Below, one piece after another: positions 1-64,000 of a stretch of 64,000 nt of DNA. Under the pieces are notes generated by a model. It was not told where the DNA came from. It made no database searches and saw only the letters and a list, made by a program, of their open reading frames with translations. Source of the stretch: Symbiodinium sp. CCMP2592 (lineage: Eukaryota; Sar; Dinophyceae; Suessiales; Symbiodiniaceae); NCBI GenBank assembly GCA_905221615.1, contig CAJNDT010005445.1, positions 1,331,813 to 1,395,812 of the forward strand, in the 5' to 3' direction. Positions within the stretch are counted from its first letter, which is position 1, and each line of letters begins with the position of its first letter. The translations under genes were made by a program, and so were the position numbers.

Positions 1-106
1 GGGTAGAGCCCGGGTTCGTTTGCGCCGTCGAGGGTCCAGTCGGCGTCCGCGAACTTGACGTACCTTGTTGGTGGTTCCCCCGGAGGTGAAGGCGGGAAGG
101 GGTACG
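1..106 (-). CDS. Helitron helicase, C-terminal exon (runs off window)
   Basis: Reading the minus strand from about base 106 gives a Pro-rich stretch, then YVKFADADWTLDG and NEPGLYP, before the window ends. This fits the segment that follows the last helicase motif in Helitron proteins. The frame differs from the exon at 205-759, and the bases between them (about 107-204) contain stops in the relevant frames and end in ACAG, so they are best read as an intron. The exact junction is inferred. Confidence 0.5.
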
Positions 107-204
107 CTGTTTGCTTGCTTGGTTTTTGTGTGTCTGTGGCTTCGCTCATATACTACGTGTGCGGTTCACGCGTCCGGTGCTGCTGGGGCACACTATGCTA
201 GGCT

Positions 205-759
205 GCTGGTCGTTCTCGTGCCACAGCCAGGAGTGGACGTGGCCCAGGCGGCCCTTCAGCAGGAGCTTCTTATTGGAGCGGTCCACGTGGTGGGTGAGCG
301 CAACGGGCATGCCGATGGCCAGGGGAAGCATGCCGCAGAGCCCCTCCGTGTCCATATCGTGGTACTGCAGCCAGCGGACCTTGACCTCCTTGCCGCACGC
401 CTGGGTCTGGAGCGCCTCCACGCCGGCCTTGTCCTTGGCCACGGACCAGGCCAGGGGGGTGCCCGCGTCCCGGGCGTAGGCCTTCGCGCGGTCCTTGTTG
501 ATCTGGTACTTGGCGTCGTTGTTCGCCACGACCACAGTGGCATCCACGAACTTCTCGTCCCGGAGCCGCGCATCTCCAGGTCCGTCCACCACTCGTTTTC
601 TGGAGCGCCGCTCCTCTGGCGAGAGGGTGCAGCCTTCTACTGGAAGGCCGTGCAGGTACCTCCAGTTATCTTCGGAAAGCCCTGTTTCTCGGAGCTCGTC
701 CACGACCTGCGGAGCGGGTGCGAGGCGCGGGTCTCCAGGGTTTTCTTCATTTTCTCTAC
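205..759 (-). CDS. Helitron PIF1-like helicase, exon with motifs V-VI
   Basis: This frame encodes LRETGLSEDNWRYLHGLPVEG near its start, then DATVVVANNDAKYQINKDRA, and finally LPLAIGMPVALTHHVDRSNK followed by LKGRLGHVHSW. The last two blocks match the conserved 'G.P V.LT.N/H.. .. L..G..G.V' end of Pif1/Helitron SF1 helicases. It continues the helicase whose Walker A and B motifs lie in the exon at 849-4518, but in another frame. The break lies in a short stretch (about 760-848) ending CTCAACAG. I trimmed the end where similarity stops, although the frame stays open to base 146. Function: DNA unwinding during rolling-circle transposition. Confidence 0.75.
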
Positions 760-848
760 CTGTTGAGAAAGCGTAGACCCTGTGTGTGCAGGCATCATGT
801 AACTGTGTATGCTGTATATCCGTGCAGACGAAGTGTACGTGGTGTTTC

Positions 849-3800
849 CCTTTCGCGCCTCGTTCCACCAGTCGTCCTTGCACCTCATCCGCTCGTGCAG
901 CTCGGTGACTCCTTGCACGGCGCCTTCCCAGAAGAGGTCCTGGCCGTGGTCCACCAGAGGGTCGCGCTCCCGGACAGCCGTGGCGGTCCTGCCGGGCGCC
1001 TGGAGCTTGGCGGGGAGGTCCGCCAGGAAGCCTCCTTCGGGCGGGGGCAGTTGGCAGAAGTCGCCGCTGAAGATCACGTTGAGCCCGGCGAAGGGTCTGA
1101 CGTTGCCGGCGGCGTCGTGCTTCCATTGGCTGGCGTTGGGCACGGTGCTTCGCGTGCGGGTCTCCACCTGGGCCAGTAGCCGGGCGCTGATGATGCCCAC
1201 CTCGTCGGCGATGAGCCAGCGCCAGCGGGCCATGCGTTGGGCCGTCTGCGGCGCGCAGGCCGCGTCCAGGCAGTCCCTGTCTTTGCTGAGGCCGCAGGCC
1301 TTGTGGAGCGTCTCGCCCTGGATGTCCGCGGCGTTGGTGGCCTGAAAGGCGGTGAATTGGAAGTCGATGCCCTGCACATAGCCCAGGAGCTTTTCGAAGA
1401 GTGTGCGCACGTACTTCAGCACGTGGGTCTTGCCGGTGCCCGGGCGGCCGTGCAGCAGCCAGATCAGCGGTGTTTCGCTGCGTCGGCTGGTGTTCTGTGC
1501 TGGAACCAGGTCGTACTCCACGAGCACGCGTTCCACGACGAGTTTCAGGAACGCGTGCTGCTCCTCGTTCAAGTCGCTCCGCACCTCGTCGCTCTCAAGC
1601 CAGGCCCAAAGCTGGCTGCGGCTTATCTTGGTGACGCGCTTCGCGGTGGCCCCGCGCCGGGTCCCGTCCAGGCCGGGCGCCTCTGCCGGCGTCTCCGCGG
1701 CCCTCTTGTTGCGGGAAGCTTGTGCGGCCGCCAGCATTCGCTTGGCGTCGACGATGCCTTTGCTTGCGGTGGCTTCTCGCAGCCGGCGCTGGGCCATCTC
1801 CTGCGGAACTCGGGAGGCCGTGGTGGAAGCGTGGCCCAGCCAAAAGTTGTGGGAGAGGTTCAGCATGTGCATGGTGAGGTCGTGCTGGGTGCTCGTGGCG
1901 GGCGCTTCCGTTTCATCCGGCGGGTTCTCCTCTTCGGCGCCTGGCTCTTCCTTGCCTGCGCCCCGCACTCGCGTTTTGCTGGCTAGCTGGAGCTCTTCCT
2001 CTTCGAAGTGGTAAACCTCGTCTTTCAAGTCCTCGTTGTCGCTGTTGGCCGCCAGGTCGTGGTCGGGCTGCAGGGTCCGGGGCAGGCAGTACACGAAGGC
2101 GTAGTTCAGGACGTAGCGTTTCAGCTCCTGGGTGGGGAAGCCTTCGGCGTGCTTCCAGGCGCAGTGCAGCGCCTGGCGCCAGGAAGTCATGTCTGGCGTG
2201 CGAAGCTGTCCGATGTACGGGACGGCTTCGGTGGCCTCTTGCGGGTTGCTGGTCCAGGGGCAGAAGAGCACCAGGATCTTCATGATGTGCTCCTCCTCGT
2301 TGCGGCTGCCGAGCGCGCCGTGGAGGACCGGCACGTTCGGCCGCTTGCGCGGAACGATCACCCAGTCGTGGCGATGCTTCTGCACGAGGTCGCCGCTGCC
2401 CAGCGGCATCCAGTGCTCTCCGCCCTGCTCCCGGATCAAGTAGTCGACGCCGCCCTGCAGGGATCGCCGACCGAATTGCTTCTCGAGCTTCTCTTTGCCC
2501 TGGTTCGTTAGGAGAGCGTGATGGGAGATGTCCCTTTGGTCTCTTGCTTCGTTTGCAAGGGCTTTTTCGGCTTTTTCCTGCTCCTTCAGACTCCATGGAT
2601 GCCTGGCTGCCTTCGTGTGGTAGTGCTTCACGAACTCGAAGGCCGAGAGGGGGTGCACTCTGGGGTCCTTGCCGCGATTGCCGTAGAGGGTCCACAGCTG
2701 CGGGCAGGGGACGAGCTTCCCTTCGACCCGCCCAGTGAAGTCGCTTTGGAGCTTTGCACGCTCTGCCGGCAGCGGCCGCCCTTCGGCGGCGGCTTGCAGG
2801 AGCTGGATGCCGAAGTGGAGGGACATTTCGGCGGTTTGCGCGGTCTTGATGGCTTCCGCGGCCGTGGGGTCGCTGTGGCCGGCGTTGTCGATGAGGTTGG
2901 CGCATTCCACGGAGCCGCGGACGACGCCCCGGGCGAAGACGTCCGTCATGAGGCGCTTCGAGGCCCTGGCGCCCACGTAGCCGGCGGAGGTGTTGCCCTG
3001 CAGCTCGGTCTCCAGGTCCTTCTGGCTCTTCCTCCACTCCTGGACCTCGTTCACTGCGATGGGATTCCGCTTGTTCTGGTAGTCGCAAGCGTAGCCCGCC
3101 TGCGCCGCTTGGTTCAATTGCGCCTGCTGGGTCAGCTCGCGCAGGTTGCTTTCGGCGGGGCAGTCCCGCGTGCACCGTCCGGCCGCGGCGTGGAGGTCCT
3201 CGGTGATTGGGAAGCGGTAGGGCACCTGCACGTCGCCGTTGCAGCGGAGGCCGGCCAGCAAGGCGGGGTGGTTTCCGTTGAGGTTCGGGTCGTTGCAGGG
3301 TCCCCACAGGCGACCGAGGGCGCTGCGCTTGCCTTTGACGGGCATCTCCATTTCCTCCGCGAGTCCCTGGCACACCAGCGTAGTCGCGTCGACCAGCTGC
3401 TTCTCGCGAGGGAAGCCTGCCTTGCACTTCTCGGGGTCCTTCTTGTCGCGGCAATGGTCCAGCGGCAGGCGCGGACCGCCCGTCTTCTTGGGCAGGTGCA
3501 CGTGGTGCTGCTTCAGTTGTTGCAGGGCCTCCACGTCTTCGTCGAGGTAGAGCCGTCGCCAAGTCTCGGCCCTCGTGGACGCGTTTGCGCTTTGGTACTT
3601 CGGGCGGCTCAGGGCCAGGAAGGAATCGGGGTAGGCGGGCCACTGCTCTTCCGTCTCCTGGCGCTTCCTCTCCCATGCTTGCGGGTCGCTGTAGACGGTG
3701 CGGCTGACGTGGGCCGTGTAGGTGCAGTACTTTTGGAACAGCTCCCGCTTGCGGTCCGGACCCAGCGCTTGCAGTTCCGAGAGGGGCTTGAACTGGTGGA

Positions 3801-4518
3801 AGCACTGGAGGAAGAGCTGCACAGGGAGCGGCGGTGTTTTTTTTGTTGTTGCATGTCGTGTGCTGGGGCTGTCGAGGGGCCGTCTTCCTGTTTGGTTTGC
3901 GTGATGCTGCAAGCCTGCCTGGAAGTGGACGTGCAGCACTCCGGACTTCTGGCTCTCGATGGACCCGAACACGGCGTCGATGCGGCCGAAGATGCCCCCG
4001 CAGGCCATGGCGTTGCTGCCGAAGGCGTCCGTGCAGGGTTTCTGGGAGTTGCCGCAGTCGGGGCAGTTGGGGCAGTAGCGGACGCCGAAGAGGTGACGCA
4101 GCGCCAGCTGCACGAGGGTGCGGAAGCCGTCCGCGCAGGCCACGGGGTCCTTGGTGAGCAGGGCCCGCCGAGCGTCGTAGGGCGGCAGCTCCGCGGCGAG
4201 TGCTTCTGGGTTCAGGCTGTAAAACTCCACGTCCAGCTCCGGCTTGCTGCGCCCCTGGGCGGCTCTGGTGGTAGCGGGCTCTTGGCCGAGGCTGGGGTCG
4301 GATTGTCGCGCGCGGGCCAGGCGCAGCATCACCGCGTTGTCTCGCTCCGAGGGGGAGAAGGTCACGAAGAGCGGGGTGCCGTGGCAGATCCGATTGGCGT
4401 GGGTTTGGTGGCGCATGGTCTTTCTCACCTCGTGGGTGCCCGGGATGTTCCGGCTGCGGGCTTCCGTGTTGTCCAGGACCTGCTGGCGCCGCTTTGATTT
4501 GAGGTTCTGCGTCCGCAA
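849..4518 (-). CDS. Helitron Rep endonuclease (HUH-Y2) plus PIF1 helicase core
   Basis: The long exon begins near a Helitron_like_N-type stretch (CHGTPLFVTFSPSERDN, about residues 46-62). The HUH motif LHVH is at about residues 195-198. The paired catalytic tyrosines sit in GYACDYQNK (Y476 and Y480, four residues apart as in Helitron Rep). Walker A GRPGTGKTH is at about 1024, Walker B IADEVGIIS at about 1105, and the Pif1 signature FSGDFCQLPPPEGG follows. Cys-rich CPNCPDCGN precedes the HUH motif. The Rep domain nicks and joins DNA, and the helicase unwinds it. The frame stays open to 637, but homology-like sequence ends near 849, where an intron probably starts. An in-frame intron probably lies at 3817-3918. 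The first residues may be preceded by a spliced join to the OTU exon rather than a true start. Confidence 0.88.
3817..3918 (-). other. Probable in-frame 102 nt GC-AG intron inside the HUH motif region
   Basis: On the minus strand the sequence reads TTCCAG|GCAGGC at 3918 and CTGTGCAG|CTCTTC at 3817. Removing the 102 nt keeps the frame and turns a Pro/Thr/Lys-rich, non-conserved insert after LHVHFQ into the continuous LHVHFQLFLQCFHQFKPL, which looks like a normal Rep core. GC donors are a known feature of dinoflagellate introns. The segment has no stop codon, so it could also be a retained, translated insert. Confidence 0.55.
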
Positions 4519-4577
4519 GGCTTCTGGTTGGTTCTTGGAAGCTCACATGCTCTAAGCGCGGTTTCTCACGGTGCGTG

Positions 4578-7406
4578 TCACAGCGATTCCGTTCTACGTG
4601 TGGGGCTGAGGGCCGAGGTCGAGGTTCGCTCATTGCCTTGATATCGTGCGCTTATGCTTCGGCTCCGTGCCTTGAGGGCTGCTTGCGAGAGGTCGGAGGC
4701 AAAGCGCACCTTGCTCAGATCTCCGTTGATGGCCTTCACCTGGTTGTTGACGTCGCGGTACTGTCCCTTGCTCAACAGTTGCTGGATCTGCTTCATGCCT
4801 CCCGTGATCTCCTGGCTGGTGAGCGGCCGGAGCCCGTTGTTCTCGTCGGGGACGCTGTATATGAAGGCGTTCTGCTGCACGTTCACCATGGTCCTGAAGA
4901 GGTAGTTCCAGAGTGTGAAGCCGAAGGTCCAATCTCGTCGGAATTGGGTTTCGGCCCGCCGCTGCATGGCTGCCGCCCAGTCGTGGATCTGCACTTGGGG
5001 AGCTTCCGGGTTTCTGCTTCGGCGGCGCCCCTTTTGCCCCTCGTCGTTGCGGGGCGCCGCCTGGCTGTTCTGGACGTCCGGACAGGCGGTCCCGTGGGCG
5101 AAGCAGAAGCTGAAGGCCGTGGCGAAGTAGAGCGGCTGGAACTGGTCCACGAAGATGTTGCCGGTGCGCACCTCCATGGTCTCGAGGATTTTGTCGTTCT
5201 CCTGCTTGCTGCGGAGCTGATCTTCGAGGTCGTTGAGCGCGGCCATGGCGACGGCGTTTTGGTCTTCCCGGTCTTGGCTGCGGCCTTCCGGCACGACGGC
5301 TCGGGCTCGCTGGTCGGCGAAGATGGCGCCGGCTCGCTGCGCGTCCTGCTCCGGCGCGTCCGTCGGGGCCGCCGCCTTCTGCGGCTGCAGCTTGTGGGCG
5401 GTCTCGTCCTCCTCGCTCATGCCGCAGATGACCTTCAGCACCTCCGGGGGTACGCCGCCCTCCGGCAGCTGCGCCGCTGCCTCGCGCACGGCTGCCTCCC
5501 GCAGGTGTTGGAAGGCGGGATGCCCCAGGCGTTGCATGTCCAGGACGAGGTTCACGACCACCTCTCTCCGCACCGTCGCCTGGTGGAGCAGCGTCTTGAT
5601 TTCGGAGTCGCTGGTCTTGCCCGTCCTGTTGGTTTTGAGGAGGACCCTCACTACGTCGCCGAGCGCCTTGCCCGCGCGTGGGAAGCTGGGCGCGGACGTC
5701 GCCTCTCCGCCGCTGGGTCTTGCTGCTTCTTGCTGCTCCTTGGCGACTTGTGCGTCGTGCGCCTGCAGGTTGCGCAGCAGATCTTCCCACGGCAGGGGGA
5801 AGGTGAGGGCGTTGCCCCGCGCTCCCAGGCGGTGGCTGGGATTCTGGGCTTTCTCGTCCAGGGTGGTTCCTTCGCTGCGGTGCCGTGCCTCCATGGACAT
5901 GCAGATCAGCGTCGTGACGCAGGGGCTCGCGCAGATCATCTCCATGACGGTGACCTTCTGCTCGTGCAGGCGCGCGGGCGAGTAGCCGGTCCACATGTCG
6001 TTGCACAAGCTCAAGGGCGGCAGCTCGCCCTTGCTCAAGTGCTGCGCGCAGTCGCTGCAGAGGGGCACCTCGCAGTGCTCGCACAGGGTGTGCTGGGTCG
6101 GGTGCTGGGAATTGGCCTGGCAGCGGTGGTCCTCCGGACAGCATAGGATGTCGCCGAATCCGGGGATGGTCACGGTCCAGTCGTCGAAGTTGGCTACGTC
6201 CTTGAGATTCACGCCTCCGGCGAGGTCGTCGTAGCGCTCCAGGTACTGGTCGATGCTCAGGATCTTGTGCAGCAATTCCGTGCCCTCGACGTGGCTGTTG
6301 TCGTTGCTGCTGGGGCTGTGGAGGAGCTTGCGCCAGTGGATGCGCCCGGCGGCCTCTGTGTCGGCCACGCGCGGGTGGATGCACGCGCAGCTGAAGCAAA
6401 TGAGCGATTCCACCTTGTCCCTGCTCGTGGCTTCGGCGAAGCTCCTCAGCGCGCTCCTGTCCCGCGAGCTCCCCGCCACGGGCGCGGCTTCTCTGCACCG
6501 CAGCGCCACGGCCTCGTTGTACACGCTGGCCAGTGCATCGGCCGGGACGGGCTTGGGCATGTGCTGCACGACGCTCTGCAGTGCCGGCCCGTGCGCCTGC
6601 TTGACGTGCTGGTGGAGCTGGTGTTCGGTGCCGGTGGCCGACGACCAGCTGCAGCCCTTGAAGGCGCAGAAGACCTGTGGCCAGGCTTCCCCGCTGTCGA
6701 GCTCCTCGGGCTTGGCTTCGGGCGGTATCAGAGGCTGGGTCCGCAGCTGGGCGTTTGCCAGGTGCTGGAGAGCGTCTTCCAAGTTCCGCCTGGGGTGGTT
6801 GCTGTCCGGTGCCACGGGCATGTTGGTTAGCTCCTCCAGCAAGCTGGGCCCTTCCTCTGGTCTGGACGGCGATGCCTCCGGATCCGATGCGGCTTTGCGT
6901 GCCTGTTCCGCTTTGCCGGTTCCGGTTCTGCTGCGCTTGGCTGGGCGGGGTTCCGGGTGGGGTGGTGGTGGCGGTGGCAGTGGTGGTGGTGGTAGCGGCG
7001 GTTGCGTGTGGTCCTGGCTGGGCACCAGCACATCGTAGTGGTCCTGCCCGTTGTACCAGAGATGGATTGCTTGCATGATGTTCTGAAAGGCCTCTGCGCC
7101 CACTTCCGTGTGTGTGCGCTCGCTCGTGCGGATCTCGCCGTCGGACTCCCGCCAGTGCACAAAAGTTCGTTGTTGTTTCATGAGGGTGAAAGCCACGACG
7201 GCCGTGTCGCCGCCCCAGTTGCTCGGGTTGCTTTCGAGGTGTTCGGCTTCCTCCAGCCAGGTTTCCACTTGCTCTTCGTGCTCTTGGGAAAACGCGTTCT
7301 CTTTCAGGTACTGGATGATCAGGGATCGCAGGTGGACCCCGTCCTCGCCGCTTTTCTCCGCGAGCGCGTGGAAGAGGCAGTTGCCGTCGCCCGTCATCTT
7401 CTTCAT
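4578..7406 (-). CDS. Helitron N-terminal part: OTU cysteine protease and DUF6570-like domain
   Basis: Residues 1-130 form an OTU domain. The catalytic Asp/Cys box is GDGNCLFHAL (C10), and the matching His is in QDHYDVLV (H123). A Pro-rich linker follows (about residues 138-150). A Cys/His-rich finger (CPEDHRC...CEHCEVPLCSDC) precedes LPPLSLCNDMWTGYSPARL, which resembles the DUF6570 region often found upstream of Helitron Rep domains. The tail (FRRDWTFGFTLWNYLF and on) probably belongs to the Helitron_like_N region. The frame closes at 4578, about 60 nt before the Rep exon, so splicing around 4520-4640 probably fuses the two into one polyprotein. The OTU could remove ubiquitin or process the polyprotein; that role is inferred. 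Confidence 0.85.
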   Translation of the reverse strand: MKKMTGDGNCLFHALAEKSGEDGVHLRSLIIQYLKENAFSQEHEEQVETWLEEAEHLESNPSNWGGDTAVVAFTLMKQQRTFVHWRESDGEIRTSERTHTEVGAEAFQNIMQAIHLWYNGQDHYDVLVPSQDHTQPPLPPPPLPPPPPPHPEPRPAKRSRTGTGKAEQARKAASDPEASPSRPEEGPSLLEELTNMPVAPDSNHPRRNLEDALQHLANAQLRTQPLIPPEAKPEELDSGEAWPQVFCAFKGCSWSSATGTEHQLHQHVKQAHGPALQSVVQHMPKPVPADALASVYNEAVALRCREAAPVAGSSRDRSALRSFAEATSRDKVESLICFSCACIHPRVADTEAAGRIHWRKLLHSPSSNDNSHVEGTELLHKILSIDQYLERYDDLAGGVNLKDVANFDDWTVTIPGFGDILCCPEDHRCQANSQHPTQHTLCEHCEVPLCSDCAQHLSKGELPPLSLCNDMWTGYSPARLHEQKVTVMEMICASPCVTTLICMSMEARHRSEGTTLDEKAQNPSHRLGARGNALTFPLPWEDLLRNLQAHDAQVAKEQQEAARPSGGEATSAPSFPRAGKALGDVVRVLLKTNRTGKTSDSEIKTLLHQATVRREVVVNLVLDMQRLGHPAFQHLREAAVREAAAQLPEGGVPPEVLKVICGMSEEDETAHKLQPQKAAAPTDAPEQDAQRAGAIFADQRARAVVPEGRSQDREDQNAVAMAALNDLEDQLRSKQENDKILETMEVRTGNIFVDQFQPLYFATAFSFCFAHGTACPDVQNSQAAPRNDEGQKGRRRSRNPEAPQVQIHDWAAAMQRRAETQFRRDWTFGFTLWNYLFRTMVNVQQNAFIYSVPDENNGLRPLTSQEITGGMKQIQQLLSKGQYRDVNNQVKAINGDLSKVRFASDLSQAALKARSRSISARYQGNERTSTSALSPTRRTESL

Positions 7407-7473
7407 GGTCAGCTCGCCCCCAAAGTGCTCCTGCCGGGTGCACTCTCCGTGTGGAGCCGTCGCTTGAACGGAC

Positions 7474-7881
7474 TTAATTAATTAATGGGCCCCCGAACGA
7501 TGCAACCGGCCTCGATGCTGGGGCCGGGCTCCGATTCGTGGTCGGAATCCGGCCCGGCGCCTCCTCGTCGTGCAGCCGGTTCTGCGCGAAGTCGTCCAGC
7601 GGTGCTTCTTGCAAGCGTTGCTGGATCGTTGTTGTCGCTTCCGGTCGCGGCGGCCTTTGTTCTTTCGGCCTGCACAGCAGCACACGGTGCGAGAAAGGGT
7701 GCATGCATGCGGTTTCGAACTCTTCTGTGCGGCGCCTCTGCCCGCTGGAATGCCTGTTCCAGGGCTTCGTCGTCGTCGGCCGTCCATCGTGGCTGGCACT
7801 GCAGCGGCTTCTTTGGGGCCTGCAGGTCATGACGCGCACGGCTGGCAAGTTTCTCTTTCTATGTCTCGTTTCGTCACACAT
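7474..7881 (-). CDS. Possible extra upstream exon or leader of the Helitron
   Basis: This is an open frame of 135 codons directly upstream of the OTU exon on the same strand. Its second half (IQQRLQEAPLDDFAQNRLHD) has balanced, protein-like composition, while the first half is Arg/Ser-rich and looks less convincing. It ends at the AT-rich TTAATTAATTAA site. It could be a 5' exon, or chance openness in GC-rich DNA. I do not recognise a domain. Confidence 0.25.
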   Translation of the reverse strand: MCDETRHRKRNLPAVRVMTCRPQRSRCSASHDGRPTTTKPWNRHSSGQRRRTEEFETACMHPFSHRVLLCRPKEQRPPRPEATTTIQQRLQEAPLDDFAQNRLHDEEAPGRIPTTNRSPAPASRPVASFGGPLIN

Positions 7882-8724
7882 TATTTAAGTCCTTGGTTGA
7901 ATTTTGGCCGTAGCGCCTTCTGTCGTCGGCGTGTTCTTTGCCTTGCGCCGGAGGGCGTGGACGTGCCCCGTCGGGGCGCTGTTGTCGGGAAGGCTTTCCA
8001 CGCCTCGTGCGTTCGTGCCCGTGTCTTCTCTCTGTTTCTATGTGAGGGTGACGGCAAAGGCTGTCAGCGTGCCTCGTCGATCTTGATTGTTCCGGCCTCG
8101 GTCGCGTGGGTTCGGTGCGCAGCTGCGAGATATTCATGCATGTGTCCACGGGCTGTTTGTGCGGAGGCTCTGGGGCAGGCACGGGCGTCAAAAGTGTGAG
8201 GCTGCACCTCCTTGCCAGGTAGTCATTCTTGAACGCTTCGAACTCCCAGCCGATGGCCTCGTGGTTCGGTGCGTGGCTAAGGCCCGAAAGATTTCAGCAG
8301 GGGTGGTTCGTTTGCACGTGTCTGCGTGCGATCTCGCCTGTCCGTCGTCGTCTGTCATGTCGGCCCACCGTCGGCTGCTTTCGGGCTGCATGATGGTTTC
8401 ACCTCCAGGGGCGGAAGGACAGGAGCGAATCGTGTTTTGCCCTCTTCAGTTCCAGTCCCCACGTGCCTGGGGGTTCTCGATTGGATTTGCTGTACAGTAT
8501 AGCTCGTCGGAGCACAAGATTGGCTGCGGCACACTGGTGGAAAGTCTGTCATAGCAGGGGCATGTTTCATGATCTGCTGCTACCGACATTATAATACTGC
8601 CTGAAGCTCCTGTGCTTTTGCTCGGTCTTTCATCCTGGTTGGGGTGAAACTGGCCGAGTGCCAAGACTACACTATGCACACATGGAAGCTTTTCTCAGTT
8701 TCGCCGTCGCACTGACCTGTACAC
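7882..8724. other. Spacer without recognisable gene
   Basis: Short frames exist on both strands, but none shows a domain, a repeat or consistent composition. The 5' terminus of the Helitron may fall here, but I could not identify it. Confidence 0.5.
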
Positions 8725-9387
8725 TCAATGGCTGGGGTTTCCTGCACTGTTAATCATGTCCCACATGTCATGGGAAAGGACCAATGTGACCAGCTGCCCG
8801 TCTGACGCCGTGCACACTGCTTGGTTGCGGCTCTGCAGACGGCCTTGGGCTGCCGCGGCTAGGGCAGCGGATGTAGCAAGCTCTTCCATCTCCGGCAAAG
8901 GGTTTGACATGCCGGTGATTCGCAGCAGCTCGCCGCCGGCCACCGTGGTGAACACCACGTCGACGGCATTTCGTGCGACAGGTGTCAAGCTGCAGGTGAC
9001 AACAAAGGGTGAGGGCACTGCACGGACGTAGACCTTTTCGGCAGGATAACTGTCTTCAGCTTCGAACACAGCAACCTGGGCATCTGCTGGATGCCATCGG
9101 ACGAATCGGCACTGCAGCCTCTCCACGGGATCGGTGGAAAAGAAGAGCAGATGCCATCGAGGAGCTGCTTCAGTGGTAAAGGCCGCGCCGTCCGAGTCAA
9201 TCAATGACCACGAGCCAGGACCGCCTTCCAAACACCGGCTCCACTCCAGACGGCGGCCGTCCATCTTGTGGGTGCTCTGAAGGAAAGGAAATGCAAACTT
9301 TGAAGCTGCAAGATACTGCTGCGGAACACAGGATGCAATGCTCAAGTAGCATTTGCAAGACTGGAAGCTACATGCTTCGACCTCCAC
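8725..9387 (-). CDS. Hypothetical protein exon
   Basis: A 220-codon open frame. From the internal Met at 9264 (MDGRRLEWSRC) to the stop, the composition looks like a real soluble protein: alternating hydrophobic strands (RWHLLFFSTDPVERLQCRFV, VVFTTVAGGELLRITGM) and an Ala-rich helix near the end. The first 40 residues are less convincing and may be non-coding. No domain is recognised. It may be the 3' exon of a host gene whose other exons I could not find, or part of an unknown mobile element. No obvious promoter or splice site fixes the 5' end. Confidence 0.4.
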   Translation of the reverse strand: MEVEACSFQSCKCYLSIASCVPQQYLAASKFAFPFLQSTHKMDGRRLEWSRCLEGGPGSWSLIDSDGAAFTTEAAPRWHLLFFSTDPVERLQCRFVRWHPADAQVAVFEAEDSYPAEKVYVRAVPSPFVVTCSLTPVARNAVDVVFTTVAGGELLRITGMSNPLPEMEELATSAALAAAAQGRLQSRNQAVCTASDGQLVTLVLSHDMWDMINSAGNPSH

Positions 9388-9529
9388 ACCTAGAAATACT
9401 CGTGAACGATGCTCGGGCCGAGCTTGTTTTCACACCTGCGGCTGTTGCCTTCCTTGTGAAACATCCCCAGCTGTATTTCGGCTGAAATACGGTATGTCTC
9501 TACCTGGAACAAAGAGGGAGCTTGCCAAA

Positions 9530-9715
9530 TGGATTTCCTTCATAAAATGGACGGGAATAAAGATTGCCAGGTGGTTCGCGGGCTCCCAAGCCGGTTTCCT
9601 TCATAAACTGGACGGTGGTGAGGATTGTCAAGTGATTCGCAAGCTCTCCAAGCCGATTTCCTTCGTAAAATGGACGAGGATACAGATTGTCAGGTGGTGG
9701 GCGGGCTTTTCAACT
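9530..9715. repeat. Three degenerate tandem copies of a 61-62 bp repeat
   Basis: TTTCCTTCATAAAATGGACG-like segments recur at about 9534, 9595 and 9656, each followed by a GATTGYCAGGTGGTTCGCGG-like block. The following 500 bases (to about 10,220) hold no recognisable gene. Confidence 0.7.
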
Positions 9716-10257
9716 GGACTCCGGAGGTCCTCGCGTAGTTGTACCTTGGCATTGGAAGGGAATCAACGTAAAAATAAAGCAAATATGGCCTTGTCTAGTT
9801 GCTGTCAAGATGCGACCAAAGCCGTACCTTGGCTGCGGACATGTACATGAAGTCTGATTGCAGCCAAATTGCATTCCAAGGTGGTATACCTTGGCTGTGA
9901 CGTGATGAATCAATGCATGTGCGGGAAAGTATGATGGTATGATGAAGCGTGAAGGTCTTTGAAGGCACCCCTTACCAGTGATATAGGAGGCTCATCTTGC
10001 ATCTGCAGGGGCTCTCATCGCGGATGTATCTTCCTTAGGTCTTGGCTGGCAGCTTGGTTTGGAGCGGGCCTGACGTACGACATGAAAGGGAAACTGCGAG
10101 CTTGCATGCGTGCAATTGCAGCTTAGTGGCCGTTTCTCATTGCCGTCCCTCTGGTAGTGCCTTGGCAGCGGCACAAAAAGGGCGGGATGCCAAGCTGTAC
10201 CTTGGCTTCGGCAGGGAAAGCGCAAGCATGGCACAAGCCTGACGCAAGCACCCCCAG

Positions 10258-10370
10258 ATATTGACACTATTTTCCTTGCCTCGGATAAGAATGTACCAGA
10301 AAGAATCACCAAGACCCGGGAGTACGATTTGTTACGGATAAGAGAGTGCCAGAAAGAGCCCCGGAGAGCA
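10258..10370 (-). repeat. Two 53 bp repeats in inverted orientation (left border)
   Basis: Reverse-complemented, the segment reads CCGTAACAAATCGTACT, then CCGGGTCTTGGTGATTCTTT. This is the same unit as the array at 18,858-19,205. A second inverted pair occurs at about 12,800-12,913. Confidence 0.75.
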
Positions 10371-10975
10371 AATTCCCCACTAGACGAAGCAATTCAGCAA
10401 GAGATGTCCACTCCTGAAGCCCCAATAAGCGAAACAATTCTGCCAAAGAATTTGGTTCCTAACGCCCCAATAAGCGAAACAATTCTGCAAGAGGTTTTCC
10501 GTCTAACGCCCCAATACTCGAAACAATTCTGCAAGAGGTTTTCCGTCTAACGCCCCAATAAGCGAAACAATTCTGCAAGAGGAGTTCATTCCTGAAGCCC
10601 CAATAAGCGAAGCAATTCTGCCAGAGATTTTCCTGCCTAACGCCCCAATAAGCGAAACAATTCTGCAAGAGATTTTCCTTCCTAACGCCCCAATAAGCGA
10701 AACAATTCTACAAGAGATATCCGCTCATGAAGCCTCAATAAGCGAAACAATTCTGCCAGAACCCCAATAAGCGAGACAATTCTGCAAGAGATTTTCCGTC
10801 TAACGCCCCAATAAGCGAAACAATTCTACAAGAGGATTTCATTCCTGAAGCCCCAATAAGCGAAGCAATTCTGCCAGAGATTTTCCGTCTAACGCCCCAA
10901 TAAGCGAAACAATTCTGCAAGAGGTTTTCCTTCCTAACGCCCCAATAAGCGAAACAATTCTGCCCGCCTTGGTTG
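10371..10975. repeat. 44-45 bp minisatellite, block 1
   Basis: The core CCCCAATAAGCGAAACAATT followed by CTGCAAGAG is repeated about 14 times, with alternating linkers (TTTTCCGTCTAACG, TTCATTCCTGAAG, ATATCCGCTCATGAAG). The linkers define higher-order variants. Confidence 0.9.
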
Positions 10976-11673
10976 TACCTTAGCAGCGGCGCAAAAGGAA
11001 GCTACCTTGGTCGGTACATGTAAGCGCCATGCAAGCACGAGAGAAGCGCGAGCTTGACCGAGCGCACATGTTTAGTTGCAGCCGAGTTGCTTCCACTGTC
11101 GTACCTTGGCTGGGACATGAAGAATGAACGCATGCACGAGGGAGCATGCTTGGAAGTTGGAAGTATGAGCATGACGAACGATCACAAGTACGATGGAGCA
11201 TGAACTGGGAGTGTGAAGATCCCTGAAGGCACCCCCCGGGCAGAGTCATGATCCGCTTCCGGGATAGCCTTGTTTTAGAATACCTTTCGCGTTTCCGTAG
11301 CTGTTTCTGTTCGGAATGAACCAGCTTCACCCGCACTGGATACCCGATTTTGGAGTGAATCGGGACACCGGTAGTAACACGCACCCGCAAGCGAGTACAT
11401 GCGTTCCCTTTTGCAGGTTAAACGGAAAATCCTGGCATCTGGCTTTAAAGCGCCTGGCTCAGGAAGGTATCCTCGGCCTTTTTAGGTATGTGGAGGCCGG
11501 TTCTCCAGTGATTGGCTGTGCTCCAGCAGTCGCTGTAGAGAGCCGCCCAACACTAGATTCCACAGGGATAGCTTAGAGGGTCCGCTCGGCTGCAAGCGGA
11601 GCGCCTAGAAACGCACTGTGTGTACGGCTTCGGTCCTGCGATTTTGGGGTTCGGTCTTCCCTTGCGAAGCCTA
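10976..11673. repeat. Conserved 0.7 kb spacer of satellite unit, copy 1
   Basis: Single-copy-looking sequence between the minisatellite and the 160 bp repeats. It also occurs at 13,509-14,213 and 16,246-16,949. It has small frames on both strands (for example 136 codons at 10,980-11,390, minus), but the equivalent frame is altered in the second copy. I compared it with U1, U2, U5, U6 and 5S landmarks from memory and found no match. Confidence 0.7.
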
Positions 11674-12215
11674 AATTGACACATGCTGTCAATATTCTGC
11701 GCCTTTTGGTCGTGTCTTTATGTGAGCTGCCGACTAAAGCCCCGAAATATTGACACTGCCTGTCAATCTTCCGTGCCTTCCAGCCGAAGAGCCCGCCCGG
11801 TGCGTCACACTCCCCGTGTGGCCGTGGTCCATACATTGACGCATGCTGTCAATATTCTGCGCCTTCTGGTCGTGTCCTTATGTGAGCTGCCGACTAAAGC
11901 CCCAAAATATTGACACTGCCTGTCAATCTTCCGTGCCTTCCAGCCGAAGCGCCTTCCAGCCGACGCATGTGAAGCCGGTCGACTAAAGTGACACTACGTC
12001 AATCTTCCGTGCCTTGTGCGTCACACTCCCCGTGTGGCGTGGTCCACATTGACGCATGCTGTCAATATTCTGCGCCTTCTGGTCGTGTCTTTATGTGAGC
12101 TGCCGACTAAAGCCCCAAAATATTGACACTGCCTGTCAATCTTCCGTGCCTTCCAGCCGAAGAGCCCGCCCGGTGCGTCACACTCTCCCGTGTGGCCGTG
12201 GTCCGGACATTGACA
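11674..12215. repeat. 160 bp tandem repeats with ATTGACA/TGTCAAT dyads, block 1
   Basis: Repeat starts are at about 11,683, 11,843 and 12,056. Each carries TTGACNCATGCTGTCAAT, then GCGCCTTYTGGTCGTGTC and CAGCCGAAGAGCCCGCCCGG. This block has an extra segment of about 53 bp that is not present in block 3. Confidence 0.88.
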
Positions 12216-12763
12216 GTGTCAATCTGGCGCCGGTCCGGTGTCAATCCGCGGGGCGGCCAGTGACACTGTCAATCCCGAGAGCGGCAGTGTCAATCTGAAG
12301 GCGGCCCGTGTCAATCTGGCGCCGGTCCGGTGTCAATCCGCGGGGCGGCAGTGTCAATCTGGAGGGGGGGGGGGCGGCAGGCAGTGTCAATCTGGCGCCG
12401 GTCCGGTGTCAATCCGCGGGGCGGCAGTGTCAATCTGGAGGGGGGGGGGCGCCAGATTGACCAATCTGGCGCCGGTCCGGTGTCAATCCGCGGGGCGGCA
12501 GTGTCAATCTGGAGGGGGCGGGGGGGGATTGACACTGCCGCCCTCGGGATTGACAGTGTCAATGTGGCACCGGTCCGGTGTCAATCCGCGGGGCGGCAGT
12601 GTCAATCTGGAGGGGGGGGCGCCAGATTGACACGGGCCGCCTTCAGATTGACACTGCCTGCCGCCGGGGCGGATTGACACTGTCAATCGGGGAAGGGGGG
12701 GGGGATTGACACTGCCGCCCCGCGGATTGACACCCCCCCCCGCTCCAGATTGACACTGCCGAT
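12208..12763. repeat. GGCGCC-rich palindromic array, block 1
   Basis: Runs of CAATCTGGCGCCGGTCCGGT and GTCAATCCGCGGGGCGGCAG appear in both orientations and are separated by G homopolymers. Many TGTCAAT/ATTGACA pairs are present. Confidence 0.85.
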
Positions 12764-12913
12764 GCGCAGCATGGCACAAGCCTGACGCAAGCACCCCAGA
12801 TATTGTCACTATTTTCCTTGCCTCGGATAAGAATGTACCAGAAAGAATCACCAAGACCCGGGAGTACGATTTGTTACGGATAAGAGAGTGCCAGAAAGAG
12901 CCCCGTAGAGCAA

Positions 12914-13508
12914 ATTCCCCACTAGACGAAGCAATTCAGCAAGAGATGTCCACTCCTGAAGCCCCAATAAGCGAAACAATTCTGCCAAAGAATTTGGTTC
13001 CTAACGCCCCAATAAGCGAAACAATTCTGCAAGAGGTTTTCCGTCTAACGCCCCAATACTCGAAACAATTCTGCAAGAGGTTTTCCGTCTAACGCCCCAA
13101 TAAGCGAAACAATTCTACAAGAGGAGTTCATTCCTGAAGCCCCAATAAGCGAAGCAATTCTGCCAGAGATTTTCCTGCCTAACGCCCCAATAAGCGAAAC
13201 AATTCTGCAAGAGATTTTCCTTCCTAACGCCCCAATAAGCGAAACAATTCTACAAGAGATATCCGCTCCTGAAGCCTCAATAAGCGAAACAATTCTGCCA
13301 GAACCCCAATAAGCGAGACAATTCTGCAAGAGATTTTCCGTCTAACGCCCCAATAAGCGAAACAATTCTACAAGAGGATTTCATTCCTGAAGCCCCAATA
13401 AGCGAAGCAATTCTGCCAGAGATTTTCCGTCTAACGCACCAATAAGCGAAACAATTATGCAAGAGGTTTTCCTTCCTAACGCCCCAATAAGCGAAAAAAA
13501 ATTCTGCC
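12914..13508. repeat. 44-45 bp minisatellite, block 2
   Basis: This has the same core and the same order of linker variants as block 1, with a few substitutions and a poly-A expansion near 13,495. Confidence 0.9.
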
Positions 13509-14213
13509 CGCCTTGGTGGCTACCTTAGCAGCGGAGCAAAAGGACGCTACCTTGGTTCGGTACATGTAAGCGACATGCAAGCACGAGAGAAGCGCGGAGC
13601 CTTGACCGAGCGCACATGTGTAGTTGCAGCCGAGATGCTTCCACTGTCGTACCTTGGTTGGGACATGAAGAGTGAACGCATGCACGAAGAAGCATGCTTG
13701 GAAGTATGAACATGACGAACGATCACAAGTACGATGGAGCATGGACTGGGAGTGTGAAGATCCCTGAAGGCACCCCCCGGGCAGAGTCATGATCCGCTTC
13801 CGGGATGGCCTTGTTTTAGAATACCTTTCGCGTTTCCGTAGCTGTTTCTGTTCGGAATGAACCAGCTTCACCCGCACTGGATACCCGATTTTGGAGTGAA
13901 TCGGGACACCGGTAGTAACACGCACCCGCAAGCGAGTACATGCGTTCCCTTTTGCAGGTTAAACGGAAAATCCTGGCATCTGGCTTTAAAGCGCCTGGCT
14001 CAGGAAGGTATCCTCGGCCTTTTTAGGTATGTGGAGGCCGGTTCTCCAGTGATTGGGTGTGCTCCAGCAGTCGCTGTAGAGAGCCGCCCAACACTAGATT
14101 CCACAGGGATAGCTTAGAGGGTCCGCTCGGCTGCAAGCGGAGCGCCTAGAAACGCACTGTGTGTACGGCTTCGGTCCTGCGATTTTGGGGTTCGGTCTTC
14201 CCTTGCGAAGCCT
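13509..14213. repeat. Conserved 0.7 kb spacer of satellite unit, copy 2
   Basis: The most diverged of the three spacers. A short deletion and several substitutions lie in its left half, while the right half (from about 13,850) is almost unchanged. Confidence 0.7.
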
Positions 14214-14705
14214 AGATTGACACATGCTGTCAATCTTCTGCGCCTTTTGGTCGTGCCTTTATGTGAGCTGCCGACTAAAGCCCCGAAATATTGACACTGT
14301 CTGTCAATCTTCTGTGCCTTCCAGCCGAGGAGCCCGCCCGGTGCGTCACACTCCCCGTGTGGCTGTGGTCCATACATTGACGCATGCTGTCAATATTTTG
14401 CGCCTTCTGGTCGTGTCCTTATGTGAGCTGCCGACTAAAGCCCCGAAATATTGACACTGCCTGTCAATCTTCTGTGCCTTCCAGCCGAAGAGCCCGCCCG
14501 GTGCGTCACACTCCCCGTGTGGCCGTGGTCCAGACATTGACACATGCTGTCAATGTTCTGCGCCTTTTGGCAGTGTCTTTATGTGAGTGGCCGACTAGAG
14601 CCCCAAAATATTGACACTGCCTGTCAATCTTCTGTGCCTTCCATCCGAAGAGCCCGCCCGGTGCGTTACACTCCCCGTGTGGCTGTGGTCCAGACATTGA
14701 CAGTG
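14214..14705. repeat. 160 bp tandem repeats, block 2
   Basis: Three copies at exact 160 bp spacing (about 14,224, 14,384 and 14,544). Confidence 0.88.
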
Positions 14706-15235
14706 TCAATCTGGCGCCGGTCCGGTGTCAATCCGCGGGGCGGCAGTGACACTGTCAATCCCGAGCAGCGGAAGTGTAAATTGAAGGAGGCCAGTGTCTG
14801 GGCGCCGGTTCCGGTTGTCAATACGCGGGGCCGGCAAGTGTCAATCTGGTGGGGGGGGGGGCGCCAGATTGACCAATCTGGCGCCGGTCCGGTGTCAATC
14901 CGCGGGGCGGCAGTGTCAATCTGGAGGGGGCGGGGGGGGATTGACACTGCCGCCCTCGGGATTGACAGTGTCAATGTGGCACCGGTCCGGTGTCAATCCG
15001 CGGGGCGGCAGTGTCAATCTGGAGGGGGGGGCGCCAGATTGACACGGGACTGCCGCCGGGGCGGATTGACACTGTCAATCGGGGGGGGGGGGGGGGGGGG
15101 GAATTGACACTGCCGCCCCGCGGATTGACACCCCCCCCGCTCCAGATTGACACTGCCGCCCCGCGGATTGACACTGGACCGCCTTCAGATTGACACTGCC
15201 TGCCGCCCCCCCCCGATTGACAGTGTCAATCTGCC
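14693..15235. repeat. GGCGCC-rich palindromic array, block 2
   Basis: Same motifs as block 1, with a run of 21 G at 15,081-15,101. Confidence 0.85.
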
Positions 15236-15239
15236 CCGC

Positions 15240-15886
15240 CCGGTTAACTTGACACTTCCGGTCAATCTTCCGTGCTGCAGCCCCTTGATATTGACACTTC
15301 CTGTCAATCTTCCGTGCTTCCTAGCCGGAAAGCCCGCCCGGTGCGTCACACTCCCCATGGGGCTGTGGTCGACTAGAGCCCCAAGAGATTGACACCTCCT
15401 GTCAATCTTCTCGGCCTTGCAGCCGGCCAGAGCCTAAAGATTGACACTTGCTGTCAATCTTCGTGCCTTCAGGACGTGTCTTTGTGTGAGTGGCCGACTA
15501 GAGCCCCAAGATTGACACTGCCTGTCAATCTTCTGCGCCTGTCTTTGTGTGAGTGGCCCACTAAAGCCCTTAGATATTGACACTTCCGGTCAATCTTCCC
15601 TGCTACAGCCCCTTGATATTGACACTTCCTGTCAATCTTCCGTGCTTCCTAGCCGGAAAGCCCGCCCGGTGCGTCACACTCCCCATGGGGCTGTGGTCGA
15701 CTAGAGCCCCAAGAGATTGACACCTCCTGTCAATCTTCTCGGCCTTGCAGCCGGCCAGAGCCTAAAGATTGACACTTGCTGTCAATCTTCGTGCCTTCAG
15801 GACGTGTCTTTGTGTGAGCGGCCGACTAGAGCCCCAAGATTGACACTGCCTGTCAATCTTCTGCGCCTGTCTTTGTGTGAGTGGCC
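15240..15886. repeat. 328 bp tandem repeat, block 1 (about two copies)
   Basis: Corresponding points are at about 15,389 and 15,717. Inside are several ATTGACAC...TGTCAATCTTC dyads and the phrase GCCCGCCCGGTGCGTCACAC shared with the 160 bp repeat, so the two families are related. Confidence 0.85.
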
Positions 15887-16245
15887 GAAGCAATTCTGCC
15901 AGAGATTTTCCTGCCTAACGCCCCAATAAGCGAAACAATTCTGCAAGAGATTTTCCTTCCTAACGCCCCAATAAGCGAAACAATTCTACAAGAGATATCC
16001 GCTCCTGAAGCCTCAATAAGCGAAACAATTCTGCCAGAACCCCAATAAGCGAGACAATTCTGCAAGAGATTTTCCGTCTAACGCCCCAATAAGCGAAACA
16101 ATTCTACAAGAGGATTTCATTCCTGAAGCCCCAATAAGCGAAGCAATTCTGCCAGAGATTTTCCGTCTAACGCCCCAATAAGCGAAACAATTCTGCAAGA
16201 GGTTTTCCTTCCTAACGCCCCAATAAGCGAAACAATTCTGCCCGC
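15887..16245. repeat. 44-45 bp minisatellite, block 3 (truncated)
   Basis: This contains only the second half of the variant series seen in block 1. It begins abruptly after a 328 bp repeat, which marks a recombination junction. Confidence 0.88.
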
Positions 16246-16949
16246 CTTGGTTGTACCTTAGCAGCGGCGCAAAAGGAAGCTACCTTGGTCGGTACATGTA
16301 AGCGCCATGCAAGCACGAGAGAAGCGCGAGCTTGACCGAGCGCACATGTTTAGTTGCAGCCGAGTTGCTTCCACTGTCGTACCTTGGCTGGGACATGAAG
16401 AATGAACGCATGCACGAGGGAGCATGCTTGGAAGTTGGAAGTATGAGCATGACGAACGATCACAAGTACGATGGAGCATGAACTGGGAGTGTGAAGATCC
16501 CTGAAGGCACCCCCCGGGCAGAGTCATGATCCGCTTCCGGGATAGCCTTGTTTTAGAATACCTTTCGCGTTTCCGTAGCTGTTTCTGTTCGGAATGAACC
16601 AGCTTCACCCGCACTGGATACCCGATTTTGGAGTGAATCGGGACACCGGTAGTAACACGCACCCGCAAGCGAGTACATGCGTTCCCTTTTGCAGGTTAAA
16701 CGGAAAATCCTGGCATCTGGCTTTAAAGCGCCTGGCTCAGGAAGGTATCCTCGGCCTTTTTAGGTATGTGGAGGCCGGTTCTCCAGTGATTGGCTGTGCT
16801 CCAGCAGTCGCTGTAGAGAGCCGCCCAACACTAGATTCCACAGGGATAGCTTAGAGGGTCCGCTCGGCTGCAAGCGGAGCGCCTAGAAACGCACTGTGTG
16901 TACGGCTTCGGTCCTGCGATTTTGGGGTTCGGTCTTCCCTTGCGAAGCC
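16246..16949. repeat. Conserved 0.7 kb spacer of satellite unit, copy 3
   Basis: Nearly identical to the spacer of copy 1 by eye, which indicates recent duplication or gene conversion. Confidence 0.7.
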
Positions 16950-17445
16950 TAAATTGACACATGCTGTCAATATTCTGCGCCTTTTGGTCGTGTCTTTATG
17001 TGAGCTGCCGACTAAAGCCCCGAAATATTGACACTGCCTGTCAATCTTCCGTGCCTTCCAGCCGAAGAGCCCGCCCGGTGCGTCACACTCCCCGTGTGGC
17101 CGTGGTCCATACATTGACGCATGCTGTCAATATTCTGCGCCTTCTGGTCGTGTCCTTATGTGAGCTGCCGACTAAAGCCCCAAAATATTGACACTGCCTG
17201 TCAATCTTCCGTGCCTTCCAGCCGAAGAACCCGCCCGGTGCGTCACACTCCCCGTGTGGCCGTGGTCCGGACATTGACGCATGCTGTCAATATTCTGCGC
17301 CTTCTGGTCGTGTCTTTATGTGAGCTGCCGACTAAAGCCCCAAAATATTGACACTGCCTGTCAATCTTCTGTGCCTTCCAGCCGAAGAGCCCGCCCGGTG
17401 CGTCACACTCTCCCGTGTGGCCGTGGTCCGGACATTGACAGTGTC
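16950..17445. repeat. 160 bp tandem repeats, block 3
   Basis: Three copies at exact 160 bp spacing (about 16,961, 17,121 and 17,281). Confidence 0.88.
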
Positions 17446-18070
17446 AATCTGGCGCCGGTCCGGTGTCAATCCGCGGGGCGGCCAGTGACACTGTCAATCC
17501 CGAGAGCGGCAGTGTCAATCTGAAGGCGGCCCGTGTCAATCTGGCGCCGGTCCGGTGTCAATCCGCGGGGCGGCAGTGTCAATCTGGAGGGGGGGGGGGC
17601 GGCAGGCAGTGTCAATCTGGCGCCGGTCCGGTGTCAATCCGCGGGGCGGCAGTGTCAATCTGGAGGGGGGGGGCGCCAGATTGACCAATCTGGCGCCGGT
17701 CCGGTGTCAATCCGCGGGGCGGCAGTGTCAATCTGGAGGGGGCGGGGGGGGATTGACACTGCCGCCCTCGGGATTGACAGTGTCAATGTGGCACCGGTCC
17801 GGTGTCAATCCGCGGGGCGGCAGTGTCAATCTGGAGGGGGGGGCGCCAGATTGACACGGGCCGCCTTCAGATTGACACTGCCTGCCGCCGGGGCGGATTG
17901 ACACTGTCAATCGGGGAAGGGGGGGGGGATTGACACTGCCGCCCCGCGGATTGACACCCCCCCCCGCTCCAGATTGACACTGCCGCCCCGCGGATTGACA
18001 CCGGACCGCCTTCAGATTGACACTGCCTGCCGCCCCCCCCCCCCCCCGATTGACAGTGTCAATCTGCCCC
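17435..18070. repeat. GGCGCC-rich palindromic array, block 3
   Basis: Same motifs as blocks 1 and 2. It ends in a C homopolymer near 18,035 before the 328 bp repeats. Confidence 0.85.
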
Positions 18071-18074
18071 GCCC

Positions 18075-18857
18075 GGTTAACTTGACACTTCCGGTCAATC
18101 TTCCGTGCTGCAGCCCCTTGATATTGACACTTCCTGTCAATCTTCCGTGCTTCCTAGCCGGAAAGCCCGCCCGGTGCGTCACACTCCCCATGGGGCTGTG
18201 GTCGACTAGAGCCCCAAGAGATTGACACCTCCTGTCAATCTTCTCGGCCTTGCAGCCGGCCAGAGCCTACAGATTGACACTTGCTGTCAATCTTCGTGCC
18301 TTCAGGACGTGTCTTTGTGTGAGTGGCCGACTAGAGCCCCAAGATTGACACTGCCTGTCAATCTTCTGCGCCTGTCTTTGTGTGAGTGGCCCACTAAAGC
18401 CCTTAGATATTGACACTTCCGGTCAATCTTCCCTGCTACAGCCCCTTGATATTGACACTTCCTGTCAATGTTCCGTGCTTCCTAGCCGGAAAGCCCGCCC
18501 GGTGCGTCACACTCCCCATGGGGCTGTGGTCGACTAGAGCCCCAAGAGATTGACACCTCCTGTCAATCTTCTCGGCCTTGCAGCCGGCCAGCGCCTAAAG
18601 ATTGACACTTGCTGTCAATCTTCGTGCCTTCAGGACGTGTCTTTGTGTGAGCGGCCGACTAGAGCCCCAAGATTGACACTGCCTGTCAATCTTCTGCGCC
18701 TGTCTTTGTGTGAGTGGCCGACTAAAGCCCCTAGATATTGACATTTCCGGTCAATCTTCCCTGCTAAAGCCCCTAGATATTGACACTTCCTGTCAATCTT
18801 CCTTGCTTCCTAGCCGGCAAGCCCGCCCGGTGCGTCACACTCCCCGTGGGGCTGTCG
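18075..18857. repeat. 328 bp tandem repeat, block 2
   Basis: Corresponding points are at about 18,222 and 18,550, again 328 bp apart, followed by a partial third copy. Confidence 0.85.
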
Positions 18858-19205
18858 TCTTTCTGGCCCACTCTTGGCCGTAACAAATCGTACTGCCGCC
18901 GGGTCTTGGTGGCTCTTTCTGGCCCACTCTTGGCCGTAACAAATCGTACTGCCGGGTCTTCGTGGCTCTTTCTGGCCCACTCTTGGCCGTAACAAATCGT
19001 ACTGCCAGATCTTGGTGGCCGTAACAAATCGTACTGCCGGGTCTTGGTGGCTCTTTCTGGCCCACTCTTGGCCGTAACAAATCGTACTGCCGGGTCTTGG
19101 TGGCTCTTTCTGGGCCACTCTTGGCCACATCAAATCGTACTGCCGGATCTTGGTGGCTCATTCTGGCCCACTCTTGGCCGTAACAAGTCGTACTGCCGTA
19201 CAATT
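18858..19205 (+). repeat. 53 bp tandem repeat array (right border)
   Basis: About six copies, some truncated, of TGGCCCACTCTTGGCCGTAA + CAAATCGTACTGCCGGGTCT. Small open frames on the minus strand here follow the repeat period. Confidence 0.88.
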
Positions 19206-19222
19206 TCTATTTATCCTGCTCT

Positions 19223-19258
19223 TGAGGGTTTAGGGTTTAGGGTTTAGGGTTTAGGGTT
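19223..19258. repeat. Interstitial telomere-like repeat (TTTAGGG)n
   Basis: About five copies of TTTAGGG, the plant-type telomere unit also used by dinoflagellates. Confidence 0.9.
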
Positions 19259-19394
19259 CGCCAGCGCAGTTTTTTGAGACTGCGCAAGGCGCCCCGGGCA
19301 GTTTACGCGAAGCAAGCACTAGCATCACTCTCTTATAGGGCTAATCCTTGGTCCCTAATCTTTTCCGGTTCCGTTTCCGGTGTCGGTTTTAACC

Positions 19395-19552
19395 CTGCCC
19401 TGCCCCAACCCCAGCCCCAGCCCCCCAGCCCCAGGCCCAGTCCCGGCCAGCAGCCCCAGCCCCAGCCCCGAGCCCCAGCCCGCCCCAGCCCCCCCAGCCC
19501 CCCCAGCCCCAGCCCCAGCCCCAGCCCCGCCCCAACCCCAGCCCGCCCCAGT
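19395..19552. repeat. CCCCAG simple-repeat tract
   Basis: A degenerate (CCCCAG)n tract with C-rich interruptions. The G-rich strand could form quadruplexes. Confidence 0.85.
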
Positions 19553-19589
19553 CTTTCAGTATTTGGCGAATTGCCTTTTCTAGGTCCTT

Positions 19590-20640
19590 CCAAGCTGTGG
19601 TTTTTGGTTTCCTCCAGTTCCAAGCCCAACTGCGTTTTTGGCTTCTTCCAGGCCTTCCAAGCCCCCTTCAAGCTCCCAAATCGGGTTTTTTGGCCTTCCT
19701 CCACACCCCCTCCAAAAGCCCAAATTGTGCTTTTTGGCCTTTTCCAGACCCCTTCCAAGCCCCCAAAGTGGGTTTTTTGTTGCCTTTTCCAGTCCCCCTC
19801 CAAGCCCCCAAATCTGGTTTTTTGCCTTTCTCCAGACCCCCTCCAAAGGCCCAAATTGTGCTTTTTGGCATTTTCCAAACCCCCTCCAAGTCACCAAATT
19901 GTGTTGCTTTTGCTTTTTCCAAGCCCCTTCCAAACCCCAAGCCCCTTCCAAACCACAAAATTGTGGCTTTTGGCTTTTCTTCAGACCCCCTCCAAGGCCC
20001 CAAATTTGGCTTTTTTTGCCTTTTCCAGACCCGCCAAGCCCCCAAATTATGCTTCTTTTGCCTTTTCCAGACCCCTTCCAAGCCCCCAAATCAAGTTTTT
20101 TTGCTTTTCTCCGAACCACCTCCAAAAGCCCAAATTGTGCTTTTTGCCTGTTTCCAAACCCCCTCCAAGCCCCCAAATTGGTTTTTTTGCCTTTTCCAGA
20201 CCCCCTCCAAGCCCCCAAATCGAGTTTTTTGGCCTTCCTCCAGACCCCCTCCAAAAGCCCAAATTGTGCTTTTTTGGCCTTTTCCAGACCCCTTCCAAGC
20301 CCCCAAAGTGGGTTTTTTTTGCCTTTTCCAGTCCCCCTCCAAGCCCCCAAATCAAGTTTTTTGCCTTTCTCCAGACCCCCTCCAAAGGCCCAAAGTGTGC
20401 TTTTTAGCATTTTCCAGACCCCCTCCAAGCCACCAAATTGGGCTGTTGGGCCTTTTCCAAACCTTCTCCAAGCCACCAGATTGGGATTTTTGGCTTTATC
20501 CAGACCCCCTCCAAGCCCAACTTTAGCTTTTTTGCCTTTTCCAGACCTGCTCCAAGCCCCCAAATTGGGTTTTTCTTACCCCTAGCTTTTCAACGTTTTT
20601 TTCCTCTCCAAGCACCCAAATTGGGCGTTTTAGCTCTGCA
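19590..20640. repeat. 48 bp minisatellite, open in many reading frames
   Basis: The CCAAGCCCCCAAATTGGGTT-type unit alternates with CTTTTCCAGACCCCCTCCAA at a period near 48 bp. A period divisible by three and free of stops keeps frames open on both strands over hundreds of codons. I regard these as a by-product of the repeat, not as genes. Confidence 0.88.
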
Positions 20641-20828
20641 ACCCTGCCTTGCTCTGCTCTGCTTCCTTTTGCTTTGCCTCGGTGCCGTCAATTTACTTAA
20701 ACCTCCGTTCGGGCTCTTGTTGCATTTTGCTTAAACTGCTTTTTGAGAAACTTACCAATTTACTTAAACTGAACTGCTCGTAAAACAACAACCTGCGCTG
20801 GCGCATCTTCGGCCTTGGCCGTCTAAAA

Positions 20829-20879
20829 TTTAGGGTTTAGGGTTTAGGGTTTAGGGTTTAGGGTTTAGGGTTTAGGGTT
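20829..20879. repeat. Interstitial telomere-like repeat (TTTAGGG)n
   Basis: Seven copies in a row. The following 400 bases (to about 21,290) hold no recognised feature. Confidence 0.92.
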
Positions 20880-21292
20880 CAGCAGCTCTGACTTTGAAGC
20901 TTTAAGGTCAAGCTATTTCTAGTCAAGCTATCTTCAAGAATAAACCCCACCCGCCCAGAGAATCCCCTCACATTAGAATTATAGTTTTATTTCTTTTGGC
21001 TTGAATTATTAAATACTAACTTACATACGACTCACGACTCAAAGAATCTATCATATTTGCAACCGTCGTCGATTCGCAAGTAGACCGTAAGTTACCGTTA
21101 AAATGTTGAAAGTGTAAGAAGAAAGCACTACCCACAGCAGCTGAGGCTGCGGTCACGCCATCGCTTTACAGTAGCAACTGCAGCTATCAAGCTTCTTTGC
21201 GATGACCGTTCAAGGCAGCGCATTGAGCAACTGATCAAGAACGACTCAAAACCTTGGCCGTGGCACACTAACAAGCACACCTGCGTGTGCAA

Positions 21293-21788
21293 CTAGCATC
21301 CTTGGTTTTGCCTTGTCAGATGGAAACCAGCGTGGTCAACTAGCATCCTTCTTTTTGCCTTGTCAGATGGAAACAGGTCAACTAGCATCCTTGTTTTAGC
21401 CTTGTCAGATGGAAACCAGCATGGTCAACTAGCATCCTTTTTTGCCTTGGCACACGGAAACCAGCGTGTGCAACTAGCATCCTTCTTTTTGCCTTGCAAA
21501 ATGGAAACCAGCGTGGTCAACTAGCATCCTTGTTTTTGCCTTGCAAAATGGAAACCAGCGTGGTCAACTAGCATCCTTGTTTTTGCCTTGTCAGATGGAA
21601 ACCAGCGTGGTCAACTAGCATCCTTGTTTTTGCAGGAGGAAACCAGAGTGTCCAACTAGCATCCTTCTTTTTGCCTTGCAAAATGGAAACCAGCGTGGTC
21701 AACTAGCATCCTTGTTTTTGCCTTGCAAAATGGAAACCAGCATGGTCAACTAGCATCCTTCTTTTTGCCTTGTCAGATGGAAACCGTA
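21293..21788. repeat. 46-48 bp minisatellite
   Basis: About eleven copies of GGTCAACTAGCATCCTTGTT + TTTGCCTTG + (CAAAATGG or TCAGATGG) + AAACCAGCGT. The two interior variants alternate irregularly. Confidence 0.9.
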
Positions 21789-22263
21789 GGCCGCTAAACA
21801 CTGGGGGCCCTGGCCCTAACGCCAGGGAGGGGAGGAGAGGGGAGGGGAAGAAGGGGAGGGGAGGGGAGGGGAGGGGTTGTCAGATGGAAACCGTAGGCCG
21901 CTAAACACTGGGGGCCCTGGCCCTAAACCCCAGGCCCCTAAACACTGGAGCCTTAAACCCGAGGCTGCTAAACACTGGAAGCCAGGAAGGAGAGGAGGAG
22001 AGGGGAGAGGAAGAAGGGGAAGGGAGGGGAGGGGAGGGGAGGGGAGGGGAGGGGGGAGGGCAGGCGAGGGTAGGGAGGGGAGGGTGAGGGAGAGGGAGGC
22101 GAGGGAGAGGGGAGGGGAGGGGAGGGGAGGGGAGGGGGAGGGGAGGGTAGGGGAGTGGAAAGGGGGGGGCAGGGGAGGGGAGGGGAGGGGAGGGAGGGAA
22201 GGGGAGGGGAGGGGAGGAGAGGGGACGGGAGGGGAGCGGAGGGGAGGGGTGGGGGGGGAGGGG
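21789..22263. repeat. GGGGA polypurine satellite with CCGTAGGCCGCTAAACACTG units
   Basis: (GAGGGG)n-like DNA is mixed with a unit containing TAGGCCGCTAAACACTGG, which also occurs just right of the copia element. The copia element is therefore inserted inside this satellite. The strand asymmetry keeps long frames open on both strands. Confidence 0.9.
22259..22263. other. Target-site duplication, left copy (AGGGG)
   Basis: AGGGG directly before the 5' LTR equals 38,195-38,199 directly after the 3' LTR. Five bases is the usual copia duplication length, but in GGGGA satellite DNA the match carries little information by itself. Confidence 0.65.
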
Positions 22264-22512
22264 TGAAACCATAAACCTCTAAGGGGGTAGCTCTAACAGG
22301 TACCTACAGCAATGGCTGCATGCTCATACATATACATTCCGCTGCCCATTGGCTCACAGTGGTTTTACCATATTGAGACAAGTTAAGCTCTCCTTGCGTA
22401 GCAAGACAAAACAACTACTGTCCGTGTGCAGGGCGCTGCCCTTTGATCCTTAGGGAATAAACTGGTCATACACCTCCTTACAAGGAGTATCCCTTGGGGG
22501 TGTATCGGCACA
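22264..22512 (+). repeat. 5' LTR
   Basis: It begins TGAAACCATAAACC and ends in CACA. It matches the 3' LTR over all 249 positions with four mismatches counted by eye (about 98.4%), which suggests fairly recent insertion. It contains AATAAA at 22,456-22,461 and, 3' of it, the short dyad CTCCTTACAAGGAG, both candidates for RNA 3'-end formation. Confidence 0.93.
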
Positions 22513-22518
22513 GTTTTC

Positions 22519-22531
22519 TGGTAGCGGAGCC
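22519..22531 (+). other. Primer-binding-site-like sequence
   Basis: TGGTAGCGGAGCC lies six bases after the 5' LTR. It resembles the TGGTATCAGAGC class of copia PBS that pairs with initiator tRNA-Met 3' ends. The two changed bases need checking against tRNAs of the host. Confidence 0.6.
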
Positions 22532-22614
22532 CGGAAAGGGCCGCCCGCCTCACAAAGTCCGCTACAGCGGTCGGCCTCGCCGAACGCTTAACCAAGCGGA
22601 CAAGAGGCAGCACA

Positions 22615-25020
22615 ATGTCGAGCTCGCATAGCGAAGCCGACGGCAGTTCCCAGTCCTCCGGGGGATATGAGAACGAAGAGACCTCCCAAGGTCCAGCTAC
22701 TTATGTCGCACAGTCATATGCAACATCTGACCGCATGCTTGCATCATTAGGCATAACGCCCAAGATCGCGCCTGCCTATGATGGCACCACCTCGTGGTTT
22801 GAGTATGAACAGTTGATTGACGACTGGTGCGATATAACAACGCTGGATGATACCAAAAGAGGTCCGTCTCTCAAGACGAGGCTCTCCGGATTGGCCGCAG
22901 TACAAAAAGAATCACTCAACCGAGAAAGGCTTGCAGCCCCAGACGGAGTAGATTACTTCAAGAAGAAGATGCGTCCATTTTTCGTGAAAGGAGAACAGTA
23001 CGTTTTCCTGTGGCGTTTTCTCGGCCTATTCAAGGCATGGAAGGGCAACCAAGACTTTGTGACTTGGATTGCTAAGTTTGAGATCGTGCTACAGCGCGTG
23101 AGAAACTCATGGATGGATCTCTTACCAGAGATAATTCTGGAAGATGCCCATCCTGATTTCATGCAGGCTGTGCAAGCAGATCAAACCTTCATGCGCCTAC
23201 AGGATGCAACCGAGAGAGACACATACGCCGCACGTTTCTTCGAAACATGGAACAAGGAACGCCTTGATAATCATCGAAGAGCGTTTCCTCTAAATGATAA
23301 TCTCCTAGCTCTCCTCTTCCTAGTGCAGTCCGACCTAAATGAGATGCAACGTGAGAGGTTGGTAACAGCATTGACCAACCAAGGTTACCGAATTGAGACC
23401 TACACGTACCCTATAGTACGGCAGACCATGTTCGATCAGTTCTCAACGACCAGAACTGGTCTGCAGGATCCCAATATTCGGCACACTTCTCACAAGAAGG
23501 ACCGCCATGGAAGGAGAGATCAACGCCGCAAACGCGGAGGTCGAAACTTCCTCATCCTCGATCAGGGTGAATACGACGGAGTCGATGGATTCTGGCTCCA
23601 AGACGAAGACACCCTTGAGGAAGGCTTTCTTGCCGCCGAGGATGAAGAAGCTGTCTTCTGGACAGTTGACGACCATGAAGCCTTCGTTGCAAGGAGATTC
23701 AAAAAGGGAAGAAGACCAAGAATGCGTCCCGGATCACCGGGAAGAGCAAAGGGTGGCAAGCGAAAAGGACGTGGCCGTTTTAGGTCATACCGCGGAAAAG
23801 GGAGAGCCAACCAGGCAGAACATGATCCAACTGATTCCAGCTATTTCGGTAAAGGTAAAGGAAAAGAAAAAGGAAAAGGTGGAAAAGGCAAAGGAAAAGG
23901 AAAGGACAAAGGAGATAAAGGAAGCTCCTTCAAGGGTACAAAATCAAAAGGCAAAGGTAAGGATACAGCTAAGTCTGCCTCCTTACAAGGAGACCAAACT
24001 GGATCTCCACAGGCCTATGAAAGTTCCACCGCACCGAGCTGGGATTCATGGTATGAGGACAGTTATTATACTGACTCCAGTTGGAATTATGCCGCTTATG
24101 ACGATCAAACGTCTTATACATACTATGCATCACAAGCCTCACGAAGAAAGACACGGAAAAAGAAGAGAAGAAATCAAGCAGGATCATCAGGTAGAGGCAC
24201 AGATCCGAGCGCGCACCAAGAACCCGTGTACAACTCATCAGTGAGTTACGCGCCCCAGGTTTTTGAACCATCCGAGGGGCAAGGTGTGGAGACTGCAACA
24301 GCAGTGTTTCCGTTGCAGCACACCGTCCTATCTGCTCTCACCGAGCGGATCAATCTTGATAAGAGCCCTACCTTTGTCATTCTTGACTCTGGTTGTACTA
24401 GGGCTATGGGTTCCCGCTATGCGGTGAACAGGCTTATCAAGGCCGTGAAGCAACATGCCCCAGGCATGATTGATTTCACTTTTTCACCTTCGAACACGAA
24501 GTTCTCTTTCGCAGATAGTGAAACAGCTCTTATCAAGGAGCGTGTAACTCTATGGTTTAACACAACTCCAAGAAGAGATACAACCATAGAAGTTTTGGAT
24601 CAGGGAAGAGTCCCCATCTTGTTCTCCATTGAACAGATGAGAAACCTAAGAATGACTCTCGAGTGTAGTCCCACAGCTGACCTAGCAACGTGTGAAGCTT
24701 TCGGTTTGTATAAAACCCCTCTTCCGATTAGTACCAATAACCATTTGGTATTGGACCTTCTAGGCTTTACTTCCACCAGGAAGTACCTTCCTAAGTCAGG
24801 TACATCGTTCCGTGCGACGGAGACTGCTCTAGGAGCCAATAAGCCTTATGTTAGGATACCGGAAGGTCGCTGTCCAGCCTGTGCCGGACAGAAAAAGGCT
24901 CACACGTACCTCAAGGGTTGTGACAGAGCACCTGAGGGAGCAGCTGATCCACCACCGAAGAGGATTTCAGGGAAAAGGAAGCCTCTTCCATCTGATCCGG
25001 CAGAATCATCTGCCAAAGAC
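22615..25020 (+). CDS. gag-pro: Copia Gag and aspartic protease
   Basis: The start at 22,615 (MSSSHSEADG) follows the PBS by 83 bases. Residues about 50-270 are a helical Gag-like region (TSWFEYEQLIDDWCD, FLWRFLGLFKAWKGNQDF). No CCHC zinc knuckle is visible. Instead, a Lys/Gly tract (about residues 408-450, repeated GKGKGK) and a Tyr-rich segment follow, probably serving RNA binding. The protease motif VILDSGCTRAMGS has its catalytic Asp at residue 591. The C-terminal Cys pair RCPACAGQKKAHTYLKGC sits before an acidic Pro/Ser linker. The frame stays open to 25,167, but from about 25,000 the coding sense moves to the -1 frame, so the authentic end in this frame is near 25,020. Gag packages the RNA and the protease cleaves the polyprotein. 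Confidence 0.85.
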
Positions 25021-27437
25021 TTGATCCACCAGAATCATCTGGAGATGTTCCTGAGCCTTCCGGACCATCGGAACCATCATCAGGCTCTAGAGACAAACCT
25101 GCAGAATCCTCTGCACCGCATGAACCTCCAGAAGAAGAAAGACTTGAGGTTCCATCTGCGAAGATAAAGACTCCAAAGGGTCTTAAAAACCTTCTGAAGA
25201 AAACCCGCAAATATGCGGACAAACCTCCTGTTGAAGAGAAGTCTACAGTCCCAGGAGCTGATGACGGGACGGAGGTAAGACCACTTGAGTCAAGAGAATA
25301 CCCGGCTCCTGGCACAGACTCACCAACAGGTGAAGAGATTGTCGCAGAACCTTCGCCATCTCTTCCCATTGCTCTTCGCAGGATTCATGAGAAGCTTAAG
25401 GACCCTGTAGAACTCTACAAGCTTCACCTTAAGCACCGTCATATGAGTACGGATCAGTTCAAGCGACGCACAAAAGCCTTACAGATCCCAAAGGAGATCT
25501 ACGAGCTATATGACCAACTGGTCAAAAAGTGTTCAGCCTGCCAGGAACATGTGAGAGCTCCTTCGAGAGCGAAGATTTCTGGTTTAAGATCAGAGACTTT
25601 CGGTGATCTCACCTTCGTAGATCACGGTGAGCTTCCAATTCCCGGCAAGGATAGTCGCTTAGTATTTCTTATTCTCTATGATGGAGCAACAAACTTGTTG
25701 ACTGCCGAAGTAGTCCAGGATAAAGAAGAACATACTACAATGTCTATTATGAATGACTACTTTGAAAAATTTCAGATCAACCCAAAGGTTGTAGTTGGAG
25801 ATCAAGCATTCATGACTCCAAAAATGGAGGCTTATTACAATCGGCAGAATATCAAGCCTGTGGCAACAGGACCTGGAACACCATGGCCCAACAGGGCCGA
25901 AGCTGCTGTAAGATTGCTGAAGCATCAGATTAAGCTCATACTTCAGATCCTGAAGGATGGTGACCCGCAGTATAACGGAATCACCATGAAGTATGGCAAC
26001 CTCGTTCGCCAAGCATGTCTGGCAAGAAACTCTTCGATTACCTACGGAGGAGTTACTCCTTTGGAAATGGCCTTCGGAAGGCGTCCTCGAGATGTTATCA
26101 CACCAGAGAACGCCGATCCCAATCAGTTGACAGGTAATCCAACTGATACGGAAGTCACTGCGAGAGCCATTAAGGAGCTTGCCAACAGGGCTTACCAAGA
26201 GGCACGCCAATCTGATGATCTGCGTAGAGATCTTGCAGCCAGACTGTCAATGACCCAAGGACCTTTCTCTTTGGGAGATAAGGTTTTCTACTGGTCAGAA
26301 GATAAGTCTAAGATTGGATCCACTGGGTCCAAACATGGATCTTGGCTAAAAGGTAAGGTGATCTCCGAACTCGGAGGATCCATGGTAGGTGTGGATCTTG
26401 GAACACGCATCGTCCGTGTCAATATCTCAAAACTGAGGAAAAACTATGACATAACATCTGATGTGGAGATTCCTCTCGCTCCTGATGAGGAAACTCTGAC
26501 GTCAGAAGGTTCTGACCACGCAAGTTGTATGGTCACCTTCGATGCTTCCTTGCAGTCGACAGACCTAACGATTCCTCATCAAGAGTGTCACTGGCAGGTC
26601 ACCAGTATTGGGAAGATTGATTTTCTAGAACTCTACGGCGGATCTCCCCGCATGAGTCACAAGGCTGCCCTATCAGGTCTTCGAGTAGGTCAGCCAGTCG
26701 ATTTGCGTAGCGGTCTAGATCTTGAGCAACCGCAAGGTCGCTCCAATCTTCTTAGGATCATCAAGGAACAAGAACCTACTATTATTGTTATGTCACCGGA
26801 CCATTCTCAGTGGTCTAGCTGGTACTCACAGTGGAAGAAAGGCTCTGCCAAGAGACTTTCTGTTTTAAAATTCTGTGAATCGGTCGCAGACCACCAAATG
26901 AAGCTCGGACGTTACTTTGTTCTTGAGAACCCATACTACAGCAGGCTCTGGTCTTCACCAGAAGCAAAACGCCTGTTTTCTAATCATAAGATCAGCTATG
27001 AGGTCTGTAACCTACAGGCCTATGGCATGAAAGATCCAACAGGATACTATGAATCGAAATCTTCGATTTTTATGCACAACTTGCCACCGCAAGTTTTAAT
27101 TCCTCTCCAGAGGCATTCTGCCAAAACGAAGTCTCCAACATCTCCACCAGGAGACGAAAAGGGTATTCAAGGCTACGGTCTTAAAACCAAACTCGCACAA
27201 GTGTATCCTTATGAATTCTGTGAGACCTTTGCCTCGTGTTTGGCAAGATTCCTGAAACGAGATGCGTATGCATCTCATCTTTCTTTAGTCACAGACATAC
27301 TAGAATACTCTGGAGATGAATGCCTCCAGGGACTTTCGGAACTTCTTGATCAGGAGTATTCACTTTTGACACAAATCCTCTCAAGGATTCAAAACTCCTG
27401 CAAGATCCGAAAATCAGATCACTTGTTGCTAGAGTAA
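24996..27437 (+). CDS. pol (IN): Copia integrase plus methyltransferase-like domain
   Basis: The frame is open from 24,996, without an ATG until 25,443, so it is read by frameshift or is disconnected by an indel. GAG-pre-integrase Zn residues are in LHLKHRHMS and KKCSACQ. The integrase core acidic residues are in DLTFVDHGEL, VVVGDQAFM and TPWPNRAEAAVR (D, D, E). After a basic C-terminal part, from about 26,610, comes a second fold. FLELYGGSPRMS resembles the SAM-binding motif I of cytosine methyltransferases, MSPDHSQW sits where the PPCQ catalytic loop would be but lacks the Cys, and FVLENPYY resembles the ENV motif. I read it as a degenerate, probably inactive DNMT-like domain. The end at 27,437 is in a non-conserved region where the -1 frame takes over. 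Confidence 0.85.
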   Translation, partial: SGRIICQRLDPPESSGDVPEPSGPSEPSSGSRDKPAESSAPHEPPEEERLEVPSAKIKTPKGLKNLLKKTRKYADKPPVEEKSTVPGADDGTEVRPLESREYPAPGTDSPTGEEIVAEPSPSLPIALRRIHEKLKDPVELYKLHLKHRHMSTDQFKRRTKALQIPKEIYELYDQLVKKCSACQEHVRAPSRAKISGLRSETFGDLTFVDHGELPIPGKDSRLVFLILYDGATNLLTAEVVQDKEEHTTMSIMNDYFEKFQINPKVVVGDQAFMTPKMEAYYNRQNIKPVATGPGTPWPNRAEAAVRLLKHQIKLILQILKDGDPQYNGITMKYGNLVRQACLARNSSITYGGVTPLEMAFGRRPRDVITPENADPNQLTGNPTDTEVTARAIKELANRAYQEARQSDDLRRDLAARLSMTQGPFSLGDKVFYWSEDKSKIGSTGSKHGSWLKGKVISELGGSMVGVDLGTRIVRVNISKLRKNYDITSDVEIPLAPDEETLTSEGSDHASCMVTFDASLQSTDLTIPHQECHWQVTSIGKIDFLELYGGSPRMSHKAALSGLRVGQPVDLRSGLDLEQPQGRSNLLRIIKEQEPTIIVMSPDHSQWSSWYSQWKKGSAKRLSVLKFCESVADHQMKLGRYFVLENPYYSRLWSSPEAKRLFSNHKISYEVCNLQAYGMKDPTGYYESKSSIFMHNLPPQVLIPLQRHSAKTKSPTSPPGDEKGIQGYGLKTKLAQVYPYEFCETFASCLARFLKRDAYASHLSLVTDILEYSGDECLQGLSELLDQEYSLLTQILSRIQNSCKIRKSDHLLLE

Positions 27438-28110
27438 ATTCTTTATCGAGTAAAACTGAATTACCATTGCATCATTCCAAACCATCACCGTCCCTTGATG
27501 CCTTGGTGTCAGACATTACTCGCCTTAGATCAAGACTCTTACCAGGGTCTGGTTTCGAACAGTGTACTCTATACAGAGGTACATTTGGAACAGTTAAAGC
27601 ACTCACAAGTGTAACTGATGGCGTTCTTGTTTTCTGGAACAAGAAGAAGCCTAATTCGACCATGACGTGTTGCTTGCCGCACCAGGTTTCCTGGAACAAA
27701 GTACACCCATCAACCTTCTCGGGGGTGCTATTCCAGATGACAGGCGGCAAGACTTCACCGTCCGTGCGAACACCGCCGGATGTAATCATGTCGGACGAAG
27801 AGGTTTCGCCGTCAGACCCGTCGGAACCAATGAGCACTAATCGCTCACGGATCACATCTGACGATGTTTCTATGCCGGAACCAGATCAGCCGATGCCTCC
27901 CGGCACGCCGCCGTCGCGTCCTCCTCCTCCCGTACCTCCACCGCGACTACCGGCCGTTTCCTCCGATGAGCCCGTGGCTCCTGCTCGGGCTAAGCCTCGC
28001 GTGCATCCGCCTCCTCGCGTTCCGTCTCCTCGGCGTCTGGGGGGTGATGTGTCGCCAAGGTCTTCATCGGAAAGGAAAGTTTCGCCGCACAAACAGAAAT
28101 CACCTCACAG
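27350..28110 (+). CDS. Pol linker between integrase/MTase-like part and RT
   Basis: This frame, in -1 relation to the integrase frame, opens at 27,350. It encodes a moderately structured stretch (LDALVSDITRLRSRLLPGSG, VLVFWNKKKPNSTMTCCLPH, SWNKVHPSTFSGVLFQMTGG), then an acidic and Pro-rich disordered tail. It has no ATG of its own near the start and runs into the RT frame by a further -1 change between 28,048 and about 28,125. No catalytic motif is seen. It is either a part of a continuous Pol in an intact copy of the element, or a decayed linker. Confidence 0.6.
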
Positions 28111-30480
28111 GTGCCGACACCTAAACCTAAACCGAAGGCACATCCACAGGGACCCATTCTTCCATTACAACAAGATGAAGAAGACACTGAAGAAGAACTG
28201 GTCCCAGACGACCCCGGACAACCGTCCGCTCCTCCTCACACTTCTGGTTCACCAGAACCGGAGAGCGATGCCGAGTCAGAGAACACAAGGTATTACTCTG
28301 ATGAGGAAGGTGACTTGGTCGTAGATGAGAAGGACTGGGTCCTTCTCACAGAAGAACAGAAACTGTGCAGTAACACAGGTTCTTTCTCCATGCCTCGGTA
28401 CATGCATGGCGGACCCGTGGACATCAGAGAGGTAACATCAAGAGTGAGGTCAGACCGAACACGGTATAAACCCACTAAAAGGTTTCGATCTGACATCCGT
28501 GAAGAGTATGATCTTCTCACGGAAGAGGACAAGGCTTTATCTCTAAGTTCCTCCAGGAACTCAGCGAACTTAACCCAGAAGGCACAGCGGAAGGAGGCAA
28601 CCGCCAAGGAAAAGCGTGAGATGAAGAAACAGTTTGATGAAGCGAAAGCAGCAGAATATCAGAGCTGGCTAGACAATGATGTCTTTGAGCTCGTCGATAC
28701 ACGGAAACTCGGAAACATCCGAAATTATGTCACTGGTCGATGGGTCCTGACTCTAAAAAGAGACAAGGACGGAAACTTCCTTAAGTGTAAGGCCCGATGG
28801 GTCCTGAGAGGTTTCCAGGATCGACAGAAGGACATTCAGCAAACTGATAGTCCTGCTGCGAGTCGCCCAGGCTTCCGCTTAGCGATTCAACTAGCAGCTA
28901 ACAAGCTGTGGAATCTGACACACATCGACTTAAAGACTGCTTTCCTACAGGGTGAAGCCTATGATGAGTCGAGAGACATAATCTGTCAGATTCCTCCTGA
29001 AGCAGGTTATCCTTCCTACATTGCAGCGAGGATGAAGAAACCCGCTTATGGACTTAACGATGCACCTCGAAGATGGTGGAACATCGTTGATAAGGCACTC
29101 CTGTCTTATGGCCTGGTGCCAACCCGTGCGGATCGCTGTACATATGTTTTGTATGGTAAGAAGTCTGCAACAGCAGATGCTGAGCTCAAGAAGTCTCAGC
29201 CAAAGACCATGGAATCAGCGATTGACTATCTCCTAGATCCCATAGCAGGCAACAATGCCAAGGGTAGACAGGTACATGGAGTAGTCTGTTTGCATGTAGA
29301 TGACCTGTGCATGGCCGGTGATGACACCTTTCGTAAGGCCGTGATAGAATCGATCAAAAAGGAATTTGCAGTAGGTTCTGAAGATACGAATGATATCATG
29401 TTTGTAGGACAGAGATTAGTCTGGAAGGATGCTACAGCATCAGTGCCAGCACATATCTCAGTAAATCAGAACCTAGCTGTTGAAGCTCTAGAAGAAATTG
29501 TTTTTGACAAGAAGCTCAACAATGAGCAACAATGCACACCACAGCAGCACACTGCTTATAGAAGTGTTTTAGGACAGATCAACTGGCTACAAAGCCGGAC
29601 TCAAGCCCACATCTGTTATCGCTTCAGTAGGTGTGCGAGCAAGGCTGCCAAGCCTACTATCGGTGATATTCGAGAATTGAACAAACTTGTTAGGATTTTG
29701 AAGTCTACCGAAGTAGAATTGCGTTTTTGGCCGCTGAAAGGAAATCTCAGAATCCTCGGTTACCCTGATGCTTCCTACAGGAACAATGATGACAAATCAT
29801 CTCAGAGAGCACATGTTATTTTCCTTGCTGAAGATCGAAATCCGAAGCTAAAAGGAATGAAACAATCAGCAGCAGCTGCTTCTTCCAAGAAGAATGATTT
29901 CTCTGAATCCTCTATCAAGGAAACATCCTCGAGAGGTAGCCTGGTGGACTATGAGTCTCACAAGATTACGACAACCACAATGTCCACAACAGTGGCAGAG
30001 CTTAACGCACTGATGCGTTGCTTTGGTACCTGCCTGTTCCTCAAAGGACTTTGGGCAGATCTCTCATCAGAGACCGTACCTATACATATCAGAACAGATG
30101 CGAACAATCTTGTGACAACAGCAGGCACGACACACCTTCCAGAGCAAAAGGAAACTCACCATCTTATACAGATGCTTCGTAAGGAATCCAACTCTGGATC
30201 TCTAGATGATCTAGCTCATGTAAGCTCGAAGTACTGCCTAGCTGATGCATTAACAAAGCATTCGGCACAACCTGATGAGCTTATCAAGGCTCTGGAAACA
30301 GGAAACTTACCAGAAACAGACATTCATCCACCCTTCCGTGAACTCCTTCAACATAAAGCTTTCACTGTTCGGTGGATTATAGACAACCTTAGGAATGCCG
30401 CTACAGCGGTAGCCTTCCTTGGAATTGATGTCTCAACAGAGATTTACCGATTATTTTACTGCCAAGGAACATGGTGGTAG
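28048..30480 (+). CDS. pol (RT-RNaseH): Copia reverse transcriptase and RNase H
   Basis: The frame opens at 28,048 with no ATG near it. The RT_2-type domain includes GRWVLTLKRDKDGNFLKCKA, THIDLKTAFLQG (first catalytic Asp), KPAYGLNDAPRRWW and the active-site LHVDDLCMAGDD (Asp pair at 29,299-29,304). RNase H follows with GYPDASYRNNDDKS, TVAELNALMRC, IRTDANNL and KYCLADALTK, giving the full D-E-D-D set. The stop TAG is at 30,478-30,480. All signature residues are intact, so this Pol part could be active. It copies the element RNA and degrades the RNA template. The usual YVDD of copia RT is HVDD here. Confidence 0.93.
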   Translation, partial: CVAKVFIGKESFAAQTEITSQVPTPKPKPKAHPQGPILPLQQDEEDTEEELVPDDPGQPSAPPHTSGSPEPESDAESENTRYYSDEEGDLVVDEKDWVLLTEEQKLCSNTGSFSMPRYMHGGPVDIREVTSRVRSDRTRYKPTKRFRSDIREEYDLLTEEDKALSLSSSRNSANLTQKAQRKEATAKEKREMKKQFDEAKAAEYQSWLDNDVFELVDTRKLGNIRNYVTGRWVLTLKRDKDGNFLKCKARWVLRGFQDRQKDIQQTDSPAASRPGFRLAIQLAANKLWNLTHIDLKTAFLQGEAYDESRDIICQIPPEAGYPSYIAARMKKPAYGLNDAPRRWWNIVDKALLSYGLVPTRADRCTYVLYGKKSATADAELKKSQPKTMESAIDYLLDPIAGNNAKGRQVHGVVCLHVDDLCMAGDDTFRKAVIESIKKEFAVGSEDTNDIMFVGQRLVWKDATASVPAHISVNQNLAVEALEEIVFDKKLNNEQQCTPQQHTAYRSVLGQINWLQSRTQAHICYRFSRCASKAAKPTIGDIRELNKLVRILKSTEVELRFWPLKGNLRILGYPDASYRNNDDKSSQRAHVIFLAEDRNPKLKGMKQSAAAASSKKNDFSESSIKETSSRGSLVDYESHKITTTTMSTTVAELNALMRCFGTCLFLKGLWADLSSETVPIHIRTDANNLVTTAGTTHLPEQKETHHLIQMLRKESNSGSLDDLAHVSSKYCLADALTKHSAQPDELIKALETGNLPETDIHPPFRELLQHKAFTVRWIIDNLRNAATAVAFLGIDVSTEIYRLFYCQGTWW

Positions 30481-30538
30481 TCTTGTTTGCTGGTAGCACA
30501 ACCATGTGCTGGATTTTCTATTTAGACTGTTTTTTGTC

Positions 30539-30558
30539 TAAAAGAAAATTTGTGTCTG
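30539..30558 (+). other. Internal copy of the pre-LTR A-rich motif
   Basis: TAAAAGAAAATTTGTGTCTG, 58 bases after the pol stop, equals the 20 bases at 37,924-37,943 except for one position. In an ordinary copia element this place would be the polypurine tract next to the 3' LTR. Confidence 0.7.
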
Positions 30559-30704
30559 CAAGCTGCGTTTTCATCAAGATCAGACATGTTCATGAGAACT
30601 CTATGTTCTATACCATCCGCAGCCGCTTTCAGCCTCGAGCCTCACAGCAACTAGCCTTTTGAGCTAACCAAGCATTCCTGATCCCGTTTGGTCATCGTGC
30701 CGTA

Positions 30705-33700
30705 ATGAGCACACGATCAAATTTCCGTAGCCGTGATGGGTACGCCCTACCAAGGGCAGAACAGGCGTACCATGAGCGACATCCACACATGGATAGCTCT
30801 TACCCCGAGTCTCGTCGGGACGCATCACGTCGACACACCGAACACGGTGGACACCGATTTCACAAACGTGAGAAAAATAACGAGCCTCCGTACATTTACA
30901 TGGGTCACCAACAGGTGTTCAATCCGCGTCCAAGAGATCTTGCTGACCTGATCTTACGATGTGGCCATGCGAGTCGAGCAAAGCTCACTCCAATCTCCAA
31001 ACATGGAGTCAGGCTCTACGAAGGAGTCCTCCAAGGACCATGGGACAACAGTCCCCTTTTATACTGGGATAACAACGTGGGCAATCACGCTCGTGATCCA
31101 CGCCAGTTTTGTACGATGCTTGCACATCACCTTCAGACTGGCCTCCCACAGGAGGTAAAACAATGTGTGAGTCTTGACGCATCTGGAGAATATGACTATC
31201 CCTCCTCAGTGCCAAGACTGGTAGAGGTAACAGGTCTCTCACCAGAGATGTGCTTCCACATTCTCTCCAAGACCAACAAGGTCGGAAGGTGGTTAGCACA
31301 CTCAACAAGACACCTTCAGAATCAGCGCCAAGATCTCTTTTCTGGCCAACACAATTATCTTCTGGACATGTCCAAGTTGGCCGATGCACAGCTCGCACAA
31401 TATTCACCACAAGAGATCGCGCTTGGTGTTTTACTTAACACTAAGTCCAGGTTCGTGGTCACTATGGTTTATGACCAAGATGGCAGGGCTGAAACAACAA
31501 TTGCCGCCGTTACCATCCCACAGGATGCAAATGTGATGACCATGACCAAGCTTTACCTCTCGGCAGTGGGAGGACACGGTTCACGAAGAACTCTACCAAG
31601 AGCTGAAGAACCAGATCCTGAAGAAGAGAGGCCAAGGTCACACATGACCATCTCAGACTTCATGGCAACGGGGAGCAATCCTGTGCAGTCCCATGCGCAG
31701 CGTCTCTCCACTAACGCGCCAAGGCCCGTAGGCATGGAAGATTTTGTTCGACAGAACAACCCTTGTTACATCATGCATGCCACGGACCTGCATGCACTAT
31801 CCTCAATCCTGAGGCATGGTCTGGTACCATCAAACCTCTTATCTCAGGTGGTGACCTCACCAGGTCTTCAAGCTCTCGTGAATGAAAACAGTCGTTCCAA
31901 TAGGGACACTGTTCAGTTTTCATCGCTAACCCTGGCGAATCCTAATCCGACTTTGCTGCGTGCCAACAAGGCACTGCTCCTAGTATTCGACGCAAATAAC
32001 GTAGTGAACGAAGTCACAAACATGTGGCAGTCGCAAGCGGGGATGTTTGCTACACCAGATGTAGTGCATGCCCGTACTCTTAGCGCCGTATTTGCACCCT
32101 CTGAAACACTCTGGGTATCATCGCAATACGATGAGCTCAAGAGCATCGGACCATGGTGGGCAGACCACTGCTCCGAACAAATGCCGTCAGCGACTTACGA
32201 GTCGAAGAAATGGTGCTCAAATTACGGCAAGGAGATCGAATCGACACTTCGCAAGATGTCAAGGCGAAATCTGCCTCCAGAGCCTCCCAAGGCTAGATCT
32301 TCTCACAAGAAGTCTTTCTCTTTGCCAAATACAGAGACTGACACAGCTCCAAACCAGGAGCAAACCGCTTCTGCAGGTGAAGTACCTCCGAACACGGAAA
32401 CTACTGCAAAGGAGATCCACCCGAGATCCAAGCTCGCCCGGCAGGCCGAGGCCGACAAGGATCCGGACAGTCTTATGGGACAGCTCTGGAATTCCGACGG
32501 CACCAGAAGCGCCACTGAAGTGCTCAAGATAACGACAGGTCACAAACCTCCAGAACCTGTCCAGGATACTTCTGCCAACGTAGTTCCTCCCAAGGAAGAA
32601 TCTTCTGGAACAGAGACGGAACCTGAGGAACCAGATCCTAACCAGGATTGTGACGAAGAATCAGACGCTGAGACGGCATCAAGCGAAAAGAGCGAGAAGA
32701 GCGAGAAGAGCGAAAAGAGCTCAAAATCTTCGTCATCCTCAGAACTCCGAGTTGATGTTAATCCGTCTCACAAGACGAACTCTGCACCTGCAGCATCAGA
32801 GGAGAAGAAAGAATCTCCCACGAAAGAGATCACAGAGAAACTTGAGAAGGTCAAACTTGACCAACCAAAGCCTGAAACAGAATATGTTCAGAGTTCAGAC
32901 GAAGAGCCAAGAAAACCAAAATCTCCTAAAAAGGAGAAGGAAACATTCCTAGTTCTCTTCGATCCTGAAACAGAAACCTATTATCGAGTCAACAGAAGCA
33001 AGCTCAACCTCGAATACGAGGAACCTGCTGATGAGGAAGATCTCGTAAGAGAACATGAGCGCATCAGCGCTCGGATTCGAGAAAATACCAAGCACCGAAT
33101 TTCGAAGTCACCGTCTAACCCGGCTATGCAACAGGAAATGCAAGAAAGAATCTGGGTTAGTCGATGGAATCGAAAAATCCGAAGTCCACTCATGATCAAA
33201 GATTCTGAGGCTCCTGACGAAGAGGAGTGGGACAGACCCAGAGAGTCAGCATCTTCCTCCTCTGCGCCTCCTAACAAGGAGAGATTTGTAGGAGTACGCA
33301 GGACAGCCATGAGCCTTAACCAAAGGATACGAATGTTGCCTCGACCAGACAATCCTCTCTGCGATCTCTGCAAACAGCCTACAGGCTATTTTTGCTATTC
33401 CTGTGGAACGATTGTATGTGCAGACTGTCGACTTACCCCACAGGGTAAACAACGGATGTGCGAGTGCGTCTTGCCAATCGATTGCCTTGAGACCTCCAAA
33501 GTGAGAGCAGGAATGACCTCAGATGAGCGTCAGTTTTTATACGAGGCCATCCTCACACATGAGGACGTAGATTTGGCAGTCCAGAAAATCAACATGTATT
33601 GCGAACACGCAAGAAGCATGTTCGAAAAGGACCATCCAGGCGTAGATCCATACAGCCTTGATGATATCAGGAACAATCCTCCGAATACGTATGACAGCTC

Positions 33701-36700
33701 TACAGAGGCTCCAACCCTGGAGGAATATAAGAGCGTTAACAAGAGTCACATCAACATCAAGGACTCTAGAACAAGCCACCCGGCTTCTTTTCTCACTCTT
33801 ACTGGCCACGAAGACAAACTGGTGCTCGATGCACATTACGAGATAGTTCGCAATAGGATGGCCGGTGTCAATGAGAAGAGAGAATACATTGAAGGCTCGA
33901 ACCCAGATAGCGTATCGCTAAATCTAGTGGTATTCAACTGGGGAAATATGGATCGAGCTCCGGTGCCCGCAGGGAATCCCAAAAAGAAGCTCAAACCTGA
34001 GAAGGGATTCGATTATCACCCTCTTATTGACATGTGCTTCAACAATTCAGCTCATATTACCCTCGTACTCGAGGCAGGAGCACTTGCGTCAGAGTACTCA
34101 ATCGCAACCATGCGAAAACACGAATACAGAGGGATGCTAATCCACTCTCCTCCCAAGGAGCCTGAGGCACCCTCAATGTACATCGGAGTCAAGGGTGACC
34201 CAACGACAGACATTGCCCTCGTCCACCACTTTTACCGTCATCGAACAATGAAGCCTAAGAATGGTGGTACCAAGAAGCGACTGTGGGCATGCCACGGTGC
34301 GGTGTGCCGCCTCACATTCGGGTACCACAGTACCATACCAGAGGCAAAAGAATGGGTCCACCCAAATTCTGGCCAAAGGATGACGAGAGACGAGTTCATG
34401 CAGATTATCGGATATGACCCGCTCAAGGGCAAAAATCCTGACAAGGATGGACCCACTGATGGCTCTTACCTCTCACCAGAGGCTTGCCTGACACTGTCGA
34501 ACCTCGACCCTCCGCCGATTCTCTGTGAATGGAACGGCCATGTCGAGGGTGATGAGCCACCAGAGGAAGACTTTGAGACATACGCAGAGATCTTCTCACA
34601 AGAAGCATCTAACGATCTTGACGAGATGTGGTGTACAAAAGGGCCTTACAAGGTCATCACCATCGCGATCGTCCATTTCAACTCGTTCATGACTCATAAG
34701 GAAGAACAGAGACGCGAACTGGTGAACGCGTTCCTCAACGAGATTCTCCCTTTTAAACCGGATGTGATAGCGGGAGATCTCAATAATATTGCGTCGAGGC
34801 TCACCTTAAAAGGTGGAGACGTTCACCCGCGAAACAGTTTGTTTTCTCTATACCTGGAGAAGAAACTTGCAGCATTCAACAAAATAGCAGGAAGGCACTC
34901 ACAAGTGCGACATCTTTGCTTGAACAACTCCGACCAGCACAGACTGGCACGTGCAGATCGTCTACCGGCGGACCCGGCGAAGAAAGTTGCTGACCTTGAC
35001 TGTATCAACAGTTATATCCTTGACTGGAGTAAAACGCCGCACACGGCGTCACCTAGTCCAAGAGATGTTACACCTGCCGCCGAAAGAACATACTGGGAGC
35101 GAATCTCAGATATGTGGCAGGACACGAACAACAACAGGGATATTGATATCCGTCTGTTTGTTTCAGTCAAGCAGTACTATTCAACTTTTTCTAACCTTGA
35201 CCTATGGTTGGGTCCCACTGACAAAGATTGGCACAGCCCATTGGGCTTCACGATACAACCAATCCTTACAAAAGGGAAACACAACCGGTCAGATGCCCAG
35301 GTCCAGAAGATCGCTGACAAGCGAAAGGCTTACAAGCAGCGTAATGCTGAATACTGGGGTTACAACGATTCATTCGTTTACTCATCCGGCAACAGCTGGT
35401 ACGACAAATCGCAACCATCAGGTAGCCATCACAGATATGGAAGATTCTGGGAGTGGCCACAGCCTGAACGTCCCAGCGAGCCTGAAGGTCCTCCTCCAAG
35501 AAGGAACCAGGAATCATCGTCCTCTTCACAACAAGATCTACCAAGATCAAGGTCCAGGCCTCAAAGAACCAATATTGTTGACAAGCTCAACATGTCTTTG
35601 GAAGAGCTGGATGGACTAGAAGAAGAACCGTCACCAACAAAAAGTGACATCGAAGAACACGAAAGAGAAACATCAAACTTGATGTCTGCTCAGAGAGATG
35701 AAGAGGAACAAGAGGACGAATCCTCCAGCCGGAGAAGAAGAAGGAAGGCATCGCGTCCACCGTCTGCTCCGAGCGGCAAGGCACTCAGAACAGCTGCTAC
35801 AGCAGCGGGGTTGTCGGGCTGGTTCGGACACCGCAACCGAGGTGGAGCAAACGCAGAGTCTACCAAGACTGATGAAACTTCACTTCCAGACTCACTAACC
35901 AGTGAGCAAGACTTCTCCGTCTTCAGCATCACGTGGAATGTGTTCCTGCTGCTAATGGGCTTACACTGGATGTGGAAGCAGATTACCAGGCCTCCTATCA
36001 GATGTATGGAGCGCCAACAACCAAAATCAAGAGCAGCAGCGAACCAAAGAGTTCCATTCCTCGAACCCGAGGATGAACCGCAGACGCGTGAACCTTTAGG
36101 ACCCAACAGGGTCAATTCCGGAGAAACAACTGATCTGCGACCTATTTGGCATACTTCCCGAAGCGAAGTCTACCATCTCTCAGACAGCTGTTACCAGCTT
36201 AAGCAAGCAAGAGATGTTTGCAGGAAGGTGCTGTGCAAAAACTGCCTCCATGCAGTACAAGTTGCGGAGATTCGCAGGAATGATCCTTTCCAAAGAGGTG
36301 ATACACGACCACGTGGCACCGAAAGAGACATTGAGCGCTTCCAGACCTACGATGATGCAAGTAACACTCCTCACATGACACAATTATTCCAGGATGCCTT
36401 GCATGCACAAATGGCCGAGGAAGCCATGCAGATTACCTACACATCGATCCCTAAGGGATCCTCGGCAAAGGCCAGAGGTACATCTGCACTCCCAAGTGCC
36501 GCATCGTCATCAGCGCCCAAGGCAATGCCACCAGGGCCTAACAAGGCTAACATGTCACCTCCACCTAAGAGTCCTCCGCCGAAGGCGAAAGGAACAGTAC
36601 CTTCTGATCCTCCAAGACCAAAAGGTCCTACCAGAAGAGGAGGTCAAAATCGGCGTATTCAACGAAAGGCAGCTAGAGAAGCCCACAACAGTGGACTCTG

Positions 36701-37637
36701 CACCTATGCAGACGCTGCACTTGACCAAGCCAATCAAGGCCAGGCAATTAACGTTACGTGTCGAAACATAGTATCAAGACACGTCAGCTCTATCGATGCA
36801 ACGGTAGAAGCAGCCGGCCAGTTTACACAACGCGTGCTACAGCACGTAGAAACATATGATGAAGAGGAACCGTGGAGCACGGAGTTCCTACCAATCGTGG
36901 AAGTCCTATTCAGGAACTTAAGCGGCGATGAAACAACTGTCATACATGACAATCAAACGGTAACTATGCCTCTTGCGAAATACACAGACCTCCTCAGAAT
37001 CGCACAAGCATTGCGAGGCTCTATCCAGAGAGACAAGGAGGAAAGAAAGGAACATCTTGACACCATCCAAGATACTCTATCCAGAGTGGAAATCCTTCTC
37101 ACAGCACTGAAGGACTCAAGGACAGTCTTTAATCAATTGGTCAATTCCTCACTAGAGATAGAGCGAAGAAATAACAATCTCAAAAATGTCCTCGAGACAC
37201 TCTTTGATGACCAAAGCTCTGAGGAAGACCAATCAGAATCTGACAATGAAGAAGTCCTAACTCCTTCTGCACCACAGTACTGGAATAGCCTTTATGCCCA
37301 CGCCTTATCTCCCTCAGGAGATGAAAGTGAAAGATCATGGGCGTCCTCAGACGGACAGCTTGAAAGAAGAAGGGCTGAAAGGGCAAAGGCTAAGCAGCCG
37401 CAACCGGCAAAAGCCAAGGCAACTCCAGTCAGCTCACAAGCTGCTCCAAAGGCCGAGCCAAAGGCGACAACATCCAACCATGGATATGATACTGCAGACG
37501 CCGCCTTCACCAGGGCTGAGAACAGATTATTCGGAATCTTTTCAAGTTCCGAAGAAGACCACTCAGACCCGGATGAGCCACATCCGAACGTTTACGCTCG
37601 AGCCTATGATCCAAACCTGGATCCGAATCTGAGATAA
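30705..37637 (+). CDS. Giant accessory protein (2310 aa): Tpt1/ART-like, zinc finger, EEP nuclease
   Basis: It begins with MSTRSNFRSR, 224 bases after pol and in a different frame. Visible parts: residues 1-330, unknown. About 353-472, Tpt1/KptA-like: IMHATDLHALSSILRHGL, then VQFSSLTL, a hydrophobic strand and VVHARTLSAVFAP. About 660-720, Ser/Glu/Lys repeats. 886-921, zinc finger with CDLCKQ, CYSCG, CADC and CEC. About 1070-1515, EEP fold: FNWGNMDR, VLEAGAL, IVHFNSF, VIAGDLNN and DKDWHSPLGF, with an unusually long insert before HFNSF. About 1737-1758, a hydrophobic, possibly membrane segment. About 1812-1848, a second Cys/His cluster (YHLSDSCYQL...CKNC). About 2090-2185, probable coiled coil. 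The frame is unbroken over 6.9 kb, which implies selection. It is neither Env-like nor a known copia product. Expression would need splicing, reinitiation or its own promoter. Domain names are from motifs only. Confidence 0.85.
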   Translation: MSTRSNFRSRDGYALPRAEQAYHERHPHMDSSYPESRRDASRRHTEHGGHRFHKREKNNEPPYIYMGHQQVFNPRPRDLADLILRCGHASRAKLTPISKHGVRLYEGVLQGPWDNSPLLYWDNNVGNHARDPRQFCTMLAHHLQTGLPQEVKQCVSLDASGEYDYPSSVPRLVEVTGLSPEMCFHILSKTNKVGRWLAHSTRHLQNQRQDLFSGQHNYLLDMSKLADAQLAQYSPQEIALGVLLNTKSRFVVTMVYDQDGRAETTIAAVTIPQDANVMTMTKLYLSAVGGHGSRRTLPRAEEPDPEEERPRSHMTISDFMATGSNPVQSHAQRLSTNAPRPVGMEDFVRQNNPCYIMHATDLHALSSILRHGLVPSNLLSQVVTSPGLQALVNENSRSNRDTVQFSSLTLANPNPTLLRANKALLLVFDANNVVNEVTNMWQSQAGMFATPDVVHARTLSAVFAPSETLWVSSQYDELKSIGPWWADHCSEQMPSATYESKKWCSNYGKEIESTLRKMSRRNLPPEPPKARSSHKKSFSLPNTETDTAPNQEQTASAGEVPPNTETTAKEIHPRSKLARQAEADKDPDSLMGQLWNSDGTRSATEVLKITTGHKPPEPVQDTSANVVPPKEESSGTETEPEEPDPNQDCDEESDAETASSEKSEKSEKSEKSSKSSSSSELRVDVNPSHKTNSAPAASEEKKESPTKEITEKLEKVKLDQPKPETEYVQSSDEEPRKPKSPKKEKETFLVLFDPETETYYRVNRSKLNLEYEEPADEEDLVREHERISARIRENTKHRISKSPSNPAMQQEMQERIWVSRWNRKIRSPLMIKDSEAPDEEEWDRPRESASSSSAPPNKERFVGVRRTAMSLNQRIRMLPRPDNPLCDLCKQPTGYFCYSCGTIVCADCRLTPQGKQRMCECVLPIDCLETSKVRAGMTSDERQFLYEAILTHEDVDLAVQKINMYCEHARSMFEKDHPGVDPYSLDDIRNNPPNTYDSSTEAPTLEEYKSVNKSHINIKDSRTSHPASFLTLTGHEDKLVLDAHYEIVRNRMAGVNEKREYIEGSNPDSVSLNLVVFNWGNMDRAPVPAGNPKKKLKPEKGFDYHPLIDMCFNNSAHITLVLEAGALASEYSIATMRKHEYRGMLIHSPPKEPEAPSMYIGVKGDPTTDIALVHHFYRHRTMKPKNGGTKKRLWACHGAVCRLTFGYHSTIPEAKEWVHPNSGQRMTRDEFMQIIGYDPLKGKNPDKDGPTDGSYLSPEACLTLSNLDPPPILCEWNGHVEGDEPPEEDFETYAEIFSQEASNDLDEMWCTKGPYKVITIAIVHFNSFMTHKEEQRRELVNAFLNEILPFKPDVIAGDLNNIASRLTLKGGDVHPRNSLFSLYLEKKLAAFNKIAGRHSQVRHLCLNNSDQHRLARADRLPADPAKKVADLDCINSYILDWSKTPHTASPSPRDVTPAAERTYWERISDMWQDTNNNRDIDIRLFVSVKQYYSTFSNLDLWLGPTDKDWHSPLGFTIQPILTKGKHNRSDAQVQKIADKRKAYKQRNAEYWGYNDSFVYSSGNSWYDKSQPSGSHHRYGRFWEWPQPERPSEPEGPPPRRNQESSSSSQQDLPRSRSRPQRTNIVDKLNMSLEELDGLEEEPSPTKSDIEEHERETSNLMSAQRDEEEQEDESSSRRRRRKASRPPSAPSGKALRTAATAAGLSGWFGHRNRGGANAESTKTDETSLPDSLTSEQDFSVFSITWNVFLLLMGLHWMWKQITRPPIRCMERQQPKSRAAANQRVPFLEPEDEPQTREPLGPNRVNSGETTDLRPIWHTSRSEVYHLSDSCYQLKQARDVCRKVLCKNCLHAVQVAEIRRNDPFQRGDTRPRGTERDIERFQTYDDASNTPHMTQLFQDALHAQMAEEAMQITYTSIPKGSSAKARGTSALPSAASSSAPKAMPPGPNKANMSPPPKSPPPKAKGTVPSDPPRPKGPTRRGGQNRRIQRKAAREAHNSGLCTYADAALDQANQGQAINVTCRNIVSRHVSSIDATVEAAGQFTQRVLQHVETYDEEEPWSTEFLPIVEVLFRNLSGDETTVIHDNQTVTMPLAKYTDLLRIAQALRGSIQRDKEERKEHLDTIQDTLSRVEILLTALKDSRTVFNQLVNSSLEIERRNNNLKNVLETLFDDQSSEEDQSESDNEEVLTPSAPQYWNSLYAHALSPSGDESERSWASSDGQLERRRAERAKAKQPQPAKAKATPVSSQAAPKAEPKATTSNHGYDTADAAFTRAENRLFGIFSSSEEDHSDPDEPHPNVYARAYDPNLDPNLR

Positions 37638-37923
37638 GAAAATTCTCAGAGTTTCACAACAGTGAATCACAAAGCTCTAACAAGAGCACAATGAGTGGCT
37701 GCATAATTCGGTAGTAGAACATCACCAGACCTGATCTTGTACAGATGATCTCTCTGACAAATATGCATGAGTGTGTGCGCAAAAGGAGTGGAGTTTCCTC
37801 AGCAGTATACTTCAGTGCTATACCTAGCATACTTAATATGCTGTTTTTATAATGAGTCCAAAACTCCGCAACTGTGACAGTGGGCATAACAGTATATGTG
37901 TGAATGTGCGGCCATGCTTTCGG
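37638..37923. other. 3' untranslated region of the copia element
   Basis: AT-richer sequence without a frame of note between the accessory ORF and the pre-LTR motif. Confidence 0.6.
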
Positions 37924-37943
37924 TAAAAGAAAATTAGTGTCTG
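37924..37943 (+). other. Candidate polypurine tract before the 3' LTR
   Basis: The purine run GGTAAAAGAAAA (37,922-37,933) ends 12 bases before the LTR. A polypurine tract normally abuts the LTR, so the plus-strand primer assignment is tentative. Confidence 0.45.
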
Positions 37944-37945
37944 TT

Positions 37946-38194
37946 TGAAACCATAAACCTCTAAAGGGGTAGCTCTAACAGGTACCTACAGCAATGGCTG
38001 CATGCTCATACATATACATTCCGCTGCCCATTGGCTCACAGTGGTTTTACCATATTGAGACAAGACAAGCTCTCCTTGCGTAGCAAGACAAAACAACTAC
38101 TGTCCGTGTGCAGGGCGCTGCCCTTTGATCCTTAGGGAATAAACTGGTCATACACCTCCTTACAAGGAGTATCCCTTGGGGGTGTATCGTCACA
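37946..38194 (+). repeat. 3' LTR
   Basis: 249 bp, the same length as the 5' LTR with no indels. AATAAA is at 38,138-38,143. It is followed directly by AGGGG. Confidence 0.93.
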
Positions 38195-38199
38195 AGGGG
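38195..38199. other. Target-site duplication, right copy (AGGGG)
   Basis: Partner of 22,259-22,263, with the same caution about the low-complexity target. Confidence 0.65.
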
Positions 38200-38428
38200 A
38201 GGGGAGGGGAGGGGAGGGGGAGGGGAGGGGAGGGGAGGGGAGGGGAGGGAAGGGGAGGGAGGGGAGCCCTAAACCCGAGGCCCCTCAACACTGGAGCCCT
38301 AAACCGTAGGCCGCTAAACACTGGAGGCCCTGGCCCTAAACCCGAGGCCCCTAAACACTGGAGCCCAAAACCCTAGGCCGCTAAACACTGGAGCCCTAAA
38401 CCCGAGGCCGCTAAACACTGGAGAAACG
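38195..38428. repeat. GGGGA satellite and CCCTAAACCCGAGGCCGCTA units
   Basis: Right-hand continuation of the satellite at 21,789-22,263. It shares CTAAACACTGGAG-type units. Confidence 0.88.
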
Positions 38429-38648
38429 TCAAGAGCCACGAGTTTTGATCAAGAGCCACGAGTTTTGATCAAGAGCCACGAGTTTTGATCAAGAGCCACG
38501 AGTTTTGATCAAGAGCCACGAGTTTGATCAAGAGCCACGAGTTTTGATCAAGAGCCACGAGTTTTGATCAAGAGCCACGAGTTTTGATCAAAGCCACGAG
38601 TTTTGATCAAGAGCCACCAAAGCCACGAGTTTTGATCCAAAGCCACGA
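38429..38648. repeat. 20 bp tandem repeat
   Basis: About eleven copies of TCAAGAGCCACGAGTTTTGA with occasional one- or two-base losses. Confidence 0.93.
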
Positions 38649-38680
38649 AGTCATTAGGGTTTAAATTACTATAGGTAGAG

Positions 38681-38909
38681 AGGTTTAGGGTTCAGGGTTT
38701 AGGGTTTAGGGTTTAGGGTTTAGGGTTTAGGGTTTAGGGTTTAGGGTTTGGGTTTAGGGTTTGGGGTTTAGGGTTTAGGGTTTAGGGTTTAGGGTTTAGG
38801 GTTTAGGGTTTAGGGTTTAGGGTTTAGGGTTTAGGGTTTGGGGTTTAGGGTTTAGGGTTTAGGTTTAGGGTTTAGGGTTTAGGGTTTAGGGTTTAGGGTT
38901 TAGGGTTCG
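38681..38909. repeat. Interstitial telomere-like array, about 30 units
   Basis: (TTTAGGG)n with only a few variant units (TTTGGGG, TTTAGG). It is the longest telomere-like array in the window and sits about 0.5 kb from the copia 3' LTR. Confidence 0.95.
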
Positions 38910-39222
38910 GGCCTTTTTCCTCCCTGCTACAGGTTTTGGGTTTAGGGTTATGGTAAACTCACTGCTGAGGATGACCAGGCGGGTTGCCATCAGGGCCAGA
39001 AAGGCTGTCAACAGCTGTTTAATGCGTAGACCTTAAGGGATTTGAGCTGCTGTTTCCGAAAATAGGGGACCCTAATATAATACCCTAAATAGTAGGATCC
39101 TGATTATAAGGACCCAAAATAAGGTACTCCTCATTTTCCGAAGCTCCCATATACTTCTACACCGACTCTGAAGAATTGACCTGTAGTCGGCACAGCCGAC
39201 TTCGGGGTTTCCAAACTGGTTC

Positions 39223-39334
39223 GTGGGTGGTTGTCAAAATTATGGTCCCTTTTTGGGTACCCTCAACATTAGCTGCCGTATTATAATAAGGACCCAAAAA
39301 AGGACCCTAATATTGACAACCACTGGACCACCCA
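39223..39334. mobile_element. MITE-like palindromic element, family A, copy 1
   Basis: The left arm GGTGGTTGTCAAAATTATGG plus TCCCTTTTTGGGT is mirrored on the right by ACCCAAAAAAGGACCCTAAT plus ATTGACAACCAC. The interior is short (about 45 bp) and there is no coding capacity. No clear target duplication was seen. Confidence 0.7.
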
Positions 39335-39468
39335 TGTGTATGGGCAGAAGGTTCTACAGTGGTTTTACGGGCACTGCAACTTTTCCCTGAGGCTCCTGCG
39401 ATTGTGATCTCGAGATCTTCCCCCTAAACCCTAAACCCTAAGCGTTTAGACTGCAAGCTGCTGCAAGC

Positions 39469-39999
39469 ATGTTGCGGTTGTGGGTTTGGGGAGTGTCATC
39501 ATCTCGCCAGCATCGTCGTCATCACCACCACTACATGCACCATGGTGTCAGTCTTCATCAGCTTCCCGGCACTCGTAGGGCCGAGGATCAACGCTTGGCG
39601 AATCCACTCGACTCCACCACGGATCGTCATCGCGTACAAGCTGCGAGTTATCGGAAGCTCCAACTCGCTGCACAAACCGACACAAGAGCAAACTCTTCCG
39701 AAGTCCAGCTGCTTGAAGGATCTTGTGTTCTTCTTAAGAGCTGCTCGCAGGCAAGGTCGTGCCAGGAGAATTGCAAATGGCATGATGTTCTGGGACGCAG
39801 TATTTGTGGCAATGTACCAAGGCTGCAACATTCTGATCTTGCATGGAACAGCTGCTTCAATGGGCCTCAAGGTGTCCGTCTTCCGGCGGCAAAAACAGTA
39901 ACAACTTCTCATCGTCAGTACCACCGCCGCCACCATCATCATCATCATCATCATCATTATCAACACCCTCATTATCGTCATCATCACCATCAACGACAC

Positions 40000-40030
<31 letters not shown>

Positions 40031-40212
40031 GACGACGACGACGACGACCGCCACGACGACGCTAGCAAAACTAGCAATTCATTGTGCGATGATGGCCTTA
40101 CTGCCAAATATAGCGACAACAACAAGAACATGTTCAATGTCATCGGTAATCTCAGCAAGAGCAAGACTTCAGCTAAACCGACACGGCACGATTAGACCGG
40201 AACATCAATGAT
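39469..40212. repeat. Trinucleotide-rich stretch, (CAT)n, (CAG)n, (GAC)n
   Basis: Microsatellites at 39,920-40,060 and a (GAT)n run at 40,208-40,235 open long low-complexity frames (His-, Gln-, Arg- or Ser-rich) on both strands. The stretch 39,542-39,901 (plus) has a more balanced frame of 119 codons, but nothing supports it as a gene. Confidence 0.6.
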
Positions 40213-40235
40213 GATGATGATGATGATGATGATGA

Positions 40236-43180
40236 GGGTAGGGTGACAGCACTAACAGTGGCAGTAAGGAATGATGCTTAAGAAAAAATCTTAACAATGC
40301 AGCATACTAACCATAACAATAGAAGAACAGGCAAAACACAAACTAGAAGAACGAAAGAAGGGCCTGGGGATGTTGGTTCCTAAGAAGTGCCAGGGCAGCT
40401 GGCGGCTGACCTGGAGGAACACTTCGGACTGGGCAAGTGCGACTCGATGCTGCTGTGACCATCTGCACAAGAATCCCGATTGCAACCCTATACTTCAATG
40501 CCTACCCCCTGCATACCGAAAAAGCTCCTAGATGGGTCTATGGATTCTTTGCGCATCCCCCTATCCTGCAGGAAAACAGCCTCCTAAACCGCTAAAGGCC
40601 CAGCCCCCAAACGTAGAGCCGAAACACTAAATCCATGCTTCGGATCTTATTGACTGGGGTGCCCTCAGTCCGCCACATGGGCCTCATCAAACCCTTCGCA
40701 GTCGACCACACCCTCATAGAACCCCTCTAGATACCCTTATAGCAACCCTCAAGCTGGTCATAGTAACCCTTCTAGAACCCTTGCAATTAGCCTAGAAATC
40801 CCTTTTGAGAACTTCTTGTAGAAGAAACGCAAAGCCTAAACCTTGAACACTAAACTCTATACCCTAAACCCCGAAAGCTGAACCCATTTGATGGGAGGCC
40901 AAAAAAGGGGTTTAAGATTCTCGGGGCAGGGATTCCCAAATATGAACCCTATCCTAGTCCTAGGCTAAAACCCCTTTTGGCCTCCTATGACCATTCCGGG
41001 CCGTGCCCGCCTCAAGATCCGAGTCCTCTGCGTCGCTGGGCATCTCTCCAGCGGCCTTCCCCACTGTTCGGGGCTCCCACGAAGGGTTGAGGTTTCGGGG
41101 TTGTAGGGTTTGCGGTTTAGGATTTGGGGTTTGGGGTAGTTGGGGTTGTAGGGTTTAGTTTAGGCTTTGGGGTTGTGGGGCTTGGGGTTTTAGGGTTTTG
41201 CGGTTTCGGGTTTCGGGTCTAGGGGCTTATGGTGCTTAGGTTCAGGCAGCTTTTTGGGGGCTCGGGTTGTGAAGTGTAAGGTTTCAGGGGTTCTTGCAGG
41301 GTCTGGGCATGGAGGTTTCGTGACCAAGGGCTTTGGGTATGGGCCTAGGCTTTAATTACACCTTGTGGGGGGAATGTAGCTAACAGATTGATGAAAGGAA
41401 CTGTTGAAATACCTCGTGGGTGAAACAACAGCGAAACCCGGCATGTGAACACTTAGGATTGTTATTATGTTGCAAACGTTCGTGTCCCGGCCGTACGGGA
41501 ATGGAGCTGAGGGTTGCCAAGTGTGGTGCTCATTGAGTGGGCGTTGCTCCGCGCAAGGGTGTTGGCTTCAACAGGTGAAAAGTCTTTCAGGCTGAAGCTA
41601 GCTCTACAATATGCCATTGCGATGAAAATACACTGACAGATAGTTTCGGAATATCTGATTTGATAAGATATTGTGACATAGAGCCGATCATAAGGTAGTA
41701 TACCAGACCGCGTCATACCAGACCCTCCAATGCCACGTGTTACAAAACCAAGGAGAAGGACACGTTTTAAAATGTGAAGTCATAAGATGCATAGAAACGG
41801 TAGAGGAATCCAACAAAGCCTCCCGAAGCCGTCGGACCCTTAAGCCAAAGCTGTCGCAAAAGTCGCCCTCAACTCGAGACGACACAACTTTGGGCTTCTT
41901 CGGTAGGTTCTATAGACTGAGGAAAAGAAAGGAGACGCGTAACGTCGTACTTGGAGCATGTACCATGCGACGATCCACACCAAGCACCAGAATGCGTAAT
42001 GAACCCACTGACCCAGCACAATCAGCACCGCACGACTCCGACAAAACAAAGACGCACCGGCAAATCTATGCAACCGATCCCTCGAAGCTTTACATCATTT
42101 TGAACCCTGAGCCTCAGTAGCTACATTCGCTGTAAACTGAACATGCTAAATCCCGAAAGCCTCCAAAAACCACCCTACGTCCCCTCTTCCCAAGCCCATT
42201 GCACCTCGGCCAAGGCCTCATCACGCGCGCGGCGCCTCGTTTGTGTGGCGTACATGTCTGAGGCATGGCGTTTGGGGTTTAGGGTTTAGCGACGTTTCCA
42301 GGCCAGGTACCCTAAACCCTAAACCCTAAACCCTAACGTTACACCCTAAACCGCAATCCCTACACCTGCAAGCCCTGGCTCCAACTAAAATCCCCGAACC
42401 CTCGCGCTTACATAACTTGCGTACATTGCACCAAACCTTCTACTAAGCCGTAACAATAACCCCAAAACCTTAGGACTTTTGAGTCCCCGACCGTTGAGGC
42501 CTCAAAAGCCGAACACTGAACCCAAAGTCTTCATCCCAGAGCGCGGAGCCAGAACTGGTGATCTTCTGGGCCTCGGAGCTTGATTCACTGTACCTGTAGC
42601 CGAAAAGACCTACCGTTTTAGGGCTCCTTATTATGATTTCGACATATAGTTGAAAAAGTAGGTCCGAGTTCTGAACTTTATGCCTGGAACACTGACCTCA
42701 ACCAGGAAATGGCTGGAAATGCTTGGAGGGCCCCATACTGTCAGGCTTACTTTGCTGTAACCCTTCCGGGGTAGCCCTATTTCCTCAGGTCCTTCAAGCC
42801 CTCACCCTAAACCCCAAAGCCCCAAGCCCCAAACCAGGTGCCCGCATCCCCTTTCGGGGATCCCACGCAGCCGCAGCGGCATTCTTGCTCTTGGCCTGAC
42901 TTTCAGGGTTCGGAGGTTTCGGGCTTGCTATGATCTTTGCTGGGTTCAGGGTTTAGGGTTTAGAGTTTAGGGTTTAGGGTTTATAAACGGTTTCGGGGTT
43001 TAGGGGCTGCGGGCCTTAAGACTTCAGGATTTTGAGGGCTTGAGGGCTTTGAGTTTCGTGGTTTTGGTTGAGGGGTTCGGTGGCTCGGGCTTCGTTCCAA
43101 GGTTCGGGGGAGGACCTTGCTTCTTCTGCCACGAACATCTTTGAGCACGTGTTCATTGGCGTGCACAGCATATGTTTAGT
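40236..43180. other. Gene-free stretch littered with CCCTAAA/TTTAGGG fragments
   Basis: Unordered short matches to the telomere unit occur in both orientations, with clearer runs at about 42,269-42,290, 42,309-42,333 and 42,945-42,983. A 127-codon frame at 41,737-42,120 has no recognisable domain. Confidence 0.6.
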
Positions 43181-43211
43181 CATGTATGCTGGCTTGTGCG
43201 TGCCAGATGTA

Positions 43212-43214
43212 TCT

Positions 43215-43246
<32 letters not shown>

Positions 43247-43376
43247 GATATATGTATATATGTCTATATGTATATATGTATATATGTATATATGTATATA
43301 TGTGTAACATATATGTATATATGCATATGAGCACACGTGCATACATATACATGTGTATACATATACATATACATGT
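43212..43376. repeat. TA/TATATG microsatellite
   Basis: (TA)n changes to (TATATG)n and related ATGTAT runs. The Ile/Tyr/Met-rich frames here are artefacts. Confidence 0.9.
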
Positions 43377-43455
43377 CACCATAAATTAGGCCGCCGCCAA
43401 AACTACATTTTGACCACATGCAAACCCTGGCATACCCCTGCACATACGAACCTAC

Positions 43456-43500
43456 ACACACATCAACGCACACACACACACACACTCACACACACACATT
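43456..43500. repeat. CA microsatellite
   Basis: (CA)n with rare interruptions. Confidence 0.85.
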
Positions 43501-43653
43501 AACAAACTCTAATACCATGGTGTTATGGGTTTAGAACGGCTTCCGGACAGGCCAGCCAAGACAAACCAAGCCAATGCGTTTGAAACAAGAGCTCCACAAA
43601 CCCCACTACACATGATCGCCGTGTTTAACGCCAGAACCCTACCTGGCAGATGC

Positions 43654-43655
<2 letters not shown>

Positions 43656-43710
<55 letters not shown>

Positions 43711-43712
43711 AA
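43656..43712. repeat. TC microsatellite
   Basis: About 27 CT units with one interruption. A GA and TA tract follows at 43,818-43,892. Confidence 0.92.
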
Positions 43713-43856
43713 ACAGGAAACGACCTCTCGCAAAAAGGCAAGGCAAACAAGAATTGATCTAAGTAACACTTTGGATACATAAAAAAACATAAACGTACTA
43801 TACCCAAACCCAAACAGAGCGAGAGTGAGAGAGAGAGAGAGAGAGAGAGCGAGAGA

Positions 43857-43889
<33 letters not shown>

Positions 43890-44559
43890 GTACATGTATG
43901 TGTACAACTGTACACATACGGACACGTGTGTACAAAGATACATTCACACAAATGCATACACACATGCAAGCGTAAATACAAACATACAAACATGCATACA
44001 TGCATGCATGGCATGCGTGTATGCATGCCATGATGCGCACATACAAACAAACATGCATACCTGCATACATACATCACAGGCTCTTGCAAGTCCCTATACA
44101 CTTGTCTACAGTGGGACACCGTTTCACGGCAGTTCGGCGGTTTTGCGTCCTGCAATTCGGGATCGCAGTTCGGGTGCCTACCAGTCATGATCTGTGCAAG
44201 GCCGAGCGCTCTACACACTGTCGACTTGAGATGCGGCTCGTGAGACGAACAGAAGCTCCCCTTTCGGCAGGACCTGCTGGGTAACAGCTTTAAGTTATCA
44301 GGGTCTAGGTTTTCGGGCTGCTTCCGGCATAGTCTCATATCGGATGGAAGTGATGTACACCTGGCCCGCACGTGTCGAATGCATCAGGTGCACCACTGAC
44401 AGCACGATCTCAGCGCAAAAAGGCTGAACGAGCAAGCAACATCTCGACATACTAGGGGCACGCATTCAATGGCTAGGTAGTACTGATGTGGCCGTTATGT
44501 TGCTCGTAACGGGTCTCGTGACGGCTATCCTCAGGGTTCTTCTACTTAAGCTGAAGATG

Positions 44560-44870
44560 ACGGCATGATGACGATGATTATGGTGGTGATGATGATGATG
44601 ATGATAACGCTGAGACGTTGAAGGTGATGGCACAGGGCCTAGTGAAGATGTCGATGGCGTTGGGTGTTGATGCTGGTGGCTGCGCCGATGATGACAATGA
44701 TGGAGATGGCTACGGATGTGATGATTGCCATGGCGGTGGCAACACTGGTGATGACGACGAAGAGTGGCCATGGTGGAGGTGATGGTGATGATGAGCATGA
44801 TGTTGATGATGACGATGATGATGACGATGTCGATGATGGTCGCGACGATGACAGAGCCACTGCTACTGCT
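44560..44870. repeat. GAT/GATGAC-rich microsatellite region
   Basis: Degenerate (GAT)n on the plus strand yields Asp/Met-rich and, in reverse, His-rich frames. I see no gene. Confidence 0.75.
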
Positions 44871-45574
44871 GCTCTGATAGCCCCTAGTCTTCCTACCATG
44901 ATCACGAATGCTTCTCGTCCTGCGGAACCTTTCAGCTAAGCACTGGCCACCAACCAACCTGCCGCAGTATTCAACAAGACTTGGGACCCTGCAGATTACG
45001 AAGCTTAAGAAGCTCTGTGTGACGAGAACATCTAGACATGCTTCGCGTCTTCCAGGTCAAAAAACGATGACAACTTGTTGCACACCTTTCCTCCTTCCGT
45101 GCATGCTCGGTCAAATTGAACGAGTGAGAAAGCAGGATCATATGTCTCACAGCGGGCAGGCTGTCTCAGGTGAGTCTTGACTGGCGGTCACCTTCGGCCG
45201 CAGCAGGAATGCAGGGCTTGTTGTTCCAATCTGCTTCTGGCGGAGGCCGAACAGAAGGTGACAGCGAAGTATCACAGAGTCTTAGAATGCAACATCCCAT
45301 TCGCATGGTGTCTCTGATGTTGAAGTCTGAGTATGTAAGCCTGACCGTTTGGTGCTAAATCCGGCACACCCATCTACATCATTCAACGCACTTGCAAAAG
45401 GTGGGACAGTAGAATACAACCGGTATTTATTAACATGACACAATATGACACCTCGCAATAGAACTATTCTTGACTGTTATTTAACAATCCACTATCCCGC
45501 TGAACATGTGCAAGCATGGCGACGGATGTACCCATGTGCGTACGTGCACTTGCAAGTGTACGTGTGTGGATACA

Positions 45575-45602
45575 TATATACATATGTACATACATACATG
45601 CA

Positions 45603-45633
<31 letters not shown>

Positions 45634-45635
45634 GA
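45575..45635. repeat. ACAT microsatellite
   Basis: (ACAT)n. The flanking 44.9-46.5 kb DNA has only small unrelated frames. Confidence 0.85.
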
Positions 45636-46559
45636 AACATGTGTATGCACTCGCTTGTTTTCTACACGTCGTACCTGTGTCTGCATACACGGAACACGCA
45701 CGTATCCGTGCTCATGACCTCGCAGTCATGCAACGTGCTGCTGGTATATGACCATGAAATCAGCATGCTGCCCTCGTCATAGTGAAAATTCACAACACAT
45801 GCAGCCAGGATGCAGCACAGGGGAGCAGGCCCTTGCCTGCCTCCAGCCCATTCGGGCTTTCAAAAGGTCATGGAGTGAAGTTCGCCGCAGGTCAACGGTA
45901 AGGCTTGGAGATCTTGGTGCCTTGGATCAGTGCAGGGATCGGGGTGTCGGGCTGAGGGTTTGAGGCAGGGGGGAAAGAGTGCAGAGGAAAGGGAAAAGGG
46001 CAAAAAAAGCTTAAAAGCACGGACATGGGGCTCATCGTCCGAAAAGCCAACACCTCGCAAACCACGCTAACCCTGAGCCTAAGTTCTCTTCGCCGAGAAA
46101 CTCCGAACCCGAAACCCGAATCCGGAAACCATCAACCGATGAATCTCTCGTCCGGAAAGATCGAGATAGTGGGAATTGTTTTTTCAGGAGCTGTAATACA
46201 TGGGCCTTTTTCATTTCAACAGGGTTTTGGGGCAAACTGTTTCGGGTAATGTCGGGGCCTTCCTAATTGGAATGCTGCTTTGGCGGTATAATAGAAAAGC
46301 TACATTGACCAGGATTCGGGATGCAAATACTCCGGGCCCCAAACTACTTAGGAATAACATACCATTACAGTCAATGAGTTCGCATGTGTACATTATAAAT
46401 ACGTGTGTGTACATATATATAATATATATATATATATGGTGCCCCCTCCCCATGGATCCACCGTTTGTTGGCTTCATGTACGCGCCGTCGACAACGTCGT
46501 TACACAGTTGTTCTTCAAGGGCTTCAAGGGCCCAGGGCAACGGTTTGGGGGTTTAGGGA

Positions 46560-46790
46560 GCCTAACTGAAAAACCTAACTGACAAAACCTAACTGAAAAA
46601 ACCTACCTGAAAAAACCTATCTGAAAAAACCTAAAAAACCTAAAAAACCTAAAACTCGAGAGTCTTGTCATGGATATCTCTCTGAAGGACTTCCCGAATT
46701 TAGGTTTTTTAAGTTTTTTAGGTTTTTTCAGTTAGGTTTTTTCAGTTAGGTTTTTCCAGGTAGGTTTTTTCAGTTAGGTTTTTCCGTTCG
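46560..46790. repeat. Large imperfect hairpin of ACCTAACTGAAAAA repeats
   Basis: The left arm (about 46,560-46,655) is a tandem series of AAAAACCTAACTG/AAAAAACCTACCTG. The right arm (about 46,700-46,790) is the reverse complement series (TTTTTTCAGTTAGG, TTTTTCCAGGTAGG). A loop of about 45 bases lies between. The arms include the same order of variants, so it arose as one inverted duplication. Confidence 0.8.
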
Positions 46791-48141
46791 GCTCCGGGCA
46801 CACTGTCTGAAGCTGTTTGAAGCCAAGTGCTCAGTTTACACATTCTGCGTTCTGTATTCTCGATCGGGCCATATGGATGCGGTGTTTGAGCGCGCTTCGT
46901 CGCTTCCCGATGAGATGATCGCAGAGATTTGAGACTTTACACGTCGTGTCTGAGTTCAACTTGTTTACACGATGCTGATGCTCATAATGCTTCCTAAAAA
47001 AGCACATATTCTAAAGTGAAAAACCTCAGAACCAAGCCGTGCCTGCAGATCCTACAGAAAGCGAACTGTTTGTCGTCTACCTACCCGATGGCACTTGTTC
47101 GCATCTTTAAAGCTTTGTTGTAATGTTTTTTCCTTATGTCACTTGTTCATGAAGCTCGTGCTTTATGTGCCGAACATGTGTACCGAGGATCTCGGGTGCT
47201 TCGTGTTGGTGAGCGGTTTTTCAAAATGATGGCAAGTGGTGGAGAACATCTTAGTCAAGCTGAGAGTTCATTCTTTGGTCTGTAAGTATTGGCGAAATCA
47301 CCAACGGGTATTCAACAAGATTCATAAAGGTATAAAAGGTTTCTATAACCTATGGGTATCTATATGAAATTCTTTACGATGTAAAGAAGGATTATCGTGT
47401 AGGGTGTTCGATATGCTCTTGTTTTTGATTTCTTCATTGGACACATAGCAGGTATAGCGCAGAGCATTCTGCTCCTGACTTTCCTCCCATTAACCCGTTA
47501 TCTATAAAGTATTCTACAAGGCATTCTATGGTGCATTTGACGGATATGTTATAGAATATTCCATAGGGTTATCTTTAGGACTTCCTATGGGGTACTCAGA
47601 GGGTATCATAGACATTGTGTATATTCTGTAAGCTAGTCTGTAGGGGGTTGCAGATGATATTCTACAAGGCCTATAAAAGGCCTAGTATGTAACTTTGTTT
47701 TGGGCTCTCTATCGGGTACTCCATAACGCATTGTATAAGGGGTTGTACAAGGCATCAACATGAACGTGAAGATTATCTTATAGAACGTATTCTTTAACCT
47801 AATGTATAGGCTATACGGCTATAGGGTATTCAAGAAGGTATATATGAGGTATATAGGGGGTATTCTATAACGTATTACCTAGGGTCACCTGCACGAAATT
47901 CTTTTGAGGTTTGTGGTATTCTTTAGGTTATTCTCGTCGACTCCTGGATCACTCCGAGAAATCCCTTACCCAATAGGCTGCTTCTTTATGAGGGGTTCTC
48001 AGATCTTGGGCCCGTTGAAAGGATATCTATAGGTATTCTTACTTCCCAAATACCTATGGGGTGTAAAAAGTTTAATTCTTCGCAATAAGATTACCTTATT
48101 AGGGGCCAAGAGTTGAAAAGTTTGGTTTTGAGCCACTAAGT
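46791..48141. other. AT-rich stretch with degenerate TATTCTATAGGGTATTC motifs
   Basis: Short related phrases (GGTATTCTATAAGG, GGGTATTC) recur irregularly. No gene is recognised. Confidence 0.55.
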
Positions 48142-48554
48142 GTTATATGGGTTCAGTGTATATATACTGTATACAAGGACTGTCATGTATAGGGCCATAT
48201 GGGCATGCTGTAAGGTCTTCTATAGAGTATTCCAGACGGTCTTCCATGAGGCGCACGACATATAGAGGGTACTATGTGTTCCATAAAGTATTCTGTAGGG
48301 TACTCTATGTCGTATTCTGTAAGGTACTCTGGATATTCAAAAGATATACGGACTATGACTGAAAGTATATGATAAGGTATTCTAGAGGCTCTAGGGTATT
48401 CAATAACGCATGAGGGTATTCTATATCAGTGCATTCCATATGAAAGGCTTCAAGATACATAGAGAAAGTATTCTACAGGACATCCTACAAGATATTCTAT
48501 ATAGTGTCTTGTATAGACTGCCCTATAGGGTATGTGTAATATAATGCGTGCGGT
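48142..48554. repeat. 413 bp tandem duplication, first copy
   Basis: It starts GTTATATGGGTTCAGTGTAT and aligns without large gaps to 48,555-48,966, with scattered substitutions. Confidence 0.85.
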
Positions 48555-48966
48555 GTTATATGTGTTCAAGGTATATATGCTGTATACATGGACTGTCATA
48601 TATAGGGCCATAGGGGCATTCTGTAAGGTCTTCTATAGAATATTCCAGACGGTCTTCCATGAGGCGTACGATATGTAGAGGGTATTATGTGTTCCATAAG
48701 GTATTCTGTAGGGTATTCTATGTCGTATTCTGTAAGGTACTCTAGATATTCAAAAGATATACGGGCTGTGACTGAAAGTATATGATAAGGTATTCTAGAG
48801 GCTCTAGGGTATTCAATAAGGCATGAGGGTACTCTATATAAGTGCATTCCATATGAAAGGTTTCAAGATACATAGAGAAAGTATTCTACAGGACATCCTA
48901 TAAGATATTCTATATAGTGTCCTGTATAAAGTGTCCTATAGGGTATGTGTAATATCATGCGTGCGG
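48555..48966. repeat. 413 bp tandem duplication, second copy
   Basis: It starts GTTATATGTGTTCAAGGTAT and is followed by a (TA)n run at about 48,974-49,004. Confidence 0.85.
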
Positions 48967-48971
48967 GGTGT

Positions 48972-49004
<33 letters not shown>

Positions 49005-49007
<3 letters not shown>

Positions 49008-50177
49008 TGGTCTTGTATACGGTATGCGACAGGATATTCAGATGGATTTCTACAAGATATGAAGGTTATGAGAGTGGAATTTTGCAAAGTATTCCAAAAT
49101 GTAATCTAAAGGATGCTTTATTGGTGAAATACAAGGCATTGAACCCCGAAAGGTTCACTAGATTGCGTGTTCACGGACATTATCTATAATCTCGATGCGT
49201 CTTATATATGGGAGGTGTAGAAATAGGGCCCTCTTTTCATATCTATACTTGTCGTGATACTATGTTATATGGGATGATATATCTTTGCTCTCCTGTTGCG
49301 TGCTACCTTCAGAGCCCATAGTGCTGCATGCAAAACGCTATACACACACAGAACATGCATGCAAGCTTGCGTTCTTTTGCAACGAGAAGAAGCCGTACGC
49401 GAATGTATGTCGCTTGGAAAAACTCAGGGTGAATATGAAGGAAATGCAGAATGTAGGATTTGCGAAATCTTTGATGCAGTCGAAGCGTACTTAGTGAAGG
49501 ACTTGTAAAGAGAAGGGAATACGTTATAGAATATCAACTATTTCGCATCCGGCTCTCAAACACACGAAAAAGGTGGATCCTTGAGGGCGGGGGGGTAGCA
49601 TATATATGTGTATATATATATATATATGTACATACACCCTTATGATATATACTCTTATTCAAGACTGAAGCACAGCTAGAAGCCATGCAACCCGAGAGAG
49701 ATCTGACGAGAGACCTTGAACGCTAACCCCAAACCCCTAAACCCTCAACCAGAGGGGGGAAGATAGACAGAGCCAGCAGAGCATCGCATCTAACTCTTCG
49801 TCTTAGCCAGTCTTCGTTTTAATCAACGGGCGGGAAGGCCCGCATATAAACAACTGATGGACTCGACTCGACCACCAAGCCCAGACCCCAAATCCCGACA
49901 CCCATGGACCCGTAAACTTTGGAACAACCTAAGCCCCTACCCGCTAGATCCTGTTGGAGCCCTTATAGTAACCCTTTGTTTTAATCATCCTGGTCGTAAC
50001 CCGCACCTTTCATGAGTCTTGGTGACTACAACAGCCTCCTATCTAAATCATAAAGACCCATAAATACCTGTAAAGAATCCTTTGCAGAAGCCTTCAAAAG
50101 CCCTGTAAAGAGCCCACACAAGGAACCCTCTTCGAATTATTACGACCTCGTTTCGAATACCCTAAACCGTAAACCTT
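49005..50177. other. Gene-free stretch
   Basis: It contains a TA-rich microsatellite at about 49,600-49,627. Only short, unsupported frames are present. Confidence 0.5.
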
Positions 50178-50289
50178 ACTTCGAGGTTCATGGGCAGTCA
50201 TAAGTGGGGTGATAACTAGGGTAACTATATTTATAACCCTAAAAAGGGGACGTATAACCCTACTTATAACTACCAATGAACCTCCAAGT
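50178..50289. mobile_element. MITE-like palindromic element, family B, copy 1
   Basis: 112 bp. The ends are ACTTCGAGGTTCATGGG and CAATGAACCTCCAAGT, with inner arms CATAAGTGGGGT / ACCCTACTTATAACT. Length is the same as copy 3. Confidence 0.7.
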
Positions 50290-51814
50290 ACATTGTACCA
50301 AACCCTAACCCCCGGCTTGTTGTGCAAAGCCCCTGCCGGGGCCGGCCTCGGGATTCCATCCTCAGCTGCAAGTCGTAGTCGAGCTCCAAGTCCGGCTTCA
50401 CCGCCTGGGCTTCGGGGGTTCAGGGTTTAGGGTTCGGGGTTTAGGGTAGTTTAGGGTGCTTGGTGTGTTGTTTTGAGGGTACCACTAAGCTCGACTCAAG
50501 CCTCAAGTTAAGTCCCGTAGCTCCAACACCCCGGAAAAGAGCTTCTGCGGTTCAAGCTTCTGGCTTTCGGGTCCAGCAACCCATGCTTCCGAAGCCTCTT
50601 CAACTCTGAAGCAGAAGCTGCAGGGGACCCTTGAACGAAGAGACCAAAGTCCCTTGAGAGTCCAAATTCCCTGGCCCCTGTCGCCAACAAGCCAAGGGTT
50701 GTAGGGTTCGGCGTTCAGAATTTAAAGTATATCGCGCAGGGTAAATCATTTTCCTGAAGGAGATGAGGAAGGGGTCGTCAACGAAGATGGGCCCCACAAA
50801 ACCCAACCCGTCCAGCTAGCCCCTCGTCTTCCAGAACTCCTATACACCCGAAGATCCCACATCGCGTAGGGCTGCTAGGGTTTGAATGGGGCTTTCGGTC
50901 GAGGCCTCGAGTATATAAACCCCAACCCTAAACCCTAAACCCTGAACCTTAAACAGGCATAGTAGTAGTATTAGTCATAGTAGGAATAGTAGTAGTAGTC
51001 GTAATACTAGTAATAGCCTCGGGTATATAAACCCCCAAACCGATCAACTATGAAATCCGAGCCTTCAGATCTTGGAAGAGGCTCATAGCGTGTCCCGAGT
51101 GGTAGCCTGCTCTGATACCCAACAAGCGTCGTGCTTCGAAGGGCTGAGGGTACAGGGTTTAGGGTTCAAGTTGTGGTGATTTTGGTTCAGGGTTCATGTA
51201 ACCAAGGAGTCGTAATGGGGATGCGAACGGCACCCTACTTGTCACAGTGGCGAAGAGCTCTTCACGCGGAGGTTAGGGTGGCTCTGCGAGATCCTCCTGT
51301 AACGAAACCCTACATTCGGGCAGAGTTCCGTTTCTTTCCAGGCACAAGCTCCAAGCGGAGAATCCGTACGATGGTCAAGCTTCCGGGTAGGGTAACACTA
51401 TGGGATTTTATGGGGCTTAGGGTACTGCCAATAGACCTGAAGGTGTTCAGTTTTCTGAGGTGCTGTCTTTGGTTCCTCGCTGTCGTAACACCCTCTTTAG
51501 ACCGGCACCTCGAAGCGAACCCTAATGCCGAGCTGCTCCTGACATGGGTTGTCAAACGAGACCGATAAGCACCCAATAGAACCCCAGAACGTACAAAAAA
51601 AAACTGCATAAAACGCCTTTAGAACCCAGTAGAGACCCTGTTACTCTGGGCCTCCCTTCAACCCAAACCTTGAGCCCTGAAGCCAGGCTCCATTTTGTAG
51701 GGAACCTCTCTCCAGAACCTCCTGGCCCCATACTGTTGCAGAACTCGGCTCCTTAAGAGACCGAGTAGGAACCTGGGCTTCAACTCAGCCTGCGTTGAGA
51801 AAAGGGTTCTGTGA

Positions 51815-51945
51815 TGGGGCTCCTTTAAGGGTACTATAGGGTTCTATGATAGGGTTCCTTTAAGGGTGCTATAGGGCTCTATGATAGGGTTCCTTTAAGG
51901 GTTCTATGATAGGCTTCCTTTAAGGGTACTATAGGGTTCTATATC
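51815..51945. repeat. Tandem repeat of GGGTTCTATGATAGGGTTCC type, block 1
   Basis: GTTCTATGATAGGGTTCCTT + TAAGGGTACTATAG is repeated about four times with shortened units. Confidence 0.8.
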
Positions 51946-52054
51946 CCCAGAGGAGTTATTCAGGTTGAGGGTTCGGGGTCCATCGGTTTGGGGAGCTCCA
52001 GAAGCATAGATCTCAAGCCGTTTGTAAAACCTGCAAAGCACTCAAGTTCTATCT

Positions 52055-52155
52055 GGGTGGTAATTAAAATTATGGTCCCTTTTTGGGTACCCTAAACATT
52101 GAGTGCCGTACTTTCATAAGGACCCAAAAAGGGACCATAATTTTGACAACCACCC
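52055..52155. mobile_element. MITE-like palindromic element, family A, copy 2
   Basis: 101 bp. It has the most regular arms of the family: left TTAAAATTATGGTCCCTTTT + TGGGT, right ACCCAAAAAGGGACCATAAT + TTTGACAACCACCC. Confidence 0.75.
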
Positions 52156-52474
52156 ATCTGGCCCCAAGGTGAGTAGTATGACATAAGGAGGCCTTTTGGG
52201 GCTTCTGCATCTTGGCTCATAAAACCTGGCAACAGCCTCATAGTAACTCTTAGAACTCTGCAAAAACTCGAAAACCCTAGACCCTAAACCTGAAACCCTA
52301 TATATACAAACCCCGAAACCCCCAAACCCCAAAACCTTGATAAACCCTATATAAACACTTAAACCTAACCCCTTAAACCCTAAACCCACACAATACACTC
52401 TGCCGCCTTTGGCATCTGCCAGAGCTTTGAGAACTTCCACACAGAGAGCCTTGCCAGAGCGGGGATCCTTTAAG

Positions 52475-52705
52475 GGCCATAGGTTCTATAATAGGGTTCC
52501 TTTACGGGTACAACAGGGTTCTATGATAGGGCTCTTTTGCGAGTACTGTAGGGTTCTATGATAGGGTTCCTTCAAGGGTACTACAGGGTTCTATGATAGG
52601 GTTCCTTTAAGGGTTCTATGATAGGGTTCCTTTAAGGGTTCTATGATAGGGTTCATTTAAGGGTTCTATGATAGGGTTCCTTTCAGGGTACCACAGGGTT
52701 CTATA
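52475..52705. repeat. Tandem repeat of GGGTTCTATGATAGGGTTCC type, block 2
   Basis: About seven units of the same family as 51,815-51,945. The bases between the two blocks include MITE A copy 2. Confidence 0.8.
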
Positions 52706-54012
52706 TCCTTAGAGGAGTTATTGAGACTTCTGGGCTGCTTCGTCTCGGGATTTGCGTGGAACCCCAAACGCCAACTCCTTCATGGAATAAGGGATTTGGC
52801 ACCCTTGTCCTTTTAGGAATAGTAGACAGAGCCCTATACCTATATCCCTTAGTAGGGATTATTTGAGAAGGTCTACTAGCCGGTCTGTTTATTCTTTTGG
52901 GGGAACCATGAAAAAGGACAAGGCTGGGATTTGGGAAATACAGGGTGTAATATAGGGGGACTTCTGAATTTGACTAGTGCTTTGGTGAATATTCTAGTAT
53001 GCTCATAATCAGGAACCCCAAGCACTTGTACTACTACCTAAGCAGCCTCCTGAATTAAGCTTGTTTCAGAAGCTCCACACTTCAGGCAATCCACATCCGT
53101 TACGCCAGTTGCAAAGCTGAAGCTTCCAAACGAGCATCCGTGGATCTCGAGCTTCGAGATCCTACTTTCCCATTCTTTTCAACCGAGACCTCCACCTCCA
53201 TGATGGACTCTTCATGGAAAGTCTTATTCCTGAGGGTTCCGAGGCTTGGGTAGTATACAGTCTACAATTTCAAAAACCAGTCCAGACAGTCTAATTTTTG
53301 GTCCCCGACAGAGGATTCAGGTTTTAAGTTTGAGGGTTAGGGTTGAACAAACCAGAACCAACCAGCCACGATCTACTCCCCTAGCTCACCAGGCTTAGAT
53401 TTGAAGGCTAGCGATGGGCACACGCACTCACAAACACACAAGTTGTTAAACACACTGAACTGCATATTTCCAAATTTTAAATCCCCCCAAACCTCTTAAA
53501 AATCATCTTAGCACCCCAGAAATCCCAGCGAATCCCTAATCCCACCAAACGCACTTCCCAGTCTCCAAAAAACGAGCAGGAGACCCTGTGTGCCAAAAAC
53601 AACACCGCTCGGCCTGATCGAAGTCCTGTGAAGCTCGATGCTGACTGGCAGCCTGCCGAGATGGTTTAGGGTTTAGGGTTATAGTCCGTCATGGTAACCC
53701 TTACAGTGCACTTAAAGTAATTCCCTAAGACCCATATAGTACCCCTCGAGCCCCCTTATAAGCTCTGAAAGTTTAAGGTTACTACGGCTTGGCTTAGAGT
53801 CACACAAGATTCGAGATTTTCTCTTGACTTGACTTTCAGAACACGGAAAGCCCAATGGCCAGAGCACACAAAAACACACCCCCAAGCGCTTGCAGCTTTT
53901 GACGCCAAACCCGGACACCCATACCGTGACCGAAATCCCCGGCTGACAAAAACACCCTGAAGCCCCACACTCCCAAGCTACAACCCCTGCTACCCCACAG
54001 GCTGATTGTCTT
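52706..54012. other. Gene-free stretch
   Basis: Only short frames. CCCTAAA-like fragments occur, for example near 53,665. Confidence 0.5.
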
Positions 54013-54129
54013 ACTTGGAGGTTCAGGGTAGTTATAAGTGGGGTTACAAGTCCCCTAATGAGGGTTATATGTATAGTTACCCTAGTTATAATTAGAACCC
54101 TACTTATAACTACCCACGAACCTCCAAGT
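54013..54129. mobile_element. MITE-like palindromic element, family B, copy 2
   Basis: 117 bp. Ends are ACTTGGAGGTTCAGGG and CCCACGAACCTCCAAGT, with the same inner arms as the other copies. No clear target duplication. Confidence 0.72.
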
Positions 54130-54701
54130 ATGGTTCCTAGACCAGTCAGAGCGCATCCTAACAACCCCATACTTTCTGAAGGCATGCACGGAGACTTCAA
54201 GCGGAAAAGAGCCTGCCGGCCTCAGCCCTGAAAGCGGCAACTCCCCAGAACCTGCACCTGATGGGTTTCGGGTTTAAGAATCCCCAATATACCCTCGGCC
54301 AGCCGAAAACTCCTCAACCATAACCCCACTGCCCATGAGAACCCCAGCCAGGGAACTAAGCTAGACCCTTAACTGAAGCCCAAAAGCTTCGAAAAAGAAG
54401 ACACCGCTAACCCACCAACGGAACGAAACCAAAGAAAAACCTGTGCCCTCGAAAGCCCTCAACTCAAGATCCTCGATACTTAGACAAGCCATAAACTTGC
54501 GACAAGCCTAAACCCTCAACCCGAAGACCTTAAATCCTAAATCCTCAACCCTACGACCCTAAACCCAAATCCTCAACCAGCCCTAAATCCCTAGATAGAA
54601 AAAGCTCAGAGCTCACCTCAGAGGCTCCGCTAATCCCAAGCATGGCCCTGAGGAGATCCGCCGCCAATTCCACCTGAGAGGTCTCTCAACTTAAGAAGGA
54701 C

Positions 54702-54813
54702 ACTTGGAGGTTCATGGGTAGTTATAAGTGGGGTTATATCTAGGGTAGCTATACTTATAATCCCAATTAAAGGACTTATGACCCTACTTATAACTACCCA
54801 TGAACCTCCAAGT
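54702..54813. mobile_element. MITE-like palindromic element, family B, copy 3, with AAGGAC duplication
   Basis: 112 bp. The arms ACTTGGAGGTTCATGGGTAG and CTACCCATGAACCTCCAAGT are perfect inverted repeats over 20 bases and continue with one mismatch. AAGGAC occurs directly before (54,696-54,701) and directly after (54,814-54,819). Confidence 0.78.
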
Positions 54814-54819
54814 AAGGAC

Positions 54820-57800
54820 AGGGACGAGACCTTCCTAAGGCTCAGGTTCGTTTTGGGGTTCTAGGGTTTAAGGGGTTTGATTTATGTTCGTTTAAAATAG
54901 AAGGTCCAAGATAAATCCTACTGCTCAAGGTCCATTGGGGTCCCCTACCCTCTGAAACTCCTCTTTCAGACCCGGTAGGGATTCCTACCTTATTATGATA
55001 CCCTTATAGATCCCTCATAGTTTAGTAACCTTTTAGACCCCTTTAAAGGAACCCTAATTTAATAAATTAGGATTTAGGATCCTGGGCTTACGGCGAAAAG
55101 TTGGGGAAGGGTTTTTGGAATCTCGGGCTGCCGACTTAGAGCAAAGCTTCGACGAATCTCTAGCATCTCCCAACATAGCGCAACATGTACCAATGACATA
55201 GGTTAACCTAACCTAACACGACATAATGTAACATAGCAGAACATAACATGACCTAGTGTATCAGAACATAACCAGACATGACATGACATAGTAGTATGAC
55301 ATAGCATGGGAGAGCTTAGCATAACATGGCACAGACTGACATGACATGGTGTGACAAAACGAGACACAACATAGTCAGCATTGGCGTGATGCATAACATT
55401 GCACGGCCGCCCGATTGGCGCCGTGCAACGGGAGGACATGCTGCAAACACTGGCGTGGGCGTTCAGGGACTTTCAGGGCTGCAAAAGGCTTACGTCAACT
55501 CGCAAGTAGTTTGGCGCAATGCTTTTCTTGGACTGCGTTACACCCCGCGACACAGAAACTGCCGTTGCGAAAGCAAAGTTGAAGATTTGCATCTTCGCCG
55601 AACACAGTGGGCCCTTGTATTTAGAGAGGTGCATATAGATATAGATTCGATACATGCATAGAGACTATCATTAGGATGGTTCGCAACAGAAAATTGTAGT
55701 CAAGAGTTTGAGACATCATTCCGAGTAAGATGTTAGAAGTGCAAGCCGAACAACTAAAGCAGCTACGACATGAGCGTCGTTGGCCCACCCACCAACCCCC
55801 CCACCCCCCCCCCCCCCCCCCCCCCGCTTCACCCCCAACATCCCCCAACCAGAAAAACCAGAGCAAAACCTCAGAAGCAGAAGAGCAGAAAAGTTGGGAC
55901 ACCCTGAAAAGGCCCTGAAAGTCTGAAGTGCTCCAAACAACGGAAACTTCGCAAATACCGAGTCGAACAGCTGAAACATGAAAAAAACGAGAGTGGTGCG
56001 TATGGGTCACGGTCCAACTACATGCGTGTACGGATATGTTATTGTATAGAACACGGTATTTAGTAACGAAGATACCAAACATAAGGAACAGATGACATGG
56101 CATGATGCCGCTGATACCACACAGTACAAAACAGTTGGTAATCATACAGAACGGTGTGTGTATGTGTACATACATAGGTACTCCAAACCATATGAAAGAA
56201 TTAAACACCGATAAGTTCACATGACACGAACTAAGAAGAGAATGATACTATGTTCGATATATAAGAAAAGCACATCACATCAAACCAGTGCCCAATATTG
56301 CCAGTAATGTGGCACAGCATGAAATAACATAGCATAACATGACACACATAATTTGGGAATACAGAGACTATACGGTTTGACACATGAAGGTGGTTGTTGA
56401 ACTGGTATACACATATCTATCTATATATATATATATATACATACGTATCCATGCATTATTAACATACCCTGGTAAGTCATACCATCCCATATTGCGTAAA
56501 CATACAACAGCAGATAATCGAACTCAGCAAAACAGACTACGATACAACGCATTCATAAAAGTTGATGCTCTTCTCAACGGATGCCACCTTCCCGGTGTAG
56601 ACGAGACCGCGGATCAGCGACTGACAGATCCTTTGGAATGGCTCCCGCAGTCTCGGGCGAATAGTTCGGGAGCTACGGTTTGTAGGGTTGGGGAGTGCAG
56701 CTTTGCAACTAGAACCTCATGTAAAAAAACCGCCCAAGAAAGAAACAAGAAGAAAATCAAACCTTGAATGTCCGCTGTACACCCTGAACTCTCTTGCAAT
56801 TGCGGATTGTGTGGCCTGAGGATTTGTCGGGCTGCGGCTTTCAAACTTCTTGGAAAGTTGTGTCAGCGGGACAGCTGACAGAGTATGGATTCAAGTTTTT
56901 CAGAAGGTGCCCTAAACCCCGAAATAATTGTGTTGGTGAGCCCCAGATCGACGAAGGAAAGACTTCCCTGGAAGGTCCCTGCTTGCAGCTTTCAGCGGCT
57001 TCTTGTCTGCAGATAGGCGGTCCTGCCGTGGTGGCACCCGAAAGCAAACCCATGACCCGGTGTGAACCTGAAGCCGAGACCCCAACCTCGAAGTGATCAA
57101 ATTAAAACCTCGGACATCCGCAAATGCAGCCCAGACTACGACAAGTACAGGAACATGCCTCTGCACTGTAACGTAAGACATGGTGGTACAGGTCTGGGAA
57201 AACCGGGTCCATGAAGGCACGCAGACTACAAACCCACTCTGGGCAAGTGGCCCTAGGCTCTTTGGGTTCTCCGGTCTCAACCTCGGAATCCTCGGAATGA
57301 GCTTCCTGTTGGCTGCAGTACCAGGCAGTCTGAAAGGCTGGCTTCCAAAGACTACTGTAGATGTGTGTGTGTGTAGGTGTATACATATATATATATGCAT
57401 GAGCCCGAGACCTTTAGGTTTTATTTTGCGAACAAAGTCTATTTGTGCAGCACTCCGGCAGGGCACAGGGAGATTGAGACGACTTACGTCTTGCAGCACT
57501 ACCTTCACATCTACTAGTACCGGACGTCAAGCATCCAGCAACAGCGACGTGCATTTCCATGCCAAATATGCTAGAAGCATCTTCAGATCATGGCCGGCCC
57601 CCATATGATGATGCGAGATAGTCAGCTGACCTGGCACTTCAGGCACTGACTCAAACTACTGATCATCCGTCGCCTGAGTGCATAAAGCCATGTCGTGAAA
57701 AGCATGATTGCATGATTCAATGATAACTTCTTCAGCAATTGCCTCACTCGCACGTTTTCTCCGAATTGAAGCGCAGCTGTCATTCAACTTACAGCAGCTG
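54820..57800. other. Gene-free stretch with simple repeats
   Basis: It holds a degenerate ACATGACATAG tract (about 55,185-55,350), a run of 22 C at 55,804-55,825 and several frames of 60-200 codons without domains. The 57,180-57,608 frame (plus) and the overlapping minus frame at 56,912-57,508 are not supported. Confidence 0.5.
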
Positions 57801-58645
57801 GCGCTGTTTTGCTGGCTTTGCTCGGGGACCAGGTCAGACGTCAGGTTGAGTTTATTGTCCTAAATTTGTAACTCTTCTTGACACCTGCACTTCGAAGGGT
57901 GCACATTCTCCTCAGAGAAGCGGCGTTGCTTTGACCGTCTTCTTCGAAGATTTGATGCGACGCGGCGACAAGGATTCGTGCAGAGATCTGCCAGGAGCAT
58001 TGTCGCAGTGACACGTGCGACATCGGATACCGGGTGGCAAAAAAATGATCCAACACTTTAATGAAACTTTAATGAAACGGATGTAACGCAATTTCAGCGC
58101 CAAGGTCGAGCGATGAAGGGCATTAGTGCTACGGGACCACGAACTAATCCGGGCAAGCAGCGCCTAATTGCTTGAACTCAGGTGGCTCTGCGAAATCTTG
58201 TGACGGATTCGCATGGTGTTGAACAACCACTCCGCACGGTCAGGGGCACAAGCAGCCAACAAGACCTTGTAGATCTCTTCGTTGGGTCCTGCTGCATGCA
58301 AATCCCCTCGTGGCGGACTCAAAGGGCTGCTACACACTTGATGAACTCCAAACGATCATAAAAGGGACGGTGATCAAAAACTTCTACTGTGAGCATGGTG
58401 AAATTCAGAATCATGTCAACCAGGGCTCTTGTTGTTCCAGAAGCCATACTCGTAGACAATCGCTAGGTGTACCGGATCCAGCATCATGGATCTGATACTC
58501 GGACAAATGATCGAAAGACTTTCCGAAAGGGCAACAGGCTGCCACGTATTGAACAGACTCCAGCTGTTTACTGGCGACAACGTGCTCCGAACTTTCTGAT
58601 TGGAGTAGGTTAAAAACAGCACCGCACCTGAACGTCCTCTGACTG

Positions 58646-61363
58646 TCAATAAACGTCTCCATGCAACTTCATCTCCGAAAAGTGCTGTTTCAAACACAGA
58701 TTTCGGTCTAGACGATGCGGCACAAGTAGAACCCGCAGCCGCACCAGACCTCGCATGGTGTTCCATCCGGAGCTGCAGCATGCAGCTTGGCGACGGTGGA
58801 GAGGACACGCAGCGCAGCATGCCAGCCTGCAGCTTTGCAACTGCCACAGGGCAGGATCCTCTTCTGAGCCGGTCAAGGTGCTTCCTGGAGCTGGAAGCGT
58901 GGAAAGTCTCCAACTTCCATACATGCAAAGCTGCATGCCCTGCATCACGATTGCGCTGGTGGGCTCAGAAGACGCGTTGAATCATGGCACGGTGCTTCCA
59001 ACCGCAAAACGGTCAACTCAGCAAAGAACAACTCTTCAGACATGGTGTCGTACTCAAAACTGGGGGTTGCAGCATGCGCGGCTCCCTCGCAGGCAAGCAC
59101 ATGGACATGTGCCTCCACGTGGTCTGGCATTACATCTGCTTCCACAAACGTATGAGGTGGCAAAGTGCTCGCATGCTCACGTGCTGCCATGGCCGCTGCT
59201 GCTGCATCCCAGGCCTGTGCAAAGCCCGGTAGCCAGATGGAGGACATGTCGCTGAAAGCTTGCTTCTTCTAATTAACCCAGAGCACCTTGCTACAGAGCT
59301 CACATCGCTGCGGCTCATCATGCGCCTGAGCGATGCATAACAAGTGTTTTCGGGAGGATGGTCTTGCCGCATCGTGCTGGGCCTTCTGCTCAACCCACCT
59401 AACAGCAGCACGATGCTTGTCTCTTTCAGCGGGTGGCTCCGTTGCGCACGCTGCATTTGCTGACTCTGGGGGGTGACACAGCTATCCGGGAGAAACTGAT
59501 CAGATGGCTGAGGAATCCACTCTGCCACAGCCACAGCTTGAGGGCAGGGTCCATGCTGATGTATGTCCATTCCTCGTCTTTCTCAAATGCATTGGTTGTT
59601 TTCCCTATTCGTTGCTTGAACGAAGGTGACGTAGTGATGTCTTCAAGCATTGATAGCCAGTGTCTGCCCTGTGTATAGCAAAATAATACGCACCGTCCTG
59701 ACTGACAGTGTTTGTCCGATACACTCCCCGTTCACATAGCTGGGGCCGGCCGCGTCGAACTTTCATCCCAAGTGTTTGTCGTCTATATGATTTCACATGC
59801 TCGCAAGAGGTGGCTTCAAATTTTCTCGAAGAAGGGCTGTGCTTTCGCACAGAAGACTCCATGAAGTTCTTTGCGAAGGGGCAGCGTGATGGAACATCGC
59901 CAACATGATCTTGATCTGCTTTGTTCCAGGACACACATACTGGTTCTTGGCACTGTGATACTTTGCAACATGGGTTCACAGCTGTCTCAGCTCTGAAAAA
60001 GATCGAGAAGGGCATAGCGAGCACTGGCTTCTACCGTTCAGTCTTTGTGTTCGAGCTCTCAGATCCAGCAGAGTTTCCTCCACCTCCACGCAGGGTCTGC
60101 AGTTGTCGGACACAACTGGCTTATTGTCCTCATCGAAAGCAAACTTTGCAGTAGAAACTTCATCCATTTCGACCTCATCATCGGAGCTGATGTCCGCACG
60201 TGCCTGCATGTCCAGCAGATGCCGGGCCTCGTCAGCAATTTTGGCCGTGCTGCGTCTCTGTCAGTAGGTGACGACAGTGGAGCGGTCGGCTGCCACAGCG
60301 AAAGCTTCCCTGAAGGCAAGCCTAGAGAACTTCATGTTGGTCCTGCCGTTGAGTTCCATGACATTCTGGCGGCCGGCAAGGACTTTTACTGCAACAGAGT
60401 GAGGACAACCGTTGCCCTCGCAGTGTAAGATATACGACAAAACGTCATCAGCTGGCAAACCCACTGAACGCATCAGAACGGTCTTGTAGAGGGCGGCAGC
60501 GCTACGATAGGTTTTCCATCTCCTTTTGAAGGCTTCAGTGTGCGGATAGAGGATGTGATGGTGAGCCGGAGCATAGGTGCGACATGCCACAGGGTAGAAG
60601 GGAATGCAATTGCCGACCAATGTAAATACATCGGGGAGATGCCGGATCTTTACCTTCTTTCTGTGTAGACTGTTCCCTTACATGGGAAATGAAATCCTTT
60701 CCTTTCTTCTCCACGATCATGACGTCAAAGGATGTCTTTTCTTTGATTGCTGTTTGGCGGGATTCAAGCTGGGCCTTTCTGGAGACCCGTGCCCCGTCGA
60801 AGTGCAACGAGCGTTGTTTGGCTGGCCAGGATCTGCCCGTTTCACGCCTGCAAAAATCTGTCTTCCACAACATGCCACTTCAATGAACATGTAGTTGCAG
60901 AGGGAAACTGTTTCTGCTTGCTGTGTTTCAGTTTCGTGTAATCACCGTGCAACAACTTGCACGCTGCCCATCTAAGGTACAAGGACAGGTGCTGCAGTTT
61001 CTGAGCACTCTCGCTGTCCTTGAGCTGCGGAGGAATCGCCCCGCCATTCACACCGGCATTCACAATCTACTTGCCCGCTGTGATGCACACAGCAAGTCTC
61101 TGAACGAAGCCGCTTCGTCTGTGGGTAATTTCGTCAAGCAAGGTCTGGAGATCACGACATGGTTCTGTTCTCCTGCTATCAAAGACAGTGCAGTGAACTC
61201 TGGCGTTTCTTGCAGGCTTCGTGTCTGCTCCACCGTAAACACTGCTGGTCATGCTCAGCAGATCAACAACTGATCGCAGCATTCGCATGATCTGCAGGTC
61301 CGGCGGGTCAAGGTTCACTTGCAAGCCGTGCCAGTTTTCTTTCTTTCGGGTGGCCTCCAGCAT
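58646..61363 (-). CDS. Probable multi-exon gene of unknown function
   Basis: A run of same-strand open segments with balanced, protein-like composition is separated by short stop-containing gaps. Approximate exons: 61,067-61,363 (QIMRMLRSVVDLLSMTSSVY), 60,842-61,063, 60,680-60,873 (SLHFDGARVSRKAQLESRQT), 60,290-60,610 (RRWKTYRSAAALYKTVLMRS), 60,030-60,245 (acidic SSDDEVEMDEV), 59,650-60,000 (Cys/Arg-rich), 59,290-59,420 (QRCELCSKVL), 58,945-59,260 (AWDAAAAAMAAREHAS) and 58,646-58,940. No family is recognised. It could be a host gene or the transposase of an unfamiliar DNA transposon. Exon borders are guesses, and alternative small frames on the plus strand look worse. Confidence 0.4.
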
Positions 61364-62764
61364 CTGCCTGCAAGTGATTGCTGTATTTGCTTACACTGCC
61401 CTGGCGGGATTCCGCCAGCTATGAAATTCATGTAGTGTATTTTGTTTATTTAGTTCAATAAAGTACATCATCAGAAAAGATGTCAAGAATCAAAACTGGG
61501 TTTGCCGATGTCGGTCATTTGGTTGCTGTAACTATTTGAGTAATTAATCAATTAATCTGTCTGGGCGGTGCGTTAAATAAGCTATGTATAAACATAGATA
61601 CAGACATGTATACATATATATAGAGACAGATAGGTAGATGTATGTACAGATATACGTGTGTATATATTCCTATCTATACACATATCATGTGTCGCCGTAA
61701 CCTCTCCACTCAGCCATGGAAACCTGACCGCATGCACCCTGAACCTTGAAACCTGAACACCACCTGAACCCGAAGCCCCAAATCTAGGGCCCCAAGAAAG
61801 CACGTAAGCAAAAACCTAGGATAGGGACATCCCAAATACAAACCCCTTCATAAAGAACCCCAATGAGGTAGGGATATCCCTATAGAATGATTATGGTTAT
61901 GTGCTTTTTGGGTCCCTAAAAATCCGAAATGCTTTCGAGCCTTGTGTGTCTTCAAGTAGAAGCGAGCTCCACGGTCGTAGGCCTTGCAGGTGATGCAGGC
62001 CTGCGGACCGCATGCGAGCAGCTTCCGTGGAGTTTGGGAGAGGGCTTCGGAATTTGAGGTTTGCAGTAATGACATGATTTCTGAATCGTTTTTGCGTTTG
62101 GACCAACCATCCATAAGCGTTCAAGGGTTTAGGTTTGGGGATCTATGAGGAACCGGGCCCGGGAGTTTTCGAATTTCTGGCCTTCGCGCGAGTAGGGGCT
62201 GTCAGGGTTGAGGTGTTGAAGGCATCTCGGGCTTTTCGGGTTGAGGGTTGAGGGTTTAGGATAAGCTCCCTTGAACCACAGCTGGTTTAAGGTGAGACTT
62301 CAGCAGGAATACTCTCCTGCCCGTATGAAACGACAGCCGCGAGCTTCAACTAACACCATGCAGAAACTCTTCCCCGTCGAGGGGATATGTTCGACTTGCA
62401 TGACAAGCCCACAGACCTTCTAGCGCTCCAGGTTGGAAAATGTTCTGCGACCCGCTTGGCGTTTTGGTCCGTGTTGGGTCAGATCCGGCTTTTGTGTTCA
62501 GGTTTAGAATGCTCCCAAACTTAAACGTGCTGCCAATGCTGATTGCCGATGCAAGTCTGCCAGCTCCGGCACTGAGTCTAAGGGCTTTGGGGTGCTACTT
62601 CAGGGTGGAATGTTGAGTCGGGCTACAAGTGATCTTACTTATAGCTACCGCTGCTAATAACCTGATTTCTATGCCTACTTCATTGAGAAGGAAGGTCTGA
62701 AACCCCACCCGGACCCTAAACTTGCCCCAAAACCCTCGAAGCCTGAACCCTCGACCTCCTATCT
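61364..62764. other. Gene-free stretch
   Basis: It contains a TA/CATA-rich microsatellite at about 61,590-61,690 and telomere-like fragments near 62,110-62,270. Confidence 0.5.
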
Positions 62765-62883
62765 GGGTGGTTGTCAATATTAGGGTCCCTTTTTGGGTCC
62801 TCATTCTAATAATAAGCACCTAATATTTAAAATACCTAATATTTAGGGTGCCTGAAAAGGAACCATAATTCGGACGACCTCCT
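62765..62883. mobile_element. MITE-like palindromic element, family A, copy 3 (degenerate)
   Basis: The left arm GGGTGGTTGTCAATATTAGG + GTCCCTTTTTGGGT is well preserved. The right arm GGAACCATAATTCGGACGACC is decayed. CGACCTCCTATCTG flanks it on both sides (62,752-62,765 and 62,875-62,888), but the right copy overlaps the decayed arm, so the duplication is uncertain. Confidence 0.6.
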
Positions 62884-62888
62884 ATCTG

Positions 62889-64000
62889 AAACCCTAAGCT
62901 CCCCGAGCACTGCACGAACCATCATCGCAACAGTTATACTTAGCCCGTTCAAAAGCTCTTGCAGCGACGTGTCGGGCAAGCCCCAAAATAAGTGTTACAT
63001 TAAGCCCTTAAACCCCTAAAAAATCGGAAAAAAAACCCTATAAATCCTGAAACCCAAACAAACCCTGAAACCCCCTAAAAACCGTAAAACCTCCCCCCCC
63101 CCCCCAAACAAAAGAACGCTCAAAGCCCACTCCTGGAGCAGAGCCGTTTGGAGCTGGGCGTTCAAGCGGAAGCGGAAGCGAGAAGAGGCGTGCTCGCAGA
63201 CCCTCAGGGGGATGGGAGTTAGAAAAAAGGGGCCTTTAACATTAGACAGGGTTTTTGGGGTAGCAGAACGTGATTATATAATCACTATGAGGTCATTCGG
63301 CTTCTACATTGGACCTGTCCGGGTTTGCTCAATGCCTACAGGTTAGTGTGCAGCTTCGCGTTCACAATCAGGTTCGAGAAGACAGTCTTTTTTGTGTGGA
63401 CCGGCCTAAACCACCGGACTGCACCCTAAAACCTTAACCCGAAAGGACCCAGGCGTACATGAACCTAAGCCCCGTACCCAACCCCTCGGGGGCTGCCTAA
63501 AATCTCGATTCCCCGCTCCCCGCCCCTCTCCAAAAAAAAACTACGAAACAAAGCCGGCAGACTTGAAGGCGCGATCCAACCTCTTGGCGCCAGCCAGGAT
63601 CCTTTGGAGTAGCTCTCAGTGTAGTTTTTTGGGGGTTCAGGGGTTCAGCGTTTAGGATTTAGGGAACCAGGGGTTTTGTCAGAGTTCTCTACAGGTTCTG
63701 TAAGGGCCGAAGAGGCATCTGGGCCCTCGGGTTTAGAGCTTCAGCGCCTTACTTAGCAGATTGAGGGTTACGGCTTTCTGGTTGAGGAATTGGCCCCTTG
63801 CGGCTTAGAATAAGTTGGAGGTTTAGGGCTGAAATTCAAGGCAATCTGATGGCTTTTAGGTTAAAGCTTCTGATCCCTTCAACTTAGGGCCATTAGGGAT
63901 CCACGAGTGGGTTTGGAGGGGGAACGACGATCTGGGAGACCCCTTTAAGCGAAAGGTTTTCTAAGTTCGCTACTTCGGGGCTCTACACGACAAGCTTAAG
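62889..64000. other. Gene-free stretch to window end
   Basis: CCCTAAA-like fragments and a C run at 63,093-63,105. No frame of interest on either strand. Confidence 0.5.

Follow-up and report, generated by a model that had tools for sequence, protein, structure and literature searches.

Dinoflagellate genomes abound in LTR retrotransposons, and to our knowledge such elements rarely bear so large a conserved extra gene as the one described here. The window, by which we mean the whole analysed stretch of 64,000 nucleotides from Symbiodinium sp. CCMP2592, contains at 22264-38194 a 15.9 kb Ty1/copia LTR element with a 2,310-codon ORF 3' of pol. The locus raises the question of whether this ORF belongs to the element, whether its protein is selected and what the protein may do. 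The presence of the giant copia element and its accessory ORF was confirmed, and the interpretation given by a first-pass annotation was supported overall; one of its arguments, the contrast between an intact ORF and a broken gag-pol, was wrong. We consider, with a probability of about 0.82, that the window holds one copy, with slight damage, of a Symbiodinium Ty1/copia family that is present many times, has been active recently, has a selected second ORF and inserts at G/C tracts.

Structure of the element and its LTRs

The ends of the element are as follows:
22264..22512, forward strand: 5' LTR, 249 bp, TG...CA ends
22519..22536, forward strand: probable tRNA primer-binding site, complementary to the CCA-terminated 3' end of a tRNA
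37946..38194, forward strand: 3' LTR, 249 bp, TG...CA ends, direct repeat of the 5' LTR

The LTRs had been called matching, and they are direct repeats with TG...CA ends as in Ty1/copia, identical at 245 of 249 positions (4 differences). LTR pairs of five copies differed by 0, 0, 0, 1 and 4 bases, as in a multi-copy family with recent LTR pairs. The primer-binding site is probable by analogy with copia. A 5 bp duplication had also been claimed: AGGGG is present at the window element but proves little alone, because it is embedded in an AGGGG array. Among five copies with comparable flank pairs, three had an exact 5-base match and two matched over 13-14 bases within repeats, which is ambiguous; the clearer case is TGGGG in copy C791, the only 5-base duplication outside a long repeat. 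In the window there was no spliced-leader match with up to 3 mismatches allowed and no tRNA gene, and ten flanking frames gave no Pfam match at E 0.01.

Organization of gag-pol

As first reported, gag-pol of the window copy is interrupted, being broken into four frame segments:
22615..25167, forward strand: gag and protease segment, first frame, with a DSG protease motif by eye
24996..27437, forward strand: integrase segment, second frame, with a sub-threshold rve match
26613..27280, forward strand: methyltransferase-like Rossmann stretch in pol, at motif level and by eye
27350..28324, forward strand: integrase-RT linker, third frame segment
28048..30480, forward strand: reverse transcriptase and RNase H, fourth frame

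Pfam RVT_2 was found in the fourth segment at about 28.7-29.2 kb (E 4e-18, above the cut-off) and a weak rve match at about 25.6-25.9 kb (E 0.0086, 16.8 bits against a cut-off of 32.6), so that the integrase lies 5' of a copia-type RT, the order of Ty1/copia. Complete RT and RNase H motifs had been claimed; the profile match bears out the RT, and the RNase H motifs, like the protease and zinc motifs, were identified by eye.

At the three frame changes of the window copy, the lengths found in other copies depart from its own (6/6, 6/6 and 5/6), L029 by another amount at the first, and five of those six comparison copies also carry separate length changes at other places in the gag-pol stretch. 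The frame changes are thus mostly private to the window copy. In 31 of the 63 related pol copies scored, the frame around RT stays open for 2,658 codons, and from frame length and RT position we read gag, protease, integrase and RT/RNase H as a single frame of about 2,650 codons in many copies. Programmed frameshifting was rejected: no usable slippery site was found at the three frame changes, the sole in-frame heptamer runs straight into a stop, and the lengths at these places are mostly private to the window copy. A gag-pol break shared by the family, as hinted by gene models P0008, P0131 and P0134, was likewise discarded, since the DNA disagrees save in one copy at one place. The gag part (8 copies) had shared variants of 1 nonsynonymous (N) to 10 synonymous (S), and omega of gag and of integrase-to-linker was 0.02-0.22 (7-8 copies), as tight as in the accessory ORF or tighter.

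The methyltransferase-like stretch is placed between integrase and RT and recurs in other RVT_2 proteins, being 39% identical to part of one of them, P0057. The catalytic-loop motif expected of such a stretch seems, judging from the residues, to have been substituted in this copia family, and the stretch has no Pfam match and no PDB sequence match. Both this stretch and the G:C-tract preference reported below are absent from the first-pass annotation.

Copies in the genome and relatives among proteins

The genome searched was the window's own (1.1 Gb; 1,098,105,373 bases, 5,383 contigs). A query of LTR plus gag start gave 41 matches, 40 of which, window included, covered the query at 99-100% identity; the copy number is therefore at least 40, from 40 scored among 1,301 candidates. 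The pol search with P0013 gave at least 63 related copies (63 scored of 3,327 candidates). Accessory sequence was present in 19 of the 20 subfamily A copies fetched (L009-L028), and in 14 of the 20, L011 among them, the order runs from the pol end through ORF and UTR to the 3' LTR, which is the recurrence between pol and 3' LTR that had been proposed as a check. L027 begins inside the ORF and continues through UTR and LTR; L009, L014, L017 and L020 have gaps, truncations or rearrangements, and L028 had no match.

The arrangement extends beyond subfamily A. C3757, a copy from the pol search, has a different LTR start (subfamily B), the ORF 3' of pol and an open frame that, by its length and the position of RT, covers gag through RNase H. 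LTR starts were sought for 36 of the 63 pol copies (24 B, 1 A, 3 TGATTCC, 8 unrecognised). Stretches downstream of 16 of the 63 (13 B, 3 TGATTCC) encoded the ORF in 14 cases, 13 at the expected distance and 1 displaced; the remaining two had no ORF match.

Protein search gave 4 matches to the ORF and profile search 5, nine together. All five that carry organism names are Symbiodinium, in line with the suggested dinoflagellate origin: Symbiodinium sp. CCMP2592 (2, possibly from the window's own genome), S. microadriaticum (2) and KB8 (1). The long relatives P0006 and P0007 are 56% identical to the window ORF, and in-frame ORF pieces of the S. microadriaticum and KB8 gene models about 43 to 68%. 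The predicted protein P0006 aligns with the window as a single tblastn piece of 1,929 columns, beginning at 30510 in the pol-ORF spacer. One S. microadriaticum gene model, P0131, combines RVT_2 and ORF parts; P0134 has the order accessory-gag-pol-accessory, as would be expected of neighbouring elements. The genes downstream of P0008 and P0009 have no match in the window, and these are therefore probably other insertion sites. No relative was confirmed when viral contigs were scanned by pattern for both ORF and pol, or bacterial and archaeal contigs for the ORF, and PDB sequence searches returned nothing credible.

These copies bear on whether the arrangement is an assembly chimera or a single nested insertion, in which a gene or element of other origin landed 3' of pol in one copia copy, ahead of its 3' LTR. 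The unusual length of the element would fit such an event, as would L017, in which the pol end and the beginning of the ORF occur in duplicate, and the rearranged L020. However, the same order recurs in many copies on different contigs and in S. microadriaticum gene models, which counters the refuting case that the first-pass annotation had set out for itself and leaves the chimera scarcely credible.

Selection on the accessory ORF

The ORF and its candidate domains are:
30705..37637, forward strand: accessory ORF, 2,310 codons, recognised from its frame, recurrence in copies, protein matches and omega
31755..32054, forward strand: weak Tpt1/KptA-like stretch, PF01885, C-terminal half of the profile
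33348..33431, forward strand: B-box-like zinc finger, PF00643, E 0.00026
33915..35243, forward strand: EEP (endonuclease/exonuclease/phosphatase)-like region, motifs by eye
35913..35969, forward strand: hydrophobic segment, with a 19-residue Kyte-Doolittle value of 1.43, the highest in the protein

The 6.9 kb of unbroken coding sequence after pol proved correct: the frame is stop-free over 30663-37637, and the ATG at 30705 gives 2,310 codons. This start was retained for subfamily A because the stop at 30660 is common to 17 of 18 subfamily A copies (the remaining copy is shifted), which also argues there against an upstream start at the pol end; the stop is missing from the single subfamily B copy read.

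We compared the ORF in 16 subfamily A copies, window included, picked by LTR-gag similarity to the window; L014, L017, L020 and L028 were left out before the ORF counts and L027 before omega. Shared variants numbered 51 N, 162 S and 0 stops (omega 0.14; 7.3 stops expected), and private variants 92 N, 137 S and 2 stops (omega 0.26; 9.1 stops expected), with binomial p values of 1e-41 (shared) and 7e-24 (private) against a neutral N fraction of about 0.7. The dN/dS well below 1 that had been named as the sign of selection was thus obtained. In 100 neutral simulations to 56% protein identity, the 1,817 codons that P0006 has in common with the ORF acquired 29-60 stops. A chance frame is excluded because the frame recurs in sister copies and is kept in P0006 at 56% despite the 29-60 stops of neutral drift. 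The variant pattern shows purifying selection on the predicted accessory protein.

A host gene captured once and carried as a passenger without function would agree with the lack of any homologue beyond the nine protein matches in protein, profile, viral and bacterial/archaeal searches. That account is highly improbable, given the low omega, the depletion of stops and the frame retained in P0006, and we keep to a second ORF that is selected as part of the family.

The first-pass annotation had seen selection or recency in the contrast between the intact ORF and the interrupted gag-pol, and here it was mistaken. Among 15 complete sister ORFs, ten have frame-shifting length differences, real or from assembly or sequencing error, and five are frame-intact; complete in-frame stop codons occur in the ORF of 2/16 copies, and L011 has an insertion of about 100 bases additional to the counted indels. 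Since sister ORFs are often shifted and the gag-pol breaks are mostly copy-specific, with about half of the scored pol frames open, an intact ORF beside a broken gag-pol lies within the noise of the family.

Candidate domains and possible role of the accessory protein

PF01885 scored E 0.03 and 14.8 bits in the window and E 0.025 and 15.1 bits in P0006, below the cut-off of 26, and of the Arg-His-Arg-Arg tetrad only the residues of the C-terminal half were recognised, by eye. The B-box is a near miss (21.5 bits against a cut-off of 24.1). In the EEP-like region, N, E, H, GDLN, D-I and DWH occur in order by eye, an ordered-motif set that we take to be that of the EEP superfamily; neither the window piece nor P0006 matched PF03372, even at E values as high as 10, and there was no PDB sequence match. 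Among long regions, this one is the most conserved relative to P0006 (69% over 461 residues), the N-terminal, Tpt1-like and first linker regions being at 52-54% and three shorter regions at 60-74%. AlphaFold models of the Tpt1-like and EEP-like regions were poor (pLDDT 44 and 30). The hydrophobic segment is possibly membrane-spanning.

Because these domain calls are sub-threshold or by eye, the function of the protein is something that we infer. Processing or protecting the ends of RNA or cDNA appears the most likely job, at roughly even odds, and is favoured because of the Tpt1-like ADP-ribosyl lobe, the B-box, the EEP-type hydrolase and the hydrophobic segment. Docking to host factors or membranes may be considered a doubtful second candidate, and help in choosing the G:C-tract target an unlikely third. 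An Env-like, retrovirus-like protein for cell-to-cell spread would suit a position 3' of pol and one hydrophobic segment; against it, envelope families are absent from the Pfam matches of the scanned pieces and the hydrophobicity maximum is modest (1.43), and we find it very unlikely.

Many copies with near-identical LTRs carry, after pol and before the 3' LTR, a second frame about 2,310 codons long. In the mechanism that we propose, its protein would be translated on its own, whether from a subgenomic mRNA, a trans-spliced mRNA or through re-initiation, and would serve the element's own cycle.

Insertion at G and C tracts

The junction survey covered this copia family alone (A, B and TGATTCC LTR starts); 10 of 76 junction rows and 8 of 36 stretches were dropped for having no recognisable LTR start. 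Among 40 subfamily A 5' junctions, 38 were G-rich tracts (35 of the 40 ending in GGGG, 2 with GGGG within 12 nt, 1 (AGGG)n) and 2 were C tracts, compared with a background of GGGG ending 0.8% of window positions outside the element. The 3' flanks started with a G tract in 14/15 and a C tract in 1/15. A further 28 junctions adjoined C tracts in 25 cases (24 B, 1 TGATTCC) and G tracts in 3 (1 A, 2 TGATTCC), so all 24 insertions with B-type LTR starts adjoin C tracts, in the orientation opposite to A.

Because some flanks recur on different contigs, a stricter test counted distinct flanks with at least 8 G or C in 12. A-like ends (n=38) gave 35 G-rich, 2 C-rich and 1 other, and B ends (n=23) gave 0 G-rich, 16 C-rich and 7 other, the seven being 1 internal junction of a neighbouring copy and 6 with CCCC within 12 nt. 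Orientation thus follows the LTR terminus (35:2 for A-like vs 0:16 for B, Fisher p 1e-11), the 12-mer background being 1.5% for G and 0.9% for C. The TGGGG duplication of C791 occupies a short run of G away from long repeats, which suggests that the tract predates the insertion.

Survival or assembly bias, and not integrase choice, might also produce such a pattern, since G-rich 12-mers are not uncommon around the window and some flanks are repeated between contigs. The exact GGGG end of most A junctions against its low frequency among window positions speaks against this, as does an orientation that tracks the LTR terminus, which survival alone does not predict; we regard bias as the minor possibility. 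The fuller model, in which a copia element acquired a giant multi-domain nucleic-acid-processing protein needed for its cycle, which with the integrase directs insertion into homopolymeric G:C tracts while subfamily-specific terminal LTR bases set orientation, is offered tentatively, as a less than even possibility. Titles and abstract openings on such G:C-tract targeting gave no match, which is weak evidence of novelty. The family offers a system in nature in which target selection by an integrase can be studied, and it may help explain how repeat-rich dinoflagellate DNA absorbs many insertions; if the targeting reading is true, this would be an LTR element whose targeting code can be read.

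Comparison with known systems

Sireviruses and other plant copia elements have extra or env-like ORFs after pol; they resemble the window family as copia elements with an ORF after pol and differ from it in being smaller and of other sequence. Among titles and abstract openings, with most subscription papers outside the scope, no paper on the accessory ORF was found.

In the parts seen of one study of Symbiodinium genomes, copia is the commonest retrotransposon type, without any DNMT domain (PMC5890265). Symbiodiniaceae Ty1/copia elements share with the window family the LTRs, the integrase before RT, RVT_2 and many recent copies; unlike them, the window family is about 16 kb long and has a 2,310-codon second ORF, G:C-tract insertion and a methyltransferase-like pol stretch. 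The sections seen of the same study describe SymbioLINE-Dnmt and SymbioDIRS-Dnmt3, LINE and DIRS elements of Symbiodinium with DNA methyltransferases (PMC5890265). They are alike in belonging to the same algal genus and in having acquired nucleic-acid enzymes under selection, but they are of LINE and DIRS classes, not copia with an accessory ORF. The Tpt1/KptA RNA 2'-phosphotransferase, as described in the portion consulted of PMC6333775, is resembled through the weak C-terminal-half profile match in the window ORF and P0006; unlike it, the accessory protein falls below the cut-off, and the RNA-lobe tetrad residues were not located there.

The LTR elements Juno, Vesta and TelKA of bdelloid rotifers have a captured ORF3 (PMC5408684). 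Going by the parts of that article we consulted, its types include GDSL esterase, DEDDy exonuclease, env-like and others, in retrovirus-like LTR lineages, and no ORF of the size or domain set of the window element was found there (PMC5408684). Within what was seen of that work, these elements likewise have an extra enzymatic ORF beside gag and pol, the nuclease type included, and they are the nearest precedent found for captured ORFs.

LTR termini and insertion orientation

Among the LTR starts read in the loci taken from the same genome (L001-L104), at least three terminal variants were found, TGAAACC, TGATTCC and TGTTTGCG, which have in common the LTR bases that follow the terminus, and the orientation of insertion in the G:C tract correlated with the LTR terminus.

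Divergence of pol and the accessory protein

P0006, a long predicted-protein relative of the accessory ORF, and P0010, a pol relative, were compared with window 29086-37637; for each of them the contig listed is 374,199 bases long. Should the two come from a single contig, its pol is 95% identical to the window and its accessory protein only 56%. Given that shared contig, module exchange near the end of pol would explain the contrast, as would very fast evolution of the ORF. In P0009, a CCMP2592 gene model, the C-terminal part continues past the element into other sequence that, by eye, resembles an RNA-virus polymerase remnant.

Sequence upstream of the element

Large nested tandem repeats occupy window 10220-18860 (units of ~167-330 bp inside ~2.2-2.4 kb blocks, 63-99% alike). 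Window 1-8000 is 64-66% GC with strong AT skew, and each strand carries long open frames that overlap; the six plus-strand frames tested there had no Pfam match at E 0.01.

Methyltransferase-like stretch in pol

The copia pol contains a methyltransferase-like stretch (window 26613-27280), to which another RVT_2 protein, P0057, and two further proteins, P0113 and P0030, are related at 32-39% identity. The usual catalytic-loop motif looks to be replaced in this copia family.
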